Of a stretch of DNA of 64,000 nucleotides, positions 1-64,000 are shown piece by piece. The notes under the pieces were generated by a model. That model did no database searches. It saw only the letters and a program-made list of their open reading frames with translations, and was not told the DNA's origin. Both the position numbers and the translations under genes were made by a program. This DNA is from Actinomycetota bacterium (GTDB lineage: Bacteria > Actinomycetota > Actinomycetes > Mycobacteriales > JACQDL01): contig JACQDL010000023.1 in the NCBI GenBank assembly GCA_016201065.1, forward strand, positions 62,001 through 126,000, in the 5' to 3' direction. Every line of letters begins with the position of its first letter. The stretch's first letter is position 1.

Positions 1-136
1 TGCCCCGGGTCATCATCCGGCGGATCGCGACGTCCTCCTTGACGTAGTCCTTGTACAGCTTGTCCGCGAACCAGCGGGACTTCCACTCGGTGGTGACGCC
101 GAGCCGGAACCCGTGCGGGTTGACCTTCTGACCCAC
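1..136 (-). CDS. rpsC: 30S ribosomal protein S3, N-terminal part only
   Basis: Only the first 45 or so codons are inside the window; the gene continues past base 1. The visible protein begins [20 protein letters not shown], the classic N-terminus of bacterial S3, a 30S head protein at the mRNA entry channel. The start is GTG at 136-134, overlapping by one base the TAG stop of rplV (TAGTG), so the two are translationally coupled. Position after rplV is the standard S10-operon order. The identity is secure; the rest of the gene cannot be judged. Confidence 0.95.
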
Positions 137-564
137 TAGCGGGTCCTCCCCTTCGCGCTCGACTTCTTCTGCTTGGGCGCCTTCGGCACGCTCTCCACCT
201 CAACCGTGATGTGGCTGGTCCGCTTGCGGATTCGGTAGGCCCGACCCTGAGCGCGCGGCCGGAACCGCTTCAGGGTTGGGCCCTCGTCGACGTACGCCCG
301 GGCAATGACGAGCGTGTCGGGGTCGAGCCGGAGATTGTGCTCGGCGTTGGCCACCGCGCTCGCCAGCACCTTCGACACCGGCTCGCTTGCGGCCTGCGGT
401 GCGAACCGCAGCATCGTGAGCGCCTCGTCCGCCTTCATGCCACGGATGAGATCGACCACGCGCCGCGCCTTCATCGGCGTGACGCGGACGTACGTCGCCC
501 GCGCCCTGGCACGGGGATTCTCCTCCACCGTGCTGCCCGCTGCCGAAGCGGCCTTGGCGTCCAT
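136..564 (-). CDS. rplV: 50S ribosomal protein L22
   Basis: L22 is a 23S rRNA-binding protein whose loop lines the peptide exit tunnel. The 142-residue product has the family core ([15 protein letters not shown] near residue 28, then AEHN and the basic RTSHITVEV segment near the end). It has an N-terminal extension of about 20 residues and a Lys/Ser-rich tail of about 15, which makes it longer than the 110-residue E. coli protein; such extensions are common in actinobacteria. ATG start at 564. It sits between rpsS (93-base gap) and rpsC (1-base overlap) in the S10 operon. Confidence 0.97.
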
Positions 565-657
565 TCGCTGTCCCCTTGCTCGCTGATCTCGTCTGCCGCC
601 GGTCGGGCCGGCCGGGCTGTCATGTCTCCGTCGTGGTGGCGCCGGGCGTGTGCCCGA

Positions 658-939
658 CTACTTGCGGCGCGCCTTGCGGTCGTCCTTGACATGCCCCCGG
701 AAGGTCCGGGTCAGCGCGAACTCCCCGAGCTTGTGCCCCACCATCGCCTCGGTGATGAACACCGGGACGTGCTTGCGGCCGTCGTGCACCGCGATGGTGT
801 GACCGAGCATGTCCGGGATGATCGTCGAACGCCGAGACCACGTCTTGATGACCGCCTTCTTGCTCGCCTCGTTCATCGCGTCCACCTTCTTCAGCAGGTG
901 GTCGTCAACGAACGGGCCCTTCTTCAGACTGCGTGGCAT
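658..939 (-). CDS. rpsS: 30S ribosomal protein S19
   Basis: S19 binds 16S rRNA with S13 in the 30S head. The 93-residue protein begins [19 protein letters not shown] and carries the family segments [19 protein letters not shown] and [13 protein letters not shown]. Length and sequence are standard for the family. It lies 16 bases downstream of rplB and 93 bases upstream of rplV in the S10 operon. Nothing is atypical. Confidence 0.97.
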
Positions 940-955
940 CGCCTGCTACCTACCC

Positions 956-1789
956 CTAGCGCTTCTTGTTGGTCTTGCGACGACGGACGATCAGCGCGTC
1001 GCTGGCCTTGCGACGCCGGGTGCGGCCCTCCGGCTTGCCCTTCGGGTTGACCGGGTGCCGCCCTCCGGAGGTCTTGCCCTCGCCACCGCCGTGCGGGTGG
1101 TCGACGGGGTTCATCGCGACGCCGCGGACGCTCGGCCGGGTGCCCTTCCAGCGCATCCGACCGGCCTTGCCCCAGTTGATGTTGGACTGCTCGGCGTTGC
1201 CGACCTCGCCCACCGTGGCGCGACACCGGACGTCGACGTTCCTGATCTCCCCTGAGGGCATCCGGAGCTGGGCGTAGGCCCCTTCCTTCGCGACCAGCTG
1301 CACCGACGACCCGGCCGACCGGGCGATCTTCGCCCCACCACCGGGACGCAGCTCGATGGCGTGCACGACCGTACCGACCGGGATGTTGCGCAGCGGCAGG
1401 TTGTTGCCAGGCTTGATGTCGGCGCCCGGGCCGTTCTCGACCCGGTCGCCCTGCTTCAGCCGCGACGGCGCGACGATGTATCGCTTCTCGCCGTCGGCGT
1501 AGTGAAGCAGTGCGATCCGGGCGGTCCGGTTCGGGTCGTACTCGATGTGCGCGACCTTGGCCGGCACCCCGTCCTTGTCGGCCCGCCGGAAGTCGATCAG
1601 CCGGTAGGCCCGCTTGTGACCACCACCCTGGTGCCGGGCGGTCACCCGGCCGGCGTTGTTCCGCCCACCGCGAGAGTGCAACGGGCGCACCAGAGACTTC
1701 TCCGGCTCCGTGCGCGTGATCTCCACGAAGTCGGCGACGCTCGCGCCGCGTCGGCCCGGGGTCGTCGGCTTGTACTTGCGGATGCCCAT
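956..1789 (-). CDS. rplB: 50S ribosomal protein L2
   Basis: L2 is a 277-residue primary 23S rRNA-binding protein near the peptidyl transferase centre. It starts [21 protein letters not shown]. Near residue 50 it has the RNA-binding segment [20 protein letters not shown], and near the C-terminus the conserved [13 protein letters not shown], including the histidine linked to peptidyl transferase function. ATG start at 1789, 18 bases after rplW. Normal length and position in the S10 operon. Confidence 0.98.
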
Positions 1790-1807
1790 CTCTTCAGTCC
1801 TTCACGC

Positions 1808-2104
1808 TCAGGCGACCGGGCCGCCGAAGACATCGATGCGGTTGCCCGGTGCCAGCGTGACAATCGCGCGCTTGGTGTCGTTGCGCTTGCCGTAGCCGGT
1901 GCGGGTGCGCTTGCGCTTGCCCTGCCGGTTGGCGGTGTTGACACTGCGCACGGTCACGTTGAAAACCTGCTGGACCGCGATCTTGATCTGCGTCTTGTTG
2001 GCATCCGGATGCACGATGAAGGTGTACTTGTTCTCATCGAGCAGCCCGTAGCTCTTCTCCGAGATCACCGGGGCGAGCAGGATGTCTCGTGGGTCCGCGC
2101 TCAC
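1808..2104 (-). CDS. rplW: 50S ribosomal protein L23
   Basis: L23 sits at the polypeptide exit and is the docking site for trigger factor and SRP. The 98-residue protein starts at GTG 2104 with (M)[19 protein letters not shown], the usual family opening. It also contains the [18 protein letters not shown] loop that reaches into the exit region. The GTG overlaps the rplD stop as GTGA, indicating coupled translation. Standard length. Confidence 0.97.
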
Positions 2105-2817
2105 TTCTCGGCCTCCTCGCCGGCGTCAGCGGCCTCCGCCTCGCCCGCGATGACTGTGTCCCGCTCCCGCGCGCTGGCGCGTGCGCCGCGTCCCCGAGCG
2201 GCCACGAACGCCTCGTACGCGTCGCGGGTGAACACGATGTCGTCGTTGACGAGCACGTCGTAGGTGTTGAGCTGGTCCGGCGCGATCAGGTGCACGTCCG
2301 GCACGTTGCGCAGGCTGAGCCAGGTCAACGTGTCGCTGCGCTCCACCACGACCATCACCCGGCGACCATCGACGAGGCCGGCCAGCGCGGTCCGGGCGGC
2401 CTTGGTCGACGGCTTCTCGCCGTCCACCAGGTGGCTCACCACGTGCAGCCGGCCACCGCGGGCCCGGTCGGACAGCGCGCCGCGCAGCGCCGCAGCCTTC
2501 ATCTTCTTCGGCGTGCGCTGGTCATAGCTACGCGGGGTCGGGCCGTGCACCACGCCGCCACCGGTGAACTGCGGCGCGCGGATCGAACCCTGCCGGGCCC
2601 GCCCGGTGCCCTTCTGCCGGTACGGCTTCGTGCCACCGCCGGAGACCTCACCGCGAGTGCGGGTCGAGTGGGTGCCCTGCCTGGCGGCGGCCTGCTGGGC
2701 CACCACCACCTGATGCATCAGCGCGATGTTCGCACTAGCGTCGAAGATCTCTGCGGGCAGTTCGACCGAACCGTCGGTCTTGCCATCCGGAGTGTGCACA
2801 TCGACGGTCGCGGTCAC
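2101..2817 (-). CDS. rplD: 50S ribosomal protein L4
   Basis: L4 binds 23S rRNA and forms part of the exit-tunnel constriction; in enterobacteria it also represses its own S10 operon. The 238-residue product contains the tunnel-loop signature [19 protein letters not shown] and [20 protein letters not shown]. An Ala/Glu-rich C-terminal tail of about 30 residues goes beyond the E. coli length. The GTG start at 2817 overlaps the rplC stop as GTGA. No evidence for or against autoregulation is visible. Confidence 0.97.
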
Positions 2818-3467
2818 TTGTCGACACCGCCCTTCACCGCGGTGCGGACCAGGACCAGACCACCGGTCGGCCCGGGCACCGCACCCTTGAGCAGCAGCAG
2901 ACCGGCCTCGGGGTCCACCGCGTGCACCGTGATGTTCAGCGTCGTCGTGCGGACACCGCCCATCCGGCCGGCCATCCGCATGCCCTTGAACACCCGGCCC
3001 GGGGTGGCGCAGCCACCGATGGAGCCGGGGGACCGGTGCTTGCGCTGCGTGCCGTGCGAGGCGCCGAGGCCCTTGAAGCCGTGCCGCTTCATCACCCCCG
3101 CGGTCCCCTTACCCTTGGACCTCGCCGTGACGTCGACCTTCTGACCGGCCTCGAAGACATCCGGCCCGATCTCCTGGCCGACCTCGTACTCCGCACTGGC
3201 CGCCGTCCGCAGCTCGACCACGTACCGGCGCGGGGTGACCCCGGCCTTGGCGAAGTGGCCCGCGTCCGGCTTGTTGACCTTGCGTGGGTCAATGGCACCG
3301 AAGGCGAGCTGGACAGCGCTGTAGCCGTCCTTCTCCTCGGTGCGCACCTGCGTGACCACGCAGGGCCCGGCCTTGACGACGGTGACCGGAACGATCCGGT
3401 TACCCGCGTCGAAAACCTGGGTCATGCCGAGCTTCTCGCCCAGTACGCCCTTGATCTGCTTAGCCAT
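2814..3467 (-). CDS. rplC: 50S ribosomal protein L3
   Basis: L3 is an early 50S assembly protein whose loop reaches the peptidyl transferase centre. The 217-residue product begins [20 protein letters not shown] and has the central [14 protein letters not shown] and [20 protein letters not shown] motifs. ATG start at 3467, 13 bases after rpsJ. It is the second gene of the S10 operon. Ordinary length and composition. Confidence 0.98.
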
Positions 3468-3480
3468 GATGTCGGCGCCC

Positions 3481-3786
3481 CTACTGGATGTTCACGTCGA
3501 CGCTGGCCGGCAGGTCGATGCGCATCAGCGCGTCAACCGTCTTGGGCGTCGGGTCGAGGATGTCGATCAGGCGCTTGTGCGTGCGCATCTCGAAATGCTC
3601 ACGGCTGTCCTTGTACTTGTGCGGCGAGCGGATGACGCAGTACACGTTCTTCTCAGTCGGCAGCGGCACCGGGCCGACGACCCGCGCGCCAGTGCGCGTC
3701 ACGGTGTCGACGATCTTCCGCGCCGAGGCATCGATGGCCTCATGGTCGTAGGCCTTGAGCCGGATGCGGATCTTCTGTCCCGCCAT
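3481..3786 (-). CDS. rpsJ: 30S ribosomal protein S10 (NusE)
   Basis: S10 is a 30S head protein and, as NusE, links ribosomes to NusG during antitermination. The 101-residue product starts [20 protein letters not shown] and contains the characteristic [19 protein letters not shown] segment. It is the first gene of the S10 operon. Between it and tuf there are about 106 bases with a strong hairpin, so its own promoter is expected in the short stretch after that hairpin, although no convincing -35/-10 pair could be picked. Confidence 0.98.
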
Positions 3787-3843
3787 GGTCTGGTAGCTCC
3801 GTAGTCTCGCCCGAGGGGTGCCGCTGGACTGCTTGCTGCTTGA

Positions 3844-3886
3844 GGCGGGGGTGGCGGCTGACTCGCTCAGGGCCGCCGCCCCCGCC
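3844..3886 (-). terminator. Hairpin terminator after tuf
   Basis: A 15-base stem with one mismatch (left arm 3844-3858, right arm 3872-3886, both nearly pure G/C) lies 6 bases beyond the tuf stop codon. There is no U-tract, as is usual in high-GC actinobacteria. It probably ends the rpsL-rpsG-fusA-tuf transcript and separates it from the S10 operon. Confidence 0.7.
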
Positions 3887-3892
3887 GTGACC

Positions 3893-5086
3893 TTACTTCA
3901 GGATCTTGATGACCCGACCGGAACCAACGGTGCGACCGCCCTCGCGGATCGCGAAGAGCAGCCCCTCCTCCATGGCGATCGGCTGGATCAGCTCCACCGC
4001 CATCTCGGTGTTGTCGCCGGGCATGACCATCTCGGTCCCCTCGGGGAGGGTCACCACACCGGTCACGTCCGTGGTCCGGAAGTAGAACTGCGGCCGGTAG
4101 TTGTTGAAGAACGGCGTGTGCCGGCCACCCTCGTCCTTGCCGAGGATGTAGACCTGGGCGTCGAACTGGGTGTGCGGGGTGGCCGTGCCCGGCTTGATGA
4201 CCACCTGGCCGCGCTCGACGTCCTCCCGCTTGATGCCCCGCAGGAGCAGGCCCACATTGTCGCCGGCCTGGCCCTGGTCGAGCAGCTTGCGGAACATCTC
4301 CACGCCGGTGACCGTCGTGCTCATCGGCTTTTCCTTGATGCCGATGATCTCCACCGTCTCATTGACCTTGATCACGCCGCGCTCGACCCGCCCGGTGACC
4401 ACGGTGCCCCGACCAGTGATGGTGAAGACGTCCTCGACCGGCATGAGGAACGGCTTGTCGATGTCGCGCTGCGGCTCGGGGATCGACTCGTCGACCGCGT
4501 CCAGCAGCTCCAGCAGCTTGGCGCCCCACGCGGCGTCGCCCTCCAGCGCCTTGAGCGCGGAGACCCGGACCACCGGGACGTCGTCGCCCGGGAACTCGTA
4601 GTTGCTGAGCAGTTCCCTGACCTCAAGCTCGACGAGCTCCAGGATCTCCTCGTCGTCGACCATGTCAGCCTTGTTCAGGGCCACGACGATGTAGGGCACA
4701 CCGACCTGACGCGCCAGCAGCACGTGCTCCTTGGTCTGCGGCATCGGACCGTCGGTCGCCGAGACCACCAGGATCGCACCGTCCATCTGTGCTGCACCGG
4801 TGATCATGTTCTTGATGTAGTCAGCGTGCCCGGGGCAGTCGACGTGCGCGTAGTGGCGCTTCTCCGTCTGGTACTCGACGTGCGCGATGGAGATGGTGAT
4901 GCCGCGCTGCCGCTCCTCCGGGGCCTTGTCGATCTGGTCGAACGCTGTTGAGGCGTTCAACGTCGGGTACTTGTCGTGCAAGACCTTGGTGATGGCCGCC
5001 GTCAGCGTGGTCTTGCCATGGTCGATATGACCAATGGTGCCAATGTTGACGTGCGGCTTGGTCCGCTCGAACTTCGCCTTCGCCAC
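3893..5086 (-). CDS. tuf: Translation elongation factor Tu
   Basis: EF-Tu is a GTPase that brings aminoacyl-tRNA to the ribosome. The 397-residue protein has the G1 loop GHIDHGKT (residues 19-26), G3 DCPGH (83-87), G4 NKAD (138-141), and the usual domains 2 and 3 ending in GRVIKILK. Ile instead of the more common Val in GHxDHGKT is a minor variation. Translation starts at ATG 5086 with an upstream GGAGG. It follows fusA after 170 bases, a gap containing a duplicated piece of the fusA end, and is followed by a strong hairpin. Confidence 0.98.
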
Positions 5087-5174
5087 TTGAGGTCCTCCTG
5101 TGGACTGACCGTCTTACGTCGGTGTCTGGTGGTCGTGATCGGCGGGCCAGAGGCCCTAGTGGTGCAGCTCGGCG

Positions 5175-5256
5175 GCGATGCTCACTCGCCCGTCGCCTTC
5201 GCGATGTCGCACTGCTCGGCTCCGGACTCGCTCCGCTCCGCACTCCGTTGCGATGC

Positions 5257-5281
<25 letters not shown>
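5175..5281. repeat. 32-base direct repeat spanning the fusA 3' end
   Basis: The 32 bases at 5250-5281, which contain the last codons and stop of fusA, occur again without mismatch at 5175-5206, 75 bases away in the fusA-tuf gap. The sequence between the copies is rich in GCTCCG-type words. This looks like a local partial duplication of the fusA end; the outer copy is downstream of the stop and has no coding role. Confidence 0.85.
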
Positions 5282-7353
<2,072 letters not shown>

Positions 7354-7405
7354 TGTCTTTCTCTCTCATCTCAGTTGCGTCGGCGCGGGGTGCGCGTCCC
7401 GCTGA

Positions 7406-7876
7406 TCACCAGCGGTAGTGCGCGAAGGCCTTGTTCGACTCGGCCATCTTGTGGGTGTCCTCGCGGCGCTTCACGCTCGCCCCGAGACCGTTGCTGGCGT
7501 CCAGCAGCTCGTTCATGAGCCGCTCGGTCATCGTCTTCTCGCGACGCCCGCGGCTGTACTGCACGAGCCAGCGCAGCGCGAGGGTCGTGCTGCGGGCCGG
7601 GCGCACCTCGACCGGCACCTGGTAGGTGGCGCCACCGACCCGCCGGCTGCGCACCTCCAGCGTCGGCTTGACGTTGTCCAGCGCACGCTTGAGCGTGATC
7701 ACCGGGTCGGTGCCGCTCTTCTCGCGGCACCCCTCCATGGCGTCGTAGACGATCCGCTCCGCCAGCGACCTCTTGCCGGACAGCAGCACCTTGTTGATGA
7801 GCTGCGTGACCAGCGGCGCCCCGTAGACCGGGTCCACTGCGATCGGCCGCTTGGCGGCCGGGCCCTTGCGGGGCAT
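7406..7876 (-). CDS. rpsG: 30S ribosomal protein S7
   Basis: S7 is a primary 16S rRNA-binding protein that organises the 30S head. The 156-residue product starts [19 protein letters not shown] and ends [15 protein letters not shown], both typical of the family. The ATG at 7876 overlaps the rpsL stop (TGATG), so S12 and S7 are translationally coupled. Standard length and str-operon position. Confidence 0.98.
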
Positions 7877-8250
7877 CAGCTCTTCTCCTTCTTCGCGCCG
7901 TAGCGGCTACGGGCCTGCTTGCGGTTACGGACACCCTGGGTGTCCAGCGTGCCGCGAATGATCTTGTAGCGAACGCCCGGCAGGTCGCGCACCCGGCCGC
8001 CACGGACCAGTACGATCGAGTGCTCCTGAAGGTTGTGACCGACGCCAGGAATGTAGGCCGTGACCTCCACGCCGCTGGACAACCGCACGCGGGCCACCTT
8101 GCGCAGGGCCGAGTTGGGCTTCTTCGGGGTGGTCGTGTACACGCGAGTGCAGACGCCACGGCGCTGCGGGCTGCCCTTGAGCGCTGGGGTCTTGGTCTTC
8201 TCGACCTTGTCCTCGCGGCCCTTCCGGACCAGCTGCTGGATCGTGGGCAT
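7876..8250 (-). CDS. rpsL: 30S ribosomal protein S12
   Basis: S12 lies at the decoding centre. The true start is ATG 8250, giving 124 residues beginning [15 protein letters not shown]; the reading frame stays open further upstream but that part is not S12. The decoding loop [11 protein letters not shown] and the second loop [10 protein letters not shown] have the wild-type lysines, so no streptomycin-resistance substitution is seen there. First gene of the str operon; the next gene overlaps its stop codon. Confidence 0.98.
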
Positions 8251-8613
8251 GTAAGCTCTCGCGTCTCCTCCGGTCGAGCCCCTGTCTGGGGTCTTCCTGA
8301 TCGTGCCTCTATGCAGGTAAAACAGCCTCGCTACCGGCCCCCGCGGTCGGGCGTGTCGGCCAGACCACGACGACCGGGCCGCACGCTTCCGAGGGGATGT
8401 CGTGTGTCGGCGCGATCCGAGGAGGCGGGAGTCCGCTCGGCGCGCACCACGTCCCGGGTTACCCCAGGCACGGGACTCGAGATTACTCGTGACCCGCTGG
8501 GATTCAAAATCGCCTCGGCCCCAGCATCCACGCCGCATGCTCCGTCGCTGTGGGGCTGGCCACCCGCGTGGGCGACCAGCCCCGAAACGATGAACCGGCG
8601 GGGGACGCCGACG
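8251..8613 (-). other. Intergenic region between rpoC and rpsL
   Basis: This 363-base stretch has no convincing gene. Near the rpoC side it holds a strong hairpin (listed separately). Near rpsL it should contain the str-operon promoter; an AT-rich stretch around 8310-8330 (reverse strand TTTTAC and CATAGAGG) is the only candidate and is weak. A small CCCC-TGTCT-GGGG hairpin lies in the presumed 5' leader of rpsL. Confidence 0.5.
8552..8583 (-). terminator. Hairpin terminator after rpoC
   Basis: A perfect 8-base stem, GGGGCTGG at 8552-8559 with CCAGCCCC at 8576-8583, encloses a loop that can itself pair CCAC with GTGG. It lies about 30 bases after the rpoC stop codon and is a good candidate to end the rplJL-rpoBC transcript. 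No U-tract. Confidence 0.65.
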
Positions 8614-12504
<3,891 letters not shown>

Positions 12505-12562
12505 GACGACTGCCTGCTTTCTGGATCGTGGTTGAGCGGGGTTCAGTGTGCGGGTCCGGTGA

Positions 12563-12595
12563 GCGGGTCCGCCAGGATCATCCCGGCGGACCCGC
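12563..12595 (-). other. Hairpin in the rpoB-rpoC gap
   Basis: A perfect 11-base inverted repeat (12563-12573 with 12585-12595) starts 5 bases after the rpoB stop codon. In the transcript it would form a stable GC-rich stem with an 11-base loop. It resembles a terminator but sits inside an operon, so it may be a partial terminator or an RNA processing or stability element. Function is inferred only. Confidence 0.55.
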
Positions 12596-12600
12596 GACGG

Positions 12601-15600
12601 TCAGACTTCCTCGACGCTGCTTGGTTCGCGGCGCGACAGATCGATGCCGAGCTCCTCGGCGGCCCGGAACACGTCCTCGTCGGTGTCCTTCATCTCCAGC
12701 CGGACGCCGTCGCGCGAGAGGACCTCGACGTTCAGGCACAGCGACTGGAGTTCCTTGAGGAGCACCTTGAACGACTCCGGGATGCCCGGTTCGGGGATGT
12801 TCTCGCCCTTGACGATGGCTTCGTAGACCTTCACCCGGCCCACGACGTCATCGGACTTGATGGTCAGCAGCTCCTGCAGCGTGTACGCCGCGCCGTAGGC
12901 CTGCATCGCCCAGCACTCCATCTCACCGAAGCGCTGGCCACCGAACTGCGCCTTACCACCCAGTGGCTGCTGCGTGATCATCGAGTACGGACCGGTCGAC
13001 CGCGCGTGGATCTTGTCGTCGACCAGGTGCAGCAACTTGAGGATGTAGATGTAGCCGACCGACACCGGGTATGGGAACGGCTCGCCGGTCCGCCCGTCGA
13101 ACAGGCTGGCCTTCCCGTCGGAGCCCACCATCGACTCGCCATCCCGGTTGGGATGGGTCGAGCCGAGCAGACCGATGATCTCCTCCTCGCGGGCGCCGTC
13201 GAACACCGGCGTCGCGACGTTGGTCCCGGGTGCGGCCTCGGCCGCGCCGATGGCGGTCAGCCTGGTCTTCCACCCCGCGTCGGCACCCTCGATCTTCCAG
13301 CCGTTGGCGGCCACCCAACCGAGGTGGGTCTCCAGGATCTGACCGATGTTCATCCGGCGCGGCACGCCGTGCGGGTTGAGCACCACGTCGACCGGCGTGC
13401 CGTCCGGCAGGAACGGCATGTCCTCCACCGGCAGGATCTTGCCGATGACGCCCTTGTTGCCGTGCCGGCCGGCGAGCTTGTCGCCGTCCTGGATCTTCCG
13501 CTTCTGGGCGACGTACACCCGGACCAGCTCGTTGACCCCGGGCGGCAGCTCGTCGCCGTCGTCCCGGCTGAAGACCCGGACACCGATGACCTTGCCGGAC
13601 TCGCCGTGCGGCACCTTCAACGAGGTGTCCCGCACCTCGCGGGCCTTCTCACCGAAGATCGCCCGCAGCAGCCGCTCCTCCGGGGTGAGCTCGGTCTCGC
13701 CCTTCGGGGTGACCTTGCCAACCAGGATGTCGCCCGGCACGACCTCGGCACCGATCCGGATGATGCCCCGCTCGTCGAGGTCGGCGAGGACCTCCTCGGA
13801 GACGTTCGGGATGTCCCGGGTGATCTCCTCGGCGCCGAGCTTGGTGTCCCGGGCGTCGACCTCGTGCTCCTCGATGTGGATCGAGGTGAGTACGTCCTCC
13901 TGGACCAGCCGCTGGGACAGGATGATCGCGTCCTCGAAGTTGTGCCCCTCCCAGGGCATGAACGCGACCAGCAGGTTCTTGCCGAGCGCCATCTCGCCGT
14001 CGTCGGTGCACGGACCGTCGGCGATGATCTGCCCGGCCTCGACCCGGACGCCCTCGTCGATGACCGGCTTCTGGTTGATGCAGGTGCCCTGGTTGGACCG
14101 GCGGAACTTGTGCATCCGATAGGTCTGCCTGGTGCCGTCGTCGGCCATCACCGTGATGTAGTCGGCGGAGACCTCCTCGACCACGCCGGCCTTCTTGGTC
14201 ACGACCACGTCACCCGCGTCGACGGCGGCCCGAAGCTCCTGGCCGGTCCCGACCAGCGGCGACTCGCTGCGCAGCAGCGGCACCGCCTGACGCTGCATGT
14301 TGGCGCCCATCAGGGCACGGTTGGCGTCGTCGTGCTCCAGGAACGGGATCATGGCCGTCGCCACCGACACCATCTGCCGCGGCGAGACGTCCATGTAGTC
14401 CAGGTTCTTCGGGTCGAGGTAGTCGACCTCGCCCCCCTTCTTGCGAACCAGGACCCGGCTCTCGGCGAAGTATCCCTTGGCGTCCAGCGGCGCATTGGCC
14501 TGCGCGATGACGTGCCGGTCCTCCTCGTCGGCGGTGAGGTAGTCGATCTGGTCGATCACCTGGCCGTCGACGACCTTGCGGTAGGGCGTCTCGATGAAGC
14601 CGAAGGCATTGACCCGGGCGTACGACGACAGGGAGCCGATGAGGCCGATGTTCGGACCTTCCGGCGTCTCGATCGGACACATCCGGCCGTAGTGGCTGGA
14701 GTGCACGTCCCGGACCTCCATGCCGGCCCGCTCCCGCGACAGGCCGCCAGGGCCGAGCGCGGACAACCGCCGCTTGTGGGTCAGGCCGGCCAACGGGTTG
14801 GTCTGGTCCATGAACTGGGACAGCTGAGAGGTCCCGAAGAACTCCTTGATCGCGGCCACTACCGGCCGAATATTGATCAGAGTCTGCGGGGTGATGGCCT
14901 CGACATCCTGCGTGGTCATCCGCTCGCGGACCACCCGCTCCATCCGGGACAGCCCGACCCGGATCTGGTTCTGGATCAGCTCGCCGACGGTACGCAGCCG
15001 CCGGTTGCCGAAGTGGTCGATGTCGTCGACCTCGTAACCATCCTCAAGGTTGTGGAGGCGGATGAGGTACTCGATCGTGCCGACGATGTCGTCCTCGGTG
15101 AGCGTGCCCTGGGTGACCGGGAGCTTCAGGCTGAGCTTCTTGTTCACCTTGTACCGGCCGACCTTGGCCAGGTCGTAGCGCTTGCCGTTGAAGAACAGGT
15201 TGTCCAGCAGCGTCTGCGCGCTCTCCCGGGTCGGTGGCTCGCCCGGGCGTAGCTTGCGGTAGATGTCGAGCAGGGCTTCGTCGGTGGAGGCGATGTGGTC
15301 CTTCTCCAGAGTGGAGATCATCAGCTCGGACCAGACGAACCGCTCCCGGATCGCCTCGGCGCTCCAGCCGAGCGCCTTCAGCAGCACGCTGACCGACTGG
15401 CGCCGCTTACGGTCGATGCGGACCCCGACGGTGTCCCGCTTGTCGATGTCGAACTCGAGCCAGGCGCCCCGGCTCGGGATCACCTTGCAGCTGTAGAGGT
15501 CCTTGTCCGAGGTCTTGTCCAGATTGCGGTCGAAGTACACCCCCGGCGACCGGACGAGCTGCGACACAACGACCCGTTCGGTGCCGTTGATGATGAAAGT

Positions 15601-16041
15601 GCCCTTGTCGGTCATCATCGGGAAGTCCCCCATGAAGACCGTCTGGCTCTTGATCTCACCTGTGGTGTTGTTCGTGAACTCCGCCGTGACGAACAACGGG
15701 GCGGAGTAGGTCATGTCCTTGTCCTTGCACTCCTCCACGGAGGCCTTGACGTCCTCGAACCGGGGGTTCGAGAAGGACAGGGACATCGATCCGGAAAAGT
15801 CCTCGATCGGAGAGATCTCGTTGAGGATCTCCTCGAGACCGCTCGCCGCGGCCGAGTCGCCCGCGTTCCGCGCGCGCCACCGGCCGCTGCCGACCAGCCA
15901 GTCGTAGGAGTCGACCTGAAGCGCGAGCAGATTCGGGACCTCAAGAGGCTCACGGATCTTGGCGAAGGAAACCCGAGGCGGAGCGCCAGGGATTCCCGGG
16001 GGGTTCGCAGTGCTGTTCTTGCCAGGGCGGGAGACTGCCAA
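12601..16041 (-). CDS. rpoB: DNA-directed RNA polymerase subunit beta
   Basis: The beta subunit forms half of the RNA polymerase active-site cleft and is the rifamycin target. The preferred start is TTG 16041, preceded by GGAAGGA at the right distance, giving 1146 residues that begin (M)[15 protein letters not shown]; an in-frame ATG 60 bases upstream lacks this support. The rifampicin region (residues 402-427, [17 protein letters not shown] then THKRRLS) is wild type at D412, H422 and S427. The conserved [17 protein letters not shown] segment near residue 25 is typical. Promoter-like sequences lie about 100 bases upstream. Confidence 0.97.
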
Positions 16042-16138
16042 GATGCGTCCTTCCGAGGCCGTGCGCCGTCGTTGCGCGCGCGCCCAAGACCCACCGCTCA
16101 CGAGGCGGTCAAGAAGTCAGAGGGCAGCGCAAACTAGC

Positions 16139-16167
16139 AGTGTAGCCACTGGCGCCACTGCTGTCGA
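16139..16167 (-). promoter_or_regulatory. Probable rpoB promoter
   Basis: On the minus strand TCGACA (16167-16162) is separated by exactly 17 bases from TACACT (16144-16139). This is one mismatch from the sigma-70-class -35 consensus TTGACA, with a typical actinobacterial -10. A transcript would start near 16132 and have a leader of about 90 bases before the rpoB TTG. Confidence 0.6.
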
Positions 16168-16351
16168 GGCAGCATCGAAAGGTCGCACTGATGAGGCCAG
16201 GGTGACGCCCGAGCGTCGCCGCGTCAAGGGGACGTGCGACCGGCCACCCTGCCAAACCAAGCAAAACCCATGACGACCTACCACCCGATTGCACCCGCTA
16301 AACCCCAGTCGGGTGACCGGCCGACCGGTCCGGCACCACGCCGAGAACAGC

Positions 16352-16386
16352 ACCAGCGCGGCCATCAGGACGACGGCCGCGCTGGT
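16352..16386 (-). terminator. Hairpin (attenuator or terminator) after rplL
   Basis: A perfect 12-base stem (16352-16363 with 16375-16386) with an 11-base loop lies 31 bases after the rplL stop. E. coli has a partial terminator at the same rplL-rpoB position, which lowers rpoBC expression relative to rplJL; by analogy this may act as an attenuator. Confidence 0.65.
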
Positions 16387-16417
16387 AGGAGGCTGGTAGG
16401 AGGCTGGAGCGAGGCAG

Positions 16418-16807
16418 CTACTTCAGGGTGACCGTCGCGCCGACATCCTCGAGCGTGGCCTTGGCCTTGTCCGCGGCCTCCTTGTTCGCCTTCTCCAGAA
16501 CCGGCTTGGGCGCGCCGTCGACCAGCGCCTTCGCCTCGCCGAGGCCAAGGCTGGTCAAGGTCCTGACAGCCTTGATCACCTGGATCTTGTTGGCTCCTGC
16601 GGCCTCGAGAATGACGTCGAACTCGTCCTGCTCCTCCGGCGCCTCCGCAGCCGCACCCGGCCCGGCCGGAGCCGCCGCAGCGACCGCGACCGGCGCCGCC
16701 GCGGTGACGTCGAAGGTCTCCTCGAACTGCTTCACGAACCCCGACAGCTCCAGGAGGGTCATCTCCTTGAACGCATCGAGCAGCTGGTCGGTGCTGAGCT
16801 TCGCCAT
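16418..16807 (-). CDS. rplL: 50S ribosomal protein L7/L12
   Basis: L7/L12 forms the flexible stalk that recruits GTPase factors. The 129-residue product has an N-terminal dimerisation helix ([21 protein letters not shown]), an Ala/Pro-rich hinge near residues 37-57, and the C-terminal domain starting [20 protein letters not shown] with the [14 protein letters not shown] factor-binding segment. It lies 92 bases downstream of rplJ and is cotranscribed with it. Confidence 0.98.
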
Positions 16808-16899
16808 GGTGGCGGTGTCCTTTCCTGATGGTCTGTGAGCGGGGCGGCTCCGGCTACCACCGGGTCCGCCTGGTGTGGTCGGAGGTGCTGGGACGCGGG

Positions 16900-17457
16900 T
16901 CAGCTGCCGACAGCGGGCTGGTCAGCCGGCACCGATGGCTGGTCGCCGGCCTGCTTGTCGGCCAGCGCGGCGGCGAGCCGGGCGACCTGGGCCAGGGGCG
17001 CCTGGAACAGCGCGGCAGCCTGGGCCGTCTTCGCCTTCATCGCGCCGGCGAGCTTGGCCAGCAGCACCTCACGGGACTCCAGGTCTGCGATCCGGTTGAC
17101 CTCGTCGGCGCTCAGCGCGCGCCCGTCAAGCAGGCCACCCTTGATCACCAACGTGGGGTGTGCCCGCGCGAACGTGCGCAGCCCCTTTGCGGCCTCCACC
17201 GGATCGCCGTTGACGAAGGCGATCGCGGTCGGGCCGCTCAGCCAACCCTCCAGGCCTTCGACGCCGGCGTCGGCCACCGCGCGCTTGGCCAGGGTGTTCT
17301 TCACGACCGCGTACGTCGTGCTCCGGCCCAGCGCGGTACGCAGCTCGGTGAGCTGCGTCATCGTCAGACCCCGGTACTCGGTGAGCACGGCGGCCTGGGC
17401 GCCGCGGAACTGATCGGCGATCTCGGCCACCGCCGCGACCTTGTCGGGCTTTGCCAT
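16900..17457 (-). CDS. rplJ: 50S ribosomal protein L10
   Basis: L10 anchors L7/L12 dimers to the 50S stalk base and, in many bacteria, represses its own mRNA. The chosen start is ATG 17457, preceded by GAGGAGGG, giving 185 residues beginning [17 protein letters not shown]; a longer frame upstream is not L10-like. The core [14 protein letters not shown] and the NTLAKRAV segment are characteristic. Its C-terminus carries the Ala-rich helix used for L7/L12 binding. Unusually, rplK and rplA are not next to it: the neighbour upstream is divergent. Confidence 0.97.
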
Positions 17458-17649
17458 GGCCCTCCTCTGCGGATCTCGGCCGGTCCTCCCGGACCCACAG
17501 AACGACAGACGCCCCGGCGCAGGGCGCACGGGGCATCATGGTGACGTGACCGTCACCGGTGAAGCGGCCGTCCTCCCTGCGCGAGTCGCCCGCCTCGGCG
17601 GGACCTTCGGCCGCACGTGGGTGCGACGACCAGCGGTCTTGGGGTGAAC
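17458..17649 (-). promoter_or_regulatory. Candidate L10 leader in the rplJ 5' UTR
   Basis: The roughly 190-base presumed leader of rplJ contains several hairpins in a row: GACC/GGTC near 17625-17640, CCCGCC/GGCGGG near 17587-17600, GGTGAC/GTCACC (17540-17557) and GCCCCG/CGGGGC (17511-17534). L10-L12 binding to such leaders is the known feedback for rplJL. The assignment rests on location, length and structure, not on a covariance-model match. Confidence 0.5.
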
Positions 17650-17655
17650 GGCACC

Positions 17656-17685
17656 AGCGTACGGGGCGGTCGCCGTCGCGCGCAA
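17656..17685 (-). promoter_or_regulatory. Possible rplJ promoter
   Basis: On the minus strand TTGCGC (17685-17680) and TACGCT (17661-17656) are 18 bases apart. The -10 fits the actinobacterial TAnnnT pattern; the -35 matches only TTG. The predicted start near 17649 would yield the long structured leader. The remaining roughly 120 bases up to the divergent gene at 17809 show nothing further. Confidence 0.4.
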
Positions 17686-17808
17686 AACGGCCGCGAGCGG
17701 GCCGCACCCTGACCGGACGACCCCGATCCATGCCGGCTGGTGACCCACGTTCGACGCACCCGAACCCTTGCCCACCCCCGACCATGGGCGATGTGCTCCA
17801 ATGGCGGC

Positions 17809-18540
17809 ATGCCACCCGATGACCTCCAGGCGCTGGTTCACGACGTCCGGACGTCGACGGCTCGCTTCCTGCTGGCCTTGGACGAGCTGCCCGCGGACAT
17901 GGGCCGGCCGTCCCTGCTGCCGGGTTGGAGTGCCGGGCATCTGCTCACCCACGTGGCCCGCAACGCCGATGCCGTGTCCCGCACCCTCGCCGGCGCACGG
18001 AACGGCCATCCAACGCCGATGTACCCGGGCGGCACCGTGGCCCGGGACGCCGAGATCGATGCCGGTTCCGGCCGGCCGCTGAGCGAGCAGGCCGAGGATG
18101 TCCGGGAGTCCGCCACGCGGCTCGACGACACCTGGCGCCAGATGGATGCCGAGAGCTGGGACCGCGACGCCATCACCCGGACCGGCTCCATACCGGCCTG
18201 GCGCACCGTGCGGAGCCGGTGGAACGAGGTCGAGCTGCACTGGGTGGACCTCGACGCCGGCTACCTACCGTCAGACTGGCCGGCCGGGTACGTCGCCAGC
18301 CTGCTGGCCGGTACCACCGGACCCGCCCTCGCCGACCGGCTGCCGGCGAACGTCGCGCTGGACCTGCGGACCAGCGACACCGCCCAGCGGTGGCAGGTGG
18401 GACCGGAGGGCGCCCCGATCGTGACGATCACCGGCCCGGCCAGCGCGATGGCCTGCTGGCTGTCCGGACGCCCCGGGCCGGACCGGGGCGCGCTCGAGGT
18501 GACACCCGGCGGGCTACCCCGGCTCGGTCCCTGGACGTGA
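17809..18540 (+). CDS. Maleylpyruvate isomerase-family (mycothiol-dependent) protein
   Basis: The 243-residue protein belongs to the DinB/mycothiol-dependent maleylpyruvate isomerase superfamily. Residues 1-150 contain the four-helix bundle opening with the signature SLLPGWSAGHLLTHVARNAD, whose histidine is one of the expected metal ligands; ELHWVDLDAGY carries a second. A C-terminal SCP2-like domain follows. Relatives use mycothiol as a cofactor in aromatic breakdown or thiol chemistry, but the exact substrate is unknown. Start ATG 17809 was chosen because homologous sequence begins there; no clear ribosome-binding site. It is divergent from rplJ and overlaps the convergent HIT gene by 27 bases. 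Confidence 0.8.
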   Translation: MPPDDLQALVHDVRTSTARFLLALDELPADMGRPSLLPGWSAGHLLTHVARNADAVSRTLAGARNGHPTPMYPGGTVARDAEIDAGSGRPLSEQAEDVRESATRLDDTWRQMDAESWDRDAITRTGSIPAWRTVRSRWNEVELHWVDLDAGYLPSDWPAGYVASLLAGTTGPALADRLPANVALDLRTSDTAQRWQVGPEGAPIVTITGPASAMACWLSGRPGPDRGALEVTPGGLPRLGPWT

Positions 18541-18963
18541 CCCGCCGAACGGCGGTGCGCTGGCCAGCGCCCCCGCCAGCCGGTCGAGCTCGGTGCGTGG
18601 TGGCCGGCGGCGTCCCTTCGCGGTCAACCGCATCCGATCGGCCCGACCCCATCGCGGGATGACGTGCAGGTGCGCGTGGAAGACCGTCTGCCACGCCGCC
18701 TGGCCATCGGCGAGGAACAGGTTGATGCCCGGGCACCCCAGCGCGACCCGGGCGGCGGCCGCGACCTGCTGCCCGACGACGAACATCCGCGCCACGTCGG
18801 TCGGATCGACGTCCGCGAGCGCCACCCCGTGCCGCTTCGGAATCACCAGGGTGTGCCCGGTGGTGAAGGGCTCGATGTCGCAGAACGCCAGCACCCGGTC
18901 GTCGGCGTACACGGTGCTCACCGGCGCCCGGCCGGTTGCGACGGCGCAGAACGCACACTCCAT
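18514..18963 (-). CDS. HIT-family nucleotide hydrolase
   Basis: This 149-residue protein is a histidine-triad hydrolase, a family that cleaves nucleoside phosphoramidates or other nucleotide derivatives. It has the N-terminal CAFCAVATG zinc-type cysteine pair (C3, C6), GHTLVIPKRH (36-45) and the catalytic triad motif HAHLHVIPR with histidines at 96, 98 and 100. It starts 13 bases after the polyprenyl synthase stop, so it is probably the last gene of the nuo transcript. Physiological substrate unknown. Confidence 0.9.
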   Translation of the reverse strand: MECAFCAVATGRAPVSTVYADDRVLAFCDIEPFTTGHTLVIPKRHGVALADVDPTDVARMFVVGQQVAAAARVALGCPGINLFLADGQAAWQTVFHAHLHVIPRWGRADRMRLTAKGRRRPPRTELDRLAGALASAPPFGGSRPGTEPG

Positions 18964-18975
18964 CGCGCTCCTTGT

Positions 18976-19995
18976 TCAGCCGGTGCGGGCGACCACGAAA
19001 TCGGCCAACGACGCCAGGGCCCGGCGCGCTGCCACGTCGGGCAGGCCAACCAGCTCGGTCCGGGCCCGGTCGGCGTAGTCGCTGAGCGTGTGCCGAGCCC
19101 GGGCCATGGCGGGAGAGTCCCGCAGCAGGGTCAGCGCCTCGGCGTGTCGCCCGTCGTCGGTCAGCGAGTCGGCGAGCAGCTCCCGCAGCCGCGCACCGCC
19201 CGGGTCGTCGGAGGCGAGGGCGTACAGCATCGGCAACGTGCGCACCCCCTCCCGCAGATCGGTACCGGGTGTCTTCCCGGACTCCACCGTCGTCGACGCC
19301 ACATCGAGCAGGTCGTCGGAGAGCTGGAAGGCGACCCCGATCAGCTCGCCGTACCGCCGGAGGCTGTCGACGGCGGCCTCATCCGCCGCGCCGAACAGCG
19401 CACCGAACCGAGCCGCTGTGGCGATCAGCGATCCGGTCTTGTCGGCCAGCACCGACAGGTAGTGCTGGATCGGACCGGTGTCCCATCCGGCCGGCCCAGC
19501 GGTCTCCCGGATCTGCCCGGTGACCAGACGCTCGAAGGTCTCGGCCTGGATCCGTACCGCGTCCTGCCCGAGCCCCGCGACCAGCCCGGACGCCCGGGCG
19601 AACAGGAAGTCCCCGGTAAGGATGGCGATGGTGTTGTCCCAGCGAAGGTTCGCCGACTGGGCGCCGCGCCGCACGGTTGCCTCGTCCATGACATCGTCGT
19701 GGTAGAGGGTCGCCAGGTGGGTGAGCTCCACGACCACGGCGGCAGCGACCACCTGGTCGTCGGCGTGCTCCGGACCGAACTGCGCGGCGAGCAGGGTCAG
19801 TAGCGGCCGGAACCGCTTGCCACCGGCCTGCACCAGGTGCCGGGCGGCCTGCGCCACGAGGGCGTCGTGGCTGTCCACCGTGGTCCGCAGCAACGCCTCG
19901 ACCCGGTCCAGCCCGGCCCGCACGGCGGCCTCCAGCGCGGCGTCGGCGAACTCGACGCCGAGCAGACCCCGGCTGCTGACCACCACGTCAGCCAA
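18976..19995 (-). CDS. Polyprenyl diphosphate synthase (probably menaquinone side chain)
   Basis: The 339-residue enzyme is a trans-isoprenyl diphosphate synthase that condenses isopentenyl diphosphate with an allylic primer. The first aspartate-rich motif is DDVMD (100-104), the second DDLLD (227-231), with GGKRFRP at 58-64 for the primer phosphates. Length and motif spacing fit long-chain (heptaprenyl or nonaprenyl) synthases. The TTG start at 19995 overlaps the nuoN stop by 8 bases, so it is coupled to complex I. With menJ, menG and mqn genes nearby, the likely product is the menaquinone tail precursor; chain length is not readable from sequence. Confidence 0.85.
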   Translation of the reverse strand: MADVVVSSRGLLGVEFADAALEAAVRAGLDRVEALLRTTVDSHDALVAQAARHLVQAGGKRFRPLLTLLAAQFGPEHADDQVVAAAVVVELTHLATLYHDDVMDEATVRRGAQSANLRWDNTIAILTGDFLFARASGLVAGLGQDAVRIQAETFERLVTGQIRETAGPAGWDTGPIQHYLSVLADKTGSLIATAARFGALFGAADEAAVDSLRRYGELIGVAFQLSDDLLDVASTTVESGKTPGTDLREGVRTLPMLYALASDDPGGARLRELLADSLTDDGRHAEALTLLRDSPAMARARHTLSDYADRARTELVGLPDVAARRALASLADFVVARTG

Positions 19996-21544
19996 CCAGG
20001 TAGGCGGCCTTGTCGGCCAGTTCGAGGACGCCCTGCGGGAGGATGCCCAGCAGCACGGTCATGGCCGCGCTCACGCCGACCGCCACCGTCGTCCACACGC
20101 TGGGCACCGCGACGGTCGGGCCGGACTCGGCCGGCTCGGAGAAGTACATCATCACAATGACCCGCAGGTAGAAGAAGGCGGCGACCGCCGAGGCGAGCAG
20201 TGCGACCACGACCAGCGGACCGGCGCTGGTCCACGCCGCCCGGAAGACCACGAACTTGCCGATGAACCCACTGGTCAGCGGGATCCCGGCGAAGGTGAGC
20301 AGGAAGAGCGTGAACGCCGCCGCCACCGCCGGGGATCGCCGGGCCAGGCCGGACCACTGGGACAGATGGGTGGCCTCCCCGTCGGCGTCCCGGACCAGGG
20401 TGATCACCGCGAACGCGCCGAGCGTCGCGAACCCGTAACTGGCAAGGTAGAACAACACCGCCGCCAGACCGCGCCGATCCAGCGAGATCAGCCCGGTCAG
20501 GAGGAAGCCGGCGTGCGCGATCGAGGAGTACGCGAGCATCCGCTTGAGGTCGGTCTGGGTCAGCCCGAAGATCGCGCCGACCGCCATGGTGATGATCGCC
20601 ACGGTCCAGACCACCGGGCGCCAGTCCCAGGCCGTGTTGTTGAACGCGACGTAGAGCACCCGAACGATCGCACCAAAGGCGGCGATCTTCGTACACGCCG
20701 CCATCAACGCGGTGACCGGCGTCGGCGCGCCCTGGTAGACGTCCGGCGTCCAGCTGTGGAACGGCGCGACCCCGGCCTTGAACAGCAGCCCGACCATCAG
20801 CAGTGCCAGCCCGAGGTACAGCAGGATGTCGCTGCGTGGCGACCCGGCGGACGCGGCGAGGATGTCGGCGAGGTTGACGCTGTTCGCGTAGCCGTAGAGC
20901 AGCGCCACGCCGTAGAGGAAGAACGCCGAGGCGAAGGCCCCGAGCAGGAAGTACTTGACCGCCGCCTCCTGGGACAGCAGCCGGCGCCGCCGGGCCAGCC
21001 CGGCCAGCAGGTACAGCGGCAGTGACAGCACCTCCAGCGCCACGAACATCAGCAGCAGGTTGTTCGCGGCCGGGAAGAGCATCATCCCGCCGAGCGCGAA
21101 CATCGCCAGCGGGAATGCCTCGGTCTGCATGTGCGGTGCGGTGCGCAGCAGCCGGTCACCTGGGCTGCCGGCGACCAGAGCGGCCTGGGCGACCATCGTC
21201 CCACCGCCGATGTCGACCCGACGCTCGGCGAGCAGCAGGATCGCCATCAGGCCGATCACCACCAGGGTGCCCTGGAGGAACAGGGTCACGCCGTCGATGG
21301 CGACCGCGCCCGAGGCCGTCAGCTGGCCCCGCCCGGCGACCTTGATCACTGCTGCCAGGGCGCCGGCGAGGCCGGCGACGGCCAGTACCAGCTGGGTGTT
21401 GTGCCGCAGGTCGCGGCCGACGAACGCCTCGACCAGCACGCCGGCGCACGCCACACCGAGCACGATGAGCACCGGGGCCAGCCCGGAGTAGGAGATCGAC
21501 GGCGCGTTGATGGTGCCGGCCGCCAGCCCAGTCACCGGGGTCAC
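19988..21544 (-). CDS. nuoN: NADH-quinone oxidoreductase subunit N
   Basis: NuoN is one of the three antiporter-like proton-pumping subunits of complex I. GTG 21544 overlaps the nuoM stop (GTGA) and gives 518 residues; the long open frame upstream is antisense noise. It is hydrophobic throughout with about 14 membrane helices. Conserved features include LLFKAGVAPFHSWTPDVYQG, with the lysine of the proton channel, and LKRMLAYSSIAHAGFLL. Last nuo gene, followed by the polyprenyl synthase. Confidence 0.96.
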   Translation of the reverse strand: MTPVTGLAAGTINAPSISYSGLAPVLIVLGVACAGVLVEAFVGRDLRHNTQLVLAVAGLAGALAAVIKVAGRGQLTASGAVAIDGVTLFLQGTLVVIGLMAILLLAERRVDIGGGTMVAQAALVAGSPGDRLLRTAPHMQTEAFPLAMFALGGMMLFPAANNLLLMFVALEVLSLPLYLLAGLARRRRLLSQEAAVKYFLLGAFASAFFLYGVALLYGYANSVNLADILAASAGSPRSDILLYLGLALLMVGLLFKAGVAPFHSWTPDVYQGAPTPVTALMAACTKIAAFGAIVRVLYVAFNNTAWDWRPVVWTVAIITMAVGAIFGLTQTDLKRMLAYSSIAHAGFLLTGLISLDRRGLAAVLFYLASYGFATLGAFAVITLVRDADGEATHLSQWSGLARRSPAVAAAFTLFLLTFAGIPLTSGFIGKFVVFRAAWTSAGPLVVVALLASAVAAFFYLRVIVMMYFSEPAESGPTVAVPSVWTTVAVGVSAAMTVLLGILPQGVLELADKAAYLVG

Positions 21545-23079
21545 TTGGTCGCTCCCGTCTGCACCGCGACCGTCGGGGCGGGATCGCGTTGATGGACGTC
21601 GTTCATGGTGGCGTTGACGGCTGGCCGGATCACATCGAGCACCGGCTTCGGGTAGACGCCGAGGACCACGATCAGCGCCAGCAGGGGTGCCACCGCCCAG
21701 GCCTCCCGGGCCGACATGTCGAGCCAGCCAGCGGCGCGCTCCTGGGCCGGACCATGGAACATCCGCTGGTACATCAGCAGGATGTACAGGGCGGCCAGGA
21801 TGATCCCGACCGTGGCCACCACGCCGTACACCCGGTGCCGGCTGAAGGTGCCGACGAGGACCAGGAACTCGCTGATGAAGGTGCTCATCCCGGGCAGCGC
21901 CAGGGAGGCCAGCCCGGCCAGCAGGAACGCGCCGCCGAGCAGCGGCTGCGTCTTGGCGACCCCGCCATAGTCGGAGATCTCCCGGCTCCTCCCCCGGCTG
22001 ATCAGCATCCCGGCGACCAGGAACAGCGCCCCGGTGGCCAGCCCATGGTTGATCATGTAGAACACCGAGCCGGACATGCTCTGCGTGGTGAAGGCGAAGA
22101 TGCCCAACCCGATGAAGCCGAAGTGCGCCACCGAGGTGTAGGCGACCAGCCGCTTCATGTCCCGCTGCCCCATCGCCAGCAGCGCGGCGTAGAGCACGCC
22201 GACCACCGCCAGCACGATGACCGCCGGAGCGAAGTACCGCGAGGCGTTCGGGAACAGCGGCAGGCAGTACCGCAGGAACCCGAAGGTACCGACCTTGTCC
22301 AGCACCCCGACCAGCAGCGCGGCGCCACCGGCCGGAGCCTCCGCGCCCGCGTCGGGCAGCCAGGTGTGGAACGGCACCAGCGGTGCCTTGATCGCGAACG
22401 CGACGAAGAACCCGAGGAAGAGCAGCTTCTCGGTGTCCGCGTCGATGGGCATCCCGACGAGCTGGGAGAAGGCGAAGGTGCCGTGTCCGAGCTGGCTGGC
22501 CGAGACCACGTACAGCCCGATCACGGCGGCGAGCATCAGCAACCCGCCGAGCAGGCTGTAGAGGAAGAACTTCATCGCCGCGTACTGCCGGCGCGGCCCG
22601 CCGAAGGCGCCGATCAGGAAGTACATCGGGACCAGCATGGCCTCGAAGAACACGTAGAACACGAAGACGTCGGTCACCGCAAAGACGCCGACCATGAAGA
22701 CCTCGAGCAGCAGCAGCAACGCGAAGAAGGTCTTCGGGCTGCGGCCGGCCGGCGTCTCCTCGTGCCAGGAGGCCAGAATCACCGACGGAACCAGCACCGC
22801 CACCAGGGCGATCAGCACCAGCGCGATGCCATCGACGCCGAGCGCGAAGTCCACCCCGAAGGACGCGATCCACGGCCGGGACCAGGTGAGCTGGAAGCGT
22901 GCCCCGTTGGGGTCGAACGCGGTCGCGGTGGCGGCCATCACGACCACGGTGAGCAGGCTGGTGGCCAACGCCACCAGCTTGGCCAGCTGCTCGGCGGTGC
23001 GCGGCAGCAGCCAGACCACCACCGACCCGACCAGCGGGACCAGCAGCAGCACCAGCAGGAACGGGAGACTGTCGCTCAC
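21541..23079 (-). CDS. nuoM: NADH-quinone oxidoreductase subunit M
   Basis: NuoM is an antiporter-like proton-pumping subunit. The start is GTG 23079, overlapping the nuoL stop (GTGA), giving 512 residues, close to the E. coli length. It is an integral membrane protein of about 14 helices with the conserved [13 protein letters not shown] segment (lysine just before) and [15 protein letters not shown]. An extended frame upstream of the GTG is not coding. Translationally coupled on both sides. Confidence 0.96.
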
Positions 23080-25022
23080 GCGAACCTCACCATCAAGAAC
23101 GCACCGACGATCAGGACGGCGCCCCCGAGCATGGACAACGCGTAGGAGCGGACGAAGCCCGTCTGCAGCCGGCGCAACCGGCCCGAGCCGCCACCGAACG
23201 CGGCCGCCAGGCCGTTGACCACCCCGTCGACGCCCCGGTTGTCCAGCCACACGAGCAGCCGGACCAGCCACTGGCCCGGACGCATGAACACGGCCTCGTT
23301 GAACGCGTCGGCGTAGAGGCTGGCACGGGCGGCTCGGGTGACCACCGAGACCCGTACCGGTGCCACCTCGGGCACCGCACGCCGCCCGAAGAACACCCAG
23401 GCCACGCCAACCCCGGTGAGCATCACCAGCACCGTGGCCAGGGTCAGCACCCCGGCGTCGACGGTGGGCGCCGCCGGCTCGGCGAAGCCGACCACCGGCT
23501 CCAGCCAGCCCACCAGCCGATCACCCATGGCGAGGAACCCGCCCGCGCCGAGGGAGCCCACCGCGAGCAGCACCATCGGCACGGTCATCACCCGAGGCGA
23601 CTCGTGCGGGTGCACCCCCTCCTCCCAGCGGCGGTCCCCGAAGAAGGTCATGAACATCAGCCTGGTCATGTAGAACGCGGTCAGGCCGGCTCCGAGCAGA
23701 GCGCTGGCGCCCAGCAGCAGCCCGGATGTGCCACCCTTGTCGAACGCCGCCTCAATGATCTTGTCCTTGGAGAAGAAGCCGGACAGCCCGGGGAACCCGA
23801 TCAGCGCGAGGTACCCCAGCCCGAAGGTGGCGAAGGTGACCGGCATGTGCCGGGCGAGCCCGCCGAACTTCCGCATGTCGACCTCGTCGCGCATGCCGTG
23901 CATCACCGACCCGGCGCCGAGGAAGAGCCCGGCCTTGAAGAAGCCGTGCGCGAGCAGGTGCAGGATGCCGAACGCGTACGCCGCCGGACCCAGGCCGACG
24001 GCGAGGAACATGTAGCCGATCTGGCTGACCGTGGAGAACGCCAGCACCCGCTTGATGTCGTCGGATGCGGTGCCGGAGATCGCCCCGTACAGCAGCGTGA
24101 TCGCGCCCACGACGGTGACCGCCGTGCGGCCGCCGGGGCTGAGGTCGTACAGCGGGCTGGACCGGGCGATCAGGTACACCCCGGCGGTGACCATCGTGGC
24201 GGCGTGGATCAGCGCCGAGACGGGGGTGGGGCCCTCCATCGCGTCCGGCAACCAGGTCTGCAGCGGGAACTGGCCGGACTTGCCGGCGGCGCCGAGCAGC
24301 AGCAGCAGGGAGATCGCCAGCAGCAGCCCCGGCGACAGCGCCGCGGCACCGGCGAACACCCCGTCGAAGGAGGTCGTGCCGAGGCTGACGAACATCAGCA
24401 TGATCGCCAGCGACAGGCCGACGTCGCCGACCCGGTTGACCACGAACGCCTTCTTCGCCGCGGTGGCCGCGCTCGGCTTGTGGTACCAGAACGCGATGAG
24501 CAGGTAGGACGCCAGACCGACGCCCTCCCACCCGACGTACAGCGACAGGTAGTTGTTGCCGAGCACCAGCAGCAGCATCGCGCCGACGAACAGATTGAAG
24601 TACCCGAAGAACCGGCGCCGCCCCGGATCATGCGCCATGTAGCCCATGGCGTACACGTGGATCAGACCACCGACACCGGTGATGAGCAGCACGAAGCACG
24701 CCGAGAGCCGGTCGAAGAGCAGGCCGGCGTCCACGGTGAACCCGTTCACCGGGATCCAGGTGAACAGGTGCAGCTGAACCCCGGGCGCCCGCTCCCCGCG
24801 GAGCTGGAGGAAGTAGCCGAGACCGAGGAGGAAGGAGGCGAGCACCGTCGTCGTGCCGAGGTAGTGCCCCCACCGATCCGCCCGCCGGCCACCGAGCAGC
24901 AGCACCGCCGCGCCGCCGAACGGGAGCGCGAGCAGCAGCCACATCGACGACCATGCGCCACTCGCGGCCGCGAGGCTCTCGGCGCCCGCGAGGGCGTGCT
25001 GGGTACCTTCGGAAAGCGTCAC
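23076..25022 (-). CDS. nuoL: NADH-quinone oxidoreductase subunit L
   Basis: NuoL is the most distal antiporter-like proton-pumping subunit of complex I and bears the long lateral helix. The 648-residue protein (GTG start at 25022) has HVYAMGYM near the start, [35 protein letters not shown] and [15 protein letters not shown], all signature segments including the key lysine in GKSGQFP. C-terminal helices extend to the end of the gene. It lies 13 bases after nuoK. Confidence 0.96.
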
Positions 25023-25035
25023 CGTGGTCGTCCCG

Positions 25036-25335
25036 TCAGTACTTGAGAAGGTTGGCGTCGTCGACCGAGGCCGACCGGCGGGTCCGGAAGATCGACATGA
25101 TGATGGCCAGACCGACCACGACCTCGGCGGCGGCCACCACCATCACGAAGAAGGCCATCACCTGGCCGTCGTACGTGCCGTTGATCCGGCTGAAGGTCAC
25201 CAGCGTGAGGTTCACCGCATTGAGCATGAGCTCGATGCACATGAACACCACGATCGCGTTCCGCCGCACCAGCACGCCAACCGCGCCGATCGTGAACAGC
25301 ACGGCGGAGAGCACCAGATACCAGTCAGGACTCAT
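25036..25335 (-). CDS. nuoK: NADH-quinone oxidoreductase subunit K
   Basis: This 99-residue membrane subunit has three helices and is part of the E-channel proton pathway. The conserved [15 protein letters not shown] segment carries the membrane glutamate, and a second acidic position lies in [14 protein letters not shown] 25335 overlaps the end of nuoJ by 11 bases. Standard family length. Confidence 0.96.
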
Positions 25336-26128
25336 CGCCGACCCCGCTCCGCTCGCCCGTGTCGTGGCCTGCCCCGCCGCTGGTCAGCTCGGCGCGGGCC
25401 GCGACGACCGCGAGGTTCGGCTCGACCAGCCGGGAGATGCTCTCCCGCGCGACCGTCCCGTCGGGCAGGAGCGCCGGGGTGCCGATCGAGTTGGAGGTCG
25501 CGAACACGCCCGGCCCGGGAAGCGGCTGCGGGCGGCCGCCCCGGAATCGGGCGCGGGCAAGGTCCCGCTGGGTCTGCCGGGTGCCGGCGGGCCGCTCCAC
25601 GTGCGCGAGCACCATCGCCCCCACCGCCGCGGTGATGAGCAGCGCGCTGGTGAGCTCGAAGGCGAAGACGTAGTCGTGGAACAGCGCCGCCGCGATCACC
25701 GGCACGCTGTTGTTGACGTCCGGGATGCCCCTGGGCGTGATGTCCCTGACCCCGCGGTAGACCGTGGCGCCGACGAGGCCGGCGAACGCGAGGCCGAGCA
25801 CCACCGCAGCGGTCCGCTGGCCCGGCAGGGTCTCCACCATCGAGTCGACGGAGTCCCGGCCGATGAGCATCAGCACGAACAGGAAGAGGATCATGATCGC
25901 GCCGGTGTAGACGATGATCTGCACCACGCCGAGGAACGGCGCCTGCTGGACGAAGTAGAACACGCCCAGGCTGAGCATGGTGAGCACCAGGAACAGCGCC
26001 GAGTGCACCGCGTTGCGGGCCAGCACCATGCCGACCGCGCCGACCACGGCGGCGATGCCGAGCACGACGAAGACGGTTGACTCACCGGTGCTCATGTCAC
26101 CGGCGGCGGCCAGCAGCTGGCCGGTCAT
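25325..26128 (-). CDS. nuoJ: NADH-quinone oxidoreductase subunit J
   Basis: NuoJ is a five-helix membrane subunit that couples quinone reduction to proton movement. The conserved core is [29 protein letters not shown], here near residues 57-85. At 267 residues it is about 80 longer than the E. coli protein; the extra part is a hydrophilic, Arg/Gly/Pro-rich C-terminal tail starting near residue 185, as often seen in actinobacteria. The start overlaps nuoI by 4 bases. Confidence 0.95.
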
Positions 26129-26682
26129 CGTCCCCCCTCCGGTCGCTCGGCTCCGGTGGGCGCGGGATGCTCGCCGGCACCGGTCGTGGCGCGCTCACGG
26201 CCGACGTAGTAGTCCGTGTCGGTGTCGCCCAGCCGCATCGGGTGCGGCGGCGCCTCCATCCCCGGCAGCAGCGGGGCCATGAGCTGCTCCTTGGTGTAGA
26301 TCAGGTCCTGCCTGTTGTCGAGCGCGAGCTCGTACTCGTTCGACATCGTCAGGGACCTGGTCGGGCAGGCCTCGATGCACAGCCCACAGAGGATGCACCG
26401 CAGGTAGTTGATCTGATAGATCCGGCCGTACCGCTCGCCCGGGGAGTACCGCTCCTCCTCGGTGTTGTCACCGCCCTCGACGTAGATCGCGTCGGCCGGG
26501 CAGGCCCAGGCACACAGCTCGCAGCCGACGCACTTCTCCAGCCCGTCGGGGTGCCGGTTGAGCACGTGCCGGCCGTGGAACCGGGGCGCCGTCGGGCGGA
26601 TCTCGAACGGGTACTGGTAGGTGAAGCGCTTGTCGAACATCTGGCTGAAGGTCAGCCCGAAGCCTTTCAGCGAGTCAAGCAT
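26125..26682 (-). CDS. nuoI: NADH-quinone oxidoreductase subunit I (two 4Fe-4S clusters)
   Basis: NuoI carries clusters N6a and N6b that pass electrons toward N2 in NuoB. The eight ligands are visible as two CxxCxxCxxxC motifs: C51, C54, C57, C61 and C96, C99, C102, C106. The 185-residue protein has a C-terminal acidic/Pro tail of about 30 residues beyond the ferredoxin core. It overlaps nuoH and nuoJ by a few bases on each side. Confidence 0.97.
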
Positions 26683-27973
26683 CGCGGGCCTTCCCCTCCG
26701 GCGCGGTCGCCATCGCCAGCCGGGGCGAGGCCGGTACCACGAGGTCCATCGGGGGCGTCGGGAACGATGGGAACTCCTCCTCGTCGATCTCCTCGACCGC
26801 GACCGGCCGCGGTGGGCGTTGCGGCCGGAGGATCTGGATGAGCAGCACCACGACGATCGGTATCCCGATGACGAGGAGCATCCGGCGCAGGTCGACGTTC
26901 TCGTTGCGCATGGTGCGCACGGTTGCCACGAGCAGGATCCAGGCGAGGTTGGTCGGGATCAGCCACCGCCAGCCCAGCCGCATGAACTGGTCGTAGCGGA
27001 TCCGCGGCAGCGTGCCGCGCAGCCAGGTGAAGAAGAACATCCCGACGACGATCTTGCCGGTGAACCACAGCAGCGGCCACCATCCCTCGTTCGCGCCGGC
27101 CCACATCGACAGCGGCCACGGGGCGTGCCAGCCGCCGAGGAACAGGGTCGCGGCGAGACCGGAGACGGTGACCACCGCGACGTACTCCGACAGCATGTAC
27201 ATGGCGAACTTCAATGACGAGGAGTACTCGGTGAAGTAGCCGGCGACCAGCTCCGACTCCGCCTCGGGCAGGTCGAAGGGGGCCCGGTTGGTCTCCCCGA
27301 CGACGGCGATGCAGTAGATGACGAACGACACCGACAAGGGCCAGAAGTACCACGAGCCCGACTGCGCGGCGACGATCTGCGAGGTCGACATCGACCCGGC
27401 GTAGAGGAACACCGCGACGATGGACAGCCCCATCGCGATCTCGTAGCTGATCATCTGCGCCGCGCTGCGCAGCCCGCCGAGCAGCGGGTACGTCGAGTTC
27501 GACGCCCAGCCGGCCAGCACGATGCCGTACACGGCGAGCGAGGAGCAGGCGAAGACGATCAGTACGCCGACCGGCAGGTCGGTGAGCTGCAGCGGCGTGC
27601 GGTGCCCGAAGATGCTCACCTCGGGTCCCAGCGGGATCACCGAGAACGCCACGAACGCCGGGACCGCCGTCATGATCGGGGCAAGGATGTAGACCGGCTT
27701 GTCCACCATGGCCGGCAGGATGTCCTCCTTGAAGGCCAGCTTCAGCCCGTCGGCGAGGCTCTGCAGGATGCCCCACGGGCCGACCCGGTTGGGGCCGATC
27801 CGGTTCTGCATGTAGCCGACGACCTTCCGCTCGAAGACGACACCGAAGAGCACCATGACGAACAGGTACCCGAAGACGCCGACCGTCTTGAGCAGGACCA
27901 GCCAGATCGGCTCGGTCCCGAAGGCCTCCAGCGGTGTCGGCGCCGGGGCGAGCGACAGGATTCCGGGGGTCAC
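26675..27973 (-). CDS. nuoH: NADH-quinone oxidoreductase subunit H
   Basis: NuoH is the membrane subunit that forms the quinone chamber together with NuoB and NuoD. It has eight or so helices, with conserved [14 protein letters not shown] and [17 protein letters not shown] (acidic loop facing quinone). At 432 residues it is about 100 longer than E. coli NuoH, the extra being a Pro-rich cytoplasmic C-terminus typical of actinobacteria. GTG 27973 overlaps the nuoG stop (GTGA). Confidence 0.96.
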
Positions 27974-30474
27974 AGGTCACCTCCTGCGCTGATCGTGACG
28001 ACCGCCCCGGCACCGGCGTTGAGCGTCCGGTGCACCGTCGATCCGGGTGAGTTGCCGGGCAGCCAGACCACCCGGTCCGGCATCTCGGCGATGCCGAGGG
28101 GCAGCTGGATCGCGCCGTGCTCGGTGGCCACCCGGACCGGGTGACCGGCGGCGACCCCGATCTCTGCCGCGGTGGCCGCCGAGAGCAGCGCGCGGGGTGG
28201 CTTCGCGGTGCCGGCGAGGTGTGGCTCGCCCTCGGCCAGCGAGCCCGCGTCGATCAGCAGCCGCCAGCTCGCCAGCACCGCGTGTCCCGCGCCGACCCCG
28301 GCGGTGGCGCCGGCACCGCTCGTGGTGACCTCACCGTTCCCGGCGCCGGCCCGGCGGCCGCGGTCCGGCGTGCCGGCTTGCGGCGTCCTGCCGACCGCGC
28401 CGGTGGCGGGCGCCGCGGCGAGCTCGGCGAGCTCGGCGGCCGCGGCCGCCGAGCTGGCCAGGCCGAGGTCGGTACCGAGCTCCTCGGCGAGCGCGTGCAG
28501 CACCCGGTGGTCGGCGAGTGCCCCGGTGGCGTGCAGGGTGGCGTCGAAGGGCCGGCGCCGTCCCTCCCAGGTGAGGAAGCTGCCGGACTTCTCGACGACG
28601 GGCGCGACCGGCAGCACGACGTCGGCGTGCCGGGTCACCTCCGACGACCGCAGCTCCAGGCTGACCACGAAACCGACCCGCTCCAGCGCCCGGCCGGCCA
28701 GCGCCGGGTCGGCCAGGTCCGCGGGGTCCACCCCGGACACGAGCAGGGCATCGAGCCCACCGTCGGCGGCCGCGGCGAGGATGCCGGCGGTGTCCCGGCC
28801 GGGGGCTGCCGGTACCGGGCCCCCCCAGACCCGCTCGACCTCGGCCCGGGCATCCGGGTCGGCAACCAGCCGGCCGCCGGGGAGCAGCCCGGGGAGCGCG
28901 CCCGCATCGACGGCGCCGCGCTCGCCGGCCCGACGCGGGATCCAGGCGAGCCGGGCCCCCACCGCGGAGGCCAGCGCGGCAGCGGCCGGCAGCCCACCGG
29001 GAACGGCCGCCAGCCGCTCCCCCACGCAGATCACCGCGTTGCCAGCGGCCAGCGCATCCGCCGCGGCGCGGACCGGCCCGCCGGCCGTGAACGCGTCGGC
29101 GAGCGCACCGAGCACCGCGGTCTCCTGACCCGGGACGGTCGGCAGCAGGATGCCACCGAGCTTGCGGGACCCGTCGGAGAGCAGCGGCGCGGCGGTGAAC
29201 ACCCGAAGCCCCCGCTTCCGGACTGCCTTGCGCAGCCGGAGGAAGACGATGGGCGACTCCTCCTCGGGCTCGAACCCGACCAGCAGGACGCTGCTCGCCC
29301 GCTCCAGGTCGGCGTAGCTGACATCGACACCGCGCCCGGCGACCCGGTCCGCCAGGAACGTCGCCTCCTCCGCGGAGTGCGGCCGCGCCCGGAAGTCGAC
29401 GTCGTTGGTGCCCAGCGCCACCCGGGCGAACTTGGCGTAGGCGTAGGCGTCCTCGCAGGTGAGCCGGCCACCGGTCAGCACCCCGACCCCGCTGGCGTCG
29501 CGGGCCTCCCGCAGCCCCTCGGCGGCCCGCTCCAGCGCCTCCGGCCAGGATGCCGGGACCAGATCGCCGTTCTCGGCGCGGACCATCGGGGTGCGGATCC
29601 GGTCGTCGGCGGCGGCGTAGGCGAAGGCGAAGCGCCCCTTGTCACAGTTCCATTCCTCGTTGACCGCCGGATCGTCGCCGGCCAGCCGCCGCTGCACCGC
29701 TCCGCGCCGCCAGTCGATGCGCAGCGCGCAGCCCGATGCGCAGTGCTCGCAGACGCTGGGGGTGGACTGCAGGTCGAACGGCCGGGCCCGGAACCGGTAC
29801 GCCGCCGACGTGAGCGCGCCCACCGGGCAGATCTGCACGGTGTTGCCGGAGAAGTAGGACCGGAACGGCTCGCTCGGGTCGGTGCAGACCTGCTCGGCGG
29901 CGCCCCGCTCGAACAGCTCGATGAACGGGTCACCGGCGATCTGCTGGGAGAACCGGGTGCACCGGGCGCACAGCACGCACCGCTCCCGGTCCAGCAGGAT
30001 CTCGGTGCTCACCGCGATCGGCTTCGGGTAGGTGCGCTTCACGTCATGGAAGCGGGACTCACCGCGCCCGTTGCTCATCGCCTGGTTCTGCAGCGGGCAC
30101 TCACCGCCCTTGTCGCAGACCGGGCAGTCCAGCGGGTGGTTGATCAACAGCAGCTCCAGGGTGCCGCTCTGCGCCTGCCGGGCGACCGCGCTGGTGAGCT
30201 GGGTCCGCACCACCATGCCGTCGGTGACGGTGATCGTGCAGGACGCGACCGGCTTGCGCTGCCCCTCGACCTCGACGATGCACTGCCGGCAGGCGCCGAC
30301 CGGGTCCAGCAACGGATGGTCGCAGAACCGCGGGATCTGGATCCCGAGCCGCTCCGCGGCCCGGATGACCAGGGTGCCCTTGGGCACCCGAAGGTCGAAG
30401 CCGTCGATGGTCACCGTGACGGTGTCCTCGACGGTGGCCGGTGGGCCGGATGCCTTGTCCGGGGCGAGGGTCAT
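27970..30474 (-). CDS. nuoG: NADH-quinone oxidoreductase subunit G
   Basis: NuoG carries the iron-sulfur chain between NuoF and NuoI. N-terminal 2Fe-2S ligands are C51, C62, C65 and C79; the next cluster uses H113, C117, C120 and C126 ([16 protein letters not shown]); another CxxCxxC group is in [12 protein letters not shown] molybdopterin-oxidoreductase-like domain with [11 protein letters not shown] follows from about residue 240. The 834 residues end in a low-complexity Gly/Ala linker plus a short MopB-type C-terminal domain. Confidence 0.96.
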
Positions 30475-30476
30475 CG

Positions 30477-31763
30477 TCAGTGTGCTCCCACCAGGGTGCG
30501 GTTCCTGTGGTTCGGGCAGCCGCCGTCGAGGTGCGCGAGGTACTCGTCCCGGAAGTACTGGATCGAGGACGTGATCGAGCTGGTGGCACCGTCACCGAAC
30601 GGGCAGAAGGAACGGCCCAGGATGTTGTCGCAGGTGTCGAGCAGGGTGTCCAGATCCTCCTTGGTGCCGGCGCCACGCTCCAGCCGGCGCAGGATCTGCG
30701 TCATCCAGTAGGTCCCCTCCCGACACGGCGTGCACTTGCCGCACGACTCGTGCTCGTAGAACTCGGTCCACTTCAGCACCGCGCGGACCACGCAGTCGGC
30801 GTCATCGAAGATCATCAACGCGGCGGTGCCGGCCATCGAACCGGCCGCCGCCACCGAGTCGAAGTCCAGCGGCACGTCGAGGTGCGCGGCGGTGAACATC
30901 GGCGTGGAGGAGCCGCCCGGGGTCCAGAACTTGAGCTGGCGCCCCTCCCGGACCCCGCCGGCGAGGTCGAGCAGCTCACGCAGCGTGGTGCCCATCGGGG
31001 CCTCGTACTGGCCGGGCCGGGTGACCCGGCCGGTGAGCGAGTAGATCGAGGTGCCCGGCGACTTCTCCGGTCCCATCGCCTTCCACCAGGCCGCGCCACC
31101 CAGGATGATCGCGGGCACGCTGGCGAGGGTGCCGACGTTGTTGACCACGGTCGGCGAGGAGTACAGGCCGTGGGTGGCGGGGAACGGCGGCTTCAGCCTG
31201 GGCTGGCCGCGGTACCCCTCCAGCGAGTCCAGCAGCGCCGTCTCCTCACCGCAGATGTAGGCGCCCGCGCCGGAGTGCACCACGATCTCCAGGTCGAAGC
31301 CGGAGCCGAGGACGTTCTGGCCGAGGTAGCCGGCCTGGCGGGCCTCGCGCACCGCGTACTGCAGGCGGCGCAACGCGTGGACCGCCTCACCCCGGATGTA
31401 GATCGCGGCGAAGTTCGCCCGCACCGCATAGGCGGCGATGACGATGCCTTCAACCAGCGCGTGCGGGTCCGCCATCATCAGCGGCAGGTCCCGGCAGGTG
31501 CCCGGCTCGCCCTCGTCGGCGTTGACGACCAGGTAGTGCGGCGTGCTGTCGCCCTGCGGGATGAAGCCCCACTTCATGCCGGTCGGAAAACCCGCGCCGC
31601 CACGGCCGCGCAGGGCCGAGTCCTTGACGATCTGGATGATCTCGTCGGGGCGCATCGCCAGCGCGGCGCGCAACGCCCGGTACCCGTCGAGACGTTCGTA
31701 GCTCTCCAGCTCCCAGGAGCGCGGCTCCAGCCACCGCTTGGTGAGCACGGGGGTCAGCGGCAT
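30477..31763 (-). CDS. nuoF: NADH-quinone oxidoreductase subunit F (NADH/FMN site)
   Basis: NuoF oxidises NADH through FMN and holds the N3 4Fe-4S cluster. The 428-residue protein contains the NADH/FMN-binding [10 protein letters not shown] and [20 protein letters not shown], and the cluster ligands in [12 protein letters not shown] with the fourth cysteine in RSFCPFGDG. Standard length. It is separated from nuoE by 4 bases and from nuoG by 2. Confidence 0.97.
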
Positions 31764-31767
31764 CGGC

Positions 31768-32454
31768 TCAGGCCTCCTTCCGCTCGGTGGTGGCGAGTGT
31801 GGCCTCCGGGTACTCCGGTGCGCGCTCGCCCCGCTCGACGGCCAGCCGGAGCCCGGCCAGCCCCGGTTCGGCGATGCTCACCGCGTCCCGTGCCTCCGGT
31901 CGCTCGTCGAGGAACCCGGCGAGCTGCCGGCTGATCTCCCGGAAGCCACACAGCGGAGCGCCCCGGGTCGGGCGCGGCGGTGTGCCGGCCCGCAGGTCGT
32001 CGACCAGCCGGACCGCGGACTCCTCCGACTGGTTGTCGAAGTACTCGTAGTTCACCGTGACCACCGGCGCGTGGTCGCAGGCGGCCAGGCACTCGGCGTG
32101 CTCCAAGGTGATCATGCCGTCGTCGGTCGTCTCGTTGTGTCCGACACCCAGGTACTCGCGCAGCGTCGCATAGATCTCGTCGCCGCCGAGCAGCCCGCAC
32201 AGCGTGTTGGTGCACACACTGACCAGGTACTCGCCGGTCGGGCCACGCTTGTACATGGTGTAGAAGGTGGCCACCGCGCCCACCTCGGCCCGGGTCAGAC
32301 CGAGCTCCTCGACGCACAGACCGATCCCGTCGGGGGTGATGTACCCCTCCTCGGCCTGCACCAGGTGCAGCATCGGCAGGAGCGCGGAGCGCGGCCTCGG
32401 GTAACGCGCGATGATCTCCCGCGCCTTCGTGCGGGTTTCCTCGGTCACTGGCAT
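31768..32454 (-). CDS. nuoE: NADH-quinone oxidoreductase subunit E
   Basis: NuoE is a thioredoxin-fold 2Fe-2S (N1a) subunit beside NuoF. The ligands are C81, C86, C122 and C126, with family-typical spacing. At 228 residues it has a C-terminal extension of about 60 residues beyond the E. coli protein, including CGFREISRQLAGFLDE. It immediately follows nuoD with no gap. Confidence 0.96.
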   Translation of the reverse strand: MPVTEETRTKAREIIARYPRPRSALLPMLHLVQAEEGYITPDGIGLCVEELGLTRAEVGAVATFYTMYKRGPTGEYLVSVCTNTLCGLLGGDEIYATLREYLGVGHNETTDDGMITLEHAECLAACDHAPVVTVNYEYFDNQSEESAVRLVDDLRAGTPPRPTRGAPLCGFREISRQLAGFLDERPEARDAVSIAEPGLAGLRLAVERGERAPEYPEATLATTERKEA

Positions 32455-33774
32455 CTACCTGTCCACCCCACCCATCACCGGGTCGATCGAGGCGACGGCG
32501 GCGATCAGGTCGGCGATCAGGCCGCCCTCGCACAGCACCGGCGCGCTTTGCAGGTTGATGAACGACGGCTCCCGCAGGTGGACCCGGAACGGCCGGGTGC
32601 CACCATCGCTGACCACGTGGCAGCCCAGCTCACCGCGGGGTGACTCCACCGCGGTGTAGACCTGCCCGACCGGCACCCGGAAGCCCTCGGTGACCAGCTT
32701 GAAGTGGTGGATCAGGGCCTCCATGGACTGGCCCATGATCTTTCTGACGTGCTCCAGCGAGTTACCCATCCCGTCGGAGCCGAGCGAGAGCTGGGCCGGC
32801 CAGCCGATCTTCGGGTCGTCCACCATCACCGGACCGGGCTCCAGCAGATCCAGGCACTGCCGGACGATGCGGACCGACTCCCGCATCTCGTCCAGCCGGA
32901 CCAGGTAGCGCGCCCACGAGTCGCAGTCCGGGTGTGTGACGACGTCGAAGTCGATCTCGTCGTAGACCCCGTACGGCTCGGTCTTGCGCAGGTCCCAGGG
33001 GAGCCCGGTGGCCCGCAGCAGCGGGCCGGTGACGCCGAGGGCGAGGCAGCCGGCGGTGTCGAGGTAGCCGACATCCTTCAGCCGCCGGATCCAGATCGGC
33101 TGCCCGGTGAGCAGCCTGTCCAGGCCGGCGACCTCCTTCTCCATCTCGTCGCACCAGGTCGCGATCGCGGCCGGCGCCTCCTCCGGCAGGTCCTGGGCCA
33201 GCCCGCCGGGGCGGACGAACGCGTGGTTCATCCGCAGCCCGGTGACCAGCTCCAGGACGTCCAGGCACCGCTCGCGGGCCCGGAAACCATTCGTCATGCC
33301 GGTCAGCGCACCCAGCTCCATGCCACCGGTGGCCAGCGCCACCCAGTGCGAGGAGACCCGGTTGACCTCCATCAGCATGGTGCGGATGACCTGGGCCCGG
33401 CGCGGTGCGGTGATGCCGAGCAGCTTCTCCACCCCCAGGCAGTAGGCGGTCTCGCTGAACAGCGGCGCGAGGTAGTCGGCCCGGGTGACGAAGGTGGTCC
33501 CCTGGGTCCAGTTGCGGAACTCGGCGTTCTTCTCGATCCCGGTGTGCAGGTAACCGATCACCAGCCGGGTGTTGGTGACCGTCTCACCCTCGATCTCCAC
33601 CACGAGCCGGAGCACGCCGTGCGTCGACGGGTGTTGCGGGCCGAGGTTGACGACCATCCGCTCCTCGCTGATCGGGTCGCTGGCGAGCAGGTCGTCCCAG
33701 TCCCCGCCGGTGACCGTGTACACCCGACCCTCCTGGGTGTCCCGGGACGCCGCGTACCCGTCGGCCGTGCTCAT
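32455..33774 (-). CDS. nuoD: NADH-quinone oxidoreductase subunit D
   Basis: NuoD is the 49-kDa-type subunit related to NiFe-hydrogenase large subunits and forms the quinone-reduction pocket. ATG 33774 gives 439 residues starting [16 protein letters not shown]; an upstream open frame is not NuoD-like. The conserved [19 protein letters not shown] (with the quinone-site histidine) and the C-terminal [15 protein letters not shown] are present. The hydrogenase nickel cysteines are absent, as expected. Confidence 0.97.
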
Positions 33775-33820
33775 CGTCCGGCTCCTTCCCGCTCGCCGCC
33801 GCCGGCGGCACACCGGCCGG

Positions 33821-34540
33821 TCACCGGTACGCCCGCCGCTCGTCGGGAGGTGGGATCGTCGCGCCCTTGAACTCCACCGGGATGCCGCCGAGCGGGTAGT
33901 CCTTGCGCTGCGGGAAGCCATCCCAGTCGTCGGGCATGAGGATCCGGGTCAGCCCCGGATGCCCGTCGTAGACGATCCCGAACATGTCGTAGGCCTCCCG
34001 CTCCTGCCAGTCGGCCGTCGGGTAGACCCCGGTGACGCTCGGCACGTGCGGGTCCCCGACCGGGACGGCGACCTCCAGCCGGATCCGCCGCCGGTAGGTC
34101 ATCGAGGTGAGGTGGTAGACGGAGTGCAGCCGCTCCGGCGTACCCAGGTAGTCCACCCCGGACACCGAGGAGCACAGCTCGAAGCGGAGCGCCGGGTCGT
34201 CGCGGAGCGTCGCGCACAGGCCGACCAGGTGCTCGCGGGCCAGGTGCAGGGTCAGCTCGCCGCGGTCCACCTCGACCTTGCGCACCGCCACCGCGAAGTC
34301 CGGGTATCCCTCGGCCAGCGCGTCGACCACCTCGTCGAAGTACCCACCGTAGGGGCGCTCCGCCGCCGGCACCGTCCAGGTGGGACGGACCAGGCCGCCG
34401 AACCCCGAGGTGTCCCCCGACCCGGAGACGCCGAACATGCCGTGCCGGACCGGGCCGGTGCCGGCGTCGTCAGGGCCGGGCAGGGCCGGGTCCGCGGGAC
34501 GCTGGTCGCCGCCGGCACCCGGCGGCGTGTGATCGGTCAC
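33821..34540 (-). CDS. nuoC: NADH-quinone oxidoreductase subunit C
   Basis: NuoC is the 30-kDa-type peripheral-arm subunit. The family signature is the segment [21 protein letters not shown], here near residues 180-200, followed by RKDYPLGG. The 239-residue protein has a 50-residue disordered Pro/Gly N-terminus typical of actinobacteria. GTG 34540 overlaps the nuoB stop. It is separate from nuoD, unlike the fused NuoCD of E. coli. Confidence 0.96.
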
Positions 34541-35076
34541 TTCGCATACCTCACCGAGGACGGCAGCAGCTCGACCTTCTGGCCGGCCAGCTGGGCGGCC
34601 CGCTTCGGTCCGAGCGGCTCATGCATGATCTTCTCGTGCAGCTTGAGGATCGCGTCGATGAGCATCTCGGGCCGCGGCGGGCAGCCGGGCAGGTACATGT
34701 CCACCGGCACGACGTGGTCGACGCCCTGCACGATGGCGTAGTTGTTGAACATCCCTCCGCTGGAGGCGCACACCCCCATGGCCAGGACCCACTTCGGGTT
34801 CGGCATCTGGTCGTAGATCTGCCGGAGCACCGGCGCCATCTTCTGGCTGACCCGACCGGCGACGATCATCAGATCCGCCTGCCGGGGGCTGGCCCGGAAG
34901 ACCTCCATGCCGAACCGGGCCGAGTCGTACCGTGGTGCCCCGAATGTCATCATCTCGATCGCGCAGCAGGCCAGCCCGAACGTCGCCGGCCACATCGAGG
35001 ACTTCCGGCTCCAGTTGACCAGCTTCTCCACACTGGTCAGCAGGAACCCGCTGGGCAGCTTCTCTTCCAGACCCAT
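34537..35076 (-). CDS. nuoB: NADH-quinone oxidoreductase subunit B (cluster N2)
   Basis: NuoB binds N2, the 4Fe-4S cluster that donates electrons to quinone. The four ligands are visible: adjacent C37-C38 (LACCAIE), C103 (MGVCASSGG) and C132 (PGCPPRPE). The 179-residue protein matches family length. It is 10 bases downstream of nuoA and overlaps nuoC. Confidence 0.97.
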
Positions 35077-35086
35077 CGCGCTTCCC

Positions 35087-35449
35087 CTAGTCCCAGTCCA
35101 GGCCGCCGCGCCGCCACACGTAGGCGTAGGCGATCAGCACGGTGACGATGAACAGCACCATCTCGACCAGACCGAAGATCCCCAGCGCGGCGTTGGCCAC
35201 CGCCCACGGGTAGAGGAAGACGATCTCGATGTCGAAGACGATGAACAGCATCGCGGTCAGGTAGAACTTCACCGGGAAGCGGTGCACCCCGGCCGGCACC
35301 GGCGTCGGCTCGATGCCGCACTCGTAGGACTCCAGCCGGGCGCGGTTGTACCGCCTCGGTCCGACCAACGGCGCCACCAGCACCGAGCCCGCCGCGAACG
35401 CGGTGGCCAGGACGAACAGCGCAAGGATCGGGATGTACGGCGCGAGCAT
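35087..35449 (-). CDS. nuoA: NADH-quinone oxidoreductase subunit A
   Basis: NuoA is a three-helix membrane subunit next to the quinone channel. The 120-residue protein has YECGIEPTP (conserved cysteine loop) and FLYPWAV with the membrane acidic residue in [14 protein letters not shown] 35449 is preceded by GGAAGGA. It is the first gene of the complex I operon, and promoter-like boxes lie about 45 bases upstream. Confidence 0.96.
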
Positions 35450-35494
35450 CCAAGCAGTCCTTCCCCCGGGCGGGGCCCGGTCAAAACCGTCTGC

Positions 35495-35523
35495 ACCCTA
35501 CGTCGTACGGGTCGGCCCCCCAA
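35495..35523 (-). promoter_or_regulatory. Possible nuo operon promoter
   Basis: On the minus strand TTGGGG (35523-35518) and TAGGGT (35500-35495) are separated by 17 bases. The -10 fits the actinobacterial TAnnnT pattern, and the predicted transcript start near 35488 leaves a leader of about 40 bases. The whole region between nuoA and the gene upstream is only 88 bases, so the promoter must be here unless the two are cotranscribed. Confidence 0.45.
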
Positions 35524-35537
35524 CGGGGACCCCACCC

Positions 35538-36857
35538 CTACACCGCGGGTGCGATCTTGGTCAGCGCGTTGATCACACGGTCCATCGCGTCACCCCCACG
35601 GGGGTCGGTGAGGTTCGCGAGCAACTTCAACACGAACCTCATCAACACCGGGCGCGGCATGCCGTGCCGCGTGCAGAAGCTCAGCACGGCGGGGTGCCCG
35701 ATCAGGTCGACGAAGGTCTTGCCGAGCCGGTAGTACCCGCCGTACGTCGTACGCAACTGCCCGGCGTAGTCGTGCAAGGCACGTTCCCGTCCGGAGCCGG
35801 CGGGTCGGGCCAGCGCCTGTGCGATGTGCTCAGCCGCGAGCTGCCCACCCTCCATCGCGTACGCGATGCCTTCGCCGTTGAAGGGGTTCACCATACCGCC
35901 CGAATCCCCGACAAGCAGCATTCCACGGGTGTAATGCGGCGTGCGGTTGAAGGCCATCGGCAGCCCGGCACCCCGGATCGGCCCGGTCGCGTTCTCCTCG
36001 ACGAACTCCCACTCCGCCGGCGTGCTGCCCATCCACCGGGTCAGCAGCTCGCGGTAGTTGGTGTGCTGGAACGCCGCCGAGGAGTTGAGCACGCCGAGCC
36101 CGACGTTGCAGGTGCCGTCGCCCATCCCGAAGATCCAGCCGTAGCCGGGCAGCAGGGTGCCGCCGTCCCGCAGCTCCAGCCACGACTCCAGGTAGTCGTC
36201 GACGTGGCGGGGGCTGCGATAGTACCGCCGGACCGCCACCCCCATCGGCCGGTCGGTGCGCCGGGCCAGCCCCAGGGCGAGGGCGAGCCGGCCGGAGACC
36301 CCGTCGGCGGCGACCACCAGTGGCGCCCGGTAGGAGACCGGCTCCCGATCCGACCCCAGCATGGCGGTGACCCCGACAACCCGGCCGGCACGGTCCAGCA
36401 CCGGCCCGTCGACGGCGCACTCCTCGACCAGCTTCGCGCCGACCTCGGCGGCCCGGCGGGCCAGCAGGTCGTCGAAGTCGAGTCGGGTGCGGACCAGGCC
36501 GTACGACGGGTAGCTGGCCAGCTCGGGCCAGTCCAGGTGCAGCACCCGGCCGGCACCGTAGACCCGCAGCCCCTTGTTCCGCACCCAGCCGGGGTGACCC
36601 GCTGGGCCGCCAGCCGACCCGGCCCGCTCGGAGGTGTCGATGCCCATCGCGATCAGGGCCCTGACCGCACGTGGGGTCAGCCCGTCGCCGCACACCTTCT
36701 CGCGGGGGAAGCGGGACTTCTCGCAGACCAGCACGCTCAGCCCGGCCCGCGCGAGGTGGTACGCCGTGGTGGCGCCGGCCGGACCGGCACCGACCACGAT
36801 GACGTCGGCATCGTCGGGCTGGCCGTCGTACCGGCCGGCCGTCGTCACCGTGGCCAT
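35538..36857 (-). CDS. menJ: Geranylgeranyl reductase family flavoprotein (MenJ-like)
   Basis: The 439-residue FAD enzyme has the dinucleotide-binding GAGPAG at residues 23-28, the substrate-side GDGLTPRAV and the C-terminal GDSGGMVNPFNGEGIAYAMEGG-type FAD motif. This family reduces isoprenoid double bonds; in mycobacteria MenJ partially saturates the menaquinone tail. ATG 36857 has a GGAG six bases away and fits the family N-terminus. Being next to menG and upstream of nuoA supports the menaquinone role, but activity on geranylgeranyl lipids is an alternative. Confidence 0.8.
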   Translation of the reverse strand: MATVTTAGRYDGQPDDADVIVVGAGPAGATTAYHLARAGLSVLVCEKSRFPREKVCGDGLTPRAVRALIAMGIDTSERAGSAGGPAGHPGWVRNKGLRVYGAGRVLHLDWPELASYPSYGLVRTRLDFDDLLARRAAEVGAKLVEECAVDGPVLDRAGRVVGVTAMLGSDREPVSYRAPLVVAADGVSGRLALALGLARRTDRPMGVAVRRYYRSPRHVDDYLESWLELRDGGTLLPGYGWIFGMGDGTCNVGLGVLNSSAAFQHTNYRELLTRWMGSTPAEWEFVEENATGPIRGAGLPMAFNRTPHYTRGMLLVGDSGGMVNPFNGEGIAYAMEGGQLAAEHIAQALARPAGSGRERALHDYAGQLRTTYGGYYRLGKTFVDLIGHPAVLSFCTRHGMPRPVLMRFVLKLLANLTDPRGGDAMDRVINALTKIAPAV

Positions 36858-37038
36858 CAACTCTCCGCAACTCGTCGTCCGGAACTCGCCGTCCGGGCTC
36901 GGGCGCCGCTTGTGAACGGCTTCACGATCCCTGTCCGGCAGCAGTGTATGGCCTGCGTGCCCCCGACGGGTGACCCGGACCGGTGAGTTCGGCGGCACCG
37001 CGGGTCGGGCCGAGGCGCGATCCGGGTGGAACCCGGAC

Positions 37039-37725
37039 TCAGGCCCGTACGGCACGGTGCAGCGCGACGATCCCACCGGAAAGGTCCCGCCACGCCACCT
37101 GACGCCAGCCGGCGGCGGCAACCCGCCCAGCCAGCTCCGCCTGGGCCGGCCAGGCCCGGATCGACTCGGCGAGGTAGACGTAGGCGTCCGGACTGCTCGC
37201 CACCCGGCGGGCCACCGCCGGCAGCGCCCGCATCAGGTACTCCAGGTAGACCGTGCGCCACGGCGCCCAGGTGGGGCGGCTGAACTCGCACACCACCAGC
37301 CGGCCGCCGGGGCGGGTCACCCGGGCCAGCTCGGCGAGCGCGCGGTCCGGGTCGGCAGTGTTGCGCAGGCCGAAGGAGATCGTCACGGCGTCGAAGGCGC
37401 CGTCGGCGAACGGTAGCCGCAGCGCGTCGCCGGCGACCCTCGGCACCGCCCGGTGCCGGCCGGCCCGCAGCATGCCGAGGGAGAAGTCGCAGGCGAGGCA
37501 CCATGCGCCGGAGCTGCCCAGCTCCTCGGTCGAGACCGCGGTACCGGCGGCGAGGTCGAGCACCCGCTCGCCCGGTCGCGGCGCCAGCGCCCGCCGGGTC
37601 TCCCGCCGCCACAGCCGGTCCTGGCCGAAGGACAGCACGGTGTTGGTCACGTCGTAGCGGCGCGCCACCCCATCGAACATCGCCGCGACGTCGCCTGGTC
37701 GCCTGTCCAGCCCGGCCCGTGCCAT
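37039..37725 (-). CDS. menG: Demethylmenaquinone methyltransferase
   Basis: MenG (UbiE family) methylates demethylmenaquinone with S-adenosylmethionine, the last step of menaquinone synthesis. The 228-residue protein has [13 protein letters not shown] near the start, the SAM-binding LDLAAGTA, and the family motif [13 protein letters not shown]. The start at ATG 37725 was chosen because actinobacterial MenG begins at this point; a GTG 18 bases upstream is possible. It lies 181 bases upstream of menJ in the same direction, and divergent from the metallo-hydrolase. Confidence 0.92.
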
Positions 37726-37824
37726 GCCGCAATCGTCGCGCACCCACAGCCGGCGGCGCGCGGCGGGCCGCCGCTCCGCCGTGGCGCCCGACGCCGGGTT
37801 GCGGCAGGCTGTCCAGTGATCACG

Positions 37825-37855
37825 TCCATGACACCGACATCCATGACATCCGGCA
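37825..37855 (+). repeat. Imperfect tandem repeat in the menG / hydrolase divergent region
   Basis: TCCATGACACCGACA (37825-37839) is followed directly by TCCATGACATCCGGCA (37840-37855), nearly the same sequence. It lies 20-50 bases before the ATG of the metallo-hydrolase gene and could be an operator; it could also be chance duplication. No regulator gene adjoins it. Confidence 0.4.
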
Positions 37856-37874
37856 CGTCACTCGGGAGGGATCC

Positions 37875-38534
37875 ATGCGGCTGACCCATCTCGGCCACGC
37901 CTGCCTGCTCGTGGAGACCGGCGGGGCCCGCCTCCTGATCGACCCGGGAACCTTCTCGGCCGGGTTCGAGGAGCTGACGGCACTCGACGCCGTGCTCATC
38001 ACCCACCAGCACGTCGACCACGTGGACGGGGACCGGCTGCCACGGGTGCTCGCCGGCAACCCCGACGCCCGGCTGCTCGCCGAGCCCGAGCTCACCGAGC
38101 AGCTCCTCACCGCCGGTTGGGCTGCGACGGCGTTCCCGGCCGGCGAGACCATGCCGTTCGCCGGGGCAAGCGTCCGCGCGGTCGGCGGCCGGCACGCGAC
38201 GATCCACGATCCCGGCATCCCGGTCGTCGGCAACATCGGGCTGGTCATCGGGGCCGACGGCGAGCCCACCCTGTTCCACCCCGGCGACTCCTACCAGGTG
38301 ACCCCAGAAGGGATCGACATCCTGGCCCTGCCGCTGAACGCGCCGTGGACGAACGTGCAGGAAACCATCGACTTCGCCCATGCCGTCAGCCCGGCCACCG
38401 TCGTGCCGGTGCACGACGGGCTGCTGTCACCGGTGGGACGCGGCGTCTACCTGCGGGTGGTCGGCGGCCTGCTGCCCGAGCGCAGCGCGCTGCTCGACCT
38501 GGCCGGGGCGGGGCCCGCCGAACTCACTCCGTAA
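37875..38534 (+). CDS. MBL-fold metallo-hydrolase (UlaG/RNase Z-like)
   Basis: The 219-residue protein is a metallo-beta-lactamase-fold hydrolase. The di-metal motif THQHVDHVDG is at residues 43-52 (H44, H46, D48, H49), with further ligands expected in GGRHATIH and FHPGDSY. The short length and MRLTHLGHACLLVETGG opening match the L-ascorbate-6-phosphate-lactonase-like/UPF0173 group, which acts on small molecules or is uncharacterised. ATG 37875 is preceded by GGGAGGG. Substrate unknown. Confidence 0.85.
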   Translation: MRLTHLGHACLLVETGGARLLIDPGTFSAGFEELTALDAVLITHQHVDHVDGDRLPRVLAGNPDARLLAEPELTEQLLTAGWAATAFPAGETMPFAGASVRAVGGRHATIHDPGIPVVGNIGLVIGADGEPTLFHPGDSYQVTPEGIDILALPLNAPWTNVQETIDFAHAVSPATVVPVHDGLLSPVGRGVYLRVVGGLLPERSALLDLAGAGPAELTP

Positions 38535-38612
38535 GCATTTCGTCCGCTTCCGGTAAGCCCTTTCGGGGCGGTGGCTCCCTATGGTCGAGACCGACCTGAA
38601 GGAGGTCCACCC

Positions 38613-39482
38613 ATGCGCATCACCCAGCGCACCCCCGGCCGGTTCCGGCTTGTCGCGGCCCTCGCGGCGACGCTGGCGGCCTCGGCGACGGCACTCGTGC
38701 TCGGCGTCGCTCCCGCGGGCGCGGCAGGCCAGCCGGCCGCGACCACGGCGCCCGCGCACGCGACCGACCAGGCAAGCCCGGCCCGGCTGCACGGCCAAAC
38801 GCCTGTCACCGGGTTCTTCCGTGGCACCCAGATCCGCTACCTCGACGAGGGCCCGGTCCAGCTCGCCCGCGACGCGGCCGGCAACTTCATCTCCGACGTC
38901 GACCCGATCTGGGCCGTCACCAACGGCCCCGCCGGCCAGCACAACATCATCGACAACGTGCCACACCTGAACAACCCGGACGACTACACCCCGCTGTGGC
39001 AGGTCGTCACCGTGACCTGGGTCAGCGGGCACCCTCGGCTGCTCACCTCGGCGGACGCCGTGCAGCGGGCGGCGAAGCGGGGCGAGGTCACCCTGGAGAC
39101 CACCGACACGATCGTCAACTGCCCGGTGCTCGGCTTCGACCAACCCGTGACGCACGGCTTCTTCCGCACGCAGGACGTCCGCTACCTCGATGAGGGCGTG
39201 ATCCAGCTCGCCAAGGACACCACCGGACACTTCATCTCCGACGTCGACCCGATCTGGGCCGTCACCAACGGCCCCGCCGGCCAGCGCAACGTCATCGACA
39301 ACGTGCCGCACCTCAACTCCCCCGACGACTACACCCCGCTGTGGCAGGTCGTCACCGTGACCTGGAAGGCCGGGTTCACACCGGTCGTGCTCACCTCGGC
39401 GGCGGATGTCGCGGCGGCGGAGACCAACGGCTGGGTGACCCTTCAGACCACCGACACGGTGGTCAACTGCCCGGTCCTGTAG
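38613..39482 (+). CDS. Secreted protein with two tandem copies of one domain
   Basis: The 289-residue product has a signal peptide (residues 1-38, ending VAPAGAAG) with ATG 38613 preceded by AAGGAGG. The mature part is almost entirely two copies of one unit, residues 63-173 and 178-289. Both contain YLDEG, the identical DNA-level stretch coding FISDVDPIWAVTNGPAGQ, VPHLN, DDYTPLWQVVTVTW and end in NCPVL, each with a single cysteine (C170, C286). No catalytic motif is recognised; the two cysteines could form a disulfide or bind a ligand. It is monocistronic, ended by a strong terminator. Function unknown. Confidence 0.85.
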   Translation: MRITQRTPGRFRLVAALAATLAASATALVLGVAPAGAAGQPAATTAPAHATDQASPARLHGQTPVTGFFRGTQIRYLDEGPVQLARDAAGNFISDVDPIWAVTNGPAGQHNIIDNVPHLNNPDDYTPLWQVVTVTWVSGHPRLLTSADAVQRAAKRGEVTLETTDTIVNCPVLGFDQPVTHGFFRTQDVRYLDEGVIQLAKDTTGHFISDVDPIWAVTNGPAGQRNVIDNVPHLNSPDDYTPLWQVVTVTWKAGFTPVVLTSAADVAAAETNGWVTLQTTDTVVNCPVL

Positions 39483-39493
39483 TTGCCCGAACC

Positions 39494-39523
39494 GTGGTGG
39501 GGTGGCGGACGCCACCCCACCAC
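39494..39523 (+). terminator. Strong hairpin terminator
   Basis: A perfect 13-base stem (39494-39506 with 39511-39523), extendable to 14 with a 2-base loop, lies 11 bases after the stop of the secreted repeat protein. It is symmetrical and is placed between convergent genes, so it may also end transcription from the membrane-protein gene on the other strand. Confidence 0.75.
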
Positions 39524-39589
39524 GACGGTGTGTCCCTCGTCAGGGGTCCCGTTCGGAGGTGGGCATTGCCCCGCTGGGTATGGGGGCGG

Positions 39590-40150
39590 TCAGCCGAACG
39601 GGAGCCGGATCATGGCCCGCCGCAGCAGGACCACCCAGACGGCGACCGGCATCATGACCAGAACGATGACGGGCACCGTGCCGATCGTGAAGGCGCTGGC
39701 GAGGACGGCCAGACCGGGCCCGGCGAGCACCGCCAGCGTGCCGAGCATCTTCTCGGACAGATGCCAGCTGCGGGACCTCCACAGCAACGCGACGGCGAGG
39801 ATGCCACCGAGGAGACCGACAGTCGGGTCGACGAGACCGACCAGCGAGCCGACCGTCACCATCAGGACGGCGGCGCTTTCTCGCCGTATCCCGGCTGGCC
39901 GGGCGTCCATGAGCGACTCCGGACTGCCGTTGCGACGGGCGGCGGCGACGATCTCCTCCGGGGTACCGAGCCGGTCGAGCATGGCCCGCACCGCCACCTC
40001 GTCGGTGGCGGTGGCCGCGCGGGCGGAGCTGATGAAGTCGCCGATCTCCTGGACGAGCTCGACCCGCCAGCTCCTGGACAGCTGGTGGGCAGCGCGATCC
40101 AGCCGCGCCAGGTAGTCGTCGACGAGCTGCCCCGCGGTGTCCGTGGTCAA
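39590..40150 (-). CDS. HAAS-domain small membrane protein
   Basis: The 186-residue protein begins with a helical HAAS-type domain (residues 1-80: YLARLDRAAHQL, SRSWRVELVQEIGDFISS, LDRLGTPEEIVAAAR) followed by four hydrophobic helices from about residue 90. Such proteins are usually partners of PadR-type repressors in envelope stress modules, but no regulator gene adjoins it here. TTG 40150 is preceded by GAGGGGG. Three 17-base repeats lie 70-120 bases upstream. Biochemical function unknown. Confidence 0.7.
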   Translation of the reverse strand: MTTDTAGQLVDDYLARLDRAAHQLSRSWRVELVQEIGDFISSARAATATDEVAVRAMLDRLGTPEEIVAAARRNGSPESLMDARPAGIRRESAAVLMVTVGSLVGLVDPTVGLLGGILAVALLWRSRSWHLSEKMLGTLAVLAGPGLAVLASAFTIGTVPVIVLVMMPVAVWVVLLRRAMIRLPFG

Positions 40151-40222
40151 CTGGCCCCCTCGGCGAGCAGGGTGTCGTCACCGCGCGCGCTACGCGTACC
40201 ACCAGGTTCCATGGGCGACAAG

Positions 40223-40273
40223 ATATCCGGCAACACCGTATATCCGGTAACACCGCATTTCCGGCCACACAGG
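40223..40273 (-). repeat. Three tandem 17-base repeats upstream of the HAAS gene
   Basis: Units at 40223-40239, 40240-40256 and 40257-40273 follow one another with the pattern ATATCCGGNAACACCGN; the third is the most diverged. They sit just upstream of the likely promoter of the HAAS membrane protein gene. The motif is unusually A/T-containing for this genome, and part of it (TACCGGATAT on the reverse strand) recurs at 44768-44777. A regulator-binding array is the best guess. Confidence 0.7.
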
Positions 40274-40308
40274 GGCGCAGCAGCTCACGGCCACCATCTG
40301 ACCGCGGC

Positions 40309-41574
40309 TCACACCTCCTCGCCGGCGAGGACGGTGCCCACACACCGGCCGGCACCGTGCTCGACCAGCGCGGCGTACGGGTCGCCAGTCACCGGCACGT
40401 CGAACGCCGCGAGATCGGCCCGCGCGCCGGGCGCCAGCACCCCGACCCCGGCCAGCCCCATCGCCCGGGCGCCGCCCACAGTGGCCGCCTCGACCAGCCA
40501 GCGGTCCAGGCCGGCCGGCGGGGAGCCCTGCCGCAGGGCGATGTCGCGCAGCACCGGCAGCTCGGCGAGCAGGTCCAGCGACGGCGACGAGGCTCGTGAG
40601 TCGGTGCCGACCGCGACGAGGTTGCCGCCGGAGCGGTACGCCGCCACCGGTGGCTCACCGCAGCCGAGGGTCGCGTTGGAGCGCGCGCACAGGGCGACCA
40701 CGGCGCCGTGGTCGCGCAGGGTCGCGAGGTCGTCGGCCGACACCTCGACGCCGTGCGCCAGGTGCACGTCCGCGCCCAGGCACCCCAGTGCCGCCAGCTC
40801 ACCGACCGGGGTACGTCCGGAGCCGCCGCTGGCGACCAGCTCCATCTCCAGACCCCAGCCGTGGCTCGCGGCGGCGAACCGCCCGTCGCCGGTCGCGACG
40901 TACTCGCTCTCGTACCGCGACTCCGCCGCGTGCGGATGCAGGCGCAGGCCACGCTCCCGGGCCAGCGCCACCAGCTCCCGGAAGGCCCCGGAGGAGATCG
41001 TGTACAAGGCATGCGGGCTCACCCCCACCGCGCGCCCGCCCGCCGGGCCGTCCGGATCGGCGACGGCCAGGATCGACAGCAGGGTGTCCCGACGACGCGG
41101 CCAGCTCGCCGCGTCCACCCCGACCACCTCCACGTAGCTCACGCCGGCCAGCCCGGCCTCGGCCACGACCGTCACCGCTTCGGGGACGGTGGCGATGTCG
41201 GCGACGCAGGTGGTCCCGGTCCGCAGCGCCTCCGCGACACCGGCCCGGGTGGATGCGGTCCACGCCGCGGCGGTCATTGCGCGGCTGCGCGGTGCGATCT
41301 GGGTGATCCAGCCGAAGAAGTCGACGCCCGGCCGGTACATGTCGGCGTACCCGGTGTACTGCAGGTGGGTGTGCGCGTTGACCAGGCCGGGCATGAGCAC
41401 GCCGGGCCAGTCCCGGCTCGGGACCGGCGGGCCCGCGTACGCCGCATGGCGACCCACCCAGGCGATCCGGTCACTGGCGACCAGCACCGCGCCGTCCCGG
41501 ATCGGCTCGGCGCCGACGGGCAGCACGACCGGAGCCCGGTGCAGCACCAGCGGGCCACTCACATCAGGAGGCAT
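40309..41574 (-). CDS. mqnX: Amidohydrolase, probable aminofutalosine deaminase
   Basis: The 421-residue metal-dependent amidohydrolase has the HTHLQYTGY metal motif (H68, H70), HPHAAES, HGVEVSADD and the catalytic GTDSRAS, typical of the adenosine/guanine/6-aminodeoxyfutalosine deaminase group. It directly follows mqnC (11-base overlap) and mqnA, so it most likely converts aminofutalosine to futalosine in the futalosine menaquinone pathway; relatives with that activity are known from actinobacteria. Other deaminases such as N-acyl or guanine types remain possible. Confidence 0.75.
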   Translation of the reverse strand: MPPDVSGPLVLHRAPVVLPVGAEPIRDGAVLVASDRIAWVGRHAAYAGPPVPSRDWPGVLMPGLVNAHTHLQYTGYADMYRPGVDFFGWITQIAPRSRAMTAAAWTASTRAGVAEALRTGTTCVADIATVPEAVTVVAEAGLAGVSYVEVVGVDAASWPRRRDTLLSILAVADPDGPAGGRAVGVSPHALYTISSGAFRELVALARERGLRLHPHAAESRYESEYVATGDGRFAAASHGWGLEMELVASGGSGRTPVGELAALGCLGADVHLAHGVEVSADDLATLRDHGAVVALCARSNATLGCGEPPVAAYRSGGNLVAVGTDSRASSPSLDLLAELPVLRDIALRQGSPPAGLDRWLVEAATVGGARAMGLAGVGVLAPGARADLAAFDVPVTGDPYAALVEHGAGRCVGTVLAGEEV

Positions 41575-42730
41575 CGACCAGCGGCAGCGCGGTTGAGGAC
41601 AGGTGCGAGACGACCCGGTCGTCGTGCGGGTCGTCGGCCGGCGTCCAGTGCACCGCGAGGTGCCGATAGAGCGTGTCCCGCTGCGCCGGGACCCGGTCGG
41701 CGGCGCGGATCAGGTGGATCAGCTCCACCAGGTTCGACCGGTGCCGGGCGCCGGCGCTGGAGACGACGTTCTCCTCCAGCATCACCGAGCCGAGATCGTC
41801 GGACCCCATGTGCAGCGAGAGCTGGCCGACGTCCTTGCCGGTCGTCAGCCAGGAGCCCTGGATATGGGCGACGTTGTGCAGGAACAGCCGGGCCACCGCG
41901 ATCATCCGCAGGTACTCCAGCGAGGTCGCCTGGGTCCTGCCCTTCAGGTGGTTGTTCATCGGTTGGTAGGTGTAGGGGATGAACGCCCGGAAGCCACCGG
42001 TGCGGTCCTGCACGTCGCGGATCATCGCCAGGTGCTCGATCCGCTCGGCGTTGGACTCCCCGGTGCCCATCAGCATCGTCGCGGTGGACTCCAGCCCCAG
42101 CCCGTGCGCGGTCTCCATGATCGCCAGCCATTCCTCGCCGGACTCCTTCAGCGGGGCGATCGCGGTGCGGGCCCGGGCAGGCAGCAGCTCGGCGCCGGCG
42201 CCGGCGAAGGAGTCCAACCCGGCCGCCTTCAGCCGGGTGATCGCCTCCTCGATGCTGACGCCGGAGACCCGGGCCATGTGCGCCACCTCGGAGGCGCCGA
42301 GGGAGTGCAGCACGAGCTGGGGGAAGTGCTGCTTGATCGCGGCGAACGCGGTCTCGTAGTACTCGACGCCGAAGTCCGGATGGTGGCCACCCTGGAACAT
42401 GATCTGGGTACCGCCCAGCTCGACCGTCTCCGCGCACCGGGCCAGGATGTCGTCGAGCTCCCGGACCCAGCCGCCCGCATGCTTGGGTGCCCGGTAGAAG
42501 GCACAGAACTTGCAGGCCGTGACGCAGATGTTGGTGTAGTTGATGTTGCGCTCGATGAGGTAGGTGGCGATCTGCCCGGTGCCGGCGAAACGGCGGCGGC
42601 GCGCGGCGTCGGCGGCCTGGCCGAGCGCGTGCAGCGGCGCGTCCCGGTAGACCGCCAGCGCCTCCTCGGGCGTGATCGGCTCGCCCTCGGCGGCCCGGTC
42701 CAGAATCGTCTGCAGGGTGCGCTCTGTCAC
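41564..42730 (-). CDS. mqnC: Cyclic dehypoxanthinyl futalosine synthase (radical SAM)
   Basis: MqnC is a radical SAM enzyme that cyclises dehypoxanthine futalosine. The CxxxCxxC cluster ligands are C69, C73 and C76 (ICVTACKFCAF). The GTG start at 42730 gives 388 residues; the upstream open frame belongs to the mqnA antisense context. The motifs IMFQGGHHPDFG and HIQGSWLTTGKDVGQ match the MqnC/MqnE group, and the GSWLTTG segment is characteristic of MqnC. It lies 34 bases after mqnA, in one transcription unit with the amidohydrolase. Confidence 0.92.
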   Translation of the reverse strand: MTERTLQTILDRAAEGEPITPEEALAVYRDAPLHALGQAADAARRRRFAGTGQIATYLIERNINYTNICVTACKFCAFYRAPKHAGGWVRELDDILARCAETVELGGTQIMFQGGHHPDFGVEYYETAFAAIKQHFPQLVLHSLGASEVAHMARVSGVSIEEAITRLKAAGLDSFAGAGAELLPARARTAIAPLKESGEEWLAIMETAHGLGLESTATMLMGTGESNAERIEHLAMIRDVQDRTGGFRAFIPYTYQPMNNHLKGRTQATSLEYLRMIAVARLFLHNVAHIQGSWLTTGKDVGQLSLHMGSDDLGSVMLEENVVSSAGARHRSNLVELIHLIRAADRVPAQRDTLYRHLAVHWTPADDPHDDRVVSHLSSTALPLVDAS

Positions 42731-42764
42731 GGGTCGAGGGTAACGGTGGCCCAGGCCGGCGGGC

Positions 42765-44730
<1,966 letters not shown>

Positions 44731-44767
44731 ACCGACCCGATTTGGACACAGCTGCGACACCGGCCTG

Positions 44768-44779
44768 TACCGGATATCT
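44768..44779. promoter_or_regulatory. Motif shared with the repeat array upstream of the HAAS gene
   Basis: TACCGGATAT at 44768-44777 (continuing CT) is identical to ten bases of the reverse complement of the second 17-base repeat at 40240-40256. It lies between the divergent acidic membrane-protein gene and the first TPR gene of the cytochrome cluster. It may be a shared operator or a -10 element for the plus-strand transcript (TATCTA). Not certain. Confidence 0.35.
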
Positions 44780-44911
44780 ACCGCACGACGGATGGGATCC
44801 CGCGTCGAGGGGCACGACGATGGACAGGGAGGTCCACGCCTCCAGCCCGGGTTCGGCGCCGCGGCTCCCTGGGGCGCCGGCGGGCGGTCACGATGAGGGT
44901 TGAGTGCCCAG

Positions 44912-45880
44912 ATGACGCTGACTCGACGGATCGCCGCCGCCGCGGACCGCGCAACCACGCGCCTGGTGCGGCTGGAGATTCTGGTGCTGGCCCTCGGCAT
45001 CCCGCTCTTCGGTGCGTTCTACCTCGTCGACCAGCACGTCGACGCCGGGCCGTCGCTCGTCCAACGGCAGGTTCAGGCCGCCGAGCGGCGGGTACGCACG
45101 GCGCCGAACAGTATCCAGGCCCGACTGCAGCTGGCGCTGGCCTACCGGCAGGACAGCCGGCTTGACGACGCGTTGCGGCAGTACGACGAGATCCTGAGGG
45201 CGGAGGGAAGCCATCGGGCCGCCCTGCTCGGACGCGGCGGTGTCCTGATGGCCAAGGGCGACCTGGATTCCGCCGCGGCGGCGTTCCGGACGATCACCGG
45301 TGCGGCGTCGACCGGCGAGTTCGCCGGTGCGGACCCGCAGCTTGCCGAGGCGCACTACTTCCTCGGCTCCATCGCGTTGACGCAGGGGAAGGTCAAGGCC
45401 GCCCTCGCTGAGCTCCAGGCCGCACTCAAGATCGACCAGACGGATGCGGATGCGTGGTATCTGCTGGGCCTCGCGCGGCTGAAGGATGGTGCCGCCGAGC
45501 GCGCCGTTCCGGCGTTCCGGCGGGCCCTGCTCTTCGTGCCCACCGGGTGGTGCGAGCCCTACTCGCAACTTGCCGTGGCCTACTCGACCCTTCGCCAGGC
45601 GCCCCAGGCCGAGTACGCGGCCTCGATGGTCGATTTCTGCCAGAAGAGGCCGGCTGAGGCGAAGCGCCGGCTCCAGGCACTCGCGGCGGGACCGGTGGCG
45701 GTCGACGCGATGCTCGGGTTGGGGATGATCGCCGAGAGCAGCTCCGAACGCGCGGAGGCGGTCGGCTGGTACCGGAGGGTGCTCGCCGCCGATGCGGCCA
45801 ACATCGGGGCGAGGTCCGCACTGTCCAGGCTCGGTGTGCGGCCCACCCCGGCGGGTCCCGCCGCCGCAGGGACGGGATGA
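44912..45880 (+). CDS. Membrane-anchored TPR protein
   Basis: ATG 44912 (GAGGG at 44895-44899; an in-frame TTG at 44900 is less likely) gives 322 residues. A single N-terminal helix (EILVLALGIPLFGAFYLVDQ) anchors a periplasm-facing solenoid of about 6-7 TPR units, for example IQARLQLALAYRQDSRLDDA and DADAWYLLGLARLKDGAAERA. It opens the multiheme cytochrome gene run and ends one base before the NHL gene. TPR proteins such as CcmI/NrfG present apocytochromes to heme lyases in other bacteria; a similar role here is inference. Confidence 0.75.
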   Translation: MTLTRRIAAAADRATTRLVRLEILVLALGIPLFGAFYLVDQHVDAGPSLVQRQVQAAERRVRTAPNSIQARLQLALAYRQDSRLDDALRQYDEILRAEGSHRAALLGRGGVLMAKGDLDSAAAAFRTITGAASTGEFAGADPQLAEAHYFLGSIALTQGKVKAALAELQAALKIDQTDADAWYLLGLARLKDGAAERAVPAFRRALLFVPTGWCEPYSQLAVAYSTLRQAPQAEYAASMVDFCQKRPAEAKRRLQALAAGPVAVDAMLGLGMIAESSSERAEAVGWYRRVLAADAANIGARSALSRLGVRPTPAGPAAAGTG

Positions 45881-45881
45881 G

Positions 45882-46937
45882 ATGACCACGGTCGACAACC
45901 CCCCGCCCACCGCCGCCGACCCGGCGGCGCCGTTGCCGGCGCCGGGGCCTCACCGCACCAGCCGATGGCGCCGTTGGCGCCGCCCGGTGGTGGCGGCGCT
46001 CGCGCTGCTGATCGCGATCCTGGTCATGGTGGCCATCTGGTACCTGCGCAGCCGCAGGCCGCTCTCCGAACTCCCGGGCCTGGCCGAGGACAGGATGCCG
46101 CACTACGTGTTCAGCCTCTACGGCGCCACCCATCCGCTCGGGGTGGCGGTGCTCCCGTCCGGCGACCGGATCTACGTCACCGAGAGCGACGGTGACCGCG
46201 TGGTCCGGGTCTACAACCGGTCGGGGAAGGAGATCGGCACCCTCAGGCCACCGCCGTCGTCGACCGGCGCCGCCCACATCCCGGTCTACGTGGCCATCAA
46301 CCCGGCCACCGACGACATCTACGTCAGCGACCGCATGGCGGCCGCGGTCCACGTCTACGACGCGGCCGGCAGGTATCGGCGCACGTTCGCTCCCCGGGGT
46401 GATCTCGGTGCCGGTTGGGAGCCGCTGGGCCTGGCGTTCGACCGGGACGGGCGGCTCTACGCCACCGATGTCCGGGGCGGCACGCACCGGGTCCTCGTCT
46501 TCGGCGCCGACGGCACGCTGCAGCGGACACTTGGGCTACCGAACTCGTTGTCGTTCCCGAACGGGGTCGTCGTGGACGGGTCCGGCAACATCGAGGTCAG
46601 CGACAGCAACAACGGCCGGGTGGTGGTTTTCGATCCGGCCGGGAAGCTCCTCGCCGCGATCAACCGCGGGGTCGGCGATGGCGACCTCGGCCTGCCGCGT
46701 GGGGTGACGGTCGACGACAAGGGACGGCTCTACGTCGTGGACACGACCAACCACGCGGTTCGGGTGTACCGGGTGGGCGATGGCACCGATCCGCTCCCCG
46801 TGTATCTCGGCTCATTCGGGCAGGAAGGGCTGCTCGACGGACGGTTCGAGTACCCGAACGGGATCGCCACCGACACCCGGAGCCGCATCTACGTCACCGA
46901 CCGGGAGAACAACCGGGTTCAGGTGTGGAGCTACTGA
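45882..46937 (+). CDS. Membrane-anchored NHL-repeat beta-propeller protein
   Basis: The 351-residue protein starts at ATG 45882, one base after the TPR gene stop. After a Pro-rich cytoplasmic start it has one helix near residues 40-57 (VVAALALLIAILVMVAIWYL) and then five or six NHL blades; recognisable ones are HPLGVAVLPSGDRIYVTES, FPNGVVVDGSGNIEVSDS, PRGVTVDDKGRLYVVDT and YPNGIATDTRSRIYVTDREN. The propeller should be outside the membrane. NHL propellers are scaffolds for protein interaction; a place in a cytochrome complex is suggested only by the location. Confidence 0.8.
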   Translation: MTTVDNPPPTAADPAAPLPAPGPHRTSRWRRWRRPVVAALALLIAILVMVAIWYLRSRRPLSELPGLAEDRMPHYVFSLYGATHPLGVAVLPSGDRIYVTESDGDRVVRVYNRSGKEIGTLRPPPSSTGAAHIPVYVAINPATDDIYVSDRMAAAVHVYDAAGRYRRTFAPRGDLGAGWEPLGLAFDRDGRLYATDVRGGTHRVLVFGADGTLQRTLGLPNSLSFPNGVVVDGSGNIEVSDSNNGRVVVFDPAGKLLAAINRGVGDGDLGLPRGVTVDDKGRLYVVDTTNHAVRVYRVGDGTDPLPVYLGSFGQEGLLDGRFEYPNGIATDTRSRIYVTDRENNRVQVWSY

Positions 46938-47038
46938 TCGATGGAGGGAGCTGAGGTCCGTGTTCCGGAACCGCCGCGACACGATGCGGATCGGCGGTGC
47001 GGGCCTGTGCGTGATCCCAGACGGAAGGAGGAACGGAG

Positions 47039-48082
47039 ATGGGAACAGTGAGGAGGCTGGCCTTCCTCGCGGTCGGTAGCCTGGTCTGGCTGGGGCTCGC
47101 AGCCGTCCCCGCGTCAGCCGACAACGGGCCGCACTACCCGTCCGCGGGCAATACCGCCGTCGACCGGTGCGCCGGGTGTCACCGCGCACACACGGCACCA
47201 GCGCCGTACCTGCTGCGAGCGGCTCAGCCGGCGCTGTGCTACACGTGTCACGGCGCTGCCGCCGGCGGTGCGTCGACCGATGTCTACGACGGAGTCGGCT
47301 ACCCAGGTTATGAACGTGGCGGCACGGCAGCGGGCGGCCAGGCACTCCGCGGCGGTGGTTTCGGCTACGCCCTGATCGGGTCGGGGAGCGCGACCCGAAC
47401 CCCGCCAGGTGTGTCACCGGCGGTCAAGACCGTTCCGGTGCTGACCACGGGCGAGGCGACGACGTCGACGCACAGCGTCGACGGCTCGACCCTCACCGCG
47501 TGGGGTAACGGGGCGATCTCGTCCACCGTTTCGGCCGGCACCGCGATCGCGTTGCGGTGCGGCTCGTGCCACGACCCGCACGGCAACGGCAACTACCGAA
47601 TCCTGCGGGCCATCCCGACGGATTCCGGGGCGGCAACCGGGGTTGCGATACCCGACTCGGCGGCGAAGGTCTACACGACCGGCAACTACTGGGCCACCGA
47701 CGACCCCAACTCGCCCCCGGTCACCACCCCGATCACGGTGACGTCCAGCACCGGCGTGGTCACGACCTACACGCCATCGGTGTTCATCGCCAACATCTCG
47801 GCGTGGTGCACGACCTGCCACACCCGTTACCTCGCGCCGTCCGGTTCGTACGAGAACAGCTCCGGCGACGCGCTGTACACCTATCGGCACCGGTCGGATC
47901 AGAACTACCGGGAAGGCGGTGCGAACTGCATTACCTGCCACATCGCGCACGGTACGAACGCGGCGATGAGCGGGACCTACTCCGGCAAGGCCACCAACCC
48001 TGACGGATCGGGACCCGCCGGGAGCAGCAAGCTCCTCCGGGTCGACAACCGTGGTACCTGCAACATGTGTCACAGGGTCTGA
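47039..48082 (+). CDS. Secreted hexaheme cytochrome c
   Basis: The 347-residue protein has a signal peptide (residues 1-27, ending VPASA) and six CxxCH heme sites: CAGCH, CYTCH, CGSCH, CTTCH, CITCH and CNMCH. The first two form a doubled-CxxCH pair; the others are separated by long Ser/Thr/Gly-rich stretches. No CxxCK or other catalytic site is visible. ATG 47039 is preceded by GGAAGGAGG. It follows the NHL gene after 101 bases and precedes system II assembly genes. Best described as an electron-carrier of the cytochrome c3/c7-like group; no membrane anchor after processing. Confidence 0.85.
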   Translation: MGTVRRLAFLAVGSLVWLGLAAVPASADNGPHYPSAGNTAVDRCAGCHRAHTAPAPYLLRAAQPALCYTCHGAAAGGASTDVYDGVGYPGYERGGTAAGGQALRGGGFGYALIGSGSATRTPPGVSPAVKTVPVLTTGEATTSTHSVDGSTLTAWGNGAISSTVSAGTAIALRCGSCHDPHGNGNYRILRAIPTDSGAATGVAIPDSAAKVYTTGNYWATDDPNSPPVTTPITVTSSTGVVTTYTPSVFIANISAWCTTCHTRYLAPSGSYENSSGDALYTYRHRSDQNYREGGANCITCHIAHGTNAAMSGTYSGKATNPDGSGPAGSSKLLRVDNRGTCNMCHRV

Positions 48083-48128
48083 TGATGCTGCGGCCGGCCA
48101 CCAGATACAGGAGCCATGGGAGCCAGCG

Positions 48129-49034
48129 ATGGTCCACCGCCCGACCTCCGCCGCCAAGGACGCCACCGGGTTGACCAATGAGCTGCTCGGCCGGATGGGG
48201 CTGACCTCCGCCGCGAGCCAGGAGGACATCGAGAGCGCGCACGACAGGATCCTGGAGTTCCTCCAGCAGGCCCCGCGTGGGTTGCGGTCCTGGGCCGAGC
48301 GGGAGATCACCGCAGCGGACGAGGCGTTCGTCCTGCTGTCCGACCCGGCCGCCGACCTGCACGCGGCGGACCCGGACGCGGCGGACGCCGCCGGCCCAGC
48401 AGCCGAGCCGCCGTCCACTGCGACGCGTACCTCACGGCGGACCCACCCGGCGCGGACGGGGCTGGTGGGCGCTGTCATCGCCGCGGTGGTCCTCGGTGGC
48501 TACGCCATCGGGCGCGAACCGGGGGTGCCCGGCATCTCGGGCACACCGACCGACCAGTCCTCGACGGCGCCGCCCGCGACGCCGGTCGACCAGGCGAAGG
48601 TCGCCGCGCTGATGGCGAAGGTCAGCGCAAACCCGAAGGACGTCGACTCGCTCCGGACGCTCGGTGACACCTACTTCCAGGCCGCCGACTACGCCACAGC
48701 CAGCAGCTGGCAGCAGAAGATCCTCGCGCTCGACCCGAAGGACGCGACCGCGCACCTGGCGTTGGGGGCGGCGCAGTTCAACCTGGGCAACGCCGCCGAG
48801 GCGGAGCGCCACTGGCGGCAGGTCGTGGCGCTCAACCCTCGGCAGGCCGAGGCCCACTATGACCTCGGCTTCCTCTACCTGAGCCAGAGTCCACCCGATC
48901 TTGCCAAGGTTCGCGAGGAGTGGCGCACAGTCGTCGAGATCGACCCCGCGTCCGCGATCGCCAAGACGGTCGCGACCCACCTGGCGAGCCTGGATGGCGC
49001 CACTCCCAGCCCCTCGCCCACCGATGGTCACTGA
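48129..49034 (+). CDS. Second membrane-anchored TPR protein
   Basis: From ATG 48129 the product has 301 residues. The N-terminal third is a small helical region (LTNELLGRMGLTSAASQED, AEREITAADEAFVLL), then an Ala/Pro linker, one helix near residues 120-135 (GLVGAVIAAVVLGGYAIG), and about four TPR units (DVDSLRTLGDTYFQAADYATA to HYDLGFLYLSQS). It sits between the hexaheme cytochrome and resB. Its topology places the TPRs outside the membrane, suitable for handling apocytochrome c; this is inference from the position. Confidence 0.75.
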   Translation: MVHRPTSAAKDATGLTNELLGRMGLTSAASQEDIESAHDRILEFLQQAPRGLRSWAEREITAADEAFVLLSDPAADLHAADPDAADAAGPAAEPPSTATRTSRRTHPARTGLVGAVIAAVVLGGYAIGREPGVPGISGTPTDQSSTAPPATPVDQAKVAALMAKVSANPKDVDSLRTLGDTYFQAADYATASSWQQKILALDPKDATAHLALGAAQFNLGNAAEAERHWRQVVALNPRQAEAHYDLGFLYLSQSPPDLAKVREEWRTVVEIDPASAIAKTVATHLASLDGATPSPSPTDGH

Positions 49035-49046
49035 GCGAGGGGTGAC

Positions 49047-50546
49047 ATGAGCCAGATCCTCCGCACCCACTCCCCGGTCGAGCCCGACGCCGACGACGAC
49101 CCCGACAGCCTCGACAGCGGTATCGCCGTCTCGCCGTCGGACGTCGTCGACCGGCTGTGGCGCTTCTTCATCTCCAAGCGCGTCGGGCTGGTCCTGATCC
49201 TCGCCATGGGACTGCTGTCCCTGGTCGGCACGGTTCTGGCGCAGGCACCGGCGGGGATGCGCGACGATCCGCAGGCCTACCCGCAGTGGCTCGCCTTGCA
49301 GCGCGGGAAGTACGGCGGCTGGACCACGGTGCTGGACACGCTCGGCCTCTTCGCGGTCTTCTCCTCGATCTGGTTCAAGGCCGTCACCGTCCTGCTGACC
49401 ACCAGCATCCTCGCGTGCTCGATCAACCGGGCGCCGCGGCTGTGGCGGCAGGCGATCCACCCGCGCACCCGGATGGGTGATGCCTTCTTCTCGCACGCGG
49501 CGCTGCGCGCCCGGATCACGGTTCCGGTCGGAACGGACGGCGCCATCGCGGCGGCCCAGCGCGCGCTCCGGTCGCACCGCTTCCGGACGCTCGTCGACCC
49601 GGATGGCTCGCCCGGCGCGCTCTACGCCGACCGGCACCGGTTCGGCCCGTTCGGCACGGTCGTGGCGCACGTGAGCTTCGTCGGCATCCTCCTCGGTGCG
49701 GCCATCAGCGGGTCGGCCGGCTTCAAGGACACCCAGTTCGCCGTTCCGGTCGGCTCCCGGGTGGAGGTCGGCCACGGCACCGGGATCGCGGTCGAGGCGA
49801 GATCCTTCTCCGACTCCTACTACCCGGACGGCTCACCGAGGGACTACGCGAGTGAGCTGGTGCTCCACCAGAACGGCCATCCGGTCGCCACCAAGACGGT
49901 CCGGGTCAACCAGCCAATGCGGTGGGGCGGCCTCTCGCTCTACCAGTCGTTCTTCGGGGTTGCCGCCGCGATCCAGGTCGAGGATGGCGCCGGCAAGGTC
50001 GTCTTCGACTCCGGCGTACCACTGGCGTGGAGCTCGGACGACGGCACGCACAGCATCGGCCAGTTCGAGCTGCCGGCTCAACGCCTGAGGGTGTACGTCG
50101 TCGCGGCCGCCTCCGGCGAGGTCGACCCGAACATCCAGCCGGGGCAGATGCAGCTGGAGATCTATGCCGCCGGAGCGGACACGCCGATGACGACGACCGT
50201 CGTCTCGCAAGGCAAACCGACCGCGGCGGCCGGCCTGAGCTTCACCTTCGCCCGCGAACGCCAGTTCACCGGCCTGATCGTGGCGCACGACCCAGGAGCG
50301 ATCTTCGTCTGGGTCGGCTCCATCCTCATGGTCCTCGGCCTCTTCCTCGTCCTCTTCTTCCCGCACCGCCGGGTGTGGGTGAGCGCGCGCGAGACGACCG
50401 GCGGCAGCGAGATCCGGCTCGCGTCGGCCATGCGGCGCGACTCGGCGTTCGAAGCGCAGTTCCACCGGCTGGTCGGTGACATCCAGCGCTCCGGAACCCG
50501 CCCACCGGAACCGATCGACTCCTCAGCCGAAGGCAGGGCCGAGTGA
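49047..50546 (+). CDS. resB: Cytochrome c biogenesis protein ResB (Ccs1)
   Basis: ResB forms, with CcsA, the system II heme export and ligation complex for c-type cytochromes. The 499-residue protein has the family layout: helices near residues 45-65 (RVGLVLILAMGLLSLVGTVL) and 98-120, a third near 205, a large extracytoplasmic domain (about 225-420), and a final helix near 425-445 followed by a cytoplasmic tail. ATG 49047 is preceded by GAGGGG. It overlaps ccsA by 4 bases. Presence in this cluster suggests it is dedicated to the adjacent multiheme proteins. Confidence 0.92.
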   Translation: MSQILRTHSPVEPDADDDPDSLDSGIAVSPSDVVDRLWRFFISKRVGLVLILAMGLLSLVGTVLAQAPAGMRDDPQAYPQWLALQRGKYGGWTTVLDTLGLFAVFSSIWFKAVTVLLTTSILACSINRAPRLWRQAIHPRTRMGDAFFSHAALRARITVPVGTDGAIAAAQRALRSHRFRTLVDPDGSPGALYADRHRFGPFGTVVAHVSFVGILLGAAISGSAGFKDTQFAVPVGSRVEVGHGTGIAVEARSFSDSYYPDGSPRDYASELVLHQNGHPVATKTVRVNQPMRWGGLSLYQSFFGVAAAIQVEDGAGKVVFDSGVPLAWSSDDGTHSIGQFELPAQRLRVYVVAAASGEVDPNIQPGQMQLEIYAAGADTPMTTTVVSQGKPTAAAGLSFTFARERQFTGLIVAHDPGAIFVWVGSILMVLGLFLVLFFPHRRVWVSARETTGGSEIRLASAMRRDSAFEAQFHRLVGDIQRSGTRPPEPIDSSAEGRAE

Positions 50547-51433
50547 TGCTGACGCTGTCCCACTACAGCCTGGTCGCGGGAGTCGCGCTGATCGCGCTCG
50601 CGCTGGCCAGCTACATGCTGGTGTTGACGATCGGGCGGTCGGTGCACCGGCGGCCGGCGATGGCCCGGGTCGGCGGCGGCGCGGCGGCCGAGGTCGCCGC
50701 GTCCCGGCCGCGCGGCCTGGCCCAGTACGGCACGGCGTTCACCCAGCTCGCCCTGGCGTTCCTCACCGCGTCGCTGGTGTGCCGCGCGATCGCGACCGGG
50801 CACGGGCCGTTCGCCAACCAGTACGAGTTCGCGGTGGCCTTCGGCTGGGGCATGGTCGGCGCGTACGTCTACGTCGAGCGCCGCTACCACGTACGGACCC
50901 TCGCCCTGCTGATCCTGCCCATCGCGACCGCGCTGCTGCTGTACGCGATGACGGTCGGCGCGACCGCCACGCCGCTGGTGCCCGCGCTACAGAACAGCCT
51001 GCTGCTGACCGTGCACGTCGCGGTGGCGATCCTCGCCTACGGCGCCTTCTCGGTGGCCTGCGCGGCCGGCGCGCTCTACCTGATCCAGCCCGAGGGCGGT
51101 CGGCGCGGCATGCCCAAGCCGGCGCTGCTCGACGAGATCGCCTATCGCGCAGTGGTGATCGCCTTCCCGCTGATGACGATGACGATCATCCTGGGTGCGG
51201 TCTGGGCCGACATCGCCTGGGGTAGCTACTGGAGCTGGGACCCCAAGGAGACCGCGTCTCTGCTCACCTGGCTCATCTACGGCGGGTACCTGCACGCGCG
51301 GGTGGTTCGTGGCTGGCGGGGGCGTCGGGCTGCCTGGCTGCTGATGGCCGGCTTCGCCGCCGTGCTGTTCACCTTCTTCGGCAACCTCTTCTTCGGCGGC
51401 CTGCACAGCTACGCCGGCATCAGCCCCAGGTGA
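50543..51433 (+). CDS. ccsA: Cytochrome c biogenesis protein CcsA (ResC, heme-handling)
   Basis: CcsA exports and presents heme for attachment to CxxCH motifs. The 296-residue membrane protein has about eight helices and the tryptophan-rich WWD heme-handling motif at residues 221-244, including SYWSWDPKETASLLTW. The conserved flanking histidines H158 and H251 are present. Start is GTG 50543 or the next codon ATG 50546; the resB stop lies in between. Partner of ResB. Confidence 0.94.
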   Translation: MMLTLSHYSLVAGVALIALALASYMLVLTIGRSVHRRPAMARVGGGAAAEVAASRPRGLAQYGTAFTQLALAFLTASLVCRAIATGHGPFANQYEFAVAFGWGMVGAYVYVERRYHVRTLALLILPIATALLLYAMTVGATATPLVPALQNSLLLTVHVAVAILAYGAFSVACAAGALYLIQPEGGRRGMPKPALLDEIAYRAVVIAFPLMTMTIILGAVWADIAWGSYWSWDPKETASLLTWLIYGGYLHARVVRGWRGRRAAWLLMAGFAAVLFTFFGNLFFGGLHSYAGISPR

Positions 51434-51490
51434 CGCACGGCCAGGGCAACGGCAGGCGTGCCCGACCGGGATGAGGACGGAGGGTCTGCG

Positions 51491-52039
51491 ATGAGGTCGC
51501 TGGTGCTGGCTCTGGCCGCGACGACCGCCCTCGTGCTGGTTGCCGGCCACCTCACCGATCAGCACGCCGCCGGTGGGGCAAGCGCGGTCACGCTGTCCGG
51601 GCCGGTCACGGGTGCCGCACCGACGGTGGGCAAACCCGCGCCGGACTTCACGGCCACTGCCGTGGACGGCACGCCGGTCTCGTTGAGCTCGTTCCGGGGG
51701 CGAGCGGTCTGGCTGACGTTCGGTGCCAGCTGGTGCGCGGCGTGCCGGGCCGAGGCGCCGGACATCGAGGCCGCCTACCGGCGCACCCAGGCCGACGGTG
51801 TGGTGGTCCTCGCGGTGTCCATCTCCGAGAGCACTGCCGACGTCCGGGGCTTCGCCGATCGGGCCGGGCTCACCTTCCCTCAGGTGGCGGACCCGGACAC
51901 GCGGATCGCGTCGGCGTACCGGGTGGGCGGGATCCCGGCCCACTTCTTCATCGACCGGCACGGCGTCCTGCGGTCGATGCGGACCGGAAGCCTCAGCCCT
52001 GACGGGATGGACGGCGCCTTGGTGGAGATCAGCCGATGA
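51491..52039 (+). CDS. TlpA/ResA-like thioredoxin
   Basis: The 182-residue protein is an extracytoplasmic thioredoxin-fold oxidoreductase. An N-terminal hydrophobic segment (residues 3-19) is a signal anchor; the active site is WCAAC with C82 and C85. ResA-type proteins keep the CxxCH cysteines of apocytochrome c reduced before heme attachment. ATG 51491 is preceded by GGAGGG, and the stop overlaps the decaheme start (ATGA). No CcdA electron donor is in the window. Confidence 0.88.
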   Translation: MRSLVLALAATTALVLVAGHLTDQHAAGGASAVTLSGPVTGAAPTVGKPAPDFTATAVDGTPVSLSSFRGRAVWLTFGASWCAACRAEAPDIEAAYRRTQADGVVVLAVSISESTADVRGFADRAGLTFPQVADPDTRIASAYRVGGIPAHFFIDRHGVLRSMRTGSLSPDGMDGALVEISR

Positions 52040-53586
52040 CCACCCCACCGGTGCCCGACCCACCGGCGGCGGGCGCGGACGCCCGACCGACCCGCCGTTT
52101 CCGCCGCTTCCGCCGGGTGCCGCACCCGCCCTGGCGGAGCAGGCGCGGCATCCTGCTGCTGTTCCTGCTTGCCGCCGGATTCGGGTCGATCGTCACGGTG
52201 AGCGGGGCGATGGCCGTGCACTACTCGGAGACCACCAGCTTCTGCGGCCGGTGCCACACCATGGACGCGGAGCTGAAGGCGCACCAGATGTCGGCGCACC
52301 GTGAGCTCAGCTGCGCGGAATGTCATGTGCAGCCGGGCGTCGCCGGCTGGGTCAGGGCGAAGGCGACGGGTACCAAGCAGCTCATCCAGATCATGACGGG
52401 CTCCTACCCGCGGCCCATCCCACCGCCCGACCACGCGCGGCTGCCGTCGATCAAGGACACCTGCCTGCGCTGCCACTCGGTGGAACGCATCACCCGCAAC
52501 GGCGGTCCGCTCAAGCTGGTGCTGAGACCCACCTACCAGCCGGACGAGAAGAACACCCGGGAACTCGTCGCCGTCGTGCTCCGCCCATCTGGGCTGGGCA
52601 GCGGCGACGGTGTCCTCGGCGTGCACTGGCATGTCCAGCAGCAGGTGACCTACAGCACCACCGACCGGGCCTCGAAGAAGATCGATCTCGTTGAGATCAC
52701 CCGACCCGGCGGGCATGTCGAGCAGTACATCGCCGCGGCGGCGGTTGGCGTGTCCAACGACGTCCGGCCGGACATCGAGCGCCTGCGCAGTACCGAGTCG
52801 TCCCGGGTCATGGATTGCCTCGACTGCCACAACCGGGTCGGGCACGGCGTCCCGAGCACCGACCAGGCGCTGGACGAGTCGATGTCAGCGGGCCGGATCA
52901 GCGCGTCCCTGCCCTTCATCAAACGGGACGGGGTCGCCCTGCTGAACGCCAGCTACCCGTCCGTGGCGGCCGCCGACAGCGCCATCGAGGGACTTCGGGC
53001 GACCTACCAGGAGCGCTATCCGCTCGTCCTGAGGCGCAGCAGCACGCAGGTGACCGGGGCGATCGACGAGCTGAAACGGGTGTACCGGCTGCTGGCGACC
53101 CCGGAGATGAAAGTTCAGGCACGAACCTACCCGGACAACCTGGGGCACCGGAGCGCACCGGGCTGCTTCCGGTGTCACGACGGCACCCACTACCAGGTGG
53201 TCGGCGGCACGGTGACGAGCAAGAAGATCCCGTCAGCCTGCGCGACCTGCCACATCTTCCCCCAGATCGGCGGACGCATCTCCGGCCTGCTGATCGGTGG
53301 TGAGCCGGCCGACCACGCCAGCCCGCGCTACGTGTTCACCCACAAGATCGGTATTTCCGGTACCAATCCGGCCGGGACGGCCTGTGCGAGGTGCCACGAC
53401 CGCACCTACTGCGAGAACTGCCACAACACTGGTGCGGTGACGGTGCAGCACGACCAGATGCTCTACAACCACCCCGCGTCGATCCGGAGGTCCGGTGGGC
53501 AGGCATGTGGGTACTGCCACCAGGAGGTCTACTGTGCCGGCTGCCACAACGACCCGGTGCTGCTCACGCCGGCGTCCCCAGGGTGA
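52036..53586 (+). CDS. Membrane-anchored decaheme cytochrome c (NapC/NirT-like)
   Basis: The 516-residue protein has one N-terminal helix (about 38-60) and ten CxxCH sites: CGRCH (70-74), CAECH (93-97), CLRCH, CLDCH, CFRCH, CATCH, CARCH, CENCH, CGYCH and CAGCH. The first part (helix, SFCGRCH with the histidine-methionine neighbourhood, LSCAECH) resembles the NapC/NirT quinol-oxidising tetraheme family. The remainder is a six-heme or more extension with no known catalytic motif. It probably takes electrons from menaquinol and passes them outward. The ATG overlaps the thioredoxin stop. Confidence 0.85.
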   Translation: MTTPPVPDPPAAGADARPTRRFRRFRRVPHPPWRSRRGILLLFLLAAGFGSIVTVSGAMAVHYSETTSFCGRCHTMDAELKAHQMSAHRELSCAECHVQPGVAGWVRAKATGTKQLIQIMTGSYPRPIPPPDHARLPSIKDTCLRCHSVERITRNGGPLKLVLRPTYQPDEKNTRELVAVVLRPSGLGSGDGVLGVHWHVQQQVTYSTTDRASKKIDLVEITRPGGHVEQYIAAAAVGVSNDVRPDIERLRSTESSRVMDCLDCHNRVGHGVPSTDQALDESMSAGRISASLPFIKRDGVALLNASYPSVAAADSAIEGLRATYQERYPLVLRRSSTQVTGAIDELKRVYRLLATPEMKVQARTYPDNLGHRSAPGCFRCHDGTHYQVVGGTVTSKKIPSACATCHIFPQIGGRISGLLIGGEPADHASPRYVFTHKIGISGTNPAGTACARCHDRTYCENCHNTGAVTVQHDQMLYNHPASIRRSGGQACGYCHQEVYCAGCHNDPVLLTPASPG

Positions 53587-53699
53587 CCATCGTCCCATCT
53601 CCAGCCAAGATCGTCGTCGTAGACTGTACCCGTCCAGAAGGGCCGCCACTGGTCGGCCGAAGGACCAAGGGGGCGGGATTCCGTGTCCGGAGCGAGACG

Positions 53700-55130
53700 G
53701 TGCCACTGTCGATATTTTCCGGATTAGCTCGTCGCGGCGTGCGTGGTCTGGCTGGCGACGGGCCGCAGGCGCTTGGCCGGCTCCGGGTGTTGGGCATCCT
53801 GGTCCCGGTCGCCTTCGTCATCGTTGTGGAGTTCCTCCGGGTCGTGGCCGTCGGGCGGGACCGGCTCGCGATCACCGGCCATGTCGCCTTCGCTGCGGTG
53901 ATGACGCTGTCGATCGTGGCGTTCACGCTGGCGATGTTCGCCGTCATCGACCGTGCGCAGTTGCTCCTGGAACGGCACAACCGCGAGCTGGCGGTGACGA
54001 ACGCCGTGGCCACCGCCGTCCCGGGAGAGCAGGCTGTCGAGCTGGTCGCCGATCTCCAGCGCCGCAGGCGCGAAGGGCACGCCGGCTACGACGTGCTCCT
54101 CCAGATCTCGAGCCAGCGGCCGCTCCAGGACGTCCTCGGTGCTGTCGTCCGCGCCGCCTGCGACCTGCTGGCTTGCGACGAGGCGAGCCTGTGCCTCGAC
54201 CAGGTGGCGTCCCCGTTCATCCAGCTCGACGAGGCACTGACCAGGGCAGTCGGGGTCGGGGCGAGCCTGACGGTGCCGATCCACGGCTCCGCGGGATCGC
54301 TCGGCGACCTGCGGGTCGGCCGGCAGCGGGACGTTCCGTTCACCGAACGGGACCGGACCTTCCTGATGACCCTCGCCAAGCTTGTTGCGATCACCATCAC
54401 GAACGCCGAGCTCCGCGAGAACGACCGCCAGCGCGCCATCCTGTCCGAACGCGAGCGGATCGCCCGCGAGCTGCACGACAACCTCGCCCAGGTGCTCGGG
54501 GCGACCCACGTCCGGCTACGCGCGCTGGGTTCGCGGCTGGCTGTCCGTGGCAAGGGCGGGAGCGGTCCCGAGCCGACCGCGCTGGCGGAGCTCACCGAGC
54601 TGGCCGACCTGTGCCAGGAGTCCTACGGCGACGTGCGGGAGGCGATCCTGGGGTTGCACGAGTCAAGCCGCGCCGACCGCGGGTTGCTGGACAGCCTGAG
54701 CGCCTATCTCGACAGGTACAGCCGGCTGTGCGGGATCGAGACCTCGCTGGAGTGCACGCTCGATCACGAGCTGGCCCTCTCCCCCAGCTGCGAGGTGCAG
54801 CTGATCCGCGTCATCCAGGAGGCCCTGACCAACGTCCGGAAGCATTCGGACGCCAGGTCGGCGGTGGTCCGGATCACTGAGGCGCGCTCGGCGATCACCT
54901 TCCTCGTCGAGGACGACGGCCACGGCTTCGAGCTGGATCACCTGGCGGCGCGGCGGGACGGCTTCGGCCTGCACTCCATGCGCGAGCGGATGACGCTGCT
55001 CAGCGGCGATCTTGTCGTCGACTCCGCTCCGGGACGTGGCACGCGGGTCGTTGCCAGCGTCCCCCTTCCCCGCCGCCCCACCCACGCTCCCGCAGGGATC
55101 ACCGACATCGCCGAGGCGGTCCGGACATGA
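53700..55130 (+). CDS. Sensor histidine kinase with GAF domain (NarX/NreB type)
   Basis: The 476-residue protein (GTG 53700, GGAG seven bases upstream; a GTG at 53583 overlapping the decaheme stop would add 39 residues) has two membrane helices (LGILVPVAFVIVVEFLRVV and HVAFAAVMTLSIVAFTLAMF), a GAF domain around residues 115-235, a HisKA_3 domain with phospho-acceptor H259 in ARELHDNLAQ, and a GHKL ATPase (NVRKH, DDGHGF, GLHSMRER). It is coupled to the response regulator by ATGA overlap. Likely controls the preceding cytochrome genes; signal unknown. Confidence 0.88.
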   Translation: MPLSIFSGLARRGVRGLAGDGPQALGRLRVLGILVPVAFVIVVEFLRVVAVGRDRLAITGHVAFAAVMTLSIVAFTLAMFAVIDRAQLLLERHNRELAVTNAVATAVPGEQAVELVADLQRRRREGHAGYDVLLQISSQRPLQDVLGAVVRAACDLLACDEASLCLDQVASPFIQLDEALTRAVGVGASLTVPIHGSAGSLGDLRVGRQRDVPFTERDRTFLMTLAKLVAITITNAELRENDRQRAILSERERIARELHDNLAQVLGATHVRLRALGSRLAVRGKGGSGPEPTALAELTELADLCQESYGDVREAILGLHESSRADRGLLDSLSAYLDRYSRLCGIETSLECTLDHELALSPSCEVQLIRVIQEALTNVRKHSDARSAVVRITEARSAITFLVEDDGHGFELDHLAARRDGFGLHSMRERMTLLSGDLVVDSAPGRGTRVVASVPLPRRPTHAPAGITDIAEAVRT

Positions 55131-55831
55131 GGCAACGCGCGAACGCAGGGCGGCCGACCGAGCCCACCCGGATCCTGCTGGTCGACGACCAGCCGCTCTT
55201 CCGGCGGGCCATCGCGACGCTGATCAACGAGCAGTACGACCTGACCGTGGTCGGCGAGGCGACGAACGGTCTGGATGCGGTGGAGCAGGCACACTCGCTG
55301 ACCCCCGACCTGGTGATCATGGACATCGAGATGCCGGTGATGGACGGGGTCGAGGCGGCCCGTCTCCTCCACGAGCAGCTACCTGCCGTGAAGGTCCTCA
55401 TCCTCACCGTCTCGGAGTCCGACGATCGCCTCTTCGACGCCATCCGCTTCGGCGTTCACGGCTACCTGCTGAAGGACCTGCGACCGGAACAGCTCTACGA
55501 CATGATCCGGTCGGCCATGCGCGACGAGACGCCGGTCTCGCCGGTGGTGGCCGGGCGGCTGCTGGAGGAGATCCGGAACGCCGGGGCGACCCGCCAGTCG
55601 ACCGCGACGCCGGCCGAGAAACCGGTCGTTACCCGCCGTGAGCTGGAGATCCTGCGCCTCGTCGCGGACGGCATGAGCAACAAGGAGATCGGCCGGAAGT
55701 TGTCGATCACCGAGGGTACGGTCAAGAACCACGTCCACAACGCCCTGGAGAAGCTGCACCTGGACAACCGCATCCAGGCGGCGACGTACGTGGTGCGGCA
55801 GGGACTCGGGCACCCGCCCACCAGGACCTGA
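55127..55831 (+). CDS. LuxR/NarL-family response regulator
   Basis: The 234-residue protein has a receiver domain with acidic pocket D20-D21, phospho-acceptor D66 in VIMDIEMP, conserved threonine in LILTVSES and lysine in YLLKD, then a LuxR-type helix-turn-helix (VTRRELEILRLVADGMSNKE, IGRKLSITEGTVKNHVHN). It is the partner of the preceding kinase. No target site could be picked; it probably acts at promoters in this cluster. Confidence 0.93.
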   Translation: MRQRANAGRPTEPTRILLVDDQPLFRRAIATLINEQYDLTVVGEATNGLDAVEQAHSLTPDLVIMDIEMPVMDGVEAARLLHEQLPAVKVLILTVSESDDRLFDAIRFGVHGYLLKDLRPEQLYDMIRSAMRDETPVSPVVAGRLLEEIRNAGATRQSTATPAEKPVVTRRELEILRLVADGMSNKEIGRKLSITEGTVKNHVHNALEKLHLDNRIQAATYVVRQGLGHPPTRT

Positions 55832-56017
55832 CCAGGACCTGGCCGAGCTCGTCCGGCCGATGTACGTCGATGGCTGTGCCGCGCTGGGCGCCGACGTCCT
55901 CGGTGCGCGGATCGCCGACCGCCCGAACCCTGCGGCTATTGCGGATAGCGGGACGGAAGATCGGCCGTACTCTCCTCACGCTACCCATCGCCAATTCACC
56001 CGACCTTGTCACGGTGG

Positions 56018-56440
56018 TCAGGTCACAGAGCTACGCCATCTCAACGCGTACCAGACAACGAGCGAGGTGCACGCAACCTCCAGAATGCTGAAGAATATGT
56101 AGTAGATTGCCAGTGACGATCCGACAAACAGTGATGAGGATTGAACAACAGTCATCGTTGCCCCAGCAATGATATTTGCCCAGCGATTCGCCCTGTGCTT
56201 CATCACCCTGGACAGGAGAACCATGGCGATCGGGATCTCCACCAATATTGATGCCCCCAACAGGAACCCCTGAGTGAGATGGAGGCCACCTACGTTTCCG
56301 GTCAGGTACTGCCTTAGCAGCTCGGGATCCATCAGACCCACAATATCGCAGTAGAGATAGTTGAGCACCGCGAACAGCCACAAGGTCGAAAGCCTTGCTC
56401 TCACATCTCCCATTCCGGCTGTTTCTTGGTTCGGGTCCAT
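56018..56440 (-). CDS. Small four-helix membrane protein (DUF6326-like)
   Basis: The product has 140 residues when started at ATG 56440, where GGAGGAG lies six bases away; an in-frame ATG 15 bases upstream overlaps that ribosome-binding site and is unlikely. Four hydrophobic helices are predicted (LWLFAVLNYLYCDIVGLMDP, FLLGASILVEIPIAMVLLS, ANIIAGATMTVVQSSSLFVG, YYIFFSILEVACTSLVVWY). I think it matches the family annotated DUF6326, but this is from memory. The gene has clearly lower GC than its neighbours, which suggests recent transfer. Confidence 0.7.
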   Translation of the reverse strand: MDPNQETAGMGDVRARLSTLWLFAVLNYLYCDIVGLMDPELLRQYLTGNVGGLHLTQGFLLGASILVEIPIAMVLLSRVMKHRANRWANIIAGATMTVVQSSSLFVGSSLAIYYIFFSILEVACTSLVVWYALRWRSSVT

Positions 56441-56711
56441 AATATTCTCCTCCATGGTGGCTTCGATATTCGTCTACACGCGGTTCGACGGGGCCCGCCG
56501 CCCTCGCGACATCACGAGAACCCCGTGCTGCCGACGCTACTTGCGGCGGACGTCCCCGACCTCCCGCTGCGGGGCGAACCCGGCTCGCCGCGGGAGGGAT
56601 TCGTCAGTCACTCCGGCGGGGGAACATTCCTCCCGAATCGTTCCGCGGAGGGACCGTGGATCTGGCGCATGGGCGACGACATGCGCGGATCCTCATGACA
56701 CCATCGGGATC

Positions 56712-58103
56712 GTGAAGGCTCTCCGGCATCCGACACGTCGCCTGGTCGACTCGGCGGAGACACGCGCAGAGGCGTACCTGCTGCTCGGTGGTGCCTTCGG
56801 GGTCCTGTGGTTCACGCTGATCGGCACCCTGTATCTCAGCGGACTCCTCACCAAGGTCCTGCTGGTCGGCCTCCCCGTCTTCGCCGGCGCCCACATGCTG
56901 CTGCGGCCGATCGGACGCTTCGAGAGATTCCTGGTGAAGTCACTGCTGGGCCAGGACGTGACGACTCCGGAACCCTTGCGGTACGAGCGCTCCGCGGGCT
57001 CCCGGATCTCGGGCCTGGTTGACGTCTCGCGGCGGGGCTACGCGGTCTTACAAGACGGACATAGCTGGCGAGTACTGGTGTGGACGCTGGGCCGGTTCGT
57101 CCTCGGGCCGCTCGGCCTTGTCGTTGTCGTCGTCTACGTCATCCTGCCGATGCTGCTGGTGGCCGCCCCGCTGGCGGTGGTGGTCGATGCCGTGAGCGAG
57201 GACGTGTCGATCGACTTCGCCGGGAAGAGCTGGCTGCTCCTCTGCCCCGTCGGCCTTGTCGTGCTCGTTCCGCTCCGGGCGGCGATCCGCGGTCTGACGA
57301 CCCTGCATCGACGGTTCGCCGGGTGGGCTCTGGGGCCCGGCCGTCGCGAGATCGCGGCGGCAGCGCTGGCACGCGCCGCCCAGGCCGAGGAACAGGTGCG
57401 CATCGATCAGGAACTGCACGACAGCATCGGCCACATGCTGTCGATGATCGTCGTGCAGGCCGGCGCCGGAGCCCACGTGTTCGACCAGGACCCGGACTTC
57501 GCCCGCCAGGCGCTGGGCACCATCGAACGCCGCGGACGGGCTGCGCTCGGCGAGCTCGACCGCATCATCTCGGGCATCCGGGACCACAACTCAGACAAGG
57601 CAGCTGGCGCGGCCGGCACAGGTGGGCACGCGCCTCTGCCGGGCGGAGGGGATCTGCCCACTCTCGTTGCCGGCGCCCGTGAGGCAGGCATGGACGTGAC
57701 CTCGCGAATCCGGATCGGTGAGCTCCCGCCCGCCCTGGGCCGCGGTGTCTACCGCATCGTGCAGGAGGCACTGACCAACGCCGCGAAGCACGCCCCAGGG
57801 CGTGCGGTGGCGGTGGATGTCGCCATGGGCGAGGAGGCCGTAGCCGTGTCGGTCGTGAACGAGTTCCACGGCAGCACCTGGCCGGGGTCGGCCACCCCCG
57901 GCCACGGCCTGGCCTTCATGCGTGACCGCGCGGCGCTGCTGGGCGGCGAGGTCAGTGTGGGCGAAACCAGATCCGGCGGGTTCGCGGTACGCGCCGTGCT
58001 GCCATTGACCACGATGCTTCCGAACGGTAGGAGCACCCGGTGTTCGTTTTCGCCACGGTGTGACTGCCTCGGGTGCACGATCCGTCGTAGCGTGCTCGGG
58101 TGA
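56712..58103 (+). CDS. Sensor histidine kinase with actinobacterial sensor domain
   Basis: GTG 56712 gives 463 residues. Residues 25-230 form an actinobacterial membrane sensor domain with two pairs of helices and the cytoplasmic segment RPIGRFERFLVKSLLGQDV. A HisKA_3 domain follows with phospho-acceptor H236 (DQELHDSIGHMLSM), then a GHKL ATPase (EALTNAAKHAPG; GHGLAFMRDRAALLGG). DesK-like in type. The C-terminus carries an odd Cys/Arg-rich tail. It overlaps the response regulator by 4 bases. Signal unknown; no clear ribosome-binding site. Confidence 0.85.
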   Translation: MKALRHPTRRLVDSAETRAEAYLLLGGAFGVLWFTLIGTLYLSGLLTKVLLVGLPVFAGAHMLLRPIGRFERFLVKSLLGQDVTTPEPLRYERSAGSRISGLVDVSRRGYAVLQDGHSWRVLVWTLGRFVLGPLGLVVVVVYVILPMLLVAAPLAVVVDAVSEDVSIDFAGKSWLLLCPVGLVVLVPLRAAIRGLTTLHRRFAGWALGPGRREIAAAALARAAQAEEQVRIDQELHDSIGHMLSMIVVQAGAGAHVFDQDPDFARQALGTIERRGRAALGELDRIISGIRDHNSDKAAGAAGTGGHAPLPGGGDLPTLVAGAREAGMDVTSRIRIGELPPALGRGVYRIVQEALTNAAKHAPGRAVAVDVAMGEEAVAVSVVNEFHGSTWPGSATPGHGLAFMRDRAALLGGEVSVGETRSGGFAVRAVLPLTTMLPNGRSTRCSFSPRCDCLGCTIRRSVLG

Positions 58104-58741
58104 GGATCGCGATCGTCGACGATGACCCCCTGGTGCGGATAGGCCTGCGCGCCATTCTCGCCTCCGAGGACGGCTGGGAGGTCGTGGCCGAAGCCGGCGA
58201 CGGCGAGGGCGCGGTTGAGCTGGCGAGCGGGACGGACCCGCCGGACCTGATCCTCATGGACATCCGGATGCCGGGTATGGACGGGCTCGAGGCGACCCGC
58301 CGCATCACCACGCGGAGCAACGCACCCCAGGTGCTGGTGCTCACCACCTTCGAGGTGGACGAGTACGTCTTCGAGGCCATGCGTGCTGGCGCGACCGGAT
58401 TCGTGCTGAAACGGATCCCACCCAAGGACCTGATCGAGGCGGTGCGCATCGCCGCCTCCGGGGAGTCGTTGCTGGTCCCGGCCTCCACGCGCAGGGTCAT
58501 CGAGCGGTTCGCGGCACGGTCGGGCGAACCGCTGCCCGAATTATCCGAACGTGAACAGGAGGTCCTGCGCCTTCTCGCCCGTGGGATGTCCAACGCCGAG
58601 ATCGCGCGGGATGCGTCGGTGTCCGTCGAAACCGTCAAGTCGCACGTGGCCTCGGTACTCCTGAAGCTCGACGTGCGCGACCGTACCCAGGCGGTGATCG
58701 TCGCCTACGAGACGGGGTTCGTGGCGCCCGGCTCGGCCTAG
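58100..58741 (+). CDS. LuxR-family response regulator (DesR-like)
   Basis: The 213-residue protein has a receiver domain with acidic D7-D9, phospho-acceptor D54 (LILMDIRMP), a switch threonine in LVLTTFEV and the lysine in VLKRIPP. A LuxR-type helix-turn-helix starts LSEREQEVLRLLARGMSNAE. GTG 58100 overlaps the kinase stop. It forms a pair with the preceding kinase; no target is evident. Confidence 0.93.
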   Translation: MRIAIVDDDPLVRIGLRAILASEDGWEVVAEAGDGEGAVELASGTDPPDLILMDIRMPGMDGLEATRRITTRSNAPQVLVLTTFEVDEYVFEAMRAGATGFVLKRIPPKDLIEAVRIAASGESLLVPASTRRVIERFAARSGEPLPELSEREQEVLRLLARGMSNAEIARDASVSVETVKSHVASVLLKLDVRDRTQAVIVAYETGFVAPGSA

Positions 58742-58965
58742 ACCGGCGCCCGGACGCGGTCGGATCTCCCTCGGCCAGCGGGCCGGCCGCAGGCTTGCGG
58801 GAGCCGGCGCACGGTGCCCATGTCGTGGCGGGCCAACGCCGCCCGCATCACCGGTTCCTCCACCCCGGCCGGAAGCGCAACCGTGACACGGTTCCCGACC
58901 GCGACTGAACGTGGTGGCAGAAGGCGCGCGTCCCGGCGGCGGTGCAGTGTCCCGGATTGGCCCAC
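58738..58965 (-). pseudogene. Possible remnant of an HTH/XRE-type regulator gene
   Basis: A 75-codon frame on the minus strand contains VMRAALARHDMGTVRRLPQACG, resembling the start of actinobacterial XRE/TPR regulators that read roughly MRxALAxHDMGxVFRLLQ just before their helix-turn-helix. Here the frame runs out before any HTH motif and no usable start is evident. It overlaps the RR stop by a few bases. It is either a degraded gene fragment or a chance resemblance. Confidence 0.3.
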
Positions 58966-58985
58966 GGCGACCAGGACAGACCGGA

Positions 58986-59777
58986 CTAGGTTGTCGTGGC
59001 CTTGGTCTTCTTCTCCACCCGGTGGCGCTTGTCCCGCGCGTAGATGATCCCCGGCTTGCCGTCGCCGGGGCTGCGCCGATCCAGTTCGAACAACGTCGTC
59101 GCGGCCATCAGGTCGCTGAGCTTGGCGTAACCCCAGTTGCGGGAGTCGAAGTCAGGCCGTTGCTTGGTGATGATCTGGCCGACCGAGGCGAGGGCGGCCC
59201 AGCCGTCGTCGTCGGAAGCGGCCTCGACCGCGTTGCGCAACCGGGTCACCAGCGCGGTGTCGCCCTTGAGCTGCGCGGCGGACGCCCGTGGGGTCGGTTC
59301 GAGCGGCACGTCGGCCGACGCCGCCCCGCTCTCGGCGAAGGTGAGGTTCTCGACGTAGATGAACTTGTCACACGCCGCGACGAACGGCTTTGGTGTCTTG
59401 CGCTCGCCGAACCCGTAGACGGTCAGGCCGGACTCGCGGATGCGGGCAGCCAACCGGGTGAAGTCGCTGTCGCTGGAGACGATGCAGAACCCGTCGAACC
59501 TGCCGGAGAAGAGCAGGTCCATGGCGTCGATGACCATCGCCGCGTCGGTGGCGTTCTTGCCGGTGGTGTACGCGAACTGCTGGATCGGTTGGATCGACTG
59601 GGTGAGCAGCTGGTCCTTCCAGCCCTTCAGGCTGGTGCCGGTCCAGTCGCCGTAGGCGCGTTTGACGTGCGCCGTGCCGTACTTGGCGACCTCAGCCAGC
59701 AAACCCTCGGTGATCGATGGCTGCGCGTTGTCGGCGTCGATGAGCACCGCCAGCTTGGCGGTGTTCTCGCTGACCAT
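58986..59777 (-). CDS. NYN-domain protein with LOTUS/OST-HTH-like C-terminus
   Basis: The 263-residue protein begins with a LabA-type NYN (PIN-like nuclease) domain: VLIDADNA with D14 and D16, DAAMVIDAMDLL, SSDSDFTRLAARIRESG. After a linker (about residue 165), residues 180-245 look like an OST-HTH/LOTUS RNA-binding domain (LASVGQIITKQRPDFDSRNW, GYAKLSDLM). ATG 59777 is preceded by GGAGG. NYN-LOTUS proteins are thought to act in RNA metabolism; target unknown. Transcribed alone, convergent with the preceding response regulator. Confidence 0.85.
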   Translation of the reverse strand: MVSENTAKLAVLIDADNAQPSITEGLLAEVAKYGTAHVKRAYGDWTGTSLKGWKDQLLTQSIQPIQQFAYTTGKNATDAAMVIDAMDLLFSGRFDGFCIVSSDSDFTRLAARIRESGLTVYGFGERKTPKPFVAACDKFIYVENLTFAESGAASADVPLEPTPRASAAQLKGDTALVTRLRNAVEAASDDDGWAALASVGQIITKQRPDFDSRNWGYAKLSDLMAATTLFELDRRSPGDGKPGIIYARDKRHRVEKKTKATTT

Positions 59778-60072
59778 GAGGCCTCCGCTCCTGTACCCGT
59801 CGTACCCGGACGTTTCAAGATCGTATAGCTGATGACGGTCTTCGGGCACGCCCGATCCGGGTCGCCGGTCACGATCGTGCGGGCCTCACCGGTGCAGCTC
59901 CCGATGTCGAGTCCGCTGCCCGCAACACCCAGATCCAGCCGCTCGGGGCCATCCAGCTCTGGCAAGGCAGGTCTTTCGGCCCAGTCGACGAGAGCCAGAC
60001 GCCGTAGGCTCGCAACCCACCTGTCCTCACCGCATCGTCCCGCCACCAGGTCTTCGCACGGAGGCTGAAGCT

Positions 60073-62472
60073 GTGACCAACTCGTCGAAGGACCCATCGG
60101 GCGGCGGGCCGGACGGCGCCGCGACTCCCATTGCGACCGGGAGTCGTTCGGGACGCCGTCCGCTCCAGATCGGGAAGGGTTGGGTGCAGGCCGCCGGGTT
60201 GGTGTTCCTCACGGGTTTCTTCGTCGTCGTGCTGATGGGCTACCTGACCTACCAGTCCAGCCCGCCGATCCCGCAGCGCGTGGTCTCCACCTCCGGCCAG
60301 CCCGTCTTCACCGGGCAGGACGTCCGCGCCGGGCAGGACGTCTTCCTCCGCAACGGCCTCATGGAGTACGGCTCGATCTTCGGTCACGGCGCCTACCTCG
60401 GGCCGGACTTCACCGCCGACTACCTGCACCGTTCGGCGGACCTGGTGAGGGCCGGCTACGGCGCCGCCGGATCGGACACCGCGGCGCAGCGGACCCGCAC
60501 CGACTTCAAGACCAACCGCTACGACCCGACCACCGGTGTCCTGACGTTCTCCGACGCGCAGACCGCGGCGTTTGCCACGCTGACCGCCCACTACGCGGAG
60601 TTCTTCGCCTCCCCGGCGGGGAAGACCGGCTTGCGGCCCGCGGCAATCACCGACCCGACCCAGATCCGGCAGCTGACCAGCTACTTCGCGTGGAGCGCCT
60701 GGGCCTCGGCAGCGGACCGGCCGGGCAGCGACTACAGCTACACCAACAACTGGCCGTCGGAGCCCCTGGTCGGCAACGCGCCGTCCGCCCACGTCGTGCT
60801 GTGGAGCGTGCTGAGCCTGATCGCGCTGCTCGGCGGGACCGGTGCGCTGTTCGCGGCCTTCGGGCGGTGGGACTGGCTCGGCTGGCACGGTCGGGACCAG
60901 CACGAGTTGCGTTTCCGCGAGCCGCAGCGGGTGCGACTGACCGCCAGCCAACGCGCCACGGCCTGGTTCTTCCTGACCATGACCGTACTGTTCCTCATCC
61001 AGACCCTGGTCGGGGCGGCCAGCGAGCACTACCGTGCCGACCTGGGCAGCTTCTTCGGCCTCCCGCTGGATCACTGGCTGCCCTACAACCTGGTGCGGAC
61101 CTGGCACGTCCAGCTGTCGCTGTTCTGGGTGTCCACCAGCTTCCTCGCTGCCGGGGTCTTCCTGGTGCCGATGATCACCGGACGGCGGGACGTGAAGGGG
61201 CAGCACCTGCTGACCTACACGCTGCTCGGCGCCTTGGCCCTCGTCGTGGTCGGGTCGCTGCTGGGTGAGCTGGCCGGCATGCGCGGCGCGTTCGGCCGGG
61301 CGTGGAGCTGGCTGGGCATGCAGGGTTTCGAGTACCTCGACCTCGGCAAGCTGTGGCAGCTCCTGCTCACCGTTGGGATGATCTTCTGGGTCGTGATCCT
61401 CTGGCGCGGGCTGCGCAAGCGCCTGCGCGCCGAGAGCCGCGCGAACCTGCCATGGCTGTTCTTCTTCGCCGCGCTCGCGCTGCCGGTGGTCTACGCCACC
61501 GGCCTGCTGGCCCGGCACGACTCCGGCTACACCGTCACCGACTTCTGGCGGTTCATGGTCGTCCACCTGTGGGTGGAGGACTTCCTCGAACTGTTCACCA
61601 CCGTGATGGTGGCCTACATCTTCGTCCTGCTCGGCGTCGTCCGGGAAAAGGTCGCACTGCGGGTGATCTTCCTCGACATCGTCCTCTACAGCGCTGGTGG
61701 CGTGATCGGCACTGCGCACCACTGGTACTTCAACGGCGAGCCGGCGGCGGTGCTCGGTCTTGGTGCGTTCTTCTCGGCGTTCGAGGTCATCCCGCTGACG
61801 TTCCTCACCGTGGAGGCGTGGAGCTTCATCCGCCTCGGCGCCCGGCAGGAGGCGCGCAGTGCCAGCGACTTCCCGCATCGGTGGGCGGTGATGTTCCTGG
61901 TCGCCGTCGGCTTCTGGAACTTCGTGGGCGCCGGCATCTTCGGCTTCCTCATCAACCTGCCCATCGTCTCCTACTACGAGATCGGCACGGCGCTCACGGC
62001 CAACCATGCGCACGCCGCGATGATGGGTGTCTACGGCATGCTCGCGGTCGGCTTCGCCGTTTTCGCGCTGCGCTATCTCGTGCCGAAGGACAGTTGGTCG
62101 GACCGGTTGGCGTCGATCAGCTTCTGGTCCCTCAACGTCGGGTTGGCGTGGATGGTGTTCGTCACCCTGCTGCCGCTGGGCATCCTGCAGCTCTACCACG
62201 CCGTCGACGTCGGCTACTACGACGCCCGCACCCTCGCCTACGTCGGGAACCGGACCAACACGCTGCTCGAATGGCTGCGGCTGCCTGGCGATGTCCTCTT
62301 CATTGTCGGTGGGGTCGGGCCGCTGCTGTGGCTGGCGGTGCGGGGCGCGCTGCACCGGGGACGGCACCACGATCTTCCCGACCAGGATGATCAGCACCTG
62401 TTCACCGAGGTCCAGCACCTGGAGCCGGCCGAGGCGAGTGCCGCCGGGAGCATCACCGGAGCCGCCACGTGA
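60073..62472 (+). CDS. norZ: Quinol-dependent nitric oxide reductase (qNOR)
   Basis: This 799-residue membrane enzyme reduces NO to N2O using quinol. It has a long N-terminal extracytoplasmic region fused to a 12-helix NorB-type core, the hallmark of qNOR. Visible active-site residues: low-spin heme ligand candidate H345, non-heme iron ligands H498 with E502 (HLWVED), H549-H550 (TAHHWYF), and the heme b3 region H645/H647 (NHAHAAMM). GTG 60073 has GGAGG nine bases upstream. The preceding 295 bases hold no recognised operator. It allows menaquinol from complex I to remove NO, as detoxification or respiration. Confidence 0.93.
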   Translation: MTNSSKDPSGGGPDGAATPIATGSRSGRRPLQIGKGWVQAAGLVFLTGFFVVVLMGYLTYQSSPPIPQRVVSTSGQPVFTGQDVRAGQDVFLRNGLMEYGSIFGHGAYLGPDFTADYLHRSADLVRAGYGAAGSDTAAQRTRTDFKTNRYDPTTGVLTFSDAQTAAFATLTAHYAEFFASPAGKTGLRPAAITDPTQIRQLTSYFAWSAWASAADRPGSDYSYTNNWPSEPLVGNAPSAHVVLWSVLSLIALLGGTGALFAAFGRWDWLGWHGRDQHELRFREPQRVRLTASQRATAWFFLTMTVLFLIQTLVGAASEHYRADLGSFFGLPLDHWLPYNLVRTWHVQLSLFWVSTSFLAAGVFLVPMITGRRDVKGQHLLTYTLLGALALVVVGSLLGELAGMRGAFGRAWSWLGMQGFEYLDLGKLWQLLLTVGMIFWVVILWRGLRKRLRAESRANLPWLFFFAALALPVVYATGLLARHDSGYTVTDFWRFMVVHLWVEDFLELFTTVMVAYIFVLLGVVREKVALRVIFLDIVLYSAGGVIGTAHHWYFNGEPAAVLGLGAFFSAFEVIPLTFLTVEAWSFIRLGARQEARSASDFPHRWAVMFLVAVGFWNFVGAGIFGFLINLPIVSYYEIGTALTANHAHAAMMGVYGMLAVGFAVFALRYLVPKDSWSDRLASISFWSLNVGLAWMVFVTLLPLGILQLYHAVDVGYYDARTLAYVGNRTNTLLEWLRLPGDVLFIVGGVGPLLWLAVRGALHRGRHHDLPDQDDQHLFTEVQHLEPAEASAAGSITGAAT

Positions 62473-62488
62473 TCGGTCGGGTGGTCCG

Positions 62489-62926
62489 GTGACCTTCGAG
62501 GCCGCCTTCATGATCGGCTACGCGAACGTCCTGCTGCTCATCGCGCTCGGGCTGCACCGGCTCGGCCGGGTGAACACCTCGCCCTGGTCGAGCCGGGCGC
62601 TCGCCGGCCACCAACGCCGGCACTCCGATGACGCCCCGCATGACGGGTCCCCTCCTGGTGACATGGGTCCTGACCATGACCTGCCGGCGTGGCCGCACGG
62701 CGAACCACGCAGGCTCCACACCGGGATCGCCATGATCGCCGCCACCGCCGCCATGGTCTTGGTGGTGGCCGCCATGGTCCGGCACCACGCCACCGCGGAG
62801 GTCCTGCTACTCACCGCCACCGGAGTCGCCGCCGGGGCACTGGTCGCTCGCCTCGGAAATGCCCTGCGAACCGCCGAAAGCCTCGCCATACACGCCCGGC
62901 AACGGGTCCGGCGGCAGCGTCACTGA
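62489..62926 (+). CDS. Small membrane protein downstream of qNOR
   Basis: From GTG 62489 the product has 145 residues. A first helix lies at residues 5-21 (AAFMIGYANVLLLIALGLHR), then a His/Asp/Pro-rich loop (HQRRHSDDAPHDG, DHDLPAWPHGE), and two more helices (GIAMIAATAAMVLVVAAMVRH and LLLTATGVAAGALVARLG). It starts 16 bases after the qNOR stop and is probably cotranscribed. The His-rich loop could bind metal. No family recognised. Start codon and ribosome-binding site are weak. Confidence 0.6.
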   Translation: MTFEAAFMIGYANVLLLIALGLHRLGRVNTSPWSSRALAGHQRRHSDDAPHDGSPPGDMGPDHDLPAWPHGEPRRLHTGIAMIAATAAMVLVVAAMVRHHATAEVLLLTATGVAAGALVARLGNALRTAESLAIHARQRVRRQRH

Positions 62927-62995
62927 CCGCCTCGTCTACCGGGCGCCGCGTGTAGTAGCGTTCCCTCGACGCGACGACCGAAGGAGGTGGGACCC

Positions 62996-63052
62996 ATTAC
63001 CGCTGTATCAGGTTGGGCGCTCCACTCCCCCACGGTCGCACGGTTCATCTGA
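62996..63052 (+). other. Candidate short leader ORF with strong ribosome-binding site
   Basis: AAGGAGGTGG (62981-62990) is an almost perfect anti-16S complement. At the normal distance (6-7 bases) lies ATT 62996 followed by 17 sense codons (TAVSGWALHSPTVARFI) and TGA at 63050. An in-frame GTG at 62987 overlaps the ribosome-binding site. It precedes the hydrolase gene by 51 bases. Either a non-standard start, an ATG lost by mutation, or a nonfunctional relic; not a confirmed gene. Confidence 0.35.
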
Positions 63053-63103
63053 CATAAGTGGCCGCCGGGGCGCCCGTAACGCATCCCGAAAGGCAACAAA
63101 CCT

Positions 63104-63895
63104 ATGCATTTCACCTCAGAAGCGACCTCGGACGGCGTCCTGGAGCGTCTGTTCACCGTCGACGACATTCCCGGCGTGCTCTGGTCACCCGCTGGTGCCA
63201 TCGGCGCTCGCCCGTTGTTGTTGGTGGGCCACGGCGGTGGCCGGCACAAGACAGCACCAGGTATGGCGCTCCGCGCACACCGCTACGTGACGGCCCTTGG
63301 CTTCGCGGTGGCGGCCATCGACGCTCCCGGGCACGGCGACCGGCCGAAAACCGAGCAGGACGACCAGCGGGTGGCAGGAATCCGGGAGCGGGTCGCGGCA
63401 GGCGAGCCGCTCGGCCCACACATAGCCCACTACAACGCCGAACTCTCGGTGCGGGCCGTTCCAGAATGGCGGATCGTCCTCGACGCCCTCCAGGAACTCG
63501 ACTGCGTCGGTCCGGACGGACCGATCGGGTACGTGGGCGTGTCGATGGGCGGCGGAATCGGGGTGCGGTTCGTGGCGGCCGAACCGAGGATCACCGCTGC
63601 GGTCCTCGGCCTGGTGGGCCTCGCGGGCCCGACCGATCTGGCCGAGGTGGCCGCACGGATCACGGTCCCGGTCGAGTTTCTGATGCAGTGGGACGACGAG
63701 ATGGTGCCCCGCGATTCGAGCCTCGGGCTGTTCGACGCTTTCGGTTCCACCGAGAAGACCCTGCACGCCAATCCGGGAGGCCACGGCGAGATGCCGGTGT
63801 TCGAGAGGGACAGTTCGGAACGCTTCTTCACCCGCCATCTCCTGGGCGGAGCCGCCCCGGCGACGGCCGATGATCCGGCCGTCGCCGGCGGGTGA
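63104..63895 (+). CDS. Alpha/beta hydrolase (dienelactone hydrolase-like)
   Basis: The 263-residue protein has an alpha/beta-hydrolase fold with oxyanion segment GHGGGRHK (45-52), nucleophile elbow GVSMGGG (serine near residue 148), a candidate acid in QWDDEMV and catalytic histidine in NPGGHGEMPVF. ATG 63104 has GAAAGG ten bases upstream. Substrate unknown; carboxylesterase or dienelactone hydrolase activity is plausible. The remaining 105 bases of the window after it show no recognisable feature. Confidence 0.82.
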   Translation: MHFTSEATSDGVLERLFTVDDIPGVLWSPAGAIGARPLLLVGHGGGRHKTAPGMALRAHRYVTALGFAVAAIDAPGHGDRPKTEQDDQRVAGIRERVAAGEPLGPHIAHYNAELSVRAVPEWRIVLDALQELDCVGPDGPIGYVGVSMGGGIGVRFVAAEPRITAAVLGLVGLAGPTDLAEVAARITVPVEFLMQWDDEMVPRDSSLGLFDAFGSTEKTLHANPGGHGEMPVFERDSSERFFTRHLLGGAAPATADDPAVAGG

Positions 63896-64000
63896 GACAC
63901 CTGGCGCTCCCTCCGGCGGGTCTCGCGGTGAACCTCAGGTAGGACGGTTCGTCGTTCGGTGAGCTGGCGTCGGCGCCGTACCGCCCGTGGCGCGACTGGG

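Follow-up and report, generated by a model that had tools for sequence, protein, structure and literature searches.

The locus described here raises the question of where two multiheme c-type cytochromes, encoded in one gene cluster of an Actinomycetota genome, send their electrons: to an acceptor outside the cell, or to a soluble compound reduced by a cytochrome of the cluster itself. The window (the whole stretch of 64,000 nucleotides that was analysed) carries the cluster at 44.9-55.8 kb. The original prediction, made from its sequence, was of a self-contained module, with dedicated maturation and regulatory genes and no catalytic reductase, that could be an electron conduit from menaquinol to an extracellular or unknown acceptor and tied to complex I nearby.

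Composition and setting of the locus

The ten genes lie in tandem on the plus strand and their composition is as originally listed; the coordinates in Table 1 incorporate corrected starts for all ten. P9 starts with a GTG codon that overlaps the stop codon of P8. N-terminal membrane segments are present in P1, P2, P7 and P8, and a signal peptide in P3; the membrane segment of P4 is internal, and its N-terminal part is cytoplasmic. The predicted total of 16 CxxCH sites proved exact, with six in P3 and ten in P8. No other open reading frame in the window has more than one such site, and across the whole genome (3.65 Mb, 97.8% complete) paired-CxxCH matches above the cut-off occur only in P3.

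Table 1. Genes of the multiheme cytochrome locus, in window coordinates.
Gene	Assignment	Coordinates	Strand	Evidence
P1	TPR protein, membrane-anchored, 322 aa, one N-terminal TM	44912..45880	+	Pfam TPR
P2	NHL beta-propeller, membrane-anchored, 351 aa, one N-terminal TM	45882..46937	+	PF01436 5e-35
P3	Secreted hexaheme c-type cytochrome, OmcS/CwcA family, 347 aa, signal peptide	47039..48082	+	6 CxxCH
P4	Single-TM TPR, probable apocytochrome chaperone (CcmI/NrfG-like)	48129..49034	+	TPR, weak CcmH_CycH match
P5	ResB (system II cytochrome c assembly), additional copy	49047..50546	+	PF05140 3e-72
P6	CcsA/CcsB (system II heme lyase)	50543..51433	+	TIGR03144 223 bits, above cut-off
P7	TlpA/ResA-like thioredoxin	51458..52039	+	AhpC-TSA/Redoxin; ResA subfamily 1e-29, below cut-off
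P8	Membrane-anchored decaheme, NrfH/NapC-type N-terminus, 516 aa	52036..53586	+	10 CxxCH; PF03264, NrfH 1e-16
P9	NarX/NarQ-like histidine kinase	53583..55130	+	TM + GAF + HisKA_3
P10	NarL-like response regulator	55127..55831	+	NarL 193 bits, below cut-off 250

The gene set is not a chance grouping, since the same set recurs in other genomes. Composition gives no support for a recent foreign import, the GC content being 0.70 in both the locus and the window, and no integration site is indicated because a tRNA scan of the window found none. A scan for sigma-70-type promoters, which is uninformative at such GC, returned none. We note that a second kinase and regulator pair lies directly downstream (window 56361-58741), in which the kinase has a PF13796 sensor domain.

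Genes for complex I (nuoD/F/G, 27.9-33.9 kb) and for menaquinone synthesis (mqnA/mqnC, 41.5-44.3 kb) are nearby, both on the strand opposite to the locus. The suggested tie to complex I thus reduces to proximity, which is context and not evidence of coupling. Elsewhere in the genome there is a frame for a Tat-type molybdopterin oxidoreductase (L105, G000:C10:906-2147), polysulfide/thiosulfate-reductase-like by eye.

The hexaheme and its conserved companions

On sequence evidence, P3 is a member of the OmcS/CwcA hexaheme family. The best PDB match of a family profile built from 13 Actinomycetota hexaheme sequences is Geobacter OmcS (6ef8, E 3.1e-14), with hemes 1-5 aligned colinearly and heme 6 outside the aligned stretch; the likeness appears at the profile level only, a PDB search with the single P3 sequence giving no OmcS match. 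P3 has exactly 12 histidines, six of them heme-proximal within CxxCH and six that are candidate distal ligands. Because the latter are conserved (without change in six class-level sequences, and with little or none in 13 from across the phylum), one distal histidine is possible for each heme in a bis-His arrangement. One of them, H51 in the first motif CxxCHxxH, is invariant and aligns with OmcS residue 16, which we take to be an intersubunit heme ligand. OmcS and OmcE both have a histidine that reaches across to ligate a heme in the adjoining subunit (PMC9473688). The AlphaFold model of the single P3 chain is unusable (pLDDT 37).

The family membership of P3, together with its place in a widespread trio of genes, removes the notion of a module without relatives. 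In the window the TPR and NHL genes are neighbours and precede the hexaheme gene, all on one strand (44912-48082), and this same-strand order is found in 16 of the 22 loci retrieved by homology search (L047-L068); among the others, two are at contig ends, two are rearranged and two do not have the trio. Control stretches taken in the same genomes, about 206 kb in all, contained no match to P1, P2 or P3. A collection scan places relatives of P3 in Actinomycetota (including Coriobacteriia), Clostridia, Thermoanaerobacteraceae, Thermincola and Chloroflexi. Within the Actinomycetota, 22 of 396 sampled genomes have matches to the P3 family, the weakest of which reflect mere paired-CxxCH similarity, and an actinobacterial OmcS homologue has been published (PMC7399161); multihemes are therefore not exceptional for the phylum, as had been supposed, but they are so for the class and order.

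The surroundings of the trio vary. In Thermincola ferriacetica (L063) the order is ImdcA, a 12-heme and a 17-heme cytochrome, TPR, NHL and the hexaheme CwcA, ImdcA being identified by a GIRD start that agrees with the N-terminal sequencing in PMC7911101. In a Chloroflexi locus (L068) ResB and CcsA adjoin the TPR, NHL and hexaheme genes, and between CcsA and TPR there is a 667 aa protein with six single-heme cytochrome c-like repeats (L068:2962-4965). Large multihemes stand beside the trio in a Bacillota MAG (L066:6957-14192; 2411 aa, 67 CxxCH), in L065 (10934-20116; about 3060 aa, 42 CxxCH) and in Thermincola (L063:13603-16668; 1021 aa, 34 CxxCH). L047:10001-13135 encodes a longer cytochrome (1044 aa, 13 hemes) that has a hexaheme-like module at its P3-related N-terminus.

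Closer relatives of the complete locus are found within the class. A search for P8 in 398 further genomes sampled from the order found none; in the class at large, homologues with 48-59% identity along almost the entire protein occur in five genomes, which belong to three other families. All five also have P3, with which the P3 of the window forms a clade (support 99/100), and four of the five keep the TPR-NHL-hexaheme order; P1 is 38-49% identical to the TPR protein adjoining NHL in the five genomes, and P2 is 44-56% identical to its homologues. Gene content and, largely, gene order are thus conserved. The full complement of ten is present in L110, little changed in order (kinase and regulator, TPR, NHL, hexaheme, 7-heme, P4, ResB, CcsA, TlpA, P8), L108 and L109 have TPR, NHL, hexaheme, 7-heme, P4, P8 and TlpA, and L119 has kinase, regulator, TPR, NHL, hexaheme and a further multiheme. 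The window locus differs in having its regulators at the end and in lacking the 7-heme cytochrome that lies between P3 and P4 in four of these relatives (six hemes are visible where a contig ends). This 7-heme protein (L108:3774-5255, L109:14261-15634, L110:9124-11568) has one extra CxxxCH, a possible eighth heme, and an N-terminus that resembles an OmcS-like first heme pair.

The decaheme and the absence of a reductase

The N-terminal part of P8, which includes a membrane segment at residues 37-61, resembles a quinol dehydrogenase of the NrfH type. NrfH is the best PDB match by sequence (2.9e-7) and the sole credible match in a Foldseek search with the predicted model (E 0.017), a model that is poor (pLDDT 51.8) except for the NrfH-like part and a helical stretch at about 275-353. 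The first heme motif, CxxCHxM, is NrfH-type with M76 invariant, although the score of 61 bits to the NrfH equivalog TIGR03153 is below the curated cut-off of 134.2. Matches of 5e-16 and 2e-19 are obtained to the NapC-type multihemes of Thermincola L063. We infer that this head would oxidise quinol.

P5-P7 make up a system II for cytochrome c maturation (ResB, CcsA and a thiol oxidoreductase), and P5 and P6 are an additional copy, because contig C16 carries a second and unlike ResB/CcsA set (26% and 36% identity). P5 is 55% identical to the ResB of L110. In L096 and L109 ResB and CcsA are missing, with CcmC and CcmF/NrfE-type genes nearby instead, and in L096 (7262-10093) a P4-like TPR domain forms the C-terminal end of the CcmF/NrfE-type heme lyase, a fusion that identifies P4 as a component of heme ligation. 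The regulators likewise recur, P9 homologues adjoining the trio in L110 and L119, where the P10 homologues are 68% identical. A further setting is provided by G195, a class genome with neither P3 nor the decaheme, in which a complete operon for true NrfH and NrfA (L097:7741-16814) is flanked by homologues of P4, P5, P6, P7, P9 and P10. The regulatory and maturation genes are therefore a shared kit; the predicted assembly factors and two-component system are indeed present, but they are not unique to this locus.

This kinship with NrfHA operons could be read as a sign that P8 and P3 are a divergent reductase for a soluble acceptor (nitrite or another oxyanion) derived from such an operon, with P3 serving only as electron store or donor. 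The NrfH domain at the start of P8 and the NarXL-like character of the regulators are in keeping with this. However, family matches of P8 are limited to the NrfH/NapC N-terminal region and cytochrome c7, NrfA (PF02335) has no match in the host genome at E <= 10, and no CxxCK heme motif was found. A catalytic nitrite reductase is rejected on the absence of NrfA, and no catalytic domain was found, in agreement with the prediction that the module has no reductase. Ten further histidines in P8 are invariant in six homologues and could ligate all ten hemes, so that nothing points to an open catalytic heme. Moreover, P3 matches OmcS and not a reductase, and what G195 shares with the two cytochromes is the NrfH-type head alone. 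We consider a divergent reductase unlikely.

A proposed electron path and its known counterparts

The locus probably encodes a conduit of the ImdcA/CwcA (OmcS-nanowire) type that transfers electrons out of the cell. As regards a conduit, the original prediction is well supported, and neither of the two outcomes set out as refuting it (genes scattered in relatives, a catalytic domain in a cytochrome) was seen; three points have had to be corrected, in that the module has relatives, multihemes are not exceptional in the phylum and the kit is shared. For filament formation, electron flow, the acceptor, the roles of P1 and P2 and the regulatory signal, we infer the following scenario. Menaquinol would come from the neighbouring futalosine pathway, with complex I or other dehydrogenases carrying out its reduction, and the NrfH-like head of P8, the membrane decaheme, would oxidise it; electrons would then travel along the ten hemes of P8 to P3. 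The bis-His hexaheme P3 would polymerise head to tail like OmcS and span the wall, the histidine of its CxxCHxxH motif closing a heme in the neighbouring subunit, and electrons would leave for an outside acceptor such as Fe(III)/Mn(IV) minerals, humics or a partner cell. Among the accompanying genes, P1 and P2 may anchor, assemble or secrete the P3 chain, and P4-P7 would mature the hemes through an apocytochrome chaperone, ResB/CcsA heme ligation and thiol reduction. By analogy with NarXL, P9 and P10 might switch the set on at low oxygen or in response to nitrate/nitrite.

NrfH/NapC-type quinol modules and multiheme wires are in principle bidirectional, and electrons could instead run inward, with Fe(II), an electrode or a partner cell as source and the quinone pool as destination; the genome has possible sinks in NarG and in oxidase-type cytochromes (CcoO-like, on C32, recognised by eye). 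We regard this as improbable. Export is favoured because menaquinone is low-potential, so that uptake from Fe(II) would be uphill, and because Thermincola, among relatives of known physiology, exports electrons. Least probable of all is that the locus is a relic or an incomplete conduit whose chain falls short of the acceptor, as the missing 7-heme cytochrome and the want of any other paired-CxxCH gene above the cut-off in the genome might suggest, since all ten reading frames are intact, their third-position GC of 0.85-0.95 (measured in frame for all but P9) is like that of neighbouring core genes, and the hexahemes of Thermincola, Clostridia and Chloroflexi are accompanied by other cytochromes or by none of the 7-heme kind.

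An export conduit at this locus would be of some consequence. We know of few monoderm bacteria (Thermincola, Carboxydothermus) in which wall-crossing long-range electron export is established, and to our knowledge multihemes are almost unknown in class Actinomycetes. What may be new, and is put forward tentatively, is a complete two-multiheme wire in this class, formed by a decaheme quinol dehydrogenase and an OmcS-type polymer, with a maturation and regulation kit shared with NrfHA and with heme-ligation genes swapped (ResB/CcsA versus CcmC/CcmF) among relatives. If this is so, we know of no smaller conduit of this type, and its unusual simplicity would suit it to tests of which components a nanowire requires. 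Because Clostridia, Chloroflexi and Actinomycetes all retain the TPR-NHL pair, it is a testable candidate for a core assembly apparatus, and the exchange of ResB/CcsA for CcmC/CcmF beside the same cytochromes offers a natural experiment on the maturation needs of the hexaheme. In the open-licence literature we found no report of the TPR-NHL-hexaheme-decaheme set in class Actinomycetes, of a two-multiheme version of the conduit, or of a kit common to NrfHA. The conduit is nevertheless not of a new kind, since OmcS homologues in Actinobacteria (PMC7399161) and a Gram-positive wall-crossing homologue (PMC7911101) have been published.

Among known systems, the NrfHA operon of G195 shares with the locus the NarXL-like pair, the P4 TPR protein, ResB, CcsA, TlpA and an NrfH-type quinol module, but has the catalytic NrfA and neither the hexaheme nor the TPR-NHL pair; P8, with six more hemes, stands in place of NrfHA. 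Geobacter OmcS resembles P3 in being a hexaheme cytochrome with colinear hemes and in its first motif CxxCHxxH, but belongs to a diderm host and is similar at the profile level only; in the osc (omcS-companion) operon, OscD is a beta-propeller. The osc companion genes act in folding, secretion and morphology, according to the account of Shen et al. 2025 given in PMC13194489. The osc cluster includes a prolyl-isomerase chaperone (OscH) and secretion genes (OscEFG); no prolyl-isomerase domain occurs among the ten genes here. The physiological role of OmcS filaments is itself disputed (PMC11077965). Within the Actinomycetota, OmcS-like hexahemes or multihemes linked to Fe(III) also occur in Coriobacteriia and Anaerosomatales (PMC7399161, PMC9686372), which are of a different class and have 17-37 multihemes per genome as against two here. 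The Thermincola ImdcA-CwcA locus differs in its extra 12-, 17-, 14- and 34-heme cytochromes nearby, in a shorter decaheme only about 26% identical to P8, and in its L063 stretch, where the analysis detected neither ResB/CcsA/TlpA nor NarXL-like genes. Like the locus described here, however, it combines a membrane NapC-type decaheme with a secreted hexaheme OmcS homologue preceded directly by TPR and NHL genes. In T. ferriacetica that hexaheme, named CwcA and modelled on OmcS, is proposed to be a peptidoglycan-spanning polymer, and ImdcA and CwcA are proposed to form an electron path from menaquinol to the outside through the Gram-positive wall (PMC7911101).

Follow-up and report, generated by a model that had tools for sequence, protein, structure and literature searches.

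An ImcH-like decaheme cytochrome encoded in one gene cluster with a probable OmcS-like hexaheme cytochrome in an actinobacterium

A membrane cytochrome with ten heme-binding motifs, encoded at 52036 to 53586 on the plus strand of a 64,000-nucleotide stretch of actinobacterial DNA (here called the window), is best read, with a probability of roughly 0.6, as an ImcH-like menaquinol oxidase which, together with an OmcS-like hexaheme cytochrome of the same gene cluster, would make up a minimal chain of two cytochromes that delivers electrons of menaquinol to an acceptor outside the cell; the route and this acceptor are predicted from sequences and models. The host, an actinobacterium, may respire onto something external. 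Architecture, family, gene cluster and co-occurrence were observed in sequences and models, and the direction of electron flow is part of the proposal. None of the parts is of a new kind, and what is unusual is where they occur; the decaheme protein is a variant set apart by one helix and ten hemes, its gene cluster is informative, and these surroundings weigh more than the fusion of a quinol dehydrogenase head to further hemes itself.

RESULTS

Architecture of the decaheme protein

The reading frame encodes 516 amino acids with exactly ten CxxCH motifs (starting at residues 70, 93, 143, 261, 377, 402, 450, 459, 491 and 500), which contain all 20 cysteines; no CxxCK motif is present, and each of 10,000 shuffles of the protein contained two CxxCH motifs at most. 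The AF2 model, made with 77 aligned sequences (mean pLDDT, 77.6; pTM, 0.74), is good for approximately residues 35 to 410 and of low confidence in the tail, and has one hydrophobic N-terminal helix (residues 36 to 64) ahead of heme 1. A decaheme protein with a single helix and paired motifs had been proposed in an earlier sequence-only reading of this DNA, and this description was borne out; the pairs CARCH-CENCH and CGYCH-CAGCH occupy residues 450 to 463 and 491 to 504, respectively. From the N terminus onward, and all on the plus strand, the gene encodes an NrfH-like head with hemes 1 to 3 (52243 to 52476; residues 70 to 147), an inserted beta domain (52477 to 52809; residues 148 to 258, with predicted strands at 160 to 233), heme 4 with the motif CLDCH, the fourth NrfH-type heme (52816 to 52830; residues 261 to 265), a cytochrome c7-like part with hemes 5 and 6, CFRCH and CATCH (53164 to 53253; residues 377 to 406; Pfam Cytochrome_C7 at 365 to 406, E = 6.1e-9), and a tail with hemes 7 to 10 in two CxxCH-x4-CxxCH pairs (53383 to 53547; residues 450 to 504). 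This division into head, c7-like part and four-heme tail is well supported by sequence and model.

A NapC/NirT-type head had been placed in the first 150 or so residues, which was right as to type and wrong as to extent, since only three of the four hemes lie there. Pfam Cytochrom_NNT matched residues 37 to 124 (E = 1.9e-10) and NCBIfam NrfH matched residues 43 to 148 (E = 1.1e-16), with scores under the curated NCBIfam cut-offs for NrfH and NapC. In profile searches against the PDB, NrfH, the menaquinol dehydrogenase of Desulfovibrio (2j7a and 2vr0), was the only convincing relative of the head, and heme 4 was matched by CLDCHNRVGH to CTDCHRNVQH of NrfH, a match that is weak when taken alone. 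Foldseek with the decaheme model returned three NrfH chains on top (E of about 0.006 to 0.01), and VIA-align 2 aligned 143 of the 145 NrfH residues with model residues 41 to 357 at a Z of 7.9, a value which, being under 8, is not decisive according to the note of the tool and with which the sequence profiles agree; no other fold reached a Z of 5 or above (second row, 4.1). Because the alignment runs from 41 to 357, the NrfH-type fold takes in heme 4, which is displaced to residue 261, so that the four hemes do not lie in about 150 to 200 contiguous residues. As judged from sequence and model, the head is of the NapC/NirT type, closest to NrfH and split by the beta domain of approximately 110 residues (about 148 to 258). 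Among the 77 aligned proteins, M76 was conserved in 99%, H88 and K109 in 100%, and H197 and H199, both in the beta domain, in 77 of 77. The NrfH residues that match M76 and K109 have roles in the quinol site, and fold and quinol-site residues of the head both fit the NapC/NirT/NrfH type. NrfH resembles the head in its helix, four hemes and the M and K residues; unlike the decaheme protein, it has neither the inserted domain nor the extra six hemes, and its partner NrfA was not found in this genome.

The claim that such a head is joined to further hemes was borne out, with four hemes in the head and six beyond it, and neither the profile searches nor the motifs, all of which are CxxCH, pointed to a catalytic family. 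In the 10-member clade described below, 11 histidines outside the motifs are fully conserved together with M76, enough for ten sixth ligands when counted in total over the ten hemes rather than paired heme by heme; nothing in this ligand set therefore indicates a five-coordinate site open for catalysis. HAO-like proteins gave no Pfam or NCBIfam family match and appeared only as a weak PDB profile match (E = 0.008); among the DmsE and MtrA models, none matched at a threshold of E = 0.1. A described family does account for most of the length, namely ImcH and not the HAO or DmsE/MtrA types, and leaves the four-heme tail as a clade-specific part.

Relation to ImcH

By sequence comparison, residues about 34 to 460 are homologous to ImcH, the inner-membrane quinol oxidase of Geobacter, and have ImcH-type counterparts in Geobacter, Acidobacteriota, Chloroflexota and others. 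The decaheme protein shares with ImcH and its homologs (PMC6295460) the NapC-like head, an inserted domain with HWH, and the motifs MDCxDCHNR and GCFRCHDG, at 30 to 37% identity over these residues; unlike ImcH, it has one helix instead of three, CxxCH instead of CX3CH at heme 1, ten hemes instead of seven, and the four-heme tail. In the available part of PMC6295460, 71 ImcH homologs with 6 to 10 hemes are reported from 12 phyla. Since residues about 34 to 460 align with ImcH-type proteins and such homologs are in print, the fusion is of a known kind, and the novelty once claimed for it falls away. By homology, including the NapC-like head, and by a heme number within the range given in that part of the paper, the protein is an ImcH in the broad sense; the marks of the Geobacter type, three N-terminal helices and a CX3CH heme 1, are absent from it (one helix, CGRCH). 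The same part of the paper mentions one-helix homologs, among them Anaerolinea thermophila, from a phylum of the decaheme clade, and Intrasporangium calvum, from the phylum of the present host and the one actinobacterial homolog reported there, which resemble the decaheme protein in this respect as far as their description goes.

When genomes were scanned with an alignment of six proteins, at least 597 candidate stretches matched, at least 562 of which encode relatives; the best 80 were kept. Most of these 80 were ImcH-type proteins, from Geobacter, Acidobacteriota and others, usually with three helices (one or two were missed by the hydropathy count in some Acidobacteriota rows) and with CX3CH plus five or six CxxCH. 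The alignment of 77 comprised the window protein and 76 of the best 80 loci, four short or cut loci being left out, and had 30 invariant columns, which include hemes 1 to 6 and HxH. In a tree of these relatives, the decaheme protein fell in a clade of 10 rows (SH-aLRT, 100), 3 from actinomycetes and 7 from Chloroflexota metagenome-assembled genomes; each of the other nine members has one helix and ten CxxCH and lacks CX3CH, as the window protein does, whereas Geobacter relatives have three helices by the same hydropathy test. The window protein and two others of its class (L002 and L039) formed a joint group (support, 98) nested in the Chloroflexota rows and may have been acquired from Chloroflexota, the taxon labels being those of the submitters and the root a midpoint. 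What is new is the clade variant, with one helix and not three, CxxCH and not CX3CH at heme 1, and a two-pair tail, which is specific to this clade and a few neighbouring clades; the proximal histidines of hemes 7 to 10 are kept in 10 of 10 clade members. Decaheme proteins of three further loci (L041, L042 and L050) differ from the window protein, which has CxxCH at both sites, in having CX3CH at heme 1 and an apparent CX4CH at heme 8.

With query P0001 at E = 1e-10, matches were found in 1 of 41 order-level genomes (the query itself) and in 3 of 394 genomes of the class, itself included. In the phylum, 36 of 396 genomes matched, and only three matches besides the window (L004 to L006) extended well beyond the head. 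A plasmid search with the decaheme protein gave one NapC/NirT match only, to the head.

The gene cluster

Upstream of the decaheme gene and on the same strand lie, in this order, genes for a TPR protein (44900 to 45880; Pfam TPR), an NHL beta-propeller protein with an N-terminal helix (45792 to 46937; Pfam NHL, E = 5.4e-35), a secreted hexaheme cytochrome (47039 to 48082), a second TPR protein, J_TPR (48051 to 49034; Pfam TPR; true start probably inside the open reading frame), ResB (49047 to 50546; Pfam ResB, E = 3.3e-72) and CcsB, or ResC (50543 to 51433; NCBIfam TIGR03144, above cut-off), both of cytochrome c maturation system II, and a ResA/TlpA-like thiol-disulfide oxidoreductase (51458 to 52039; Pfam and NCBIfam), which overlaps the decaheme gene by the 4 bases ATGA. 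Directly downstream, also on the plus strand, are a NarX/NarQ-like sensor histidine kinase with a GAF domain (53391 to 55130; true start probably after 53586), whose matches are under the family cut-offs, and a NarL-like response regulator (55127 to 55831; NCBIfam NarL, 192.8 bits, cut-off 250). A NorB-type nitric oxide reductase of the quinol type, with a COX1 fold and a cytochrome-c-like domain, is encoded 6.5 kb downstream (60073 to 62472). The minus strand of the window carries complex I (nuo) genes at 25036 to 35076, of which five subunits were checked.

In clade loci, a J_TPR-type protein adjoins the decaheme gene or its ResB-CcsB-ResA block; this block lies directly upstream of the decaheme gene in 7 of 7 loci (L033 to L038 and L040), and TPR-NHL-hexaheme genes lie downstream in 3 of 3 loci with decahemes of a neighbouring clade (L041, L042 and L050). 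The window locus combines both arrangements. Each of the Chloroflexota loci L041 (9864 to 13504) and L050 (10274 to 13424) carries three tandem hexaheme-family copies, the third truncated where the locus stops, and a sensor histidine kinase with two CxxCH, perhaps a heme-based redox sensor, is encoded upstream of the decaheme gene in L041 (1164 to 2630). A misbinned contig was considered and rejected: RpoB on the same 64 kb scored 2100 bits against 5tw1, a mycobacterial structure, whereas the highest-scoring entry below the top 14 reached about 1500, and this result places the locus on an actinobacterial chromosome.

The hexaheme cytochrome

The hexaheme protein begins with a hydrophobic signal and contains six CxxCH motifs and exactly 12 histidines. 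OmcS, the filament-forming cytochrome (6ef8 and 6nef), likewise has six hemes and alternating CxxCHxxH, and uses 12 histidines as ligands, one of which is supplied by the next subunit according to the available part of PMC6584659; the hexaheme protein, which is only a putative filament former, is shorter than OmcS and shares only about 26 to 27% identity with OmcS homologs. In a MAFFT alignment with three Geomonas OmcS homologs, the six motifs were in register, those of hemes 5 and 6 in this alignment only. Among its histidines, H32, H181 and H304 recurred in all of 9 rows compared and H51 in 8 of them, and H145 and H284 shared only the same inter-motif interval. Comparison by hhalign with the three homologs jointly gave a score of 149 (E = 1.2e-20 for one comparison) over hemes 1 to 4 at most, and with the homologs singly 112 to 135; an ImcH scored 30 and 13 further multihemes 48 to 82, specificity being judged on these 14 controls from outside OmcS and the family. 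A hexaheme family profile searched against the PDB ranked OmcS (6ef8) second (E = 3.9e-5), narrowly behind an octaheme nitrite reductase; phmmer with the single hexaheme sequence found nothing in the PDB at E = 0.01, and the AF2 monomer model had a pLDDT of 33. Plain HMM bits were discarded as unspecific evidence, a 26-heme protein scoring 93 bits, above every OmcS homolog, among 238 multiheme open reading frames, and so was the CxxCHxxH alternation, which also occurs in L004 (2216 to 3094). On the sequence comparisons, the hexaheme protein is OmcS-like and probably a homolog of OmcS.

The Geomonas OmcS homologs, like the hexaheme gene, adjoin NHL genes, the second of which was called NHL-like from its sequence only; the window NHL protein matched a Geomonas NHL weakly by tblastn (27%, E = 2e-7). 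The available part of PMC7399161 offers an actinobacterial precedent, an OmcS homolog of Coriobacteriales with six CxxCH and 28% identity, which belongs to another class of Actinobacteria and for which no ImcH link is described in that part. A 631-aa version of the hexaheme protein, in which a large insertion rich in Thr and Ser separates hemes 3 and 4, is encoded in L113 (2930 to 4825) and L039 (8291 to 10186).

Co-occurrence and genome inventory

Of the 12 genomes whose decahemes are of the window type or the L041 type, 11 contained the hexaheme family (E ≤ 1e-20), compared with 1 of 11 other ImcH genomes (Fisher P = 1.1e-4, indicative only, since the genomes are related, the 11 comparison genomes were hand-picked and 3 of the 12 decaheme genomes supplied sequences of the query alignment).

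The host genome (3.65 Mb; completeness, 97.8%) contains one NapC/NirT-type gene, and NrfA (PF02335) was absent from the genome search, which removes nitrite ammonification with NrfA from the candidates. Paired_CXXCH matches were confined to the decaheme and hexaheme genes, as were all hits of a scan for CxxCH pairs, 2 at spacings of 9 to 39 bases (equal to the 2 of a reversed control pattern) and 3 at 40 to 70 bases (control, 0); these scans cover close pairs at 9 to 70 bases, not widely spaced motifs. PF14522 returned nothing from the genome, although it matches the decaheme protein, and this miss, with the completeness of 97.8%, makes genome-level absences less than airtight. Apparently, the genome encodes no other multiheme cytochrome, and the suggestion that a separate shuttle is not needed fits the genome, in which the scans revealed close CxxCH pairs in these two genes only and a separate multiheme shuttle is not evident.

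DISCUSSION

In the proposed chain, the decaheme protein would be anchored in the cytoplasmic membrane by its one helix and would oxidise menaquinol near heme 1, at M76 and K109. Electrons would pass outward through the ten hemes and from the tail to the OmcS-like hexaheme protein, which would take them across the cell wall or farther; candidates for the external acceptor are oxides of iron or manganese, humics, electrodes and other cells. Heme attachment would fall to ResB, CcsB and ResA, and help in export or assembly may come from the NHL and TPR proteins. With the quinol-oxidising head and a long carrier joined in a single polypeptide, no separate multiheme shuttle would be needed. More tentatively, and in our view doubtfully, the single cluster could be a complete two-cytochrome chain, in which an OmcS-like filament receives its electrons straight from the decaheme protein, a periplasmic shuttle and an outer-membrane conduit are both dispensed with, and the genome apparently encodes no other multiheme cytochrome.

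The NarX/NarL-like pair and the quinol-type NO reductase nearby point to nitrogen oxides and count against an external acceptor. Because of this pair, directly downstream, and the NorB-type protein, the main rival is that the decaheme protein is a quinol oxidase for nitrogen-oxide respiration, the regulators sensing nitrate or nitrite and the decaheme feeding a nitrogen-oxide reductase; the closeness of the head to NrfH fits as well. We consider this unlikely: NrfA was not found, the regulators scored under their family cut-offs, and the Chloroflexota decahemes are linked to hexaheme, NHL and TPR genes, not to a reductase. Moreover, NarL-type pairs accompany many systems, and a quinol-dependent NorB draws its electrons from quinol itself.

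Less likely again is reverse flow, in which electrons from Fe(II), a partner cell or a cathode would enter through the hexaheme protein and the decaheme would reduce the quinone pool. NapC/NirT-type proteins can run both ways, and the complex I encoded in the same window could use reverse flow; against this, the locus contains no Fe(II)-oxidation marker, and according to the available part of PMC6295460 the bacteria with ImcH homologs were all Fe(III) reducers, and these proteins are proposed to act as oxidases only. It is very improbable that the decaheme protein is a multiheme reductase in its own right, with catalysis at a five-coordinate heme as in HAO or octaheme reductases. The weak profile matches to HAO-like and other multihemes (E = 0.008 and 8e-7) are outweighed by the absence of CxxCK, the conserved ligand set, which is large enough for a sixth ligand at every heme, and the lack of a convincing structural match besides NrfH.

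A full-text literature search, which covers few subscription journals, found no report for Actinobacteria or Chloroflexota in which a decaheme of the ImcH type is joined with a hexaheme resembling OmcS. With the dozens of multiheme cytochromes that Geobacter employs, it is difficult to say which of them are the least required for wiring the quinone pool to the exterior; a genome with apparently only two multihemes beside their maturation genes would make this question testable. The range of OmcS-like cytochromes would extend beyond the one actinobacterial case found in the available part of the literature, and the co-inheritance with Chloroflexota would provide a clear family to name and follow.
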